This document shows positions 1 through 64,000 of a stretch of DNA of 64,000 nt, one piece after another. This DNA comes from Panopea generosa. Lineage: Eukaryota; Mollusca; Bivalvia; Adapedonta; Hiatellidae. The stretch is taken from contig CM055901.1 in the NCBI GenBank assembly GCA_029582155.1, positions 8,698,455-8,762,454 on the forward strand, written 5' to 3'. Each line of letters starts with the position of its first letter. Within the stretch, counting starts at the first letter, position 1. The position numbers and the translations under genes were made by a program. Under the pieces are notes generated by a model, which worked only from the letters and a program-made list of their open reading frames with translations, searched no databases and had not been told where the DNA came from.

Positions 1-124
1 AATTTACCACTTCTCCCTATTTTTTCTCCACTTCTCCTTTCTTTTGAAAGAAGGAGAAGTCACTTCTCCCTAAAATTCAGACCCAGTTTGAGCCCTGTTA
101 GTTTATATTACCATGTAATTTATT

Positions 125-290
125 TAAGCTCGATCGATATGAATTGCTTTAGAGCTCGCTTCCTGAGTAGAAACATTAGCAAGTGTTGTTATCTGAGAGG
201 CATCGGGTCAAACTAGGGATCGAACCCGCATCCTCTGGCATGAGTGGTTTACAACCAACGTCTAATCACTGCTTACATTGTTTGTCTCTC
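125..290 (-). mobile_element. tRNA-derived SINE copy, family 1
   Basis: On the plus strand it reads tail first: ...gctcgcttcctgagtagaaa..., then 'gagaggcatcgggtcaaact', then 'agggatcgaacccgc', which is the reverse complement of a pol III B box. The tRNA-like head therefore faces right and the element is on the minus strand. It is degenerate. Confidence 0.7.
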
Positions 291-1714
291 AGTCAGTAAA
301 TTCCCTTCTTAATTGGAATGGTAAAAAAAAAAAAACAAAGGTAAAAATCTAAAAAAAAATTACTTTTTATTTTTTAATTACATTGCCATAATTATGTCCC
401 TTTAAAAATGAGTTAAATACACCAACCTCAATGATGTTCTTACCTAGATAAGTATCTTTATTTATGGACCACTTAGAATTATAAACATACCTATGATTAA
501 GGTTACCCAACCAATCCTAAATTTGAGTTCCGACCCTTAACGTGGCTTTTTTTTCATCTTTATTTTTTTTTATGAAAAACTGCAGAAAGAATCCACTTAA
601 TGTGTGAAGTAAATTATATTTGTATTGTTCTGTATTGATTTACTATCATAATTGGTTACCTTTTTTTAACAGAAAAACAAGTTAAAATCAATTTGCTTAT
701 AATAGTTCAATATAATGAGTTTCTTCTCCATGAAATAAAAACTGAAAGAATATAATTAGAAAAGAAAAAAATGTCTACCAATACCTACCTACCTACCCCA
801 TTTTTTTCAGTAAAGTAACCCTAAACACAGGTGTGTGTGTTATCTGGCCAGATGTACTATTGGCAGTGTTGCTCTTTGCAGGTGATATGGTAATTATAGG
901 TAAATCAACAGAAGAGTTAAAACTCACTTTAAGGTTGAAAAATAGCAATAACCCCCATCCTCCCATTTATTGTTATGTACCAGGAATCTCACATTGTGAT
1001 GTTAGCTAAAATCAAAATTTTACACCATTTTACATGCGTGTATTTGTTTACTGAAACTGATATGTAAGTATTTATCAAGCAACCTAACTATCTATCACAC
1101 TTTTGAACTTTGTGATAACAGGCGTGTGGATGTTATCTTTCTTCATAATAAGCTATGAAAGATAATAAACTAAATGTGTATATAGACAGGTTTTTGCTTC
1201 ATATCTTTGTTGTAATATAACTAGCAGATTTAAAAAAGGGAAAAAAGAGAGGTTTGAAATCACTTTCTCCTCAGACTAAACAGTGTAAATGTTGAAAAAT
1301 ATATACATGGACCTCTCCACCTCTTTGGGGACCCACCCTTAAGATTTATAAAATATGCACTGGATGCTCCCCCATTCTGACTGTAAATGCTGGATCCGCC
1401 TAAGTGCTATTATCAAAGGGCTTACTGATCTATTCATTATCATGTATATAACTACTTGGCATCAAACATGTCGTGTACGCCTCTATACAAAAGGAATACC
1501 AAAACAAAGCCTAGATATACATCAATCAACACTGCACTCTCTCTCTCCTATTATAGTAATTATGGTGACAAAGCACTGGCAGATTGAAAGTGAATAAACA
1601 TAAGATTGAGATCCATATCCTCAAAGGTTTTCTCAATACTTAAAAAATTTATGCCAATTTCAATGTCGGCATCCCTTCGAGATTTACAAAAAAATCACTG
1701 GATTGTACATCCTT

Positions 1715-1895
1715 AGTTTAAATCTTAATAGTGAAGAAAGCTTAAACTTATTTGAAGCACTCCTGAGTCCGCTTTCAGGGTAGAACCAGTACTGAGTGTT
1801 GTTTTTTGAGAGGCACCAGGTCAAGCTGGGGATTGAACCTGCAACCTCTGGCGTGAGGGGCCAACATTCTATCAACTGCACTACTGGTCCTCTAA
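1715..1895 (-). mobile_element. tRNA-derived SINE copy, family 1
   Basis: It carries the family 1 order: 'agtgaagaaagcttaaactt', 'gggtagaaccagtactgagt', 'gagaggcaccaggtcaagct', inverted B box 'ggggattgaacctgc', and the tRNA-like head 'ctatcaactgcactactgg'. It is the fullest family 1 copy in the left part of the window. Confidence 0.8.
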
Positions 1896-2389
1896 GTAGT
1901 AAATTCTTGATCTGCAGGTGTATAGGAACACTTAATTTGAGATGGTTCTGATAATGTTTCATGTTCTACTCTTTACTTCTCAACAAAACAAAATAAAAAT
2001 TGATGAAATTGTTTTCTGGTAACATTTTTGTTTGTGCTACCATTTTGAAACACTGATAAATTATCTCGTTTAATTTGAACAGAGAAAAAAAACATAACCA
2101 CTTCTCAATTTTAAACAAGAATGCACCAAGACAGAGCAATTTATCTGGCACCACAACAGGAGACTTTCCAGGTTCTTCCGCCATAATATCAGAAACATGC
2201 CGCCATTGCATAAGAAACATGCTGATAAAATAATTTCCAACAAGTGTCAACTGATATTCATGATAAGAAATGTTCTAAAATATCCAGAGGAAATCAAAGG
2301 GAATATAATATTTATCAGGATTTTTCAAAATTTTAAAATTGACTGAAAACATTTTTTTCCAACATATCATACCCACCTATACTGATTGA

Positions 2390-2660
2390 CCCCATATTGC
2401 CAAATTAATATATTGAAAAGGGATTTCCAAACTTGGGCTATGCACCTAGATTGGACTTAAAATAGAATTCCCACTTAAATTTTTTTTTACTATTAAATGA
2501 GTCACATGACTTCATTATGATTTCAATTTGATTCATCATTATAGGCTTATACATTGCGAAATTCATTTCATCTTAGAAAGAGTCTGAATGATGATGTGAA
2601 GGTTGTCAAGCATTTTTAAGTGCTGTCTATTTTTAGAATGGGGATTTCTATTCAAGTTTT
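2390..2660. repeat. Dispersed repeat, copy 1
   Basis: It shares blocks with 20945-21240: 'ttgaaaagggat', 'ctatgcacc.gattgga', 'cttagaaagagt.tgaatga', and a 'tcaagca' stretch. Part of it recurs at 12950-13010 ('gtgctgt.tatttttagaatgg'). It has no recognisable coding capacity and its type is unknown. Confidence 0.5.
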
Positions 2661-3829
2661 ATTTTTATATATAAATATATATATACCTATATAATATTAC
2701 ATGTGTGTTCATACCCAAATAGGTATCAAAAATCAGGTAAACAAAATACCTACAACAGGAGTGGCACATTTCATTGAATTAGTATACAAAAATGGCCTAT
2801 GGTTAGGGTAAAGCCTAGAACATTCATGCCCACAGAACTGGAACATTTCAGACAGCTCTAATGTATATTTAAAAATCAACTGTATTCCAATTATCCTACC
2901 GACATTGTAATGACCATAATGATTGAGTCCTGAAAGTTCTATCCAATGTACCGGTATACATAATGAGAAATGGCCGGTGGACATAAAATAAATAAAGAGC
3001 ACAAAATGATTTTCAGCTATCCAGAATCAGATGTTCAGGCACCTTTAAGCACTGACAACAATTATCCAGCAAAAGTATGTCACAGTAGGCCAAAGGTCAT
3101 ACAACAGAGCTGCATCGTATCAATGTAAACATACAAATGCATACAAAACGATGTAAACAGACTAATCACTCAATCTTTCTGGCTATGTCCCAGCATCCCT
3201 TCCAGGTTGAACTCCATTCACCACTAACCCTAGCTGTAATATCAGTTGATGTAACCTACCTGCTGTCAATTATATGTTTGTATCTCCCACATTGCAAAGA
3301 AAGTAACCAATTTCCCTCCATCTTCAACAATTATTTTGGAAAAGTTTTGCAGTGAGAGTGTTACATACTGAAGAATACTACATTATCAGCTGTGGTTTTT
3401 TTTTTGTTTTTTTTGTTATTGTAGGTAGCTTATGAACTCTATTTTCAGGTTGCCCATTTATTCGCTCCATCATAGTTGCCAAATCATTTATAAATTTTCA
3501 CAATGTAAATACCCTATAATTGACTTCTATTGTCAGTATCTTTATCAGGAAATTGGAGATAAACAATTAGCCAGCTTTATATTTGACACTATTGTACTAA
3601 TTGTTATATAAGTGGTTATCATTAACTGACATTAAGTTATTGATGAGACCTCATGTATCATGTCACAGTTATCGTTAAAACAATATCAACCACTTGTACC
3701 AAGTACCTCAACAACAAGAATGTGAACAAATTGTGCATTGCATTCATTGCATTGTGTTTTGGGGAAACTTTTGTTATTATATTTTATTATTGTAGAATTT
3801 AATTTTTCTAAGGGGTAGGGGAGGGGGTG

Positions 3830-3985
3830 GAGTTTGTATGGTATTTAGCATCACTTTCAGAGCCAATCTGAATTAGAATTATCCTCTAAATGCTGAGCAC
3901 CAAGCGAGGAAGCTTCCAGTATTTGGTATGACCCGGTCGGAGACCGAACCCATGACCTTCCACTTAACTGTGCTGCGGAAGCGGC
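3830..3985 (-). mobile_element. SINE copy of the 17.9-kb type, truncated
   Basis: It shares 'tttagc.tc.ctttca', 'aattatcctctaaatgctga', 'caagcgaggaagctt' and 'ggtatgaccc' with the complete copy at 17914-18215. The inverted B box is 'ggagaccgaacccatgacct'. The middle part is deleted relative to the complete copy. Confidence 0.7.
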
Positions 3986-5483
3986 AAACTTTCTTACTTC
4001 AAGATTTTTTACCCAACCTTCATCTCCAGCAGTACCTTAAACTACTCGGCAATGAAAAAGCCTGGCTTGTGTTAACAATATTTGAAGTTATACATATATA
4101 TGTATTTCCTGTGAAAATAAATTCTTGAAAGTTATTTTCCTTATACGTATATTAACTTGCATTTCATTATAATAAGAGTTTATAAATAAGTAAATCAGGT
4201 TTCTGTTTCACTAGAATTTTATTTCTAAACTTAACTTATTTTTGACTGGTTATTTATCTATTGTATAATCAAAACCAATGAAATTAAATTAAGTTTAACT
4301 GGAACCAGTCTAAAATCATGATCACCTTAGAAGCTGCTTTTCTTAGGTTTAATATCTTAAATAATTACAAATATTTGTGAAACAGGAGCCAGGACCAATT
4401 TCTCTAAAATAAAGAGTGTTATTAAATGAAATAAATAAAAGTTCCTGATTCCAGTTATGACATATTAAATTAAGGTGCTGAAAAAGACCTTTATGTAAGA
4501 CCATTTCATAAGAAATAATTCACATTAAAAATTGACAGGATAACTGACTGAAATCATTAGGATATGAAGAAATGGATTCAGCAATTAATAAATAATTATA
4601 GAAGCAAAGGATAAAATGGTAAATATAGAGGTTGTAAGTGTATGAAGTAAGAAATGATTATTAAAATCCTCTACAGATCCTTTAAACATGTATTGGAAAA
4701 CGCAAACTTTATGTTAAATTTTCTGCGACAAAATAAATAAATGATACATCAACGGAAGATAAGGATTCCAAATACGAACATTTCCGGTGCTCCTAGAAAT
4801 AATTGCTCATTATATAACTTAATATTTATAACTAATTAAAGGCAAAAATACAAAACTTTTAGCAGGCTCAATTTCATTGTTTAGGGCACATATTACATTA
4901 AAACTACAAATTTATTTTTTATTTGGAAACATAATCATGTTAATCAAAAACAGTTTTTATAGACAAGTACTTACTATAAGTCGCTGACAAGTACAACTGA
5001 GAACACATATTTACGCTTGTGTTCATGTATGTGTGTCAGTCAAAGTTTGTGTATATGTACATGTGTTTGTTTGCCAGTTTGTCTGCTCGTATGTCTGTAC
5101 CAAGTCATGCTTGCGGTCATGTTTGTTGTATATGTGGAAGGAAATAAAGTATAAAATATTCCAAAATATTTGCTTTAAATGATTGCCACTGGATGCTTAT
5201 ATTATTTTATAAAAAGCTTATTGTCTCATTTCATTACATACAATTATCTAATCTTATCTTTTTAGAAAGATTGACATATTTCATTAATAGCAATCGGCTT
5301 TTATTTACCTAAAATTGAAATAAAGAGGATTTGAATAACAAGCCCCAAACAATAGTGGTGCGCCATTCTAAAAACTCAAATAAATGCAAGCATAATATAA
5401 AAGAACAAGTTTTTTTTTGGTATGAAATAAGCAATTAGCATTTACAGCAAATTTCTCTGCAAAAAGCATAAAATCAAACTTAC

Positions 5484-5544
5484 CTCTGTCGTAAACTGTT
5501 AAGATATTATTAATGTAAACAACCAGCTGTTGTCCGATACTGGA
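5484..5544 (-). other. Exon-like stretch of unknown identity
   Basis: 61 nt between acceptor ttaattctcag| and a strong donor ACAGAG|GTAAGT. Read in one frame it gives SSIGQQLVVYINNILTVYDR, which looks protein-like, and the frame stays open upstream to about 5576. Its phase does not fit CDC14 exon 8: joined there it would stop after about eleven residues. It could be an exon of another gene, a poison exon or chance. I do not recognise the protein. Confidence 0.2.
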
Positions 5545-6436
5545 CTGAGAATTAAACACCCACATAACAGAAATGAGACTCGGGTTAGAAATCTGGCTAT
5601 GAAATTAGTTTAAAACTACTCCTTTTTTTTTTTATAAAATGACACAAAATTCAATCAAAAGTTATAAAACATTTTTTTTTTCTTCAACTTTTGATTAGCT
5701 CTATGTATATTATATATACATATAAACATTCTGTAAAACTAAATACATGAATGTTGCTAAAAGTATCAAGGTGACTTTGACTAGTTTGATATATATCTAA
5801 ACTACAAAGTAACAAAATTACGCTTAATGTTAATTAATATTTTCTGCTTCATAACAACTAAATAATAAGTAGACTGAGCCATATCGGATTGTTAAGAACA
5901 TTTACAGATATGAAGTTTGGTTTAATACAGCAGTGGAACCGCCATTACTATCTGCAAAGGCTCGGATTACAAATATATATGTTTGTCATTTCTGATCTGG
6001 TTGATATTTATTTTCAGTCAATGTTTCAAAAACAAAATAAGAAAATGAAAATGAAAAATCACAACAAAAATTTAAAAGACAGTGCTAAAAAAATAATGTT
6101 TAAAAAGTTTTTTTTTCACCTCATATAACAGAGCCCCTTCTACTAAATAAGTACCAATAGCATTCCCTATAAAAAATCTTTAATAAATATATACTACCCT
6201 TTGCCTTCTCCACCCAACATTAGTCTTTATATCAAGGACTGTGTGATAAAATATCAAAATTCACACAGCAATCGGCCTAAATGAACTATATAGATTCACT
6301 GCATTTCATTTCTCAATGAAAAACACTTGCAGCTGGGCGGAGCTAAAAGGACCAGTTTGCATTTCATTGGTTATCAAAATAACTAAAATAACGTAACAGT
6401 TTTATCTATAATTGCTGGAGAATATAATGTAAATAT

Positions 6437-6591
6437 AAGGATTATAAGCCAAAATTTGAGTTTTCATCTAGTGATGAAAAACATTAGGCTAGTTTAATGT
6501 TGCCAAAAAGCCCTTAGGGATTCACAAACATTATACTGGCCTAATATTTTTCATCACCTGATGAAAACTCAAAATTCATCTTTTCGTCCTT
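6437..6591. mobile_element. Foldback MITE
   Basis: Arms 6457-6493 and 6535-6571 are inverted copies ('tgagttttcatc', then 'gtgatgaaaaa.attaggc'), with weaker pairing continuing outward to about 6437 and 6591. A roughly 40-bp centre separates them. There is no ORF. The terminal bases and target duplication are unclear. Confidence 0.55.
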
Positions 6592-6881
6592 AATTCAACA
6601 TTATAGCAAAATGCTTATTACGAATCTGATTGTCATTATTCAAATGGCAAACTGTTAAAAAAATGTCCTTTTCATTCAATATCAGGATATTTCTCCCCCT
6701 AGAAAAAGGCATCTTCTTGTCCCCATTTTCAGAAAAAAAGCCCTGAACAAATCACAAGTAACAATCAGTTGCCAAAATTAATATTTAAAAGCCGTATTCA
6801 GACAACAGCCAGGGTAGAAATTATTGAAACAGTTTTAAACTTGGCATAAACATCAAACAGCAAAAAGCACTACAAACATAC

Positions 6882-6969
6882 CATTCTCTATCTTGCTCTT
6901 GGGATGAGGTCCGCTAAATGCAAGGAACTTGTCTGGAATAATCCAGTTAAGATCTCCATTCTCTACTCT
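6882..6969 (-). CDS. CDC14: CDC14 exon 8b (alternative copy)
   Basis: 88 nt, same phases as 8a. It encodes [20 protein letters not shown], then PHPKSKIEN, plus one nucleotide of Gly203. The acceptor is tttaaaacag| and the donor AATG|GTATGT. It matches 8a at 22 of 29 residues, and all seven changes are conservative (K/R, F/L, V/I, N/D, Y/F, C/S, T/S). Using both copies (176 nt) or neither would shift the frame, so the two should be used one at a time. Confidence 0.92.
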
Positions 6970-9900
6970 CTGTTTTAAAGATGGGAAAAACAAAGGGAGG
7001 TGATTAGCAAAGGGAGACAATTCTGGGTTGTTGTTTTTTCCTTAATGATTGAAGAGGATGAAGATGATGTTTTGAATGGTTCTGGTGTACAAGATGTACT
7101 GAACAGAATAGATGCTAAGCTATCAGCAGCTATTGAATGTATAGCACAGAAAAATGTACAAAGCTACAGAAATAGTGATATTATCACTTTCACTTTTCAT
7201 ACATTCTTCTCCTTGTGTGTATTATTAAAGTGAACGTTACCAAGGCCTAAATTCAAATATTGTTTGTTTGTCCTGTACCTTCTCATCAGTTTCATCTTGG
7301 GTGGGTAAGTAAATTATCATATTATATTTACATTTTGTTGGTCACAATGTCTAATCATTACCTTTTCCTTGCATATTATTTCACAGAAGCACCTTAACCA
7401 GTAACTAAAGATGTTTTACTTTATTTAAGATAAATGAACAACACATTTATGACAAACATTTTCGTGACTTTTCATCGACTTTCATAGATTATTTTTGGAA
7501 GCTAATTATATGGATATGAGAACGATTTATGGAGCAATGTAGGATTAAAATAGTGCTGCCTGGGAAATGACTGAAAACATAAATCATAACTCTTGTCATG
7601 GGAATCAAACTCCAGCGACAATCCGAATATATAACAGAAACCTTGAATTTTATCAAATATTTTATCAACGATTTTTTGGGCAATGCAATAAAATTATTAG
7701 AGTATCACTGAGTAAGTAGGTAAAGGACAAACAAACTATATCTTATATTTGGACCAACCAGTATCTACATGTGTTTTATTTTCTGTGCTACACAAATGTT
7801 TGGTCGTGAAAGATGAGGAGAAAAATGAAGCTTCTACACGACACAGACAGCTAGGTGATATGATTACATGAAGTATACAAACATGAAAATTGAAACTGAT
7901 AATAGGTTGTTCATTTATCAATCAAATATTGATTAAAATATTATCAATATTTAGTGTCAATAATAGTGTCAATATTTATAAGAAAGAGTAGCCAATGAAT
8001 CGCAGCTACGTCTTGGCACACCACAGATCTCATGATACTGTCAGTCAGATCAGGCCACATTAAAACTATCAACCTTATTATCAGTTTTTAAACCCATGCT
8101 CTGTTAATATTGTCTGGAAGCTGCTTAAAGATGGAACAGGCACTAATTCTATTTTAAATATGAAATTCCACTTCAATTTTTTCTCTCCTTTTTTCAACAG
8201 TATTTCAGGTATTTATTGGAGGTCAGCTTACTATTCATGCTTCCTGGGATCTGCTAGGTGGTTTACCAGTACTAGACTCACCTTACCTCTGCAAGTCACT
8301 GACTGCTTCTCCACATATTTGAATTGTGGGAAATTGATAGCTGTAGAACACAGTTCATGACCAATCATCACAGAGACTGCTATTAGGCGGGAATCAGTTT
8401 AAACCTATTTATACTTATTCCTGTCTAGCCACAGTCTCTAGGGATGGGACTGAGTCAGAGGGGTTATCGACTGAGCTGGCTGGGTTCAGCTCATTTCAGT
8501 TGATACATGTACATGGATACATTTCTACCTGCCCATTTCCAAACTATAGAATAGTTTTAACTTTAATTCAAATCTTTCATTAAGCAACTTCCATTTCTAC
8601 ACGTTAGTATGAAGGAGAAGTGGTCATTGCCAGCACCACAAATATGTGTCTGCCTACATGCACATGATAGCTATATAGGGCTATCTCATGAATTACCATT
8701 TTCTATCTTTGTTTTTGGGTGTGGTCCGCAGAATGCAAGATATTTATTTGGCACAATCCAGTTGAAATCTCCATTTTCTACTTTCTGGAACGGCAAAGTA
8801 AATGATGGTGTTCACACAAATGAATGATACAATACAATGAAACTGATGAATAAGCCATAATAAATTAATTGCTAAATTATCATCCCCACTGCCCCACTAA
8901 TTTTCATGCTGCCCCCAACCCTTCTTATTTTCATAAAAAAAAAGTTAAAAAAAAAAATACAAAAATACAAAAAAAAAAATAATAAAATTAAACCCTCCAC
9001 CATCCCCCTCCTCCTTTTTCAGAAAAATATGGATGAAATCTAGCAATTAATTTATAATGGCCTAAAAATACAAAACAATGAAATGGATGAAAATGACATG
9101 ATATGATAAGGATTACAATGGAATTTCTGAATGTAAGTTATTCTTTTCTCAAACTCAAAAGTTGCAACCCAAAACTGAGCTGTACAATTTCTTGTTTCAA
9201 TGTCAACATTAATTATTGCATTCTGTATATCAAAAATAATTTGAAGTTAGTGGAATACAAATGTACAAAATTTCAGTATGGATTAATGAAAATGTCAAGT
9301 ATAACAAATACCAATGATATTGGCTGTCAGTTATATATGAAGATTCAGAGGGTGACCAGAACAATGATGGTCCTTCTGTCATGTTAATGTTTTGTAACAA
9401 ACAAAAATAATTTTGAATAATTTTCTGATTATGTTGATAAGAACAATGGCATGCAATAAAAGTGTTTAAGCACAATAATATAAGATAATCTTTCTTATGT
9501 TTAAATACAAAGTAATGATAAATTTCACAAAATATAGCTCATTTGTTTTTTTACCTAGAAAACATATAAATGATGACAAAAGCAAAAGTACATGTATGTC
9601 CATATATGATTAAAGGCTGAAATATAAATATCAAGATAATTTTTTGTAATATCAAAGAATTCTTTATCAGAGACAGTGTATGTTATATACACCAAAGGTG
9701 TATATCAAAAAAGTAGAACTATAATTTACTTCTTTGAACTAGAAACACTTTAAGAAATAAAAAGAGTGTATGATTAACTTTACTTGGACCATAAATATTT
9801 CTCTTGCAAGTGAACAGATTTGTTGAAAATATAAAATGGTAAGATTTACCAATTGATCAAATGAAAATCCTAGCAGTAATTTCTGTAATATGTATTTCCA

Positions 9901-12900
9901 TCAATCAAATGCTTGCTTTTAGCTGTAACCAGACCATAAGCCAGACCATAAGCTCCAGTGAATGGATCGTAAAAAAAACATATAACATTCTTTAAAAAAA
10001 GTAAATTCATGTAAAAGAACAAGTAAGTAAAATATGGGTACTGTTCGGAACACTAAACAGTTTTAAAACTCATTTGATAAATATGACATACAGAACAATC
10101 CACAGAGAATCTAGGTGTTCAATCCAGACAAGCATGGGAAACTGACTCATTGGTCATGTGAATTGTCTGATTTGTTATCATCAGTGACTGAGCTGTCATA
10201 TTTTGATATGTATAAAGAACTGGTATTAATTCTAGCCACTAGAGTTTCAGACCCAGTAGTGAGTGATGTTTCTGAGAGGTATTGGAGTGAGCTGGGAATC
10301 AAACCCTTAACCTCTGGAGTAAGCATCCAACACTCTATCCACTACACTACTGCCCTGACTTTTTTTTATATTTAACATCTGAAAAGGATGAACATTGTAC
10401 AAAATCATCATGTGAAGGATTATTTAAATCATCCATCCTGAATGAAACTTTCTTCCTAATAGGAATCCAATCCAGAGTATGCAATTTAGTAGAACCTGCC
10501 AATTATGCCTCTCTTCTCCCATAATATATAATGATTCTAATTACAGCAAAAGGTTGGTGAATTAAATCTTTTATGATCAGTGTTGCATTCAATAAATGGA
10601 AAATATATTTTCTATCATTTCCATTTTTTTTCTTTGATGTTGTCCTACTTTCTCAAACGGAACATTCCATTTTACAAAGAATGTCATTACCAACGGTAAA
10701 TGTTGATCTACTTCCTCAGCCAACGCAATCACTATAGGAACAAAAATGTAGAACAAAATCTAAGCCGGTTACAAGTTACATGGAATTTTTCTACTGGCGT
10801 AGAAAATCTCACACAACCAACCTATGCATCGTTTTTCAGACCAATTTAAAATCAAAATGCAGGCTAATTATACAAGCTCAATAATTCAATTAAAACAAAT
10901 AAAAATGTTATTGGGAAACTGCATTTTCAATTAAATGTTTGCCATGATAATGGAATGTGATGAAGAAAGTGTCAGGTCTAATTTATATCTTACCTCGTAA
11001 TGTTCATATTCATCAACATCAAATGTGTCGAAATTAAAAAACCCGTTGGCTAATGCCTGAAATAGAAAATTAATGTTTCAAAGTCATTTCATCAGTTAAT
11101 CTACCTTTTAAAGTATTTTTGAATCAATTTATCTTGGTGTAATGCTTCACTGAATTTTCAATGATCCATTATTTTATTTTTATCATACAGAAAGCACATT
11201 TCAATACAAAAAACACAATTTATATACATCATATTTATTACACATTTATTGTGCAATGTTGGTTATCAGTTCGAAGATCACACGGTAATTTGAAGATGGC
11301 ATTTTGGCGTTTTAATACATTAATTTACCTCAGAAGTCATTCAATATTTAGCCAAATAGGCCATTCTTAAAGAATTATGTGTTTGCCGTGCTCCTACCTA
11401 CACACTGAAAATGCAACCATTTCTATTGAATTATGATTTACTAAAAAAAATTGTTATATGATCTGTCCTTATTTTATTTAAAACGACAAATAAAATTAAT
11501 ATCTAGTAAAAAAATGTATGATATCCACCCACCAGAATAAAGTTGAGTTGAGCCACACAGCAAACAAACATGCTCTGTAAAGATTGCTGAATGTTTTGTT
11601 TTTTTGTGTTTTTTTTATATAAAAAAAAATTCATTAAACAAATATTCAGATCTAAACGTATTTAAAGGCGTCAATTGAATTTAAGGATCATTACAGCAAT
11701 GTGAAATAACAAATAGCAATGTTTTTGTATTAAACTTATTTACTTTACATCAAAGTTCCTACAAGTTCTTACAACCGTGACAAATTACATTCAGTCTTCC
11801 TGAGCAGAATCAGTACTAAGTATATGCTGATAAAGTGTCTAAGTCAACGACACCACACACATAACTTTGGCGTAGGATCAAACCTGCGATTCACAGATCT
11901 AAGGTCCGTTGCTTTACCACTGGACCACACGCTCCATATAGCAAAATCACATGGTACAATGGGATATATAGGACAAGCAATATTTGTTTTTTTTCCATCA
12001 AACACCTCGAGTAATAAAATGTTCATTACAAGTGAAAACTACTTAATCTTCCAGTATCTTGAGGTGTTTAACACATACTGATGACATTCTAATGACTTTA
12101 ACATGCACTGTGAGATACTGCTTTACTTAATATGCATCAAAGATACACAAACTGTGCCATATAGCCTGGAGGCATTGCCAGGTAAACATCCCACCTGATT
12201 GCTGTATGAACTTACTTTATTTAGACCATGCAAACAGTCTAACAATGTGAGGTTATATGTACAGGCACCAAATGAAGCATCCCTGAAAATAGAAGAAGAA
12301 AAATAATTGAAAGTTTTAACTGTAGACAGCTGATGTAATTATAAATAGCAATATACATGAACATTGTACCTTATTAAGAATATACTGGGGATCTTACTGG
12401 CAGGTCTGAGACTTTCCAGCAAAACTTTTGAAAGGTCCATAGACAATTTAGAAAGGTCTGATGCTTAAAGATAAAATTCGCATTGTGTATTTCATATTTG
12501 ATAGGTGCTGTTATTGTCTTACGGCCTGTAAATGACATCAACTTAGTCAATGTTTTTATCAATGGAGAGTCAAAAATGGGCTGATAGCTAGTTGGAGGGC
12601 CAATGATTAATCATACCAATGGACTAAACTCAAGCAAAATTACAAGGGTCTGAAAGGACTTCTTACTTCCACTTTTTTAACCAATAATGTACCATAGTTT
12701 TTAAATTTATGGATGATAATTTGAAACTGCAGTTAAGAGGCATGAAGGTACAATACAGGTTGTTTACATGTATGGCATTCGGTTTTATATCTGTGATTGA
12801 ACCCAAAACCTCTGGTATGAGCTGCCAACCTTTCCACTATGCCACTACAACAATATATTTTTTTGTCTTCCAACACAGATTTATTTTAAAGGGAATTTAT

Positions 12901-15900
12901 CGATCTGCTACTATCATTAACAGGCTTACACATAGTAAAAAATATTTCATCAGTAAGTGCTGTTTATTTTTAGAATGGTGATTTTGTTTCAAGAATACCA
13001 TGAAAATTTAAATATTGATTTTGTCATGTTTTGGTGGAGTTGCCATACCAAACCATTTGGATTTGAAAAATTTGTTAATGATAATGAGATACTTTTTATC
13101 CATTTTAATGATTTATAACTTTTTTCCCTCTGATATACTTCCTTTAAACTTTATCTTAATACCAGTTTAGGGTAGTTTCAGTCCTATCAAATAATCCAAA
13201 TTAATCCCAAAAGATCATGGCATTCTTTAAAATCATTTTTAACAGTCACCTCACCCACCAATCACTCTTAAAGACAAATTTATATTTCAACAACCCGTCA
13301 AGTTTTCATTTCAATAGAAACTGGGCCACCATTTTTATTTAATATATATATAAACATTGTATGTAAAGAAATATTTAATTCCTAAAGCAGACACTTACCA
13401 GAGGTTGGGCTACCATGTATATTTGTATAAGTTAATAACACAGGTATTGAAGAAAATGAGATTCCAAAGGATTTACAAACTGACATAAGTGTATGAGATA
13501 AGAATATGAAATAACTGTTTGTTTACATCTAGATTTTTGAGTGCATACATCTTCACCAGGTAATAGATTGCTTGGAAGTGATACCAAAAAAAAGTTCACC
13601 TTATAAATGAGGAAAGTGGTCTTTATACCTTGATTTTATGTACAAACCCAAAAAAAACAAACACAAAAGAAAGTACAGGCACTAAATCTGTGTTGTAATA
13701 ACACACTTTGTACTTCAGTAGTAGACTTCTTCACATCACCATTTACAAACAATGCATGCTTCCAATTAACAATAACAGTCTTCAGAGTTTGGTGCCAAGT
13801 CAGTAAGTTCTCAATCAAAATCATATTCTCAAGAACGCTTTGCTATGGGATCTGACGATGCATAGGTCATGTTCAGACATCCTTTCTGCCAGCCAATCAG
13901 AGGCTTGTTTTCAAGGTTTTGAAAGTGAAAGTAGAATACTACCTCAACGGGGGAAAAATCTATATTTAGCTTTGTTTGTGTGCGATTATCACACATTTAT
14001 AATTGTTATGACGCAATTCCATAATGGCTATGGCTATAGTTTTTTTAATACTTGTAAATGAATTTCACAAGTTTGAGAAATAAGGACGATATTTATTAAA
14101 ACACCATGTTACGAAGATCACTACGGCCGAATCCACACCCACATTGAAGGTTATGCTGAACGGCAATTAAAACAAGTACTCTGAATGGTTGAAATAATAA
14201 TAGCTAAAATAGCAACATTGGAAATCTAGTTATTCTAGTAATTTGAGTAGGTTGTCATCAGATCTTACATTTAGGAAGATCGTGCACATTAGTTAGGTTG
14301 GTAAGTTCTTAACTTCCTATCAACACCCCTTTCAATGAAAATTTTCGTTCATAACCTTTTGACTAAATCTAAATGTATATACTGTTTCAAATAAGATATG
14401 TTTTAATGTTAAACCAAATAAAATAGACCCTAAAAACAAACAAAAAAAATCCAATGACAGACATTGTTTACCATAGAAATGGAGCAAGTCTAAGATTTAC
14501 AAACTTTTATGTGGACCAATGACCAGCCATGGGCAGAATGTAACTTATATTATTTATTTTAGCTTCATTGTGAAGAAAGCTAAGCACTTAAAACATGAAA
14601 CAGTCCACTTCCTGGGTAGAACCAGTACCCAGAATTGTTATTTGATAGGCATCGGGTCAAATGGGGATTGAACCGCAACTTCTGGTACGAGCGGCCAACA
14701 CTTTATCCACTACACTACCGCCACGCTATATTTGTTTCAACCAATTAAATAGCAGGTTTAAAGCTCTTAGTGTTCACCAGTATAAACGACAAGTTTTCCC
14801 TCTAACCTGAGCCTTGGTGCATTATGAATCTTAAGTCAACTGAACATGTAAACCTGTAAACACTTGCCAGCATTAGCAAACACGTTGAGAACCACTTGCT
14901 TGTGTATAGAGAGAATACTAAAGTAGTCTCAATTTCTCCATTTCTCCATTTAATGTTCATTCATTTGAATAATGTTTGTTCATTTGAGGAACATCAATGT
15001 TAATAAATACATCAAACATATTTAAGGTTACTTCATGCCGGCTTGGTTATTTAGGAAATGTCACTGTCAGTTACACACCTATAAACATGAACTTGATCCT
15101 AAAAACAGTTGCACTACCGGTCATACCTACTGTCATTACATTGATCACCAGGACTGGAGGTGATTACAGATAATCAATTATTTATCTCCTCTGACATTCA
15201 CCTACCTGAAGGTATTAAACCTGACATATAAAAGTCATGTCACCGCATCTAATGTAACATATATTCTCTCCTGTGCAACAAGTGGAACTGGAGGTGGGAG
15301 TGGGGATTAGCCAGGGCCTCAAGTTGATAATGATTAGTAATGATAAGTATTCTTAAATTGACTACTGAAAATCAAGCAATGGAAAAATTATTGGTTTTTT
15401 TTAATAGTTTTATGCCATTAACGGCCAACAATGTTCAGTTAACTTAACCCTTTACTTCATATAGACGCATTTGGACACCTCTAATATAGACGCATTTGGA
15501 CACCTCTAATAAAGACGCCTTATGACACGTCTAATACAGACGCCTTTAGACACGTCTAATACAGATGCCTTTGGACACCTCTAATATAGATGCCTTTGGA
15601 CACCTCTAATATAGACACCTTTGGACACCTCTAATATAGAAGGCTTTAATTATTGGGTAAATTATGTATATATTAACTGACAGAGTGGAAAACAGTGCAG
15701 GATGTCTTCAGATTGCTCGTTACGAGCAATCTGAACTCTTCCTGCATTGTTTTCAAAGGCCTTCTGTGATTGGTATCTATGGAGTAAAGGGTTAACCACT
15801 TTTTTCTTGATAGTCAGATGCACTACCGACTCCACTAACCCAGTCCAGAAGCAGTTTATCTGGCACTATCCCTAAATTCATGATTTACACTTCCAAGTGC

Positions 15901-18900
15901 AGTTAAAAAAATTTCTGAAAAGGTTCATCACCCAACAACCACTAATCCACACACCACCCATACCACCTCCACAACATGAACACCTGAATCCACTGCTGGT
16001 AATCTGTATAGATGTGTAGGAAAGTTACATCCCCACCCACACACCACCCAACCCCCTTCACAACACAAACACCTGAATCCATTGCTGGTAATCTGTATTT
16101 ATTGAGGAGATAAATCTATGTTGTGTAGGAAAATTACATAACCGAGATAAAATTCCTATAACCCTGGCTGCAGTTAGTTTAATGTAAATTTAAACAAACC
16201 TTTTATTGCCTTACTTTAAATGGATGTGGATGAATAAATAGCCAATTACTGTCCCACAGTATTACACAACAAAATGCTTGAAATAGTAACAGCTTGGACT
16301 GAACTAAAATGATCGTATTATACATTCCAGAGGTTATAATATATAGATATCTCAAGCGTATCTGTCACACATAATGCAAGTAACTAGCAAACTTTTGCAA
16401 TTAAATTAGTTTCTGGATCAAACTGGGGGTCAAACCCACAAACCCAGCAGTGAGACTAAAGTGATCTAGAGACAGCCTCTCAGACAACTTTGCCACAGAA
16501 CCCTCAAAGAAAATAGAAGTGATAATGAGCATATATTGCGATGTGGGTTTGTAAAATATTTGGCATCTTGAACACATATTAATGGGATATATTAACACAT
16601 GGGAACACACACTTTTAGTGTGATATGTGATTATGACAAGAACAGCATGACTGAGGTTAATAGTAGCATCACTGTGATGTGTGATTGAATGGTGATATAC
16701 TCATGTTGTGATGTCTGAGAACTTAGTACAACCAGATATCTGACTGTAGGATAAATTGAGTACCGAGTACAACCAGAGCAAGATATCTGACTGTAGGATA
16801 AATTGAGTACCGAGTACAACCAGAGCAAGATATCTGACTGTTGGATAAATTGAGTACCGAGTACAACCAGAGCAAGATATCTGACTGTAGGATAAATTGA
16901 GTACTGAGTACAACCAGAGCAAGATATCTGACTGTTGGATAAATTGAGTACCGAGTACAACCAGAGCAAGATATCTGACTGTTGGATAAATTGAGTACCG
17001 AGTACAACCAGAGCAAGATATCTGACTGTTGGATAAATTGAGAACAAGTACAACCAGAGCAAGATATCTGACTGTTGGATAAATTGAGTACCGAGTACAA
17101 CCAGAGCAAGATATCTGACTGTTGGATAAATTGAGAACAAGTACAACCAGAGCAAGATATCTGACTGTATGAATAAAAATGTAGTGAAATATATAAAAGC
17201 AAAGATATATTGAGTGCTGAGAATCATCTTAATATCCTTCCTTGAGTATAAATTTAAAACTGATAAAAGGGCTTTTCACCAGAAAATTGGGAAGAGGCCT
17301 TGGCCTTTCAAATTGGGAAATTCACGCGATAATTGCCCATTTTGGGAAAAAGGTATTTTATTGAAAAATGGACTGTGTATAAATTTGAACAGTACTTTCA
17401 ACTAAGTAATTTACTGTTTTATTTGTCGAATATAAAGTGACACATTTGCAATGCAATTACAGTGCCAAGTCTTTCTGGTTCACATTGAATGGTAGAATAT
17501 GTTACAACAGGAGGAGAGTTCAATTTAACGGGCTGTTCTTCAGTGTTGGATATATTACTGCAGCATGGGACAGTGTCATTGTCAGTGCCAGTGGCCTCCT
17601 CGGTAGCTGTTGATTGATTTACTATACTTTCAGCTTCAAGTTGACTTTTTTTTACACCACACTCAAACAATGTTTTTTGACTTCCATTTGAAAGAGACTG
17701 ATGTTTAATCGACTTACTATAATATTTCCCATTGTGTGACATTTTTAATCAGAGAAAATCAACCGGAGGTAAACATTGTAAAAAAAAAACAGAATTATTT
17801 ACCTCCCTTGTAGTCTAGATCATTGGCGACATTTGTTTTCTAAAAGTTTGTCTTTTAGAAAAGCAAGTGTCGCCGCAATCTCCTTCACAGAATTACAGTT
17901 CGTTATGAGTCGATTGTTATTTTATGGTGTTTAGCGTCGCTTTCAACAATATCACGACGGTGTCTACTTGAAACAGTATTCTAAGCGCTGTCACACTGGA
18001 GTATCATGCCACAGACACATGATATGATACCCCACACTGTCACATTATACTGACACCGGGCGGACCAGACCTAGAACTCTCCTCTAAATGCTGAGCGTCA
18101 AGCGAGGAAGCTTCTAGTACCATTTTAAAAGTCTTTGGTATGACCCAGCCGGGGATTGAACCCACGACCTTCCGCATGCGCAGCGGATGCTCTACCACTA
18201 GACCACGCCGTGGTCTCGTTATGAGTCGAATGTGTTAGAGAGGTGTCGCTGACGATCTAGACTGCTTCCTTTGTGAAAAGCATAGACTAAATCCCAAACC
18301 ACGTAATATTACAGATTAGACGGTTACATGTAACCTGCATGTACAATTGCCATGCTAAAGGTGCTTTTAAGTTATAATGATATACCAGACCAGCTCTTCC
18401 GGCTTAAATGTTGAAATGTAAACAAAACGTTGAGATTTTGGGAAGTTTCTCTGCCACAGTTGGGAAAAAATAACGCATTTTTCAATTAGGAAGTGACCAC
18501 ATATTGGCCTCTGTTATATAAGGATGAAAAGCACTGGATAACAAATAAAAAATATTACCTAAAAGGTAAGAACGGAGGATTTGAACCAGCAACCAGCGGT
18601 CTATATGCTTCTTCTGGAGTCTTCTTTAAATACACAATCTGAAAATATACAAAAAATCTGCCATTAATTTAATCGTTAACATAATCCAAGGCCATTTCTT
18701 TAGAGCTGATCAATATCACCGATGAAACAAGCCAATAAAGCAAGTTTACATCTTCAAACCTGATTGAACTCCATGTGGTTTAAATATTGGAAAGAAAATT
18801 TACAGCTGAAAATTTGCAAAGGAAAAATTATTTCCTGTATTTATATGAAAATAAGTTTCAGTCAAGTTATTATGGGGGTTTTCTACTGGTTTATTGTGGA

Positions 18901-21900
18901 TTTTTTAATTTAGCTTCATTTTTAAGCCACTGAGGGCTAATAGACAATGAAAACTGTTTCCTGTACCTATATGAAAAGAAGTTTCAGTCAAGTTAAAATG
19001 GAGTATTTCTTTGGGTATATCTTAGACAGGGTTCCAAGGGGATTTTTGTTCATTTGTTTGAATATTTAACTTCATTTTTATACCATCAAGGGCTGGCAGA
19101 TGATCATTTATTAACAATATCACTCTTTCCTGAAAGGTTAACCAGTATATGAGCACACCCATCATTCCAAGTGACTGATAACTTTCCCACTTGAATCAGC
19201 AGTGAGAGACAAATAACAATGAGAAGTAACGTCAATATCAACCATCAGGGAGACTGTGGCATGACTGGGATTCAAACTCATAACCCTCATTTGATAGTCA
19301 GATGAGCTACAGACTAACTAAACTGAACCTGGCAAATGGACCTTAAAGAAATTTACCCCACATTACAGGGTATATATATAATATGGCATCAAGTTTTTCA
19401 TCGAAGCTTCAAGGAAGATTACACGATATAAATTATATGGCATCGAGTTATTCAATCAAAGAAGACCCAGGAGTGAACCGACATCCTTTGGCAAGCAACT
19501 GGCAAACTTTCTCATTTCAATCAAGAGTGGGAGGAAAATCACTTTTGATCAAAATTACCAATTACAACAATTAAAAAAGATAACCTCAATACAGGTTATG
19601 GTTACCCAGTCAGGCTTTTCCATATCCCTTTAAGTTGTGTTAATAGAACACTTTTTAATAAAATGTCCCTTAAAATTCTCCAATCTGCCAATAAAGTCAG
19701 AACCCCTTACTTTAAATTGCCAAACTATCTTTTTTTTAATTTTAAGAATTAGCAAAAAAACCCTTCTTTTTTTTTTTAAATACAGTAAAACTCCACCTAA
19801 CGACCACCCTGATATTAAGACTGCCCCGCTATTACGTGCATTTACTTAAGGGACGGATTTTTTCCTTCTTTATTCAATGGTCGTTAACTCCGATAATACG
19901 GGCACCCCGCTTATCCGGTATTACGACCACCAAATCTGTCCCAAACACGGTCTTTATTCTATTTTCACACCCTTAATTATGACGTGTGTGACCACAGATG
20001 CCTTGAGAAAAACTTTAGAACATAATCAACGAGCCGATTTGTGGCTGTCGTTAAAGGTATGACGTTTTCAGGTAAACAAAGCCATAAAGGACACCGGAGA
20101 GAGTGTTGTAAAAACAAACTTTGTGGTCGATAGAATATGCAACCTGTCAAAAAACAGGTGGCTACGAAGAATGAAAACAAGTAAGTTTGCATCTTTTAAT
20201 TGGTTAATTGTTATTTGAGTGATATCCATGGTCTTTTAATTGTATTTCTAAATTTTACTGTAAAAATAAAACAGGCCTGTTAAAATGGAGAAACAAAAAT
20301 ACAATGAATTTACTTTTAAAGAAAATGATACTCTTATTACCGGTAATAATAGCAATTTTATATGATTATTAAGAATGAAACTATTGTTAAAATTTTATAT
20401 TTTCGTTACATCTTACTGCTTTCTTTTTTGTTTTCAGAGTCCTGACAATGATGAAATGAACGTTCAAATACGTTCATTGATAAGGATAGAATGCCAGAAG
20501 TGAAAGGAAACGACCCTACTAAGGACCCCACGAGAAGGACTATCTACTCATGCATAATGTTAAAATATTTTTTTGTGTTGTCTTTATTTGTTATTATATT
20601 ATGTATGTAAATAAAAGATAAACCATACAACATATTTATTTTAATTATATCCTAAAAACATTTAATTTAACAAATCCATATTTAGAAAGAAAGGATTTAT
20701 TTTTTTATTATTATTATCATTGGTATAACAGTAAATCCACACATACGCACAATAAAGTATACATCCATTTACTATTACGGCTACAAAGGCCTGTAACTTT
20801 TGCCAATGACTCTGGACCTCGATAATAAGACCACCCTGCTATTAAGACCACTTTTGCCCGGTCCCAAAGGTGGTTTTATTAGAGGGGTTTTACTGTATAT
20901 GCCAAGATAATCTCACCGAGCCCTTTTTTAAGTTTAAGGTAAGCTACTGAACTATGCCAAAATAATGAATTGAAAAGGGATACAGTCATTTCCTCATTAG
21001 GTCTATGCACCCTGATTGGATTAAAAAATAATATTCCTCATTAAAATTGCAGGACATTTTGGAAAATATCTTTTAAACATCTTACCTCCAGTTGATCCGA
21101 CATACTGGTTACATATTTTTGAAATTGGTTAATCTTAGAAAGAGTTTGAATGACAAGATGAAGGTCATCAAGCAGCGTTTGTGTGATATTAATGGGCGTT
21201 CATTTAGATTCCAGCATTCTGATTGAAATATCATGTTTTGTCACATTTTAGCAGATTTGAAATTCTAAATCATTTTTTTGTAAGTTGTAAATGATAAATA
21301 GATGTTTAACATAATTAAGGGTAATTTTTTTTTTTTAGACATTCACACAAGTATCAATGAAGAAATACACGAACCTGGCACACATCAGTATATGTAAATG
21401 TGTCAGTCGGACAAAACCTTATATCAAAAAACACAAATTTCATTGAACGTATACAATAGCATTTGAACCATTTTTTCAATGATAATTGACTGGTTTATTA
21501 TCTATTGCAAGGACAAGGACACTTATATATAAAGGTTCAGTTTGTAAAATGTTGTAAAAGAAAAGTTAATAGGATCAATTCAATATTAATATGTTCTGAT
21601 TTGCTGACAAATTAATTACAGTTTATAATGTCAGTCAAGAAGTTAAGGCTTAGCTTCAATGGATGTTAATAAATTGCTCCAATAGCCATAATTATGGTAA
21701 AAAACTCCTGCCACCCCACACCAGACTCCTTAACACATTTTTTTAATATCTAAATCTTTTTAATATCAGCAAATAAGGTTTGAAAAACAAAAGAATGACC
21801 AGGGGTGGTATTCATCAACCATTCTCAAGAATACTCTTAGATTTGAACTCAAGAATAAATTTTGAAAAACACACTTTGGGGCCAAAATTTGCAAGTATGT

Positions 21901-24900
21901 AGGGACACCAATCCTGATCAACTACACTCTCACATTTATTCTATTTGTCATGGTAAACTAGATATCTAAATTTGAAATTTGGATAAATCAAGCTCAAGTC
22001 TAAGAATATGCTCAAGAATGGTTGGTGAATATGAACCAAGGTTTAAGAAGAAACATGGGGTTTACTTTTTTTTGGCCTTAAGACCCAAACATACTTAAAC
22101 ATTGTGCCAGTGTACACACCTTTATATCATATATACATACAGAGTTTTGTATACAATGTTGGCAAGAGGACAAGTCTGAGCACAGGTAAAAATCAATCAA
22201 TACATTGATCAATAAGTTGTACATACGTGCCACTATTGAATCATGAACACATTTTCCCACTTACTGCACTTTTGTGATTCAGTAATCTATCCCCCCACAG
22301 CAAGACATTTTCCAGGATTTAACTTCTATCAGACAGCATGCTTGCTCTTTCTGCAATTATCTGCTGTGTTTCGGTCAACACTGTTGATTTTGTATTATTA
22401 TAGCAATTGTTGTATTACTGTAGTTTGATGCCATTTCCACGATATTACAATACAGGCTTAATTTGGTATCCAATTATGTTTGTTTGTTAGAATAATAAGC
22501 ATCATTTTTATGCAATCAAGGGCAAACAGGTGATCAGTTAATTAAACCGCTCTTTCCTAGGGACCCTGGAAGGTTAACCAGTACTCGTGCCATCTCTACA
22601 AGTAACTGATAACTTTCCCACTTAAATTAGTGATGAAAGATGACTGACAATAACACACAATATTGTACATCAATCATAATAGATAACGAGTTTGGCGGGG
22701 ATTCAAACTCACAACCCCTGGTTTGATAGTCAGACTTAGTCCTAAACTATATTATGAGCTTGATGGGGATTCAAACTCAAAACCCCTAGGTTGATAGTCA
22801 GACTAAGTCCAAAATTATATTATGAGCTTGGTGGGGATTTGAACTCAAAACCCCTGAGTTGATATTCAGACTTAGTCCAAAATTATATTATGACTTTGAT
22901 GGGGATTTGAACGCACAACTCCTGGATTGATAATCAAGACTTTGTCCAAAATTATATTATGAGCTTGGTGGGGATTCAAACCCATAACCCCTGGGTTGAT
23001 AGTCAGACTTAGTCCAAAATTATATTATGAGCTTGGTGGGGATTTGAACTCACAACTCCTGGGTTGATAGTCAGACTTAGTCCAAAATTATATTATGAGC
23101 TTGGTGGGGATTTGAACTCAAAACCCCCGAGTTGATATTCAGACTTAGTCCAAAATTATATTATGACTTTGATGGGGATTTGAACGCACAACTCCTGGAT
23201 TGATAATCAAGACTTTGTCCAAAATTATATTATGAGCTTGGTGGGGATTTGAACTCACCACCCATAAGTTGATAGTCAGACTTAGTCCAAAATTATATTA
23301 TGAGCTTGGTGGGGATTCAAACTCACAACCCCTGTGTTGATAGTCAGACTTAGTCCAAAATTATATTATGAGCTTAGCGGAGATTCAAACTCACAACCCC
23401 TGTGTTGATAGTCAAACTAAGTCCAAAATTAAATTATGAGCTTAGCAGGGATTTAAACTCACAACCCTGGGTTGATAGTCAGACTTAGTCCAAAATTATA
23501 CCAAAATTATATTATGAGCTTAGTTGGGATTCAAACTCACAACTCCTGGGTTGATAATCAAGACTAAATCCAAAATTATATTATGAGCTTAGCGGAGATT
23601 CAAACTCACAACCCCTGTGTTGATAGTCAAACTAAGTCCAAAATTAAATTATGAGCTTAGCAGGGATTTAAACTCACAACCCTGGGTTGATAGTCAGACT
23701 TAGTCCAAAATTATACCAAAATTATATTATGAGCTTGGTTGGGATTCGAACTCACAACCCTTGGGTTGATAATCAAGACTAAGTCCAAAATTATATTATG
23801 AACTTAGCTGGGATTCAAACTCAGAACCCTGGGTTGATAGTCAGACTTAGTCCAAAATTATATTATGAACTTGGTTAAGATTCAAACTCACAACCCCTGG
23901 GTTGATAGTCAAACTTAGTCCAAAATTATATTATGAGCTTGGTGGGGATTCAAACTCACAACCCCTGGGTTGATAGTCAAACTTAGTCCAAAATTATATT
24001 ATGAGCTTGGTTGGGATTCAAACTCACAACCCCTGTGTTGATAGTCAAACTTAGTCCAAAATTATATTATGAGCTTTGTGGGGATTCAAACTCACAACCC
24101 TTGGTTTATAGTCAGACTTAGTCAAAAATTATATTATGAGCTTTGCGGCGATTTGAACTCATAATCCATGGGTTGACAGTCACACTTAGTCCAAAATTAT
24201 ATAATGAGCTAGGCGGGGATTCGAACTCAGAACCCCTAGGTTGATAATCAAGACGTTGAGCAGAATTATATTATATTCTTGGTGGGGATTGGAACTCACA
24301 ACCCCTTGGTTGATAGTCAGGCATAGTCCAAAATTATATCATATACACTGCCCTGGATCTACATTGTTTACAAAATGGTATCGATATGGTAAACAGTTAC
24401 CTGGGAGTCAATGCATTTATATTGTTTACCCAATTAACTTTTCAGACAGAAAAAAAGGAAGTTAATACAAACACAATTTTCTGGCCTACACTCAAAATCT
24501 ATTTCACAACCTTTTGTAAGAGTAATTTTCTTTACCAAACATTTATATGAATTGACAGCCAGCATAGTAATGTTTGTATAACCTATATCTGTGGGTTTGA
24601 AGCAAACTAACAAAAACAATTGGCAAATATATCAAATGTTGCTTTACATACGCCTATAAACACAAGATCAGTAATACACATTTATCAATTTGGCAAAAAA
24701 GGTGACAGACTGTGTAACTGTGTTTATTAATACATTGGAAACCGATTATGCTGTTTGTGACATACAGAACAACCATTTATAAGTACTTAACAAAACATGC
24801 AACCTATATACATATATCAGATAAAGGGAGCAAAGGTCATGTGTGTTTAAGTTTTTATTTATCCTCAAGCTTTGAACTGGTCATTTTGGCAAGCAGGATA

Positions 24901-25219
24901 AAAAAAGAATATTTAAAAATAAAATACGATAATTATTGTGAATCTGTGTGCATGATCGATGATTGATAATTGATGATATAGTGGTTTCCAGAGCACCAGA
25001 AGATTAAATAAATTGAACACATTTTAAACTAATTTTGTTTTTTTTAACTATTTGTTTTTTATGGATTCGGTGCTTACTATTAGACAACTACGATTCTATT
25101 ACTGATTTTGATTAATTGTTTATATGAAAATGTTTATATAATATGTTTTAATTAATTTAATTAATTAAGACTAGTAGATTAGATTTAATTAATAATCTTT
25201 TGAGCATCTGCAGCTGCAT

Positions 25220-25250
<31 letters not shown>

Positions 25251-28200
25251 TAAATTCTTTAAGAAGGTAACTCAATCAATTACAATATTAACTTTTCTTC
25301 CTTGAGGCCAGCAACAGAGAAAATCAAGGTTTATATTATCAAAAACATTGAATTATACTTAATAAACTTACAATCATACAATTATTTCCAAGACATCCAT
25401 GATGTACAATGTTATGACAAATACATAACACAGATAATTATGATATGTTTTATAGAAATATTGAAAATGTTAGTCAACCACTGTATCAGTTAGAATTCTT
25501 AAGAGAAAACTTTGCAAAAAAATGTATTTTTGAATTCTTTGATTCTTTACCTGTACACATGGAGTTATAGAGTTCCTCAAGAGAACTGCAGAACAGTGAA
25601 GGCTTTGTTTGTCTAATCTACATTTGGGAACAACTATATAGTCATTTGCACAAGATCTCAATTTATAAAATTTAAACTCTTGAAAGAAAGATAAAAGATA
25701 ATCCGGAGCAAGCTTAAAAATTTGTATTGCTTTAGGAAAATGTAGGCTATTCGTTCTGCAATATTAAACCATTTAAGCTCCTGGAACAATGATTCAGATG
25801 GAGAACCATATGACATAATATATTAACCCTTTACTCCATAGATACGCGTTTTCCCGCACCAATCACAGGAGGCCTTTGAAAACAGTGCAGGAAGAGTTCA
25901 GATTGCACTGTTTTCCACTCTGTCAGTTAATATAAACATAATTCACCCATTGCTAATATGTGGTGAATTAATGCTTTCAATATTAGAGGTGTCCAAAGGC
26001 GTTTATATGAAGTAAAGGGTTAAGGATGATTTTAGCCGCTTTCTTTTGGATTTTTCTAACCTGAGCAGTTTATAGGCCAATCAATTTGCCTTCACTGCCC
26101 ACCAAGATAAGTCCCCGTGGGCACAATGCAACTCAGCATACATTTGTCTTGCTTTATATATTATATATAAACTTGCTTTGATCTTATTGACCAATCATTA
26201 TCTTAAGAAACTTGACAGACAGAATGAATTATTTTAGTAAACAAATGGTTTAGTGTTGACACATATAAATTGCTTTGTAATGAGACCATTTACAATACCT
26301 CCGGTAATCATTTAAAGTAATAATTGGCACACTTCAAACTTTGTTATTCATTTGTAAAATTTATGTCAAGTACATGTAACTACATTTTGCAAAATATTAA
26401 TGACTGATTTTATGGCCATTTTAACACAATTATAGGACATCTGGCCTTATTGAGCGATGAGACATCTAGCAAAACCAATGATAAAGTTTTTTTGGTCTAA
26501 GCTGGTCTCGGTCACACAATCTCAGAAGTGATACGTATGCGTAACAGCATCTTGGACCATTCTGCAACGGATGTCCTACATAATAACAATTGTTAACATA
26601 GTACATACATGTATTTGACAATTGACAGAGGATCACAAAGCTAAATAAGTGTGCAGTAAGTCATTATAGGAGTACTATATAGATATAATTTGTTGTTATA
26701 CACAGAATGAAGCAATTTCGTAAATGAACAGAATACTTACAGCATAACTGGCTATTAAAAATGCAGCATTAGCTCTTTTTCTGGCGTCAAAACTTGTGTA
26801 ATGAACAATTCTCTTCTTTGCCAGTGAAAATGACTGAAAAAAATAAAGACAATTTATACAATCATGTTCATAGGCATTTGTGTTGTGTGATTTTATAATC
26901 AAATATATCATTGGTGGGGGAAGGACCTAGTGATAAAGCTAAGTAAAATCACTGGCCTTCGGAATATAACCAGCAAAATAAGTAACTGGAACGGCCTTGA
27001 CTCAACCCGCAACCTAAGTGTTGAGAAATTGGCCACAGAGGACAATTCTTGGAAATGGAAAATGGGTCCTCAAGAAGGAAACTCTTAAAGTTACACTACA
27101 ACAACCATGTAATATTTCATATAGATCAATCAACAAATAACCTACTGTCAAGACTAGAAATCAGTAATGGATGGAATAATTTCTCAATTCAGTAATTACC
27201 GCAGTAGCAACATCATGCCGCTGTATTTCCACAACATTTAACTGCCAATGCTTTCCTTGTAATAATCCTTTAACATCCTTTAAACCTGACATAATTCGTT
27301 TATAATGACTTTGGCTGCGAGTCTACCTATCAATGCCCCGCAGAAACATTTCTTCCTATCTGTAGTTGAAGAACCTTGCTGACAACTGTGAAACAGTTGG
27401 AGACTATAAAGTGTGTGGGGTGGCACAGTCTTGTTTAATACGTAATTTATTAAACAGAGACCCATATTTTGCTACTTCCCGATTGAAAAATCATTTTTTT
27501 ACCCAATTGAGGCCCCCCAATAAGTGGGAATAAAATCAGAATTTTCTAACATTTAAACCCAACTGGATATGGAGAATTATTGTAATATTCGATAAATAAT
27601 GGTTAGAACTTGATCTTAACAGTGTTACGCTGTATTTTCCAGTTCGCTCAATTTCCACTCAATCAAACCATTTTTCCTTAGTCCCAAAGGCTTTGGCTTC
27701 TTCCTAATTTTCAGGAAAGGAGTTCTAAATTTATATTTATAAATAGCCTCTATGAATGTTTTAACATTATAAAATTGAAGTTTGTGTTTATATTTAACAT
27801 ACTACTGCATATATATCAACATAACGAGACCCCACTTTCCTATGGTTTTTTATATATTTCATGTGCATTTATTTTCAGCACATCAATTATACAAACATGT
27901 ATAGTGTACCCATTGACTATTTTTATGTGAAGCACAGCCCTCATATTTGGCAGAGTGGCACATGTGCCACTTGTGACTTTGCCTATGAGCGCACTTGAAT
28001 CCATCTCTTATTGGTAATCACATTCAGAGGGTTCATTTCCTGGACCATTTAAAATATATGTGATAAAATGTCAACAAAATTTGAAAAGATCTGCTATTTG
28101 ATTGGTTAAAACAGAAGGGCAATCACTTAGTAGCTGATTTAAACTACTGTTATACTATTTAAAAATAACAGCAACAATTGAAACATGTCCTAACTACTGA

Positions 28201-31200
28201 ATTCACTGACCATTACCTTCTTTTATTACATTGGCTATTAAAATTCTTTTGGCCAGCATTAAAATAATGTTTGTTTGCTGCCTCCTATTTTTATTACATT
28301 GGCTTTTAAAATTCTTTTGGCCACTATTAAAATAATGTTTGTTTGCTGCCTTAATCCTAGTATCAAAATTAGGTGGGACTTTTGTTATATCAGAAAATAT
28401 ATTCATTTAGAACATAAAATTAATGTAATTATACATATACATGCAACTGTCCCTAAAGGTGAAATAAAAAAAAATAATACTTTCCAAAATTAGAAAAACA
28501 AGAAATGTCACTGCCCCCCAATGGTCTGTGAAAAAACAAGAGGCCCAAGAGAGCCTGAGGACGCTCTACTGACTCATGAACCCTCGGGGCGGGGTCATTT
28601 TTAACCCTAGGGACACCATTTGAACAAGTCTAACAAAACATGCATGTGAAGTTTCAGTTTAATTGGCCTAGTGGTTTCAGAATAGATGAAAGAAAAAGTG
28701 AATTTTCTGTTTTCCCATAGTATCCCTAAGTAAAATTCTAAGTCCCCTTACAGGGCCCCTATAAATTTGAGCCCCTTAATTCTTATCTGCAATCAAACCC
28801 CTAAACATAGGGATAATTTATGCAAAATATGAACAAATCTGACATACCGGTTCTCAAGAAACGATTTTAGTAATTCCCAATTTTTACCCTTTTAGGGCCC
28901 CTCCTGACCCCTTAAGACAGTGGAACCCATTCATTTTTACAAATCTGAACCTCCTTCACCAAACAATGTTTCTGTGAAGATATAGGCAAAATCATTTCAA
29001 TTTAAAAAAAAAGCAATTTTTTTAATGACATGTATCCCCTAATTGAACCCTCTGGACGGGGTCATATTTAACCATAGGGACACCATTTGAACAAATCTAA
29101 CAATGCTATAGTGGGTCATCATTACTACATAAACATTTTGAAAATCTGTTGGGCCGTTCATGAGAAGAAGATTTTTTAAGTTTTGGACTATTTTTAGTAA
29201 TGGCGGCCATATTGAATTTCAGATAAAATAAAAAAAAATCTTCTGTATAGTCTCCAATGCAACATAAATATGCATGTGAAGTTTCAGTTTAATTGGCCTA
29301 GTGGTTTCAGAGAAAATGCTGCTAATAGACGACAGACAACAGACAACAAGACAGACAACGCGCCATCGCATAAGCACTTCTGGCCTTTGGCCAGTAGAGC
29401 TAAAAACAATATATGATATAATAGGTAGTCATGTCATCAACCAAAGTTAAATTGTGACCTTGACCTTTGAAGTGGGATTCTGGGTGTAACGCACGACACA
29501 TCGTCCTGTTATGGTGGTCATTTGTAGCTAGTATTAACAAATCCATCTATGCTTGACAAAATTACAGACCAGACACAAAATCTCAAAAAGTGTTGTCAAA
29601 CAAACTCAAATTGTGACCTTGACCTTTGAGAACAGGTGTGGGTCTTACTAGCAACATGTCATAATGTTATGTTGATCATTTGTAGCAAGTATCATTAAAA
29701 TCCATCTATGCATGACAAAGTTACAGGCCGGAAAAGAAATCTTAACACAAACTCAAAGTGTTGTCAAACATGACAAAGTTACAGACCGAACACGAAATCT
29801 CACACAAACTCAAAGTGTTGTCAAACAAACTCAAATTGTGACCTTGACCTTTGAGGTACGGGTGTGGGTCTTACTCGCGACACGTCGTTATGTTATGTTG
29901 ATCATTTGTAGCAAGTATCAACAAAATCTATCTATGCATGACAAAGTTACAGGCCAGACACGAAATACCAGACGGAAGGACAGACGGAAGCGATTTCTAT
30001 ATTCCACACAAAAAATTTTTGGGGGGGGGGCATAAAAAAATGATTTGAGTAGGCAGCCTTATTGATAGGTAGGTAAGGAGACAGCAAACAAACAATATTA
30101 TAATTTTATCCTTAGAATCAATATACATGTTTCCTTCATATACCAAAATAGAACTGACTTCTAAGAAAAACTTTATGCATATTAAATTTTAATTTAAATG
30201 TAGACTTAAGGACACACTACCACTAGAACTCTTTCAGATTGCAATCAGCGGACAGGTACATAAAAATGTTCACAGCTTAAAAGGCTATCAAGTGCGTCAG
30301 TGCACTCTACATAAACTTTTAATCCCAGTCAATTTAATAACTTATACTAATTTATTTTAGCTTGATTGCATTTAATTTATAAGCTCTGAACTTATAAGAA
30401 TTGTTCTCGAGTCTGCTTCCTGTGCAGAACCAGCAGTACTGGGTGCTTGATTAAGAAATAGCCAGCTATATTATATTTGTAAAGGAAAATGGGGAAGTAT
30501 TTAAAGGGAAGTTCAAGAATATTCAAGATAAAGAATTTTTGGTTCTTGCACTCAGCTCTTCCATACATCGCCCTCTATCAATGTTCAAAACCACTTTGGA
30601 TTCCCTTCCATGATACTATTGAGATACTCCAGACAAGCAAAAATATCTGTATTGCGTGTAATATGTACCTATTTATAAATAAACAACTTTCCAGAATCTC
30701 AAAATGTGTCATGCATAATGATGCATATTTAATTATAAATAAACAACTTCCTTGAATCCCAAAATGTGTTATCATATTATAATAAATGTTCCTTTTGTAA
30801 TGTTTTTGCAGATCCACATTAAACTGATATATAAGCTGGTATTACATGTTGACAAAGATGAATTGCAGTATTTGTCAGGTAATATTATTTGATACCTTTT
30901 TGAATAAGGAGGGTTAAAGGAAAAAGTAGAAGGGGGTTCTGGGGATCCTCCGCAAAAAACAGAAGAAACTGAGCTGAAGATAGCCAGGTTTTCATGCAAG
31001 AGAAGCCATCACCCATCACCCCCACCACCCACCCTCATGAAGGCATGTTACTAAAAATGGGAGGGGTGGTTTCGAGAGGGGTGTACCCTCATGTGTTGAT
31101 TTTTTTTAAGTTTGACATTCGTAAATGCTGTATGTGTTCCTATTTAGAATATTGCTGCAATAAAATGAATACAAAGAAATTTAAAGTTTTTAATGGATGA

Positions 31201-34200
31201 CTAGCAAGGAATTATACAGAGAAGGAAAGGCAACTGATTGAGATTTTGTATTGATTTTTATTAAGTTTGACGTTCGTAAATGCTGTATGTGTTTTTATTT
31301 AGAATATTGCTGCAATAAAATGAATACAAAGAAATTTAAAGTTTTTTAATGGATGACTAGCAAGGAACTATACAGAGAAGGAAAGGCAACTGATTGAGAT
31401 TTTGTGAACGCTTGTGTATAATTTACGCAAAATCTCGCAATATCTCGTTTTCAATTATCCAACTTCCATTCAAAATGCAAATTCAAAATTCTTACATTGC
31501 AGAGAGACAGTCTCATCAAAACAATACCATTCCCAGAAATTTGTGTTTAAAATTGCTGAAACACTTTTTATTTCAAAATATCTATACTGCAGCTAACATA
31601 ACGACAAGTTAACTATGATACATTTTCCTTCAAGCTTCAATATCTAGCCAAATAATTAATCCTTTGTGTGCTATTTCATCAACATTTAATCTGGAGATGC
31701 AAGTTTCCTATCCAATACAAGTTTCCTATCCTATTCTATACAAGTCTTTGATGACTAGTCATATTTGAAAGTTACAATTTATATATATGTTTTAATGTTT
31801 GATTCAATATACACTGTAGAAGCAAATTATTTTTTTCTTATAGAATTTGTGTATTTCCAAATGAATACCAATTTTATAAAAGTAAACACAGATAGATTAT
31901 TGTTAAAAATTCTTTTTTCCCATGTCCCCTTCTTAATATCCTGCATAAACTGGACCACAGTAACCAAACGTTGACTGTCACCACATCTGGGTATTTTCAA
32001 TGAACAAAAACGCTTAAATCTATGTTAAAAATTTAAACCATTTTAAGTGGGGATTTATTTGTTGAAATAAAATGCTGATAAACTGGGGGTATCCAACTAT
32101 CCATTAAAATGCATTTCAAATATATGTTTCTATCCTATATTAGAATATTATTGCCATAAAAATATAGTAAAGGAGTGTTTATAAATGGACAACTTGTCAT
32201 ATTTCAAAGTTAATACAATCGAGAGGTTTGCATTTTTAATCTTTAATTCTGTAATTTTCATTACGTGTCAGTGTATTTCCAAATAAATATAAATTTTATT
32301 AAAGGAAACATTAATAGTTAAGTCTTAAACATCCCTAATAAACGGGACCGCTTTAACCGTTTTTAAGGATCCACCTTTTGAAGGCGCCAACTTTCAAACC
32401 GGGTTTCTCAAATTTGTTAACATCCGGTAGGCAACATACTGGTGTTTTTTCGTATTTTTTCTCAATTTATGTACAAAATAAACAATTTGAAGTGGGGATT
32501 TTATTCTATATTTGTTGAATTAAGATGCTGAGAAAACCCTTTACGATTTCATTGTTTTGTTTACTTGCATAAAGCCATACTATACACTGAAATCTATTTC
32601 TAGTTGTCTTGATCTCAGAAATGGTCATGACACACTTTATTAAATGTTTCGTTACGTTCGATTGCATTATACATACTACACGTGATTGGGAGGTTAATGA
32701 ATCAATTGAAAGGTAATGCCGACACTTTGGTCAGTAGTCAATTTTAAATCTTGTGAAAAACAATCTCAGAACAAGAAATTTCACAGGACACAGCATTCTA
32801 TATTGAGGCGGAGTAACCTTCAAATGACTCATTCTGATTGGCTTACCTGTACACACCTCCAGTTCACACTTGCTAGTGATTGACAAGTCTGTGAAATAGG
32901 TCAATTGATCACAGGGTCACTTGTTTAGTTACTGATGGGCTTGTATAATGGGATTATCTAACATTAGTCACAATGGGTGGGAAGGCATGTCGGGCCACTT
33001 AAGGGGTGTCGGGCCACTTAAGGGGTGTTGCTAATCAACCAAATCTTTTGAAGGGATGTCACATACCACATGCTTTATGACTCTGGGGGAAACCCTGAAC
33101 ATTGAAATAATTGTGGTAAAAAAAGGTTTAATAATAAATATAACCACTTCTAATAAAATATTATCAGCACTGTAATTCAAATTGTGTAAACAACTGAGTT
33201 TATAGAAGATAAAGCTTCTTGAGTTTTTTTACTGACAGCCTGACCTAATTTACTAATTCACACATTCATTACAAATAAATATTATTACATAAATCAATAA
33301 TTTATATATAAGTAGTTTGTACAAACACTTTCTTCTTTTTTGAATAGCAGTAACCTAAATAGTCAGCAAAGCAAATCCATTTTTATCGAACTTTGCTTTA
33401 CAAAATTGAAAATATCACAGCATAAGTGATGTTATATACAGAAATTAGCACTTTAATTGTGTCTTATTTTCAATTAATGAAAAAATTCAACATAAAAATT
33501 AACAATATCCATATTGAAGCAGCACACAATGAAAAAAAAATCTTTAAGAAATTCATCATGAAATTAAATTGTTTTATTTTTTTGGGAAAATGGCCGTATA
33601 TTTCATATCAATACAAGGATTTTCAATACTGAAAAGTATTTTTAACCTTGAAAACTGATTCATCTTCTTGTCCTTGTCACTTAACAAAGCAACATGTCAG
33701 ATAATAACAGTATAAAACACATTAAAGATTCACTGCTTAAGACAGCTGAAGCTAAATGTCTGAAATCATAATGAAAACATGGCAAAGTTCCAGAAACATA
33801 TGTGAAGACCCTTCAATTGTCAAGTTTGTTAAAAAGAAGAAAATGGACACAAATAAATAAAGAACTGTAAAAGAATCAAATGAAATGACCATGCATTTGT
33901 CTTTTTAAACTGGTTCAAAGAGAGACAAACCATTAGCAGATCCATTCCTCCACCGCACAAAAATTGATTGGCAAATAGTTGAATTGATTGGAACTTTGAT
34001 GCTAGTCAGCACAAGCCATTCCTAAAACACCCAAATATATTAAACCCCCTTAATTGTAATTTTAAGCTTCCTACCTAAATTCCTTAATCTGCCTCTGCAG
34101 AGAGAGTGGGAGGCAGTTATACATAAAAGCAGATTTTCACAAGCCAATTGTCCATTAGGTGTACATCTACAACATATTGTACGCATAAAATGTCTTGCTA

Positions 34201-37200
34201 ACAAATTAACTCATTACCTAACCAATTAGGTCTAACCTCTCTTATCTTACCACATATACTAGATGTTTTGTATGTAAAATGATGTCTCTGAAGGTAACTA
34301 TCATATTAATTACAAAATGCAGCTGGAGGCCAGACAGTACACTTGTGTCAAGGTTACTAGCCCTGGTAGCCATATAGATAACCTATTTGTTAGTTTGTAA
34401 ACACATTGCAAAAAACATCTTATTCCCATGTTATGATTAAATAGATACACTTAGTGCAGCTCCTACATTTCTACTGCGCAGTTCCAGAATAATATTTACC
34501 TATTTTGTGGCACATTAAATGAGCATTTATATTCCAAAGAAATAATGTGATTTATCACTTGTTCTTTGCATGAATTAATAAAATATAATATATAATAAAT
34601 AAATAAAATCTAACTTAACTAGTAACTCCCACTTTTTATTAAAAAAATTCAGACAAAATTCCACACTTTGTTTTGTATACAGGTGGGAGGAAAGTGGAGA
34701 TTGGTGAGACTTACCTTTAATTTTTTATTCAATTTGCAACAATATCTGTACAACATAGAAAGATTCAACGGTCCAAAATCAGCATAGAAACTGAAAAAAA
34801 GAAAAGGAATAATTAAACACAAAAAGGTTTAACTTTGAGGGCATTCCTAAATGTTTAATTAGGAACCAGTTACAAAATCCTTTATTGTTTACATGACTTT
34901 GTAATGTATTTAAATAAGCTTTTACATGTGAAAAACACCAGCTTAGTACTTAATGATCATTCATAGAACTGAATATAGAAATACAGAGTTTCTTGTCCTT
35001 TTTGCAACCAAAATTAGACATCATTTGCCAAAACATGTTTTCCTCAAATGTAAAAAAAATTTTTTTGTCTCAATATTAAAAATATAAATAAAATATATAC
35101 ACTTTTAATGGAATTAAGTGGTAGTTTAATAGTTAAAAACAATGAGGAACAAGGACGTTAGTCTGTAAACTGTATTATACATATACTTACTGATTACATT
35201 GTTTTGAACCTCACCCGTATTTTTGTTATTCGATGCTATAAACAGTGTTTTCTCCAGTTCCAATTTTTTGGGGGTCATTGATGACCCACTGACTTAAAAT
35301 CTGGGGTCATCGGTTGACTAGTTTTAAACTTAAATCAACTTGGATAAATGGAGGTAGAAAAATACATATTTTATTAAAACAGTTTTACTTCCTGTTTCAC
35401 GTAAATTTCAAAATCAAAACTGCAACTGAGGTTAACAACTTCAAAACAATTTAAATTCAAATCTGAAAAAAAAAATCTTCTGTAAAGTCTCCTATGCAAT
35501 AGAAACACCCATGTGAAGTTTCAGTTTAATTGGCCTAGTGGTTTCAGAGAAAGTGCTGCTAACAGACGACAGATGTCAGACAACGGACGACAGACAACGC
35601 GCCATCACATAAGCACTTCTGGCCTTTGGCCAATAGAACTAACAAAAATGCGTAATTTGAATTTCTGTATTTTTAGATTGCTTCATAGTGGACTCACTGA
35701 ACAAATCTGATTGCGTAAAATGAGATTCAATTGCATCAAAAACGCAAGAAACACGCTCTGGAGAAAACACTGCTATAATCCCCTTCGTATTGAAGGAGAT
35801 GTCCCCATCCATACCAAAACACAGGTTCTAAAAGTTACTTGTCACAACTGTAGAATTTTTAATTACTGATGTAGTGGCAAACAAATTTCAAGAGATTTAG
35901 AGGGAAAATTCCACAATATCTAAGTTAATTCACAAACTTGACATTGTTGCATTAGAATAAAGACTATTATGTGACCATTATTAAACAATGAATGACACAG
36001 TCACTGTACAGTTTCAAAATATTATCAAAGATCTTATCTCAATGAGATAATAAAACTCAATAGTTCATACATGTATATATATACCGTCATATAAATATGA
36101 TAAAAAATGTTGCAAAGTCATTTTTAACAATTAAGCTAAATTATTGGAAAGCTACTCTAAATACATGTAGAAACCAAGATTTCTTTGGCTATTAACTTCA
36201 AAATTTCTTGACTTTCTCATTATAAGCCGGACTCAATTAGTAGTCGATTACGCATCTGACTATCAATCTAGAGGTTGTGAGTTTGAACCCCTGCCTGGCA
36301 ACTGTCTCTGTGATGATTGCTATACAAAATTGTGTCTCGTTATCATTTGCTCTCACCACTGATTCAAGTGGGAAAGTTATCAGTTATTTGAGGAGATGGG
36401 GTGTGCTCAAGGATCCCAGGAGACAGTGGTTAGGTTAACTGATTGTCTGACAATAGCATAAAAATAATGCTAAATAATGCATCAACCTACCTGTCTGTCT
36501 ACTTTAATTTTGCGATGAAAATAAGTAATGGTTTAGTCAACCGTAATTTAGTAGTGTTATGTGGCATTAACCAGATGTGATAATCCAATATACAGCAAGA
36601 AGACTGACAATTGTGAATAGGAATGAACCAGTTATTCATTCCTGCTGAGAACCCTGTTATATGAAGTCAAGTATGTCATTGAAAATCAACAAGTAATACA
36701 ATAGGCAATATTATTTTATAAAAAATTAAAACAATTTTAGGTAAAACATTTAATCAATATCACCATTATCATCAATATTGTCCAGTCACAAAAATCGGCC
36801 ATTAAATAAAGTTAGCACATCACATGCAAACTCAAACTGCTAATTGATAAATATATTGTTTAATATTGATAGACCATTAATATATGTTGCCTTCTTTGCC
36901 AGATGTTCAAGTGAATTCAATAAAAAAAATAAAACTGTTTGTGTTGTCACATTTTCTAAGACGATCGTATAGCTGATTATCTTTAAATGTCTCTGTCAAC
37001 ATCTTTTTTACATGATTATATTTTTCCTTTTAAAGGACCACTGGGTCTAGGTAGTCAATACTTACTTTTCATATACTAATTCTTCATCCACACAAAAATA
37101 ATGTGTGTGTGCCGATGACCTTGGTCTGGTACGAAGAGTTGCAAAGTACAGCCGATCTGTAAAACAAGGAATACATTTCTAATAAGAACTTAAAATTATG

Positions 37201-40200
37201 TTATCTAAAAGCCAAATGTTAACTTAAGAATTATGTTTTAACTTTTTTCTAGACAATGCAGGGCTTAAAATTTCTGATAAAAGCTACTCATCCTCCTTTT
37301 CCAACATTTTTGATAGAATGCTTAAAATCAAAGAAATATTAAGGTCAGTTTCTTAAATCTTACTCTCCTGACCAAATGTTCACTCGTCATGGTGAGTGGA
37401 CGAGTAGAATTTTCCAGCCTTGCAGTGTGTTTCAAACAATGTTTAACCATTTACTCCATAGATGCGCGTTTACCAACAACAATCACAGAAGGCCTTTGAA
37501 AACAGTGCAGGAAGAGTTCAGAATGCTCTTAACAAGCAATCTGAACACTTCCTGCACTGTTTTTCACTCTGTCAGTTAATATAAACATAAATCACCCAAT
37601 ATTTCAAAAACCTTCTATATTAGGTGTCCAAAGGTGTCTTTATGAAGTAAAGGGTTAATTTCAAAGAATTAATTCAGATAATATTACCAATACATACATG
37701 TATATATAGTACAAAACTAGACACAATGTTCTTGCATGCATATGTTTAGGTTGATTATAAAATGTATCCGGCTTTCAACTTTATTATGAATCAATACAAC
37801 TAATCAAGTCCTTAATTACCATCATATACAGGACTGTTTGACCCTTTGCTCCAAAAGGCTTTTCTTGGATTCTTCCAAATTGAAAGCATTAATTCACCAC
37901 GTATCAACAATGGGTGAATTATTTTTATATTAACTGACAGAGTGGAAAACAGTGCAGGAAGTGTTCAGATTGCTCGTCTGAACTCTTCCTGCACTGTTTT
38001 CAAAGGCCTTCTGTGATTGGTGCAGGAAAACGCGTATCTATGGAGTAAAGGGTTAAATACCATCATATACAGGACTGTTTAAGTGGCTACCCAGCACTAG
38101 ACATCTCTTACTTATAAATTACTTATTTTGCCCGGGTAAATGCTGTTTAACAATAAATTTAAACTGATAGCAACAAAAATATATTTAGTTTTAGCATCGA
38201 AACAAGTTGGTATGAGCATGTTTCACTAGTGACAGAGTCAAGCTACAAATGCCTCAGTTATAAATCTATCACAAGACAACATCAAGAATATGATTTCCAC
38301 CTTTAATTTAAAATCCTCTTGATTTGGGTCTAGCACAGGCCTGTAAGTTGTGAGCTTGTTTACAAATGCTCTACTTGGACTAAATAAACATGTACATTTA
38401 AAAAAACTCTTTGCTGATTTGTAATATCCATGAAAGTACCTTTATTCATGCAAAATGTTTCGACTTATGATTTAAAGAGTAGTCATTCAAAAGACAAGTA
38501 ATAAATACACAGTGGTTGCATAAAACTTACTATAGCTTTTGGATACCTATATATAGTAAATAATGGAAAGGTAGGACACTCAAAAATACCAAAATCACTG
38601 TATCTATGACCCATGACTGATTTTAATGAAATAAAGCTATAGCGTAAGTAGTAAATAATATTCTAAACATATATATACATCATGTAATAACAACTGATAA
38701 GTCGTGTTTTACCTATAAAGTTAATATTTTACATTTCTTAATGATTCCAACATTTGCCTTGCCTAGTTACTTCCGGTTACATGCAGCGAATATCTTGTAT
38801 GATTTTTATTGGTTATCAGGTGTTGTTTGACAGATGGCGGGAAATACATTTTCGGTCTTTCCAAACACGATAACATTAAATGATAACTGAACATTATAAA
38901 ACAATAACTATATAATTGTTTTCCCTAAGGGTTAACAATTTCACATGTTTCATGTTTATAATGCAATATTTCTGATATATTCTTATCAAATTCCAAAACT
39001 TCAATGAATGAATGGTGTTTTACGGCACGTCGACACATAAATAGGTCATTTTGTGCGCGCAATCAAACCTTCAAAATGTAAGGTTTAAATTTTGGCTAAT
39101 CGTACAATGACGACATATTCACTCAATGTCAGAACAGTGCTGCCGGTGTTAACGAACCATCGATGTTAACGAATCACTTGCATTTTAACCTATTGTACAT
39201 TACAAAATAATTTGTTATTTAGATTTCTATTTTCATACGTTTGATGAATCCTTAAACAACAACTGACAAAAATTGCGAAAACAGAAGTCAATGTTTTCAA
39301 TATGTGATGAATTGTATTCCAAATGTTTTAGATTTTTTTCTCCAAATGTTAAAATTGATCTAAGGAGTGAATGTGTTAATTTATGGCAATGTATGGGCTT
39401 ATTTTATACAATTTAGGTCTAAAAAGATTGCTTGATTCAATTTTATACTTTGACAATGTTCAATATAATTAACAGTTTGGTGTTAAGTCCCCCACAGGTA
39501 AGAAAAACTGAAGAAAAACAATCAATTTCTGCAACATTTAGGTGATAGTTTCTGTAAAACTGGTAGTTTGACACTGCACAGTATTTTTTAAACAGCACAT
39601 TATCTCATCTTATAGTATGAGGGATTTGTTACTACCAGAAGTGATCCTCTATCACCCAAAAAGGTAGAATCGATAAACAACAATGTAGGCATTGTAAGAT
39701 TGAATTCAAAATGCAAACTTCACAGAATGCGAGATAGATAATTTGTCTATAATTTGACTGTGAACAAACCGTAATTTTCAATTTGAACATTGATCTTGAG
39801 AGTATTAAATAAAAAGTGATTTGTTAACACCGGCGACACTGTACTGGATTTGTACAGCCATCGTAAATGCAAAAACTTATATTTTACAGAAAAATGCATA
39901 TTTCTTGCCAACTACTGTTTCCAAAGATATCAACATTAGTCAGTAGGCTTATTATGATTTTATCCACGGATTTAATTTAGGTATTCTCACTTTAAACCTA
40001 TATATTCTTCAAAACAGATATGGTATTTTTGAAGTGTCCTACAGTTCCATTCTTTACTGTATATATAGCTATCCAAAAGCTATAGTCAGATTACGACCTG
40101 TGCATAAAACCAAGGTCGTCCGAATGAATTTTCTTCCAAATTGACAGCAGATATTTCTGCAATTGTTGACAAAACGCACAATATATATGCAATTATTAAC

Positions 40201-40263
40201 AATCAAAAACTTACCTTTTATGAATTCCGACGCACTGCCGATAATATCATGTTCGTCTGCCAT
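6882..40263 (-). CDS. CDC14: CDC14 dual-specificity protein phosphatase, 5' part of a split gene (partial)
   Basis: Eight minus-strand exon positions join in phase: 40215-40263, 37066-37156, 34715-34790, 26741-26833, 18559-18638, 12216-12282, 10994-11056, then either 8697-8784 or 6882-6969. The spliced product is about 203 residues and matches the N-terminal A domain of animal CDC14. Recognisable blocks are [104 protein letters not shown] and [14 protein letters not shown]14 enzymes remove phosphate from Ser-Pro sites made by cyclin-dependent kinases; in animals they are linked to centrosomes, cilia and cytokinesis (family knowledge). The HCxxGxxR active-site exon is not in the window and would lie left of position 1. 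Every intron has GT/AG ends. Introns run from 1.2 to 8.1 kb. Whether the animal has one or two CDC14 paralogues cannot be told from here. Confidence 0.95.
6970..8696 (-). other. Intron between CDC14 exons 8a and 8b
   Basis: 1,727 bp, AT-rich. A 77-codon plus-strand ORF at 7000-7233 looks partly protein-like (acidic start, then [14 protein letters not shown]) but has no splice context or recognised family. I see no long complementary stretches pointing to an obvious RNA docking site, although such sites are hard to see by eye. Confidence 0.5.
8697..8784 (-). CDS. CDC14: CDC14 exon 8a (alternative copy nearer exon 7)
   Basis: 88 nt encoding residues 174-202 ([20 protein letters not shown], then PHPKTKIEN) plus one nucleotide of Gly203. 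The acceptor is gccgttccag| and the donor AATG|GTAATT, a weaker donor than that of copy 8b. The segment covers the end of the interdomain linker and the first strand of catalytic domain B (family knowledge). A near-identical exon, 8b, lies 1,727 bp downstream. Neither copy has a stop or frameshift. Confidence 0.92.
8785..10993 (-). other. CDC14 intron 7
   Basis: 2,209 bp. It contains a family 1 SINE at 10225-10360 and A-rich low-complexity DNA at 8935-8985. No other feature was recognised. Confidence 0.5.
10225..10360 (-). mobile_element. tRNA-derived SINE copy, family 1
   Basis: It shows 'cagacccagtagtgagtgat', 'gagaggtattggagtgagct', the inverted B box 'gggaatcaaacccttaacct' and the head 'ctatccactacactactgcc'. 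Minus orientation, the same as the CDC14 gene. Confidence 0.75.
10994..11056 (-). CDS. CDC14: CDC14 exon 7
   Basis: 63 nt, 21 codons, phase 0 at both ends. It encodes residues 153-173, [20 protein letters not shown] then E. It is followed by donor ACGAG|GTAAGA and preceded by acceptor tatttcag|. It must join one of the two alternative exons 8. Confidence 0.95.
11057..12215 (-). other. CDC14 intron 6
   Basis: 1,159 bp, mostly AT-rich, with one SINE at 11785-11940. The rest shows nothing recognisable. Confidence 0.5.
11785..11940 (-). mobile_element. tRNA-derived SINE copy, family 3
   Basis: The order is 'gacaaattac', 'gtcttcctgagcagaatcag', 'atgctgataaagtgtctaag', inverted B box 'aggatcaaacctgcgattca', head 'gctttaccactggaccacac'. 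It is the key reference for the SINE split by the transposon at 57309-63251, whose two flanks match this copy in the same order. Confidence 0.75.
12216..12282 (-). CDS. CDC14: CDC14 exon 6
   Basis: 67 nt. The first nucleotide completes Arg130, then come 22 codons ([20 protein letters not shown], then NK; residues 131-152). The acceptor is ctattttcag| and the donor ATAAA|GTAAGT. Confidence 0.95.
12785..12850 (-). mobile_element. SINE head fragment
   Basis: Only the tRNA-like part remains: 'gtgattgaacccaaaacctc', then 'ccactatgccactac'. Inverted B box orientation. Confidence 0.55.
14555..14730 (-). mobile_element. tRNA-derived SINE copy, family 1
   Basis: It has 'tttagcttcattgtgaagaa', 'cttcctgggtagaaccagta', 'gataggcatcgggtcaaat', the inverted B box 'ggggattgaaccgcaacttc' and the head 'atccactacactaccgccac'. 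Nearly full length, minus strand. Confidence 0.8.
15444..15795. mobile_element. TTAA MITE, copy 1, with internal 25-bp minisatellite
   Basis: It starts TTAACCCTTTACTTCAT and ends ATGGAGTAAAGGGTTAA, so TTAA flanks both ends and the termini are inverted. The right half contains a near-perfect palindrome, 'cagattgctcgt' / 'acgagcaatctg'. The left half contains about seven copies of a 25-bp unit around 'gacgcatttggacacctcta' (15455-15645) that the other copies carry only once. Related copies lie at 25823, 37443 and 37838. There is no ORF. Confidence 0.75.
15455..15645. repeat. 25-bp minisatellite inside a MITE
   Basis: Successive starts, for example 15464 and 15489, are 25 bp apart. The unit carries 'tttggacacctctaatatag'. 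There are about seven imperfect copies. Confidence 0.8.
16405..16505 (-). mobile_element. Degenerate SINE fragment
   Basis: 'ggatcaaactgggggtcaaa' followed by 'cccacaaacccagcagtgag' gives an inverted B box in the family order. The head is poorly preserved. Confidence 0.45.
16722..17172. repeat. 47-bp minisatellite
   Basis: About nine to ten copies, with starts at 16758, 16805, 16852, 16899, 16946 and 16993 giving a 47-bp period. The unit contains 'gagtaccgagtacaaccaga' and 'gcaagatatctgactgt'; two copies have 'gagaacaagtac' instead. On the minus strand the array is open in several frames for up to 198 codons because the unit lacks stops. That is a repeat artefact, not evidence of a gene. Confidence 0.9.
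17419..17742 (-). pseudogene. Possible transposase N-terminal fragment
   Basis: A 107-codon ORF starting [20 protein letters not shown], with a Ser/Thr-rich acidic middle. Its composition resembles the low-complexity N-terminus that precedes zinc fingers in hAT or ZMYM-like transposase proteins, but no diagnostic domain follows downstream, where the 47-bp minisatellite begins. The identity is a guess. It may also be a chance ORF. Confidence 0.25.
17825..17874. repeat. Hairpin-forming inverted repeat
   Basis: The arms 'ggcgacatttg...tctaaaag' (17825-17846) and 'cttttaga...tgtcgcc' (17852-17874) pair almost fully around the loop 'tttgt'. A second, wider inverted pair, 'gtctagatcattggcgaca' near 17812 and 'gtcgctgacgatctagac' near 18246, encloses this hairpin and the SINE. 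Confidence 0.7.
17914..18215 (-). mobile_element. Complete tRNA-derived SINE with 14-bp target duplication
   Basis: The flanking direct repeats TCGTTATGAGTCGA lie at 17900-17913 and 18216-18229. Read on the minus strand it starts with a tRNA-like head ('gtggtctagtggtagagcat'), a B box in 'gtgggttcaatccccggc', then 'ggtatc' and cysteine-spaced central repeats, and ends with the conserved 'gaaagcgacgctaaacacca' tail. The last resembles a 3' domain shared among mollusc SINEs (recollection, not checked). About 302 bp, minus strand. Confidence 0.9.
18559..18638 (-). CDS. CDC14: CDC14 exon 5
   Basis: 80 nt between atattttcag| and CTTTTAG|GTAATA. It encodes residues 104-129, [20 protein letters not shown] then PPFLPF, plus two nucleotides (AG) of Arg130. 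On the plus strand it contains 'gaggatttgaacc', which mimics a SINE/tRNA B box; the in-frame match to CDC14 shows it is an exon. Confidence 0.95.
19135..19330 (-). mobile_element. tRNA-derived SINE copy, family 2
   Basis: It has 'aggttaaccagtatatgagc', 'gtgactgataactttcccac', 'ttgaatcagcagtgagagac', the inverted B box 'gggattcaaactcataaccc' and the head 'gatagtcagatgagctac'. It matches the plus-strand copy at 36225-36475 in reverse. Confidence 0.8.
19783..20895. mobile_element. Tigger/pogo-like non-autonomous DNA element
   Basis: The left end is TA|CAGTAAAACTCC and the right end, read in reverse complement, is TA|CAGTAAAACCCC. TA is duplicated at 19781-19782 and 20896-20897. Imperfect inverted repeats around 'gaccacc' and 'attaagac' motifs continue about 130 bp inward. 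CAGT ends with TA duplication are typical of pogo/Tigger elements (family knowledge). No transposase is left. A donor at 20181 (AACAA|GTAAGT) and an acceptor at 20437 (tgttttcag|), followed by AATAAA near 20610, look like remnants of a small spliced gene. Confidence 0.7.
20945..21240. repeat. Dispersed repeat, copy 2
   Basis: Related to 2390-2660 through the 'ttgaaaagggat', 'ctatgcacc.tgattgga' and 'cttagaaagagtttgaatga' blocks. Non-coding, type unknown. Confidence 0.5.
22500..22735 (-). mobile_element. tRNA-derived SINE copy, family 2, abutting satellite
   Basis: It has 'tgcaatcaagggcaaacagg', 'gaccctggaaggttaaccag', 'aagtaactgataactttccc', then the tRNA-like end 'ggggattcaaactcacaacc' and 'gatagtcagacttag'. 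The tRNA-like end runs directly into the 68-bp tandem array. Confidence 0.85.
22680..24345. repeat. 68-bp satellite derived from a SINE head
   Basis: About 24 copies with starts 68 bp apart (for example 22755 and 22823). Each unit has 'ggggattcaaactcacaacc', then 'gggttgatagtcagacttag', then 'tccaaaattatattatgagc'. The first two blocks equal the tRNA-like end of the adjoining SINE; the third is the spacer at the junction. Local higher-order copies exist: 22891 and 23163 share a variant unit 272 bp apart, and 23369 and 23587 share a two-unit block 218 bp apart. Confidence 0.93.
25218..25252. repeat. AAT microsatellite
   Basis: About nine AAT/ATA trinucleotides in a row, ending in 'aaaaataa'. 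Confidence 0.9.
25823..26023. mobile_element. TTAA MITE, copy 2
   Basis: It begins TTAACCCTTTACTCCATAGA and ends TATGAAGTAAAGGGTTAA, about 201 bp. It has the internal 'aaaacagtgcaggaagagtt' / 'cagattgcactgttttccac' inverted pair and the single 'attagaggtgtccaaaggcg' unit. There is no ORF. TTAA duplication points to piggyBac- or Kolobok-type mobilisation (inference). Confidence 0.8.
26741..26833 (-). CDS. CDC14: CDC14 exon 4
   Basis: 93 nt, 31 codons, phase 0 at both ends, between acceptor tttttttcag| and donor TGCT|GTAAGT. It encodes residues 73-103: [16 protein letters not shown], then [15 protein letters not shown]. In known CDC14 structures this lies in the inactive A domain, which has a phosphatase fold but no catalytic residues (family knowledge). 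Confidence 0.95.
28221..28351. repeat. 68-bp direct duplication
   Basis: 'ttttattacattggct' to 'gtttgtttgctgcct' occurs at 28221 and again at 28289 with few changes. Confidence 0.8.
28500..29402. repeat. Long dispersed repeat starting acaagaggcccaagag
   Basis: It starts 'aacaagaggcccaagagagc' and ends 'cttctggcctttggccagta' after a run of 'gacgacagacaacagacaac'. Internally it repeats 'gtgaagtttcagtttaattg' with 'gcctagtggtttcag' at about 28650 and 29275. A right-end fragment recurs at 35460-35645. It is non-coding. I recall this type from bivalve genomes; its class is unknown to me. Confidence 0.7.
29415..30010. repeat. Tandem dispersed element with nuclear-receptor-like half-sites
   Basis: Three imperfect copies of a unit: 'ttgtgaccttgacctttga', then 'tcatttgtagc.agtat.', then 'tctatgc.tgacaaa.ttaca'. 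TGACCTTGACCTTTGA lies at 29455, 29614 and 29839. The right end is 'agacggaaggacagacggaa'. An ORF across it (29712-30035) is repeat-driven and not considered a gene. Confidence 0.7.
30340..30470 (-). mobile_element. SINE tail fragment, family 1
   Basis: It has 'ttattttagcttgattgcat', 'cgagtctgcttcctgtgcag' and 'agtactgggtg', then breaks off before the tRNA-like head. Confidence 0.6.
31097..31405. repeat. 154-bp tandem duplication
   Basis: The block from 'taagtttgacattcgtaaat' to 'aactgattgagattttgt' occurs twice (31097-31250 and 31251-31405) with about five differences. It looks recent. Confidence 0.9.
34715..34790 (-). CDS. CDC14: CDC14 exon 3
   Basis: 76 nt between tttttttcag| and TAAAG|GTAAGT. 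It completes Asn47 and continues [18 protein letters not shown], then KLNKKLK, ending on a codon boundary at residue 72. The motif FYADFGPLN is diagnostic of CDC14. Confidence 0.95.
35460..35645. repeat. Right-end copy of the acaagaggcccaagag repeat
   Basis: It matches 29225-29400: 'tcttctgta.agtctcc', 'gtgaagtttcagtttaattg', 'gcgccatc.cataagcactt', 'ctggcctttggcca'. It is 5'-truncated, in the same orientation as the 28.5-kb copy. Confidence 0.8.
36225..36475 (+). mobile_element. Full tRNA-derived SINE, family 2
   Basis: The tRNA-like head is 'gtagtcgattacgcatctga', 'ctatcaatctagaggttgtg', B box 'agtttgaacccc'. The body has 'caagtgggaaagttatcagt' and 'cagtggttaggttaactgat', and the end is 'tagcataaaaataatgctaa'. 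It is the only plus-strand SINE noted. It is the best in-window reference for the parent of the 68-bp satellite. Confidence 0.85.
37066..37156 (-). CDS. CDC14: CDC14 exon 2
   Basis: 91 nt between acceptor ttttacag| and donor GAAAA|GTAAGT. It encodes residues 17-46 ([15 protein letters not shown]... to ...VDEELVYE) plus two nucleotides of Asn47. This is the most conserved opening block of CDC14 domain A. It enters with one nucleotide of a split codon and leaves with two, matching both neighbours. Confidence 0.95.
37443..37658. mobile_element. TTAA MITE, copy 3
   Basis: It starts TTAACCATTTACTCCATAGA and ends TATGAAGTAAAGGGTTAA, about 216 bp. The inner inverted pair 'cagtgcaggaagagttcaga' / 'tctgaacacttcctgcactg' is intact. 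Confidence 0.8.
37838..38056. mobile_element. TTAA MITE, copy 4, opposite orientation
   Basis: The left end is degraded (TTGACCCTTTGCTCC) and the right end is intact (TATGGAGTAAAGGGTTAA). It shares the inverted core around 'cagattgctcgtctgaact'. A 21-bp direct repeat, 'ccatcatatacaggactgtt' plus t, lies immediately outside both ends, longer than a 4-bp duplication would give. Confidence 0.75.
40215..40263 (-). CDS. CDC14: CDC14 exon 1 (start codon exon)
   Basis: The ATG is at 40263-40261. The exon encodes [16 protein letters not shown] plus one nucleotide (G) of the next codon, and ends at a strong donor AAAG|GTAAGT. Family members begin similarly, with a short acidic start before the DRLYFATL block. 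Splicing to exon 2 restores an Asp codon (G|AT). The ORF reading on into the intron is only intronic read-through. Confidence 0.93.
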
Positions 40264-40640
40264 GTTTTGTAGCAGTTGTGAGAATTATTTTCCCTTTTTA
40301 ACGAACACAGTTTGTCAACTATCCTGAGTAAATTTCGGGGTCAAATGTTTACAGCTGTGTATCGGAATGGAAGATCGCTGTCGCGGTTATTTGGGTTTAA
40401 TTGGTATAAAACATTTGCGTACTAACTGATCATTTTCAAACCATTTCTATTTTAATCCAAATGAAACAGGAAATAAAGGAAAACTATGATCTTCCAGGCA
40501 CGTACTTGTCCGTGACGGCCATGTTTGAAATCGAACTATAACAGGAACTGGTCACGTGTTGATCTCTAAGCCAATCGCGTGCGCAGCAACAATTGTCGTC
40601 ATGACAATTCAAATTTTAGCCAATCAAAAGTATGTTTTCA
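40264..40640 (-). promoter_or_regulatory. CDC14 5'UTR and proximal promoter candidate
   Basis: This is the DNA just upstream of the CDC14 ATG. It is less AT-rich than its surroundings, with several CpG dinucleotides between 40350 and 40610. It contains an E-box CACGTG at 40553-40558 and CCAAT boxes, on the plus strand, at 40571-40575 and 40620-40624. There is no obvious TATA box at a fixed distance. The transcription start is not determinable by eye. Confidence 0.45.
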
Positions 40641-40803
40641 CAATCAAGTGAAAACACGCAGATGTGTTTACAAATTATAATTAGCAAAGGGAGCTCATCG
40701 TCTTTTTTTTTTTTTTTAGGGGGACAAGTTATCCTTCTTGTATAATAATTTTAGTATGCTTCAAACGACAAATCTTTAACAATGTGTATCTGCCAATAAA
40801 AAA

Positions 40804-41365
40804 TTAAGAACATATCGTTAATTTGGTCTATCACCCTTATATTTAAGGCTTCACCGAGACAGGGAAAAGTCCCACCGGACTGAAAGAAAGCCAATGTAAC
40901 ACCGCTTTTTCAAAGTTAAGAACATATTGTTAATTTGGTCAATCACTCTTATATTTAAGGCTTCACCGAGACAGGGAAAAGTCTCACCGTACTGAAAGAA
41001 AAGCCAATGTAACACCGCTTTTTCAAAGTTAAGAACATATTGTTAATTTGGTACATCACCTTGATATTTAAGGCTTCACTGAGACAGGGAAAAGTCCCAC
41101 CGGACTGAAAGAAAGCCAATGTAACACCGGTTTTCCAAAGTTAAGAACATATTGTTAATTTGGTCCATCACCCTTATATTTAAGGCTTCACCGAGACAAT
41201 GAAAAGTCCCACCGGACTGAAAGAAAGCCAATGTAACACCGCTTTTCCAAAGTTAAGAACATATTGTTAATTTGGTCAATCACCCTTATATTTAAGGCTC
41301 CAATTAGACAAGAAGGAGACCTAGCGGACTAAAAGAAAGCTAATGCAACGTCACTTTTCTAAAAA
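40804..41365. repeat. 112-bp tandem repeat made from a LINE reverse transcriptase segment
   Basis: Units start at 40804, 40916, 41029, 41141 and 41253. Read on the plus strand each contains a decayed version of the LINE block GKVPPDxKKANVTPLF ('gggaaaagtcccaccggact', then 'aaagccaatgtaacaccgct'). The fifth unit runs on into the rest of the dead LINE. Confidence 0.85.
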
Positions 41366-42365
41366 AAAAACGGAACCTCCATAACAACTACATACACCAT
41401 ATCTCTTACCGCTGTGTGCAATGACATATCTACAGATCTGCGAACTGATGCAGCACATCATACACAGTCAGGTGATGCATCATCTAAAGCACAAGCGTGT
41501 TTACAAAGAGTTAACTCACACTCACCATCCAAGACCTCGCAGCTGGGATTAAGAAGGGAGATTAAATTGACGCAATACTATTGTATTTTAGGAAGGCCTT
41601 CGACAAAATTTCATACCAGCGCTTGAAGTTTCTACAAGCTTTGCCACTATGGGTTTCACGGTAACCTGATCCAATGAATACAACTAGCTTCCCAGCAGAT
41701 ACAAGCCAACAGATACTTTTTGAAGGCCATGTCTCTCCAATCGCACCTGTCATCTCTGGAGTGTCACAAGGCTGTTGTTCCTCCTATATATCAACGACAT
41801 GTCTGGGAGAGTCTCGCCTACTAACAGAGTATTCGCAGATGACAGCCTGCTACACATGATAACCGAACCAGATGCAGTTCAACCATTCCAAATGCGAGGT
41901 CATACAGATAAAACACACGAGGAGGTCCATCACTAAGCAATACATGATACATGACATACCCTCAATCTCTCCTCGAATGGAAGATACCTGGATGTGACCA
42001 TTAATGAATCACTGCTGTGAAACAGTCATGTTGATGCCATCAGAAAGAATGACAACAACAGCCTCGCCTTCTTAAGGAGAAATACAGCCAGCTGTTCCAC
42101 CAAAATGAAGGACCAAACTTACAAGAGAGTGGTTCGCCCTTTCTTGAGTGTGTTCCCGACCTGGGACCCCACACCACAATTAACATAAAGAAACTGGAGT
42201 CAGTCCAAAGAAGGTTGGCGCGATTTACAGGACCACAAGCAGCACCAGCAACATGATTTATAAACTTCAGTGGCCATCTCTGCAACAGAGAAGACAACAC
42301 ACTAAGCTTGTTATGATCTACATCTCACAACTACTTTATATATTTACCAAGTACGTCGATGTCTC
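41290..42365 (+). pseudogene. Dead non-LTR retrotransposon reverse transcriptase, 3' part
   Basis: Fragments in order over three frames: a NYRPISLT-like block near 41385; FRKAFDK at 41585-41605; an LFEGHVSPIAPVISGVSQG block near 41715-41770; the catalytic-type VFADDS at 41829-41846; FLRRNTASCSTK near 42070; ESVQRRLARFTG near 42200; and YKLQWPSLQQRRQHTKLVMI at about 42256. This order is that of Jockey/CR1-group LINE polymerases (family knowledge). Frame changes and stops show it is dead. It ends just before the 62-bp array. Confidence 0.85.
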
Positions 42366-43204
42366 TGAGTTCAAAAAGTGCCAAAATAAAATGTTTGCTT
42401 ACCAAAGAAAGAGAAGTACAGATCTATATGTAATAAAATGTAGGTATCTTAAGTCAAAAGCAACTCGCTCCATGTCCTCAGTAGTGTATGTACACGTGGA
42501 GCTACATAGAACGAGGTACATACTTTACTCGCTCCACGTCCTGAATATTGTATGATACGTGGAGCTACATAGAATGAGGTACATACTTTATTCGCTCCAT
42601 ATCCGCAGTAGTGTATGTACACATAGAACTACATGGACTGGGGTATACTTTACTCGCTCCGTGTCCTGACTATTGTATGTACACATGGTGCTACATTATC
42701 TGAGGTATACTTTACTCGCTCCATGTCATCAGTATTGTATGTACACATGAAGCTACATGGACTGAGGTATACTTTACTCGCTCTATGTCATCAGTATTAT
42801 ATGTATATATGTAGCTACATGAATGGACCGACGTATACTTTATTCGTTCCATGTCATCAGTATTATATGTACACATGAAGCTACATGGACTGAGGTATAC
42901 TTTACTCGCTCCGTGTCCTTAGTATTGTATGTACACATGAAGCTACATGGACTGAGGTATACTTTACTCGCTCCATGTCATCAGTATTGTATGTATACAT
43001 GCAGCTACATGGTCTGAGGTATACTTTATTCGCTCCATGTCATCAGTATTGTATGCATACATGCAGCTACATGGACTGAGGTATACTTTATTCGCTCCAT
43101 GTCATCAGTATTGTATGTATACATGCAGCTACATGGACTGAGGTATACTTTATTCGCTTCATGTCATCAGTATTGTATGTACACATGAAGCTACATGGAC
43201 TGAG

Positions 43205-44134
43205 GTATACTTTACTCGCTCCATGTCATTAGTATTGTATGTATACATGCAGCTACATGGACTGAGGTATACTTTATTCGCTCCATGTCATCAGTATTGT
43301 ATGTATACATGAAGCTACATGGACTGAGGTATACTTTATTCGCTCCATGTCATCAGTATTGTATGTACACATGAAGCTACATGGACTGAGGTATACTTTA
43401 CTCGCTCCATGTCATCAGTATTGTATGTATACATGCAGCTACATGGACTGAGGTATACTTTATTCGTTCCATGTCATCAGTATTGTATGTATACATGCAG
43501 CTACATGGACTGAGGTATACTTTACTCGCTCCATGTCATCAGTATTGTATGTACACATGAAGCTACATGGACTGAGGTATACTTTACTCGCTCCATGTCA
43601 TCAGTATTGTATGTATACATGCAGCTACATGGACTGAGGTATACTTTATTCGCTCCATGTCATCAGTATTGTATGTATACATGAAACTACACGGACTGAG
43701 GTATACTTTATTCGCTCCATGTCATCAGTATTGTATGTACACATGAAGCTACATGGACTGAGGTATACTTTACTTGCTCCATGTCATCAGTATTGTATGT
43801 ATACATGCAGCTACATGGACTGAGGTATACTTTATTCGCTCCATGTCATCAGTATTGTATGTATACATGAAGCTACATGGACTGAGGTATACTTTATTCG
43901 CTCCATGTCATCAGTATTGTATGTACACATGAAGCTACATGGACTGAGGTATACTTTACTCGCTCCATGTCATCAGTATTGTATGTATACATGCAGCTAC
44001 ATGGACTGAGGTATACTTTATTCGCTCCATGTCATCAGTATTGTATGTATACATGAAGCTACATGGACTGAGGTATACTTTATTCGCTCCATGTCATCAG
44101 TATTGTATGTACACATGAAGCTACATGGACTGAG
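43205..44134. repeat. 186-bp trimeric higher-order repeat in the 62-bp array
   Basis: Units follow the order A ('ttactcg', 'tatacatgcag'), B ('ttattcg', 'tatacatgaag'), C ('ttattcg', 'tacacatgaag') five times, starting at 43205, 43391, 43577, 43763 and 43949. The second trimer has small deviations in B and C. Confidence 0.85.
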
Positions 44135-47100
44135 GTATACTTTACTCGCTCCATGTCATCAGTATTGTATGTATACATGCAGCTACATGGACTGAGTATA
44201 CTTTACTCGCTCCATGTCATCAGTATTGTATGTATACATGCAGCTACATGGACTGAGGTATACTTTATTCACTCCATGTCATCAGTATTGTATGTACACA
44301 TGAAGTTACATGGACTGAGGTATACTTAACTCGCTCCATGTCATCAGTATTGTATGTATACATGTAGCTACATGGACTGAAGTATACTTTATTCGCTCCA
44401 TGTCATCAGTATTATATGTATAGATGTAGCTACATGAATGGACCGACGTATACTTTATTCGTTCCATGTCATCAGTATTATATGTGCACATGGAACTACA
44501 TGGACTGAGGTATACTTTACTCGCTCCATGTCCTGAGTATTTTATGTACACGTGAAGTTACATGGACTGAGGTATACTTTACTCGCTCCGTGTCCTCTGT
44601 GTTGTAAGTACAAGTCGAGCTACATGGACTGAGGAATATTTTACTCACTCCATGTTCTCAGTATTATATGTACACTTGAAACTACATGGACTGAGGTATA
44701 CTTTACTCGCTCCGTGCCCTCAGTATTGGATGTACACATAGAGCTACATGGACTGAGGTATACTTTACTCGCTCAATGTCATCAGTATTGTATGTACACA
44801 TGAAGTTACATGGACTGATGTATACCATACTCGCTCAGTGTCCTTAGTATTGTATGTACACGTGGAACTACCGGGACTGATGTATACTTTACTCGCTCCA
44901 TGTCATCAGTATTGTATGTACACATGAAGCTACAGGGACTGAGCTATACTTTACACGCTCCCTGTCCTCAGTATTATGTGTACACATGGAATTACATGGA
45001 CTGAAGAATAGTTCATTCGCTTCATGTCATTAGTATTATATGTACACATGGGACTACATGGACTGAGGTATACTTAACTTGCTCTATGCCTTAAATATTG
45101 TATGTACACATGAAGCTACATGGTCTGAGGTATACTTTACTTGCTCCTTGTCCTCAGTATTGTTTCTACACACGAAGCTACATGGGCTGAGGTATACGTA
45201 ACTCACTCCATGTCTTCAGTATTGTATGTACACGTGGAGCTTCATGGGCTGAGGTATACTCTACTCGCTCCATGTCATAAGTATTGTATGTACACATGAA
45301 GCTACATGAGCTGAGGTATACTTTACTCGCTCCATGTCCTGAGTATTGTATGTACACATGGAGCTACATGGGCTGAGGTATACTTTACTCACTCCATGCC
45401 CTCAGTGGCCTATGTACAGATAGGGCTACATGGACTGAGATGTACTTTACTTGCTCCATGTCTTCAGTGTTGTATGTACACATGAAGCTACATGGACTGA
45501 GGTATATTTTACTCTCACTTTGTCATCAGTGTTGCATGTGCACATGGAGCTACATTGACTGAGGTATACTTTATTCGCTCCATGTCCTCAGTGTTTTATG
45601 TACACATGAAGCTACATAGACTGAGGTATACCATACTCACTCCATATCCCCAGTGTTGTATGTACACACTGAGATAAATAGACTAAGGTAAACTTTACTC
45701 GCTCCATCTCATCACCATTGTATGTACACATGAAGCTACATGGACTGAGGAATACTTTACTTGCTCCATGTCATCAGTATTGTATGTATGGACTGAGGTA
45801 TACTTTACATGCTCTGTGTCCTTAGTATTCTATGTACACGTGGAGCTACATGGGCTGAGGTATACTTTAATTGCTCCATGACATCACTATTGTATGTACA
45901 CATGAAGTTACATGGACTGAGGAATACTTTACCTGCTCCATGTCATCAGTATTGTATGTATGGACTGAGGTATACTTTACATGCTCTGTGTCCGTAGCAT
46001 TCTATGCACACGTGGAGCTACATGGGCTGAGGTATACTTTACTCACTCCATGTCCTCAGCATTGGATGTACACATGGAGCTACATGGACTGAGGTTTACC
46101 TTACTCACTCCATGTCATTAGTATTATATGTACACATGGAACTACATGGACTTGGGTATACTTAACTCGCTCCATGTCATCAGTATTGTATGTACTGATG
46201 AAGCTACATGGACTGAGGTTTACTTTACTCGCTCCGTGTCCTCAGTATTATATGTACACATGGAACTATATGGACTGAGGTATTCTTTACTCGCTTTGTG
46301 TCCTCAGTATTATTTGTATTCGTGGAGCTACATGGACTGAGGTGTACTGCATCGCTCAATGTCGTTAGTATTGTATGTACACATGAAGCTACATGGACTG
46401 AGGTATATTTTACTCGCTCCGTGTCCTCAGTATTGTATGTACACGTAGAGCTACATAGGCGGAGGTATACTTTACTCACTCCATGTCCTTAGTATTGTAT
46501 GTACACGTGGAGCTACATAGGCGGAGGTATACTTTACTCACTCCATGTCCTTAGTATTGAATGTACACGTGGGGATACATGGGTTGAGCTATACTTTACT
46601 CGCTCCATGTCATCAGTATTGTATTTACACATGAAGCTACATGGACTGAGGTATACTTTACTCGCTCCGTGTCCTCAGTATTGTATGTACGCATGAAACT
46701 ACATGGACTGAGCTATACTTTACTCACTCCATGTCATCAGTATTGTATGTACGCATGAAACTACATGGACTGAGCTATACTTTACTCGCTCCATGTCATC
46801 AGTATTGTATGTACGCATGAAACTACATGGACTGAGGTATACTTTACTCACTCCATGTCCTCAGTATTGTATGTACACGTGGAGATACATGGGCTGAGGT
46901 ATACTTTACTCGTTCTATGTCATCAGTATTGTATGTACACATGAAGTTACATGGAATGAGGTATACTTTAGTCACTCCATGTCCTCAGTGTTGTATGTAT
47001 ACATGGATCTACATGGACAGAGGTATACTTTACTCACTCCATGTCCTGAGTATTGTATGTATTCGTGGAGTTACATGAGCTGAGGTATACTTTACTCACT

Positions 47101-50100
47101 CCTTGTCCTCAGTATTGGATGTACACGTGGAGCTACATGGACTGAGGTATACTTTACTCGCTCCATATCCTCAGTATTGTATCTATACATAGATCTACAT
47201 GAACTGAGGTATATTTTACTCACTCCATGTCCTCAGTGTTGTATGTATACTTGGAGCTACATGGACTAAGGGATTTTACTCACTCCATGTCCTCAGTATT
47301 TTATGTTCACATCGAGCTACATGGTATAAGGTATACTTTACTAACTCCATATCCTCAGTGATATATGTACACATGAAGCAACATGGACTAAAGGATTTTA
47401 CTCGCTCTATGTCCTCAGTTTTGTATGCATACATGGAGCTACATGGACTAAGGTATACTTTACTCGCTCCATGTTCTCAGTCTTGTATGTATACCTAGAT
47501 CTACATGGTCTAAGGGATACTATACTCACTTCATTCCCTCAGTGTTGTATGTACACAGGTAGCTACATGGACTGAGGTATACTTTACTCACTCCATGTCC
47601 TCAGTATTGTATGTATTAATGGAGCTACATGGACTGAGGTATACTTTACTCACTCCATGTCCTAAGTGTTGTATGTACACATGAAGCTACATGGACTGAG
47701 GTATACTTTACTCATTCCATACCCTCAGTGTTGTATGTACACACAGAGCTACATGGACTGAGGTATACTTTAGTCACTCCATGTCCTCATTGTTGTATGT
47801 ATACATAGAGCTACATGGACAGAGGTATACTTTACTCGCTCCATGTCCTCAGTGTTGTATCTATACATAGATCTACATGGACTGAGGTATAGTTAACCCA
47901 CTCCGTGTCTTCAGTGTCGTATGTATACATGGAGCTACATGGACTGAGGTATAGTTTACCCACTCCGTGTCTTCAGTGTCGTATGTATACATGGAGCTAC
48001 ATGGACTGAGGTATAGTTTACCCACTCCGTGTCTTCAGTGTCGTATGTATACATGGAGCTACATGACTAAGGAATTTTACAAACTCCATGTCCTCAGTGT
48101 TTTATGTACACATTGAGCTACATGGACTAATGTATACTTTACTCACTCCATGTCCTCAGTGTTATATGTATACATAGATCTACATGGACTGAGGTATAGT
48201 TTACCCACTCCATGTCTTCAGTGTCGTATGTACACACTGAGCTACATGGATTAAGGAATTTTACTCACTCCATGTCCTCAGTGTTTTATGTACACATCGA
48301 GCTACATGGACAGAGGTATACTTTACTCGCTCCATGTCCTCAGTGTTGTATCTATACATAGATCTACATGGACTGAGGTATAGTTTACCCACTCCGTGTC
48401 TTCAGTGTCGTATGTATACATAGATCTACATGGACTGAGGTATAGTTTACCCACTCCGTGTCTTCAGTGTCGTATGTATACATGGAGCTACATGACTAAG
48501 GGATTTTACTCACTCCATGTCCTCAGTGTTTTATGTACACAACGAGATTCATGGACTGAGGTATACTTTACTCACTCCATGGCCTTAGTGTTATATGTAC
48601 ACATGAATCTACATGGACTAAGGGATTTTACTAGCTCCATGTCGTCAGTGTTGTCTGTATACATGGAGCTACATGGGCTGAGGTATATTTTACTCACTCC
48701 ATGTCCTCAGTATTGTATGTATACATAGATCTACATGGACTGAGGTATACTTTACTCGCTCCATGTCCTCAGTATTGTATGTATACATAGATCTACATGG
48801 ACTGAGGTATACTTTACTCGCTCCATGTCCTCAGTATTGTATGTATACATAGATCTACATGGACTGAGGTATAGTTTACCCACTCCATGTCTTCAGTGTC
48901 GTATGTACACGTGGAGCTTCATGGGCTGATGTATACTGTACTCGCTCCATGTCATTAGTATTGTATGTACACATGAAGCTACATTAGATGAGGTATACTT
49001 TACTCACTCCATGTCCTCAGTGTGTTATGTTCACGTGGAGCTACATGAAATGAGGTATACTTTACTCGCTCCATGTCCTCAGTATTGTATGTATACATGG
49101 AGCTACATGGACTAAGGTAAACTTTACTCGCTCCTTGTCCTCAGTGTTGTATCTATACATAGATCTACATGGACTGAGGTATATTTTACTAACTTCATGT
49201 CCTCAGTGTTTATGTATACATAGAGCTACATGGATTAAGGGATTTTACTCACTCCATGTCCTCAGTGCTTTATGTACACATCGAGCTACATGGACTAAGG
49301 TATACGTTACTCACTCCATGTCCTCAGTGTTGTATGTAGACATGGAGCTACATGGACTGAGATATACTTTACTTGCTCAATATCATCAGTGGTGTATGTA
49401 CACACGGAGCTACATGGACTGAGGTATACTTTACTTACTCCATGTCCTCAGTGTTGTATGTAGACATGGAGCTACATGGACTGAGGTATACTTTACTCAT
49501 TCCATATCCTCAGTGCTGTATGTAGACATGGAGCTACATGGACTGAGGTATACTTTACTTGCTCAATATCATCAGTAGTGTATGTACACACGGAGCTACA
49601 TTGACTGAGGTTTACTTTATTCACTCCATGTCCTCAGTTTTTTATGTACACACGGAGCTACATGGACTGAGGTATACTTTACTCACTCCATGTGCTCAGT
49701 GTTGTATGTACACATGGAGCTACATGGACTGAGGTATACTTTATGCACTCCATGTCATCAGTGGTGTATGTACAAACGGAGCTACATGGACTGAGGTATA
49801 CTTTACTCACTTCATGTCCTCAGTGTTGTATGTACACACAGAGCTACATGGAATGAGGTATACTTTACTCACTCCATGTCCTCAGTGTTGTATGTACACA
49901 CGGAGCTACATGGACTGAGGTATACTTTACTCACTTCATGTCCTCAGTGTTGTATGTACACATGAAGTAAAATGGACTGAGGTATACTTTACTCACTCCA
50001 TGTCCTCAGTGTTGTATGTACACATGAAGTAAAATGGACTGAGGTATACTTTACTCACTTCATGTCCTCAGTGTTGTATGTACACATGAAGTAAAATGGA

Positions 50101-50351
50101 CTTAGGTATACTTTACTCACTCCATGTCCCCTGTGTTGTTTGTAAACATGGAGCTACATGGACTGAGGTACACTTAACTCACTCTATGTCCTCAGTGTTA
50201 TATGTACACATGAAGTTACATGGACTAAGGGATTTTACTAGCTCCATGTCCTCTGTGTTGTCTGTATATATGGAGTTACATAGACTAAAGTATACTTTAC
50301 TAGCTCCATGTCCTCAGTGTTGTATGTATACATAAATTTACATGGACTGAG

Positions 50352-51540
50352 GTATACTTTAGTGGCTCCATGTCCTCAGTGTTGTATGTATACATGGAGC
50401 TACATGGACTGAGGTATACTTTACTAGCTCCATGTCCTCAGTGATGTATCTATACATAGATCTACATGGACTGAGGTATACTTTACTCGCTCCATGTCCT
50501 CAGTGATGTATCTATACATAGATCTACATGGACTGAGGTATATTTTACTAACTTTATGTCCTCAGTGTTGTATGTATACTTGGAGCTACATGGACTAAGG
50601 GATTTTACTCACTCCATGTCCTCAGTGTTGTATGTACACATCGAGCTACATGGACTAAGGTATACTTTACTCACTCCATGTCCTCAGTGTTGTATGTACA
50701 CATGAAGATACATGGACTGAGGCATACTTTACACACTCCATGTCCTCAGTGTTGTATGTACACATGGAGTTACATGGACTGAGGTATACTTTACTCACAC
50801 CATGTCCTCAGTGTTGTATGTACACACGGAGCTACATGGATTGAGGTATACTTTACTCACTCTATGTGCTCAGTGTTGTATGTACACACGGAGCTACATG
50901 GACTGAGATATACTTTACTCACTCCATGTCCTCAGTGTTGTATGTACACACGGAGCTACATGGAATGAGGTATACTTTACTCACTCCATGTCCTCAGTGT
51001 TGTATGTACTCATGAAGTAACATGGAATGAGGTATACTTGACTCACTCCATGTCCTCAGTGTGGTATGTACACATGGAGCTAGATGGCCTGAGGTATACT
51101 TTACTCACTCCATGTCCCAAGTGTTGTATGTAAACATGGAGATACATGGACTGAGGTATACTTTAGTGGCTCCTTGTCCTCAGTGTTGTATGTATACATG
51201 GAGCTACATGGACTGAGGTATACTTTACTAGCTCCATGTCCTCAGTGATGTATCTATTCATAGATCTACATGGACTGAGGTATACTTTACTCGCTCCATG
51301 TCCTCAGTGATGTATCTATACATAGATCTACATGGACTGAGGTATATTTTACTAACTTTATGTCCTCAGTGTTGTATGTATACTTGGAGCTACATGGACT
51401 AAGGGATTTTACTCACTCCATGTCCTCAGTGTTGTATGTACACATCGAGCTACATGGACTAAGGTATACTTTACTCACTCCATGTCCTCAGTGTTGTATG
51501 TACACATGAAGATACATGGACTGAGGTATACTTTACTCGC
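50352..51540. repeat. About 370-bp block duplicated within the array
   Basis: The series of variant units beginning 'tttagtggctcc' at 50358, with the odd variants 'cagtgatgtatctatacata' and 'ctaactttatgtcctcagtg', recurs at 51162 in the same order, 804 bp away. A second block beginning 'tccgtgtcctgagtattgta' recurs from 51541 to 51787. Confidence 0.85.
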
Positions 51541-53438
51541 TCCGTGTCCTGAGTATTGTATGTATACTTGGAGGTACATGGACTAAGGGATTTTACTCAC
51601 TCCATGTCCTCAGTGTTGTATGTACACATCAAGCTACATGGACTAAGGTATACTTTACTTACTCCATGTCCTCAGTGTTGTTTGTACACATGAAGATACA
51701 TGGACTGAGGCATACTTTACACACTCCATGTCCTCAGTGTTGTATGTACACATGGAGCTACATGGACTGAGGTATACTTTACTCGCTCCGTGTCCTGAGT
51801 ATTGTATGTATACTTGGAGGTACATGGACTAAGGGATTTTACTCACTCCATGTCCTCAGTGTTGTATGTACACATCAAGCTACATGGACTAAGGTATACT
51901 TTACTTACTCCATGTCCTCAGTGTTGTTTGTACACATGAAGATACATGGACTGAGGCATACTTTACACACTCCATGTCCTCAGTGTTGTATGTACACACG
52001 GAGCTACATGGATTGAGGTATACTTAACTCACTCCTTGTCCTCAGTGTTGTATATACACTTGGAGCTACATGGACTGAGGTATACTTTACTCACTCCTTG
52101 TCCTCAGTGTTGTATATATACTTGGAGCTACATGGACTGAGGCAAACTTTACTCGCTCCGTGTCCTGAGTATTGTATGTACATATGGAGCTACATGGACT
52201 GAAGTATACTTTACTCACTCCATGTCCTCAGTGTTTATGTACATTTGGAGCTACATGGACTGAGGTATACTTTACACGCTCCGTGTCCTGAGTATTGTAT
52301 GTACACATGGAGCTACATGGACTGAGGTATACTTTACTCACTCCATGTCCTCAGTGTTGTATGTACACTTGGAGCTACATGGACTGAGGTATACTTTACT
52401 CGCTCCGTGTCCTGAGTATTGTATGTACATATGGAGCTACATGGACTGAAGTATACTTTACTCACTCCATGTCCTCAGTGTTGTATGTACATTTGGAGCT
52501 ACATGGACTGAGGAATACTTTACTCGCTCCGTGTCCTGAGTATTGTATGTTCATTTGGAGCTACATGGACTGAAGTATACTTTACTCACTCAATGTCCTC
52601 AGTGTTGTATGTACATTTGGAGCTACATGGACTGAGATATACTTTACTCACTCCATGTCCTTAGTGTTGTATGTACACACAGAGCTACATGGACTGAAGT
52701 ATACTTTACTCGCTCCATGTCCTCGGTGTTGTATGTACACACAGAGCTACATGGACTGAGGTATACTTTACTCACTCCATGTCCTCAGTGTTGTATGTAC
52801 ATTTGGAGCTATATGGACTGAGGTATACTTTACTCACTCCATGCCCTCAGTGTCCTATGTACAGATAGGGCTACATGGACTGAGATGTACTTTACTTGCT
52901 CCATGTCTTCAGTGTTGTATGCACACACACAGAGCTACATGGACTGAGGTATGCTTGACTCACTACATGTCCACAGTATTGTTTATACACATGGAGCTTT
53001 ATGGACTGAGGCATACTTTATTCTCTCCATACCATCAATATTGTATGTATACATGGAGCAACAAGGTCTGAAGTACACTTGACTCACCACAAGTATATGG
53101 AATGAGAATACTAAACCTGTGCTTGCGATAATGCATCTGCATATGGAATAACATGGCCTGAAGTATTGTAAACTCAACTTGTGTCATCAATGATACATGT
53201 ACACCTAGAATTACATAGGGAACAAATCTCACCACTGTATGCTGGTACAGGGACTGAGGCACAACAGATCTGCAATAGTTTGTGAAGTTACATGGACTTT
53301 GGTATATTAGATTAAATCAATGTCTGCAATAGTTCATGTGCATTTGGTGATATATGTAATAAAGTAAATATGGACGGGCAATAAACATTTTGTGTCTCCA
53401 TTGATTGTTTATATACATTATTCAATGTTTGTTACGGA

Positions 53439-53669
53439 ACAGAACAGCTAACCTGCCACCTGACATTTTATGTACATTACAGTCTTATGTATTTTCCGAA
53501 TAAGTATCAAAGCAATTTCCTTGAAAATTGGACTTGGATAAGAAAGAATATTTAAGTCATGTAAAATCAACACAAAATTGTATGTTAACGTTGCATACAA
53601 ATTTTAAAGGCTACTCAATATTTTGTTGAAGATATCAGAAATACAAAAGTCGCGAGTTAGCTGTTCTGT
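53439..53669. mobile_element. Small inverted-repeat element (candidate MITE)
   Basis: Perfect 14-bp inverted repeats ACAGAACAGCTAAC (53439-53452) and GTTAGCTGTTCTGT (53656-53669) enclose 203 bp of non-coding DNA. No clear target duplication is visible, so it is tentative. Confidence 0.4.
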
Positions 53670-54843
53670 CTGGTATATATAAAATAACTCTTAATATTTT
53701 TTGCCATAATGATGATATTGAGGACAGACTAGTCTGTTTTACCTGACATACGTTTATTTGGTGTTAAAGCAAAGAAAGATCATTTTGGTTTCATTAATTT
53801 TATTCATTGTCAAATTTAATTGATGGAACAAGAGGGGCCAAAATTACCTTTATTATTCTCACCTGAGGTATAATGAAGCTTCAAAGTTTCCAATTAAAAA
53901 TCAAAGCCAATTATTAGAAACTACTACCATTCTAAGATATGAACAATTGTAGGTCAATGTTTCAAAGTTTGATTAAAACTGGTTCTGTTGTCTTTGAAAA
54001 TGATCGGAAGAATGAACAGTTGATCACTTTCAAAATGGCAAAAATCACATATGAGCTTACAAAGGGTGTGTTGTAAAGAGTATGAAGGTGATTGTATAAA
54101 TATATATGTGTAATAAATTGAATAAATAAACACTTCACAAATGCAATGAAGCATAAAATGATAAAAAAAGATTGATTAATTGGTCACCTGTAAGGTTTGT
54201 TGTTACAAAATAATTCAACAATAAATGCAAGAACACTGAAATATTAAAGTGCAAGGAAAAAGTATTAATTTCTGAATAAAAAAGCAATAAAGTCAAATAA
54301 TAACTTAACATATTATTAGATCTAATGCCTTAGTGATATAATATACTAGTATAGAAATTCATTAAAAAAAACATTCTTTTCACATTTTTAATCGTTGTGA
54401 GGGATGTTTTTAACAGATTTTTTTATATCAAATATCAAAATGTTGTCATACATAAAAATTATATCTGTATAAATATCAATTTTCAAGATATCTTTTGTTG
54501 GTTTCTCATGTTTAAAATTACAGTGGCACTGATTCCCATAATAGCATTTTGGCCATGTAGGCCTCATCTACATCTCAAAAGAAAATGGTTTTCTTGCAAT
54601 ACAGTTCATAATTTTATGAAACATTATATTGGATATATTAATATGCCATACACTTCGTATTGTATTTTCAATAATGATCAAACAATGATTTTGATTATAG
54701 AGGTTTCATATTATAATATATATATCTGCTATTTAAGTTTTATGAAGAAAAAATTATTATAAAAACATGTATTATAAATAGTATTTGTGCAATACATCAA
54801 AGAAAGGTCATCCTAAAATATTACATTACAATAAATATTCTCC

Positions 54844-54910
54844 ACAAACTTTATAGATGTCCCTCACAAAATCAATGGCTGATTTCATGAGAGGTGTCTA
54901 TAAAGTTTGT
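54844..54910 (+). other. 67-nt pre-miRNA-like hairpin
   Basis: Two 31-nt arms around the loop 'atggc'. As plus-strand RNA, 28 of 31 positions pair, counting three G-U wobbles, with three mismatches. The size and shape fit an animal pre-miRNA, but a palindromic MITE remnant would look the same. No mature miRNA sequence was recognised. Confidence 0.35.
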
Positions 54911-55494
54911 AAACAATTACAATTTCATAATAATTGAGGTTATTTGACAAACAATATAATATTATCACAATTGTAAATATATGACTAATACAAGAAAAAT
55001 GGATGACCTACTTGAAAATCTTGACAATTATGAATAACGCTAACTTATCAAGCAATTTCTGTAAACTCCATTTGGCATTATGATCTAATTGGAACACACT
55101 TAAAGAAATGATGATACAACCATTAAAGGGACATATCGTCAATTTTGATTAATTCTCCTTTAACACTATTTCTGATAAAAAATAATGTCTATAAGATGCC
55201 ATTAAACTATCCTAGTATATATGGAGATCCTTTATCCCATTTCTATACTGGAAAGGGGAACAACTCTGATAAATGATTTAAAAGCATCCTATTTTGCAAA
55301 TATACAATTGTGACAAAAATTTAAATGTGTTTTAATTTCATCATTTTTAACAGCAAGAGAGAAACAATCTTAGAAAATATCAAATAGTATTTCAATGAGT
55401 TTCGACTCATACATATATTTTAAAACTAAATAACTTTTTACGTTATGAATTGCCTTTTTATGTTATGGATTGCCTTTTTATGTTATGGATTGCA

Positions 55495-56485
55495 AGATAT
55501 GTTTGAAATATTGTACACACATTCACACAACATATGGTTGAGATAGTGCACATACATTCACACAAAGATATGGTTGAGATATTGTATATACACATTCACA
55601 CAAAGATATGGTTGAGAAAGTGTACATACATTCACACAAAGATATGGTTGAGATATTGTACATACATTCACACAAAGATATGCTTGAAATATTGCAGACA
55701 TTCACACAAAAATATGGTTTAAATAGTGTACACACATTCATAAAAAAATATGGTTGAGATATTGTACATACATTCACACAAAGACATGGTTGAATTATTG
55801 CCGACATTCACAAAGATATGGTCGAGATAGTGTACATCCATTACCAAAAAGATATTATTGAAATATTGCAAACATTCACACAAAGATATGCTTGAAATAT
55901 TGCAGACATTCACACAAAAATATGATTTAAATAGTGTACACACATTCATAAAAAAATATGGTTGAGATATTGTACATACATTCACACAAAGACATGGTTG
56001 AATTATTGCTGACATTCAAAAAGATATGGTCGAGATATTGTACATCCATTACCAAAAAGATATTATTGAAATATTGTAAACATTCACACAAAGATATGGT
56101 TGAGATAGTGTACATACATTCACACAAAGATATGGTTGAAATATTGCAGACATTCACACAGATATGGTCGAGATAGTGTACAAACATTTACACAAAGATA
56201 TGGTTGAAATATTGCAGGCATTCACACAAAGATATGGTCAAGAAAGTGTACAACATTCACATAAAGATATGGTTGGAATATTGCTGATATTCACACAAAG
56301 ATATGGTCGAGATGTTGTACATACATTCACATAAAGATATGGTTGAAATATTGCTGACATTCACACAAAGATATGGTCCAGATATTGCACATCCATTCAC
56401 ACAAAGATACAGTTGAAATATTGCAGACATTCACACAAAGGTATGGTCGAGATAGTGTACATATTTTCACACAAAGATTCATTCA
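55495..56485. repeat. About 36-bp minisatellite
   Basis: The repeated unit is 'acattcacacaaagatatgg', then 'ttgagatattgtac' or 'ttgaaatattgc', with lengths alternating between about 36 and 31-34 bp. A roughly 200-bp block starting at 55680 recurs at 55888. Open frames on both strands (for example repeated LCECM-like words) are repeat artefacts. Confidence 0.9.
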
Positions 56486-57261
56486 AACACCTTAAATCAT
56501 TGAAAGATTCAGAGATCATATAATCATAACAAGCTGTATACATACTGAAATCTTTGAGTTATATGTAAACATCAACTTCCGTTCCATTCTCAACCGAAAA
56601 GTGGTTGACCTACCAGAGATTTCATGACCTTTGCCACATAATACTACTTTGAAATTCTCTTTATTCAATCTAGAGATATAGACATTGTTATAAGCAAATC
56701 ATCAAGCCAGTATACAGAATATAAACTTGCATAGTATGGCTCTTCAAGGTCACAAATATGTGAGGAAATAAGGACAACTCTACATACTTAATTTTATTAA
56801 GAAATATATACATCTCAGACTCTAATTTCATATCAAACTGTCAAACCACTATAAATTTAACACCTAAGACAGATGTATATACATGGATGAATAAAACATT
56901 CTGACCTTTCAATGTCACATACACATATATGCAAAGAAATATAAAAAATGATTGGTTTTAAAACCTATATACATGTACATAAGTTTCCCTTAAATATATC
57001 AAATTGTTCAAGAATAATAAATTAAAAATGAAACACACAAACAGATGGACAGAGATTAAACCTCTGACCTAAGATGATCATACAAAACAATACAATTTTG
57101 ACATATTAAACATATACACATGTACATCACAAATTTCATTTCAATATTTCAAGCTATTTATTAAGGTTACTATCCAGACTCTTTTCGTATCTTTATGTCG
57201 GAGGACGATTTTTTTTAACTTAATTATTTTACCTTATTTGAGCAATAGGTTATTCTAACTG
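56486..57261. other. AT-rich intergenic DNA
   Basis: No gene, repeat family or RNA recognised in this stretch. Confidence 0.5.
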
Positions 57262-57308
57262 AGACAAATCACGCCCAAGGTCTTCCTTGGTAGACCCAGT
57301 ACTATGCA
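57262..57308 (-). mobile_element. Left part of a SINE split by the transposon
   Basis: 'gacaaatcac', 'ggtcttccttggtagaccca' and 'gtactatgca' match 11785-11830 (family 3 SINE) in order. The match continues at 63252, on the far side of the transposon. Confidence 0.75.
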
Positions 57309-57340
57309 TATCGTCTGTTAAAAACCAGAACCTGGTATCT
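57309..57340 (+). repeat. Left terminal inverted repeat of the transposon
   Basis: It starts TATCGTCTGTTAAAAACC and runs on into AGAACCTGGTATCT. The only difference from the right copy is G at 57317. Weaker similarity ('aattttc.aaaa') continues inward. Confidence 0.9.
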
Positions 57341-58030
57341 ACAAAATTTTCGAAAATAGGGTTTTCAAACTATTAGTATGGAATTTTATAAATACATATT
57401 GTCTCAAAATTTCAGCTTTATATCTTTATTAGTTTTGAAGATATCGATTAGAGATCAAACCTTGTATCTGAAATCAATCAAATTTGCACCAGCCAAAAAC
57501 TTGTAGATCTAGATACTATGTATATTTGTCATTTATGCGACACATAGGCATGCCAGATTGTATCACCTGCGCATACAATATTTTGGTTTTTAACTAACTG
57601 GAATAATTCAGTAAAAAATTCCAAGCCAGAACATAGTATATGGCTATGACAGGTTACAGCTTTAACATGAGACAACTATAATCATCTGTACCACATTGCC
57701 AAAACCTAGTATCTGGGGATACACATGTCTACTGGTAAATAAATACAAACAATATTCAGCCATACCCTTGTATTAAACAGTACAATTGTATGGCTGTGTG
57801 AAATATAGTGACAATGCCTGCTGTAGTAAATACCAGTCCATATCATGTGTAAATGATATATTTTAAATGCAAGTATTTGGTCCAGAGAAGTGCTAATTGG
57901 TGTTGATAACCTGGTATATCAGATTTCACCTGGAATGTGTTATAATGTAGGTAATAAGCAATGGCATAAACACATTATAGAAAAATGGTTCGGTACTTTA
58001 AAAGGTGACACAAACTGATGAAATTTAAAG

Positions 58031-58297
58031 GTATGTATCTTTATGCTTAATATTAATATTATGAATAAATGCAATTAACTAAATATATTTTATAATAGAA
58101 GTAAATGTTTTAAATAAATACTAAAATTTTGATAATAATATTATATTATATAGACCAATTTACTTAATTCATAAATAATGATTGTACTAATAATAAATAA
58201 TTTTATCAGTTATTACTTTGATCATCATAACACTTTTTTTTTTCTCAAAGTAAAGTATCATGATAAACTACAAAATTATTTACAATTTTTTTTATAG
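58031..58297 (+). other. Candidate 5'UTR intron of the transposase gene
   Basis: Donor TTAAAG|GTATGT at 58030/58031 and acceptor 'aattttttttatag' ending at 58297, directly before the ATG. An in-frame stop (TAG) in the acceptor means the coding start is downstream. No in-frame upstream coding exon was found; short upstream ORFs terminate quickly. Confidence 0.5.
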
Positions 58298-61200
58298 ATG
58301 TGGTCAGACGATAATGATGACGACTTTTTTAGCTTTGCCACACAGGTAGAACAGTTATTGGTTGTAAATGAAAACATATCTGGAAATAAAATAAGTGCTG
58401 TCACAGAGGCAAATGATTGCAACAATAAAACAACAATACAACAGATATCAGATAATGTAAGTGCTATCACAGTGGATAAAGATTGCGACAATAAAACAAC
58501 AATACAAGAGATATCGGATAATGTAAGTGCTATTACAGAGGGAAAAGATTGCGACAATAAAACAACAATAAAACAGAAGTCGGATAATGTAAGTAATATC
58601 ACAGAGGAAAATGATTGCAACAATAGATCAGCAATACAACAGAAGTCAGATAGTGTAAGTGCTATCACAGAAGGAAAAGATTGCAAGAAAAAAACTACAA
58701 TACAAGATATATCGGATAATGTAAGTGCTGTCACAGAGAAAAAAGTTTGCAACAATAAAACAACAATAAAACATAAGTCGGATAATGTAAGTGCTATCAC
58801 AGAGGGAAAAGATTGCAACAAAAAAACTACAATACAAGAGATATCGGATAATGTAAGAGCCCTCACAAAGGAAAATGATTGCAACAATAAATCAACAATA
58901 CAACAGAAGTCGGATAATGTAAGTAATATCATAGAGGGAAATGATTGCAACAATAAAACTACAAGACAAGAGATATCGGATAATGTAAGTGCTGTTACGG
59001 AGGAAAATGTTTGTAACAATAAAACAACAATAACACAGAAGTTGGATAATGTAAGTGATCTCACAGATGAAATTGATTGCAACGATAAAACAACAATACA
59101 AGAGATGTTGGATAATGTAGATGCTGTCATAGAGGAAAAAGATTGCGACAATAAAACAACAGTACAAGAGATGTCGGATAATGTAGATGCTGTCATAGAG
59201 AAAAACGATACAACAACTATAAATGAGAAGTATGTAACAGAAGAAAATGAACCTGTAAGAAAGACACTGGAAAGTGAACTTGTAGCTAGAAATGATAGAA
59301 AGAAACATAAAAAGCGGAAGCGTATGCCTACTAGAAAAAAGTTAAAATATATTTCTAGTTCTGATGAGGATATACCTTTAAGTATGTATACCAGCCAGTA
59401 CATTCCACAGAATGACAGTGATGATGATGATGATGATGAAACATTTGCCCCCAATTCATATGATTTGAATTCCACAGACTCAGAATATTATTCTGACTTA
59501 TCTGACACTTCAAAACAACATAACAAAAGGGATACACTGCTTAAAAAAACATGGGATGAGACAGTGACAAATATTACAAAAATGAAAAATATTACAAAAA
59601 CTAAAAACCAGCGAAAGAAAATGCCCAGTAATGATTGTCAATTAAATAGAGATTCTACAGTTGAAGATGTAAAACGACAGAGTTATCATGCAGACATCAT
59701 GCGAAAAACACTAATAGCTGCAAATGAAGGCCGTTTAGACCAACTTTTGAATAATGAAGGACTTCAACGTGAAAAGGTTCCACCCTATGGAAACTGCTTC
59801 TTCCATGCAGCATGCCATTCAGGTCTAGTTTCGGAGTCCCATACCCAACTTCGACAATCATTATGTGCTCATTTGAAAGATAATGCGCTTGAGTACATAG
59901 GGTTTATATTGAACAAGTACAGTCCAGAAAAAGAAGAAGAATTTATCTCTGAATATTTAGTTGAAATAGAGAATCTGAAAAAAGATGGTTACTGGTCTAG
60001 CAAGGTTGCGGACCTTTTACCACTTGTGCTGGCAAACTACGCTGACTGTTCAGTTACAATTTTTACCAGTAAACCAGATCAAGAAAGGATAACGGTTATA
60101 CCTACTTTAAAAGCAAATGAAGGTGACAATGACTTAAAATTAGCGTACATCTCAGTCCCAAATATTCTTGAACATTATGATGCATGTACGGCTATTCAGG
60201 ATTGCGATTCAGTGCCATTAATTGCATTAAAAATACCAAATGCAAATGCTGAAATGCAAGATTCCAATTGTTGCAGTTCTTCTGCCGGGGTAAACCAAAC
60301 TCCAAAAAAGGCTGCCAAATTTATATCTCCAGCCAAAAAGAGATTGTTTCGAAAGAGAAAAGCTACACCCGAGAACTGGAAGAAAAATGTGAGAAAACGA
60401 TTGAAGATTTGTGGTGAGGAATATGTATCACCTTCTGGAAAAATTATACAAAAGAAGCAAGTTCAGGAATGTGACTGTTCAAAGTGTAAATATAAATGCA
60501 ATGAAAAAGTATCTTTTCAACAAAGATGTGCGATCAGAGACATTTATTACGGACTTGATTCTTATGAAAGAAAAAAAGATTACATATGTTCAAGTGTACA
60601 AGAACAAAAAACAAAGACGTATTTAGATGATAAAGGAAATAAAGTTGAAAAGAAAAAACAAGTTATGAGATTGTATACACTTGTGGTAGAGAAAGAACGA
60701 GTTAGAGTTTGCAAAAAATTCTTCTTAAAAACATTCAGCTTTAGTGAAGCAACAGTAACACATGCTCTTTCAAAAAAGGTGAGTGGCCACTTTCAAGGAA
60801 GGGATGAACGAGGAAGACATAGGGCACCGAATAAAACAAGTGAACAGAGCCTTCAAGAGATAAAAAATCACATAGAATCATTTCCCACTGTAGAACCACA
60901 CTATGTTAGGAAATCTAGTAAGAGACAGTATCTTGCCAATGATTTGAATATTAAAAGAATGTATGAAGAATATGCATCTAAATGTAAAGAAAATGGAACA
61001 GAAGCTGTAAATGAACCAATATACAGACGTGTTTTCAATGAAGAATATAACATTTCATTCCATGTACCAAAGAAAGATCAATGCAACATTTGTAATAAAT
61101 ATGACAATGCAAAGGCAGATGGGACACTTGATGATAAACAACAGGAAGAGTACACACTGCACCAATACAGAAAGGTAGTGGCCAGAGAACAAAAACACAA

Positions 61201-62131
61201 AGACAGCAACATTGCAAGGCAGTGTAGCAAAGTCCACACTTGCACATTTGATTTACAATCAGTTTTGTACACACCATGTTCACTAGTAAGTGTGATGTAT
61301 TACATGAGAAAACTTTGTTGTTACAACTTGTCTGTATATAGTGCTGGTGACAAAAAAGCATCATGTTTTCTTTGGTCAGAAATAGAAGGCAAACGTGGAT
61401 CAAATGAAATTTCAACATGTCTGAATTTATATCTTTCAAGCTTGGAATCTGCCACAGAGCGCGTAATTCTATACTCAGATGCATGCCCTGGGCAAAACAG
61501 AAATCAGATCGTGGCCACATGTCTTCTTCATTCTGTAACAACAATACCTAACATCAAAATAATTGACCATAAATTTCTTGAAAGTGGGCATACACACATG
61601 GAGTGCGACTCCATGCACGCAGCGATTGAATTTGCAAAATCAAAAACAAAAATCTTCGTGCCAAGCCAGTGGGACACTGTGATATCGATGGCACGGCGAA
61701 GAAGTCCTTACCATGTAGTGACCCTTAAACATGGTGATTTTAAAGACTTCAAGGGAGTCAAATCTAAAACACCTAGAACAACAAAAACGGAAAATGGGCA
61801 AAAACCAAAATGGACCAGCATGAAGTGGATGCGATTCATTAAAGATGACCCAGATATGTGTCATTTCAAATATGATTTTGACGAATCGGAGGAATTTCAG
61901 AAGGTGAAGATGAGTAGTAAACGGTCAACCGAACAACTACAGCCTTTGTATAAATCAAAATTACAAATATCAAGTGCAAAGAAAAAGGACTTGATTGCTT
62001 TGTGCAAGAAAGGTGTTATACCAGCCGAATTCCACGAGTACTATAAAGGGTTGTCTGCAAATCAGACTGTAAAGGAACGTCTACCGGTACCAGACAAAGA
62101 TGAAAGTGACGATGATACAGACATCGAATAA
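58298..62131 (+). CDS. OTU-domain transposase-like protein, 1,277 residues
   Basis: Intact ORF. Residues 28 to about 306 are thirteen 22-residue repeats of the form ISDNVSAITEGKDCNNKTTI. Residues 334-348 are strongly basic (RKKHKKRKRMPTRKK), a likely nuclear signal, followed by acidic SSSDED and DDDDDDE tracts. Residues about 490-640 form an OTU cysteine-protease domain: PPYGNCFFHA with Cys500, Trp566, and EHYDA with His626 and Asp628; the usual Asp three residues before Cys is Tyr497. Cys clusters lie at 725-734 and 929-932. A DDE/RNase H-like core follows, with Asp985 (TFDLQSVLY), Asp1061 (YSDACPGQNRN) and a GHTHMECDSMHAAIE block (E1102, D1104, E1111). The C-terminus is acidic. The role is probably DNA transposition; the OTU part may remove ubiquitin from host proteins (inference). 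Codon 58298 is the first in-frame ATG after a stop at 58295. Confidence 0.85.
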   Translation: MWSDDNDDDFFSFATQVEQLLVVNENISGNKISAVTEANDCNNKTTIQQISDNVSAITVDKDCDNKTTIQEISDNVSAITEGKDCDNKTTIKQKSDNVSNITEENDCNNRSAIQQKSDSVSAITEGKDCKKKTTIQDISDNVSAVTEKKVCNNKTTIKHKSDNVSAITEGKDCNKKTTIQEISDNVRALTKENDCNNKSTIQQKSDNVSNIIEGNDCNNKTTRQEISDNVSAVTEENVCNNKTTITQKLDNVSDLTDEIDCNDKTTIQEMLDNVDAVIEEKDCDNKTTVQEMSDNVDAVIEKNDTTTINEKYVTEENEPVRKTLESELVARNDRKKHKKRKRMPTRKKLKYISSSDEDIPLSMYTSQYIPQNDSDDDDDDETFAPNSYDLNSTDSEYYSDLSDTSKQHNKRDTLLKKTWDETVTNITKMKNITKTKNQRKKMPSNDCQLNRDSTVEDVKRQSYHADIMRKTLIAANEGRLDQLLNNEGLQREKVPPYGNCFFHAACHSGLVSESHTQLRQSLCAHLKDNALEYIGFILNKYSPEKEEEFISEYLVEIENLKKDGYWSSKVADLLPLVLANYADCSVTIFTSKPDQERITVIPTLKANEGDNDLKLAYISVPNILEHYDACTAIQDCDSVPLIALKIPNANAEMQDSNCCSSSAGVNQTPKKAAKFISPAKKRLFRKRKATPENWKKNVRKRLKICGEEYVSPSGKIIQKKQVQECDCSKCKYKCNEKVSFQQRCAIRDIYYGLDSYERKKDYICSSVQEQKTKTYLDDKGNKVEKKKQVMRLYTLVVEKERVRVCKKFFLKTFSFSEATVTHALSKKVSGHFQGRDERGRHRAPNKTSEQSLQEIKNHIESFPTVEPHYVRKSSKRQYLANDLNIKRMYEEYASKCKENGTEAVNEPIYRRVFNEEYNISFHVPKKDQCNICNKYDNAKADGTLDDKQQEEYTLHQYRKVVAREQKHKDSNIARQCSKVHTCTFDLQSVLYTPCSLVSVMYYMRKLCCYNLSVYSAGDKKASCFLWSEIEGKRGSNEISTCLNLYLSSLESATERVILYSDACPGQNRNQIVATCLLHSVTTIPNIKIIDHKFLESGHTHMECDSMHAAIEFAKSKTKIFVPSQWDTVISMARRRSPYHVVTLKHGDFKDFKGVKSKTPRTTKTENGQKPKWTSMKWMRFIKDDPDMCHFKYDFDESEEFQKVKMSSKRSTEQLQPLYKSKLQISSAKKKDLIALCKKGVIPAEFHEYYKGLSANQTVKERLPVPDKDESDDDTDIE

Positions 62132-62479
62132 CATTGCAACAGCATGATTATATTGATAAACATGTAATGGTAAAATACAAAGCAGTCAAAAAATCAATTA
62201 AGTGTTTAGTGTTCATGTACTTAAAAATTACTTAACTCAGTGCCTAAGTATACAAACTGTTTGGAGTTAGAAGACCGCGGAACATGATTATTATCATAAT
62301 GACTACTGATTGCAGTAGGTAGAGTATGGTATCTATATGACCACGGATTGCAAAAAGGTGCAATTGGAGGTCAGATAGAATGTTATAGTATGTAAAATGT
62401 TTGTATAATAATTTGTAATCGTTTTTTTTTTGTCATTTAAAGAAATTATGTATACATTTCGTCTTTGTAGATTCCGAGA

Positions 62480-62485
62480 AATAAA
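62480..62485 (+). terminator. Polyadenylation signal of the transposase gene (candidate)
   Basis: AATAAA about 350 bp after the stop codon, the nearest such signal on the coding strand and still inside the element. A further AATAAA lies at 62946. Confidence 0.45.
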
Positions 62486-62757
62486 ATTACATTTAGTGTG
62501 ATAAAAATCTTAATTGCATTTAAAAAGAACAATCATGATTATTACTGTCATTTACCTATCAGATAACATGTTTTGGGTCTAAAAACCTTAATATTTCAAA
62601 AACTTATATTACAACCAGAACAACGTATGACAACATACAGTATTGTGTCTTCATTTTATTAGATTTGTGTAATCAAATTGCATTGCCAAACCATTGTATC
62701 AATGTATACTCTTATATAGCAAATTAAAAATAGTACTTAACTATTGGTTTTGTTAAT

Positions 62758-62793
62758 GCCAAAATATTGTATTGTTTAATACAACATTTTGGC
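62758..62793. repeat. Palindrome in the transposon 3' region
   Basis: The arms 'gccaaaatattgtatt' and 'aatacaacattttggc' pair at 15 of 16 positions around the loop 'gttt'. It lies within the subterminal zone. Confidence 0.75.
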
Positions 62794-63219
62794 TGTCCAT
62801 TTATAAACAATTTGTTAACATGTCCTTAAAGCTTAAGACTGGTATAGTTATATACTAGGTTCTGGCATCAAATACTTTCATAAATATCCCTTATTTACAT
62901 ATGCTTAATACACGCATCTGTAGATGCCAGGGTATGGTTGGCTGAAATAAAGAACAATTTTCATTTTGCTTAAAACCAGAACCTCTTATCGGAAAATAAG
63001 AGGTTTTACCTATTCAAAAAAACTGCTATTTGACCAAATTTATCCTGCCAGAACAAAAATGGATTATTTTTTCATCATTTGCGGAACAAATCATTTGAAA
63101 TATATATATATAAATAAAGCATGTACTACTGCATCACATTGCTAAGAATTGTATGTAAATATGGATTTTTAAACATTTGCCAACGTTTTTTCGTCTTCCT
63201 GAACATTTTTGAAAATTGC

Positions 63220-63251
63220 AGATACCAGGTTCTGGTTTTTAATAGACGATA
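63220..63251 (-). repeat. Right terminal inverted repeat of the transposon
   Basis: On the plus strand it reads AGATACCAGGTTCTGG, then TTTTTAATAGACGATA, the complement of the left end with one mismatch. Confidence 0.9.
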
Positions 63252-63357
63252 TGCAGATAAAGTGTCTTGCTCTACTAACCACACAGAGCCTTAGCGGAGG
63301 ATCAAACCCACAACCCATCGATCCTGGGTCCAATGTTCTACCATCGGACCACGCAAG
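63252..63357 (-). mobile_element. Right part of the SINE split by the transposon
   Basis: 'tgcagataaagtgtcttgct', inverted B box 'aggatcaaacccacaaccca' and the tRNA-like head 'gttctaccatcggaccacgc' continue the element begun at 57262. The bases TGCA are present in both halves. Confidence 0.8.
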
Positions 63358-64000
63358 GAAGAAATTAAGACATTCAATTCTGCCCTTTAGCATCTAAGGT
63401 ATTAACTTAGAAAGGCTTCAGTAGTTAAATAATCCCTGCTTTGCAATTATTAAGTTGGAAAATAGTCTGGAAGACTCCTTCACCTCCAGAGGAGTAATTG
63501 TCAGATCATAAAGATGTAAGTTTGTTTGACAAACAGCTGGTTGTCAGCCTTGCTATAATTCTTGTACTCTAGGATCTTTGGGAAAGCTGACTTGCTTGAC
63601 ACCAGCCTTGCTAAGAACCTCATTCAGTGGAGCATGGTCAACCTGATGCTTGTCTAAGTGGATATAATGGATTACCTCCCCTGAAAGATAGAGATAATGG
63701 ATTACCTCCCTCCAAAGATAGAGATATAATACAAGTAGAAAAACTATATTTCAGTACATTAATAAATAAACTCCAGTAACTCCATGCCAAATTTGGGACA
63801 ATACATATATTATTTGCCTACATATAAAAAGATTAAATAAGTACATACAGATTAATTCTTGCCATTTTTTTTTTATTGCAATGGGCGTTTTATAATGGTG
63901 TAACAAGTGTAAAAGATTTCTAGCGAAATATTAGTTAAGTTTAACTAATTCATTTTAGCTTGATTGCAAAGAAAGCTTGAAACTTATATAACTTGTTCTT
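63358..64000. other. Window end, AT-rich DNA with a SINE beginning
   Basis: Includes a duplicated 'ataatggattacctcccctg' / 'ataatggattacctccctcc' pair near 63665-63720. From about 63945, 'ttcattttagcttgattgca' marks the tail of a family 1 SINE that continues beyond the window. Confidence 0.5.

What the first reader, a model, noticed from the sequence alone, without database searches (positions are those of the whole stretch)
57309..63251. Complete 5.9-kb transposon with an OTU-protease/transposase fusion protein
The element has everything expected of a recently active transposon: 31/32 matching inverted ends, a 4-bp TGCA duplication, an uninterrupted 1,277-codon gene, a candidate intron and a polyA signal. 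The protein joins tandem repeats, an OTU domain, Cys clusters and a DDE-like core. A deubiquitinase-like domain inside a cut-and-paste transposase is unusual and could protect the transposase or act on host silencing factors. The superfamily is not certain.
Basis: partly seen in the sequence, partly recalled or inferred. Interest (0 to 1): 0.88.

Follow-up and report, generated by a model that had tools for sequence, protein, structure and literature searches.

The report
Transposon whose transposase carries deubiquitinase domain
This is an intact 5.9-kb cut-and-paste-type DNA transposon, probably from a mollusc, whose single protein joins a ubiquitin-protease (OTU) domain to a transposase that databases still list as a domain of unknown function; OTU domains in other transposons are already known, so it is a new variant rather than a new kind of element.

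Summary
At 57309-63251 lies an element with 36-bp inverted ends (34/36), flanked by TGCA and holding one 1,277-codon ORF. It was inserted: the joined flanks align across the junction to an uninterrupted copy of the same host repeat at 11765-11928, with a single TGC(T) at the site. The arms carry nine further degenerate copies of the TIR core. The protein has an N-terminus with 66-bp in-frame repeats, an OTU fold (OTUD3, OTUD1, Otu2) and a C-terminal RNase H-fold core (Pfam DUF7869) closest to retroviral integrases and Mos1. Across 220 family members the triad is D-D-D, mostly DD42D, not DDE. The fusion is not a quirk of this copy: 52 of 53 OTU-bearing proteins in the tree share one branch, and OTU catalytic residues are kept in 51 of 55. 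Named members of that branch are molluscs, apart from two in a bacterial bin; named OTU-less relatives outside it are insects. OTU in a cut-and-paste transposase has a precedent (Ginger1, C-terminal OTU), so this is an apparently independent N-terminal variant. Superfamily assignment (Sola or other) could not be tested, and other copies in the host genome could not be searched because that tool did not complete.

The parts
57305..57308 (.). left TGCA, target-site duplication
   Evidence: Sequence; the uninterrupted repeat copy at 11765-11928 has one TATGCT at this place. Palindromic, so the exact TSD/TIR border is inferred from symmetry.
57309..57344 (+). left terminal inverted repeat, 36 bp, 34/36 to the right one
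57345..58297 (+). left arm: presumed 5' UTR and subterminal degenerate copies of ACCAGAACCTGGTATCT (starting at 57625, 57698, 57903; 3-5 mismatches)
   Evidence: 9 copies in both arms outside the TIRs against a mean of 0.29 in 300 first-order Markov simulations (maximum 4)
58031..58297 (+). candidate intron (GTATGT...TTTTTTTTATAG), acceptor abuts the ATG; splicing not shown
58298..62131 (+). transposase gene, 1,277 codons, no interruption
   Evidence: chance control; 103 homologues
58392..59216 (+). 66-bp (22-codon) in-frame tandem repeats, 12.5 copies, in the N-terminal region
59690..60217 (+). OTU domain (about aa 465-640): Cys of YGNC, His-Tyr-Asp of EHYDAC present, Asp of the usual DGNC replaced by Tyr
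60476..61162 (+). Cys/His clusters before the core: C727/C730/C734/C805 and H868-C929-C932-H955
   Evidence: conservation (188 of 210, 208 of 211, 213 of 214, 216 of 217; 217 of 217, 216 of 216, 215 of 216, 214 of 216 filled rows); zinc binding inferred
61232..61711 (+). RNase H-fold catalytic core (overlaps Pfam DUF7869), D985, D1061, D1104, DD42D
62132..63215 (+). right arm: AATAAA at 62480 and subterminal motif copies (starting at 62373, 62561, 62614, 62850, 62922, 62975; 3-5 mismatches)
63216..63251 (-). right terminal inverted repeat, 36 bp
63252..63255 (.). right TGCA, target-site duplication
11765..11928 (+). uninterrupted copy of the host repeat into which the element inserted (paralogous empty site)
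   Evidence: 68.7% over 166 columns, E 1.9e-10; score 119, maximum 29 in 200 shuffled stretches

Best explanation
An autonomous, structurally intact TIR DNA transposon (cut-and-paste type). Its one protein binds the TIR core and its degenerate subterminal copies, pairs the ends, and cuts and rejoins DNA with an RNase H-fold D-D-D active site (DD42D; Pfam DUF7869), duplicating 4 bp (TGCA) at the target. The N-terminal half carries an OTU cysteine protease, most simply gained once near the base of a mollusc-dominated branch of this transposase family and kept with its active-site Cys, His and acid. Most likely it works in cis as a deubiquitinase that keeps the transposase, or the transpososome on chromatin, free of ubiquitin, so prolonging its life. 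Shown: ends, insertion, ORF, both predicted folds, invariant residues, clustering of the fusion on one branch. Inferred: DNA binding by the motif, catalysis, deubiquitination and its target. The confidence below is for the transposon, transposase and OTU-fusion part; the cis-deubiquitinase step alone I put at about 0.4.
Against: No second copy of this element was examined: the genome search did not answer in 12 tries. The empty site is a paralogue at 69% identity with a 6-bp gap near the junction, not the orthologous site; a second, weaker relative of the repeat (1701-2000, score 40 against a background maximum of 29) spans the junction but has a 9-bp gap exactly where TGCA lies, so it does not support the TSD reading. 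In this copy the Asp of the OTU DGNC motif is Tyr, so its protease activity is doubtful; 11 of 55 filled rows have a non-Asp there, the window included. One OTU-bearing protein (P0055) falls outside the main branch and one OTU-less protein (P0018) inside; well-supported branches force at least 2 label changes, the tree needs 3, and the root is a midpoint. Five of the six rows dropped from the tree as too short were OTU-bearing. No DNA of any other family member was available to show the same ends.
Confidence: 0.8

Rival explanations
1. Same transposon, but the OTU domain acts on host proteins (histone H2A/H2B ubiquitin, PCNA, repair or silencing factors) in trans rather than protecting the transposase.
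For: Bao et al. proposed that OTU/Ulp1 domains may activate DNA repair factors during or after transposition (PMC2836005 discussion); OTU fold and profile closest to cellular OTUD3, OTUD1 and Otu2.
Against: Nothing here distinguishes substrates; a covalent fusion to the transposase suggests local or cis action but does not prove it.
Confidence: 0.35
2. The OTU domain is no longer a protease in this lineage and serves as a ubiquitin-binding or structural module.
For: Asp of DGNC is Tyr here and His, Tyr, Asn, Ser or Val in 10 other rows, among them several of the window's nearest relatives (P0001-P0004, P0006, P0049).
Against: Cys, His and the following acid are conserved in 51 of 55 rows including the window.
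Confidence: 0.25
3. A domesticated host gene flanked by chance inverted repeats.
For: Only one copy could be examined; long intact ORF.
Against: Joined flanks match an uninterrupted repeat; matching 36-bp ends plus TGCA; subterminal motif array; family members are numerous, several in one species.
Confidence: 0.03
4. A known Repbase superfamily (Sola, recalled as having 4-bp TSDs, is the first candidate) with an OTU-bearing lineage already catalogued there.
For: 4-bp TSD and RNase H-fold core; PMC10294476 curated 14 Sola2 and 8 Sola1 consensus elements in its mollusc survey (passages read).
Against: No Sola reference sequence was reachable, so neither for nor against was tested.
Confidence: 0.4

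Closest known systems
Ginger1 DNA transposons (PMC2836005)
   Same: TIR DNA transposon with 4-bp TSD whose transposase carries an OTU (or Ulp1) cysteine protease domain; integrase-type catalytic core
   Different: Ginger1: Gypsy-type integrase core, OTU at the C-terminus, TSD CCGG/CCGT, ends TGTNR. Here: DUF7869 core with D-D-D, OTU N-terminal, TSD TGCA, ends TATCGTCT
Helitron/Helentron elements with OTU or VTD domains (PMC9741609, passages read; PMC4067079, listing only)
   Same: mobile element protein with an OTU deubiquitinase-type domain in animals
   Different: rolling-circle Rep/helicase elements; here TIRs, TSD and an RNase H-fold core
Insect DUF7869 proteins (Pfam PF25273)
   Same: homologous core (best named insect protein E 6.6e-123) with the same three Asp and Cys/His clusters
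   Different: no OTU domain found in the named insect rows of the first search; annotated as a domain of unknown function
Retroviral integrases and Mos1 mariner transposase (PDB)
   Different: no sequence-level match; spacing DD42D instead of DD35E/DD34D (spacings recalled)

Membership tests
RNase H-fold (DDE/D) transposases | RNase H-like catalytic fold | tested here: met
RNase H-fold (DDE/D) transposases | three conserved acidic residues | tested here: met
   D985 216/216, D1061 213/213, D1104 213/213 filled rows of 220
RNase H-fold (DDE/D) transposases | element with TIRs and target-site duplication | tested here: met
RNase H-fold (DDE/D) transposases | DNA cleavage and strand transfer | not testable with these tools
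   needs a transposition assay
OTU cysteine proteases | OTU fold and sequence profile | tested here: met
   (E 3.4e-4, 21.6 bits against cut-off 23.3; P0002, P0008, P0034 and P0101 above it)
OTU cysteine proteases | catalytic Cys, His and acid | tested here: met
   Cys and HYD present in the window; 51 of 55 rows
OTU cysteine proteases | Asp of the DGNC motif | tested here: not met
   Tyr in the window; Asp in 44 of 55 filled rows
OTU cysteine proteases | deubiquitinase activity | not testable with these tools
   needs an assay
Ginger1 | Gypsy-type integrase core (Pfam integrase-core profile expected, as Ginger1 cores share up to 40% identity with Gypsy integrases) | tested here: not met
   Pfam scan at E up to 1 gave DUF7869 and no integrase-core family; the fold is integrase-like all the same
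Ginger1 | OTU or Ulp1 C-terminal to the core | tested here: not met
   OTU about aa 465-640, core about aa 979-1138
Ginger1 | TSD CCGG or CCGT and ends TGTNR | tested here: not met
   TSD TGCA, ends TATCGTCT (definition from PMC2836005)
Sola | 4-bp TSD (recalled) | tested here: met
   TGCA; not specific to Sola
Sola | homology to Sola1/2/3 transposases | not testable with these tools
   no reference sequences reachable; two papers recalled as defining them are not held
Helitron/Helentron | Rep and helicase domains | tested here: not met
   no such Pfam match at E up to 1

The most novel reading that the evidence does not exclude
DUF7869 is the catalytic core of an undescribed animal transposase superfamily (DD42D, HCCH cluster, 4-bp TGCA-type target), and a mollusc-centred branch of it captured an OTU deubiquitinase once and kept it active as a built-in shield of the transposase against ubiquitin-dependent destruction, independently of the OTU capture in Ginger1.
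Probability: 0.25. Interest if true: 0.75.

Novelty: new variant of a known kind. Interest (0 to 1): 0.55.

Why it matters
It gives a likely function to a large 'unknown' animal protein domain (DUF7869 as transposase core), and it adds an apparently independent instance of a transposon joining a ubiquitin protease to its recombinase, now N-terminal and conserved across a deep branch. Repeated, selected fusions of this kind would turn the old proposal that ubiquitin controls transposition into something testable with one Cys-to-Ala mutant.

Tried and rejected
Rejected: host gene flanked by chance repeats; Ginger1 (position of OTU, TSD, ends, core); Helitron. The E of MEC(D)S as third catalytic residue: E in only 104 of 213 filled rows, Pro in 93.

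Led nowhere: Pfam on the whole protein gave only two sub-threshold hits, lying mostly in the repeats, which I take for spurious (OTU and DUF7869 appear when pieces are scanned). A PDB sequence search with the single protein gave nothing useful. Viral contigs, 3 scans, no relative. Genome contigs gave one fragment at a contig start (L001), no ends. An OTU-only protein search found three members of the same family, so the donor of the OTU domain is unknown. Foldseek alone gave no E<=0.001 match for the C-terminal model. Rfam at gathering thresholds and ARAGORN listed nothing in the window. Literature: nine searches, (DUF7869: 0 papers; 25 of 28 papers listed; 10 of 29 listed). Going by the listings and by passages of four papers (PMC2836005, PMC10294476, PMC9741609, PMC4455052), none describes this fusion; the other listed papers were not opened. 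Most subscription papers and Repbase Reports are not held there.

Not done: copy number in the host genome, orthologous empty site, Sola comparison.

Full report
What is there. The element occupies 57309-63251 between two TGCA tetranucleotides. Its ends match in inverted orientation over 36 bp with two mismatches, 40 bp with 38 matches if TGCA is counted. Nine more degenerate copies (3 to 5 mismatches) of the TIR core ACCAGAACCTGGTATCT lie in the non-coding arms; 300 first-order Markov simulations of the arms gave a mean of 0.29 and a maximum of 4. Of 32 such matches in the whole window, 13 lie in the element's 2.1 kb of non-coding sequence (TIRs included) and 19 in the rest. All three left-arm copies have the orientation of the left TIR, four of the six right-arm copies that of the right TIR. 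Two of the three left-arm sites lie within 4 bp of the mirrored distance of one of those four right-arm sites (316/313, 389/385); random placement reached this in 56 of 20,000 trials, a test set up after seeing the sites. Such an array looks like transposase binding sites; binding itself is inferred.

It was inserted. Joining the flanks with one TGCA gives a sequence that aligns across the junction to window 11765-11928, 68.7% over 166 columns; in a separate scan the score was 119 against a maximum of 29 in 200 shuffled stretches. The host repeat contains a tRNA-like box (GGTTTGATCC on the other strand; my reading, ARAGORN calls no tRNA). The uninterrupted copy reads TATGCTGATAAAG where the joined flanks read TATGCAGATAAAG, so one TGC(A/T) belongs to the target and the second TGCA is a duplication. 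A 6-bp gap sits just left of the site in this alignment. Against this, a weaker relative of the repeat (1701-2000, score 40) has a 9-bp gap exactly over the TGCA. Longer duplications (TATGCA) are arithmetically possible but would make the TIRs unequal.

The gene. The ORF 58298-62131 has 1,277 codons; 50 order-2 Markov windows gave at most 217. The codon before the ATG is TAG, which is also the end of a good acceptor (TTTTTTTTATAG); a GTATGT donor lies at 58031. With or without splicing the first in-frame Met is MWSD, a start shared in form by some relatives (MWSSDWSDD in P0001, MWSEGDDD in P0020). The N-terminus holds 12.5 repeats of 66 bp in frame; at least four relatives show other tandem repeats there (P0005, P0009, P0016, P0020, which printed only a part of the 103 homologues).

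Active sites. Over all 220 proteins in hand (219 homologues, of which the second search listed only its best 120 of 229, and the window), D985 is Asp in 216 of 216 filled rows, D1061 in 213 of 213, D1104 in 213 of 213. The neighbouring E1102 is Glu in 104 and Pro in 93 of 213; E1111 is Glu in 198 of 213. D1104 is the third residue of the helix that follows strand five, which is about where the integrase Glu lies (recalled). I therefore call the triad D-D-D; the second spacing is 42 in 162 of 212 rows with all three Asp. H868, C929, C932, H955 and a Cys cluster upstream are also nearly invariant. The OTU domain keeps Cys, His and acid in 51 of 55 rows with both columns filled, out of 58 OTU-bearing; the Asp of DGNC is Asp in 44 of 55 and Tyr in the window. 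The OTU-bearing rows were found with a profile built from 52 segments picked by the Cys and His motifs, so this last count leans towards conservation.

The family. The first search gave 103 homologues. With the window, 58 of 104 carry OTU (55 by rule, 3 more flagged by the script that I counted in because their OTU scores are 178-201 bits) and 46 do not. Six rows were dropped as too short for the tree, five of them OTU-bearing. In the remaining 98, 52 of 53 OTU rows lie under one branch (SH-aLRT 96) with one OTU-less abalone protein (P0018); P0055 (OTU) lies outside. The label needs 3 changes against 32 in shuffles, and starred branches force at least 2; the root is a midpoint. One early gain with losses is the simplest reading, not proven. 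In the listing, named OTU-bearing proteins are from bivalves and gastropods (Saccostrea, Pinctada, Littorina, Batillaria, Mytilus, Mya; the Mya and Mytilus coruscus rows were among those dropped from the tree), plus two in a bin named Sedimenticola that I take for host DNA (inference); named OTU-less ones outside that branch are insects.

Comparison. OTU in a cut-and-paste transposon is known: in the table passages I saw, 7 of 16 Ginger1 families carry OTU and 8 Ulp1, at the C-terminus (PMC2836005, passages and discussion read). Helitrons carry OTU and VTD domains; that paper reports deubiquitinase activity in the VTD family and says that transposon OTU domains had not been tested (PMC9741609, passages read). 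The element here fails Ginger1 on core profile, domain order, TSD and ends. Sola could not be tested.

Mechanism. Best supported: a transposon that moves by an RNase H-fold D-D-D transposase and protects that protein, or its complex, from ubiquitin. The first half rests on anatomy and conservation, the second on the kept active site and the fusion alone. What is missing is a second copy: the genome search did not answer in 12 tries, so activity, copy number and age are open.

Noticed in passing
42463-53085: A 10.6-kb tandem array of about 62-bp units (also seen as 124 and 186 bp), roughly 85% alike, which fills a sixth of the window.
   Followed up: no
16734-17177: 47-bp tandem array (9.5 copies, 95% matches) that leaves three overlapping frames open on the minus strand.
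   Followed up: no
22688-24339 and 63290-63316: A 68-bp minisatellite whose unit contains GGGGATTCAAACTCACAACCC, close to the tRNA-like box of the repeat hit by the transposon; may be an expanded piece of a related repeat.
   Followed up: partly
15443-15773 and 25823-26004: Long exact inverted matches (up to 31 bp) about 10 kb apart, overlapping a 25-bp tandem array at 15459-15647 on the left side.
   Followed up: no
58392-59216: The in-frame 66-bp repeats of this copy are not shared as such; some relatives have their own unrelated tandem repeats at the same place in the protein (P0005, P0009, P0016, P0020), as if a repeat-prone acidic N-terminus were tolerated or wanted.
   Followed up: partly
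L001 2-445: A fragment of a DUF7869-like gene in a contig binned as a Gemmataceae bacterium, most likely eukaryotic contamination of the bin.
   Followed up: partly
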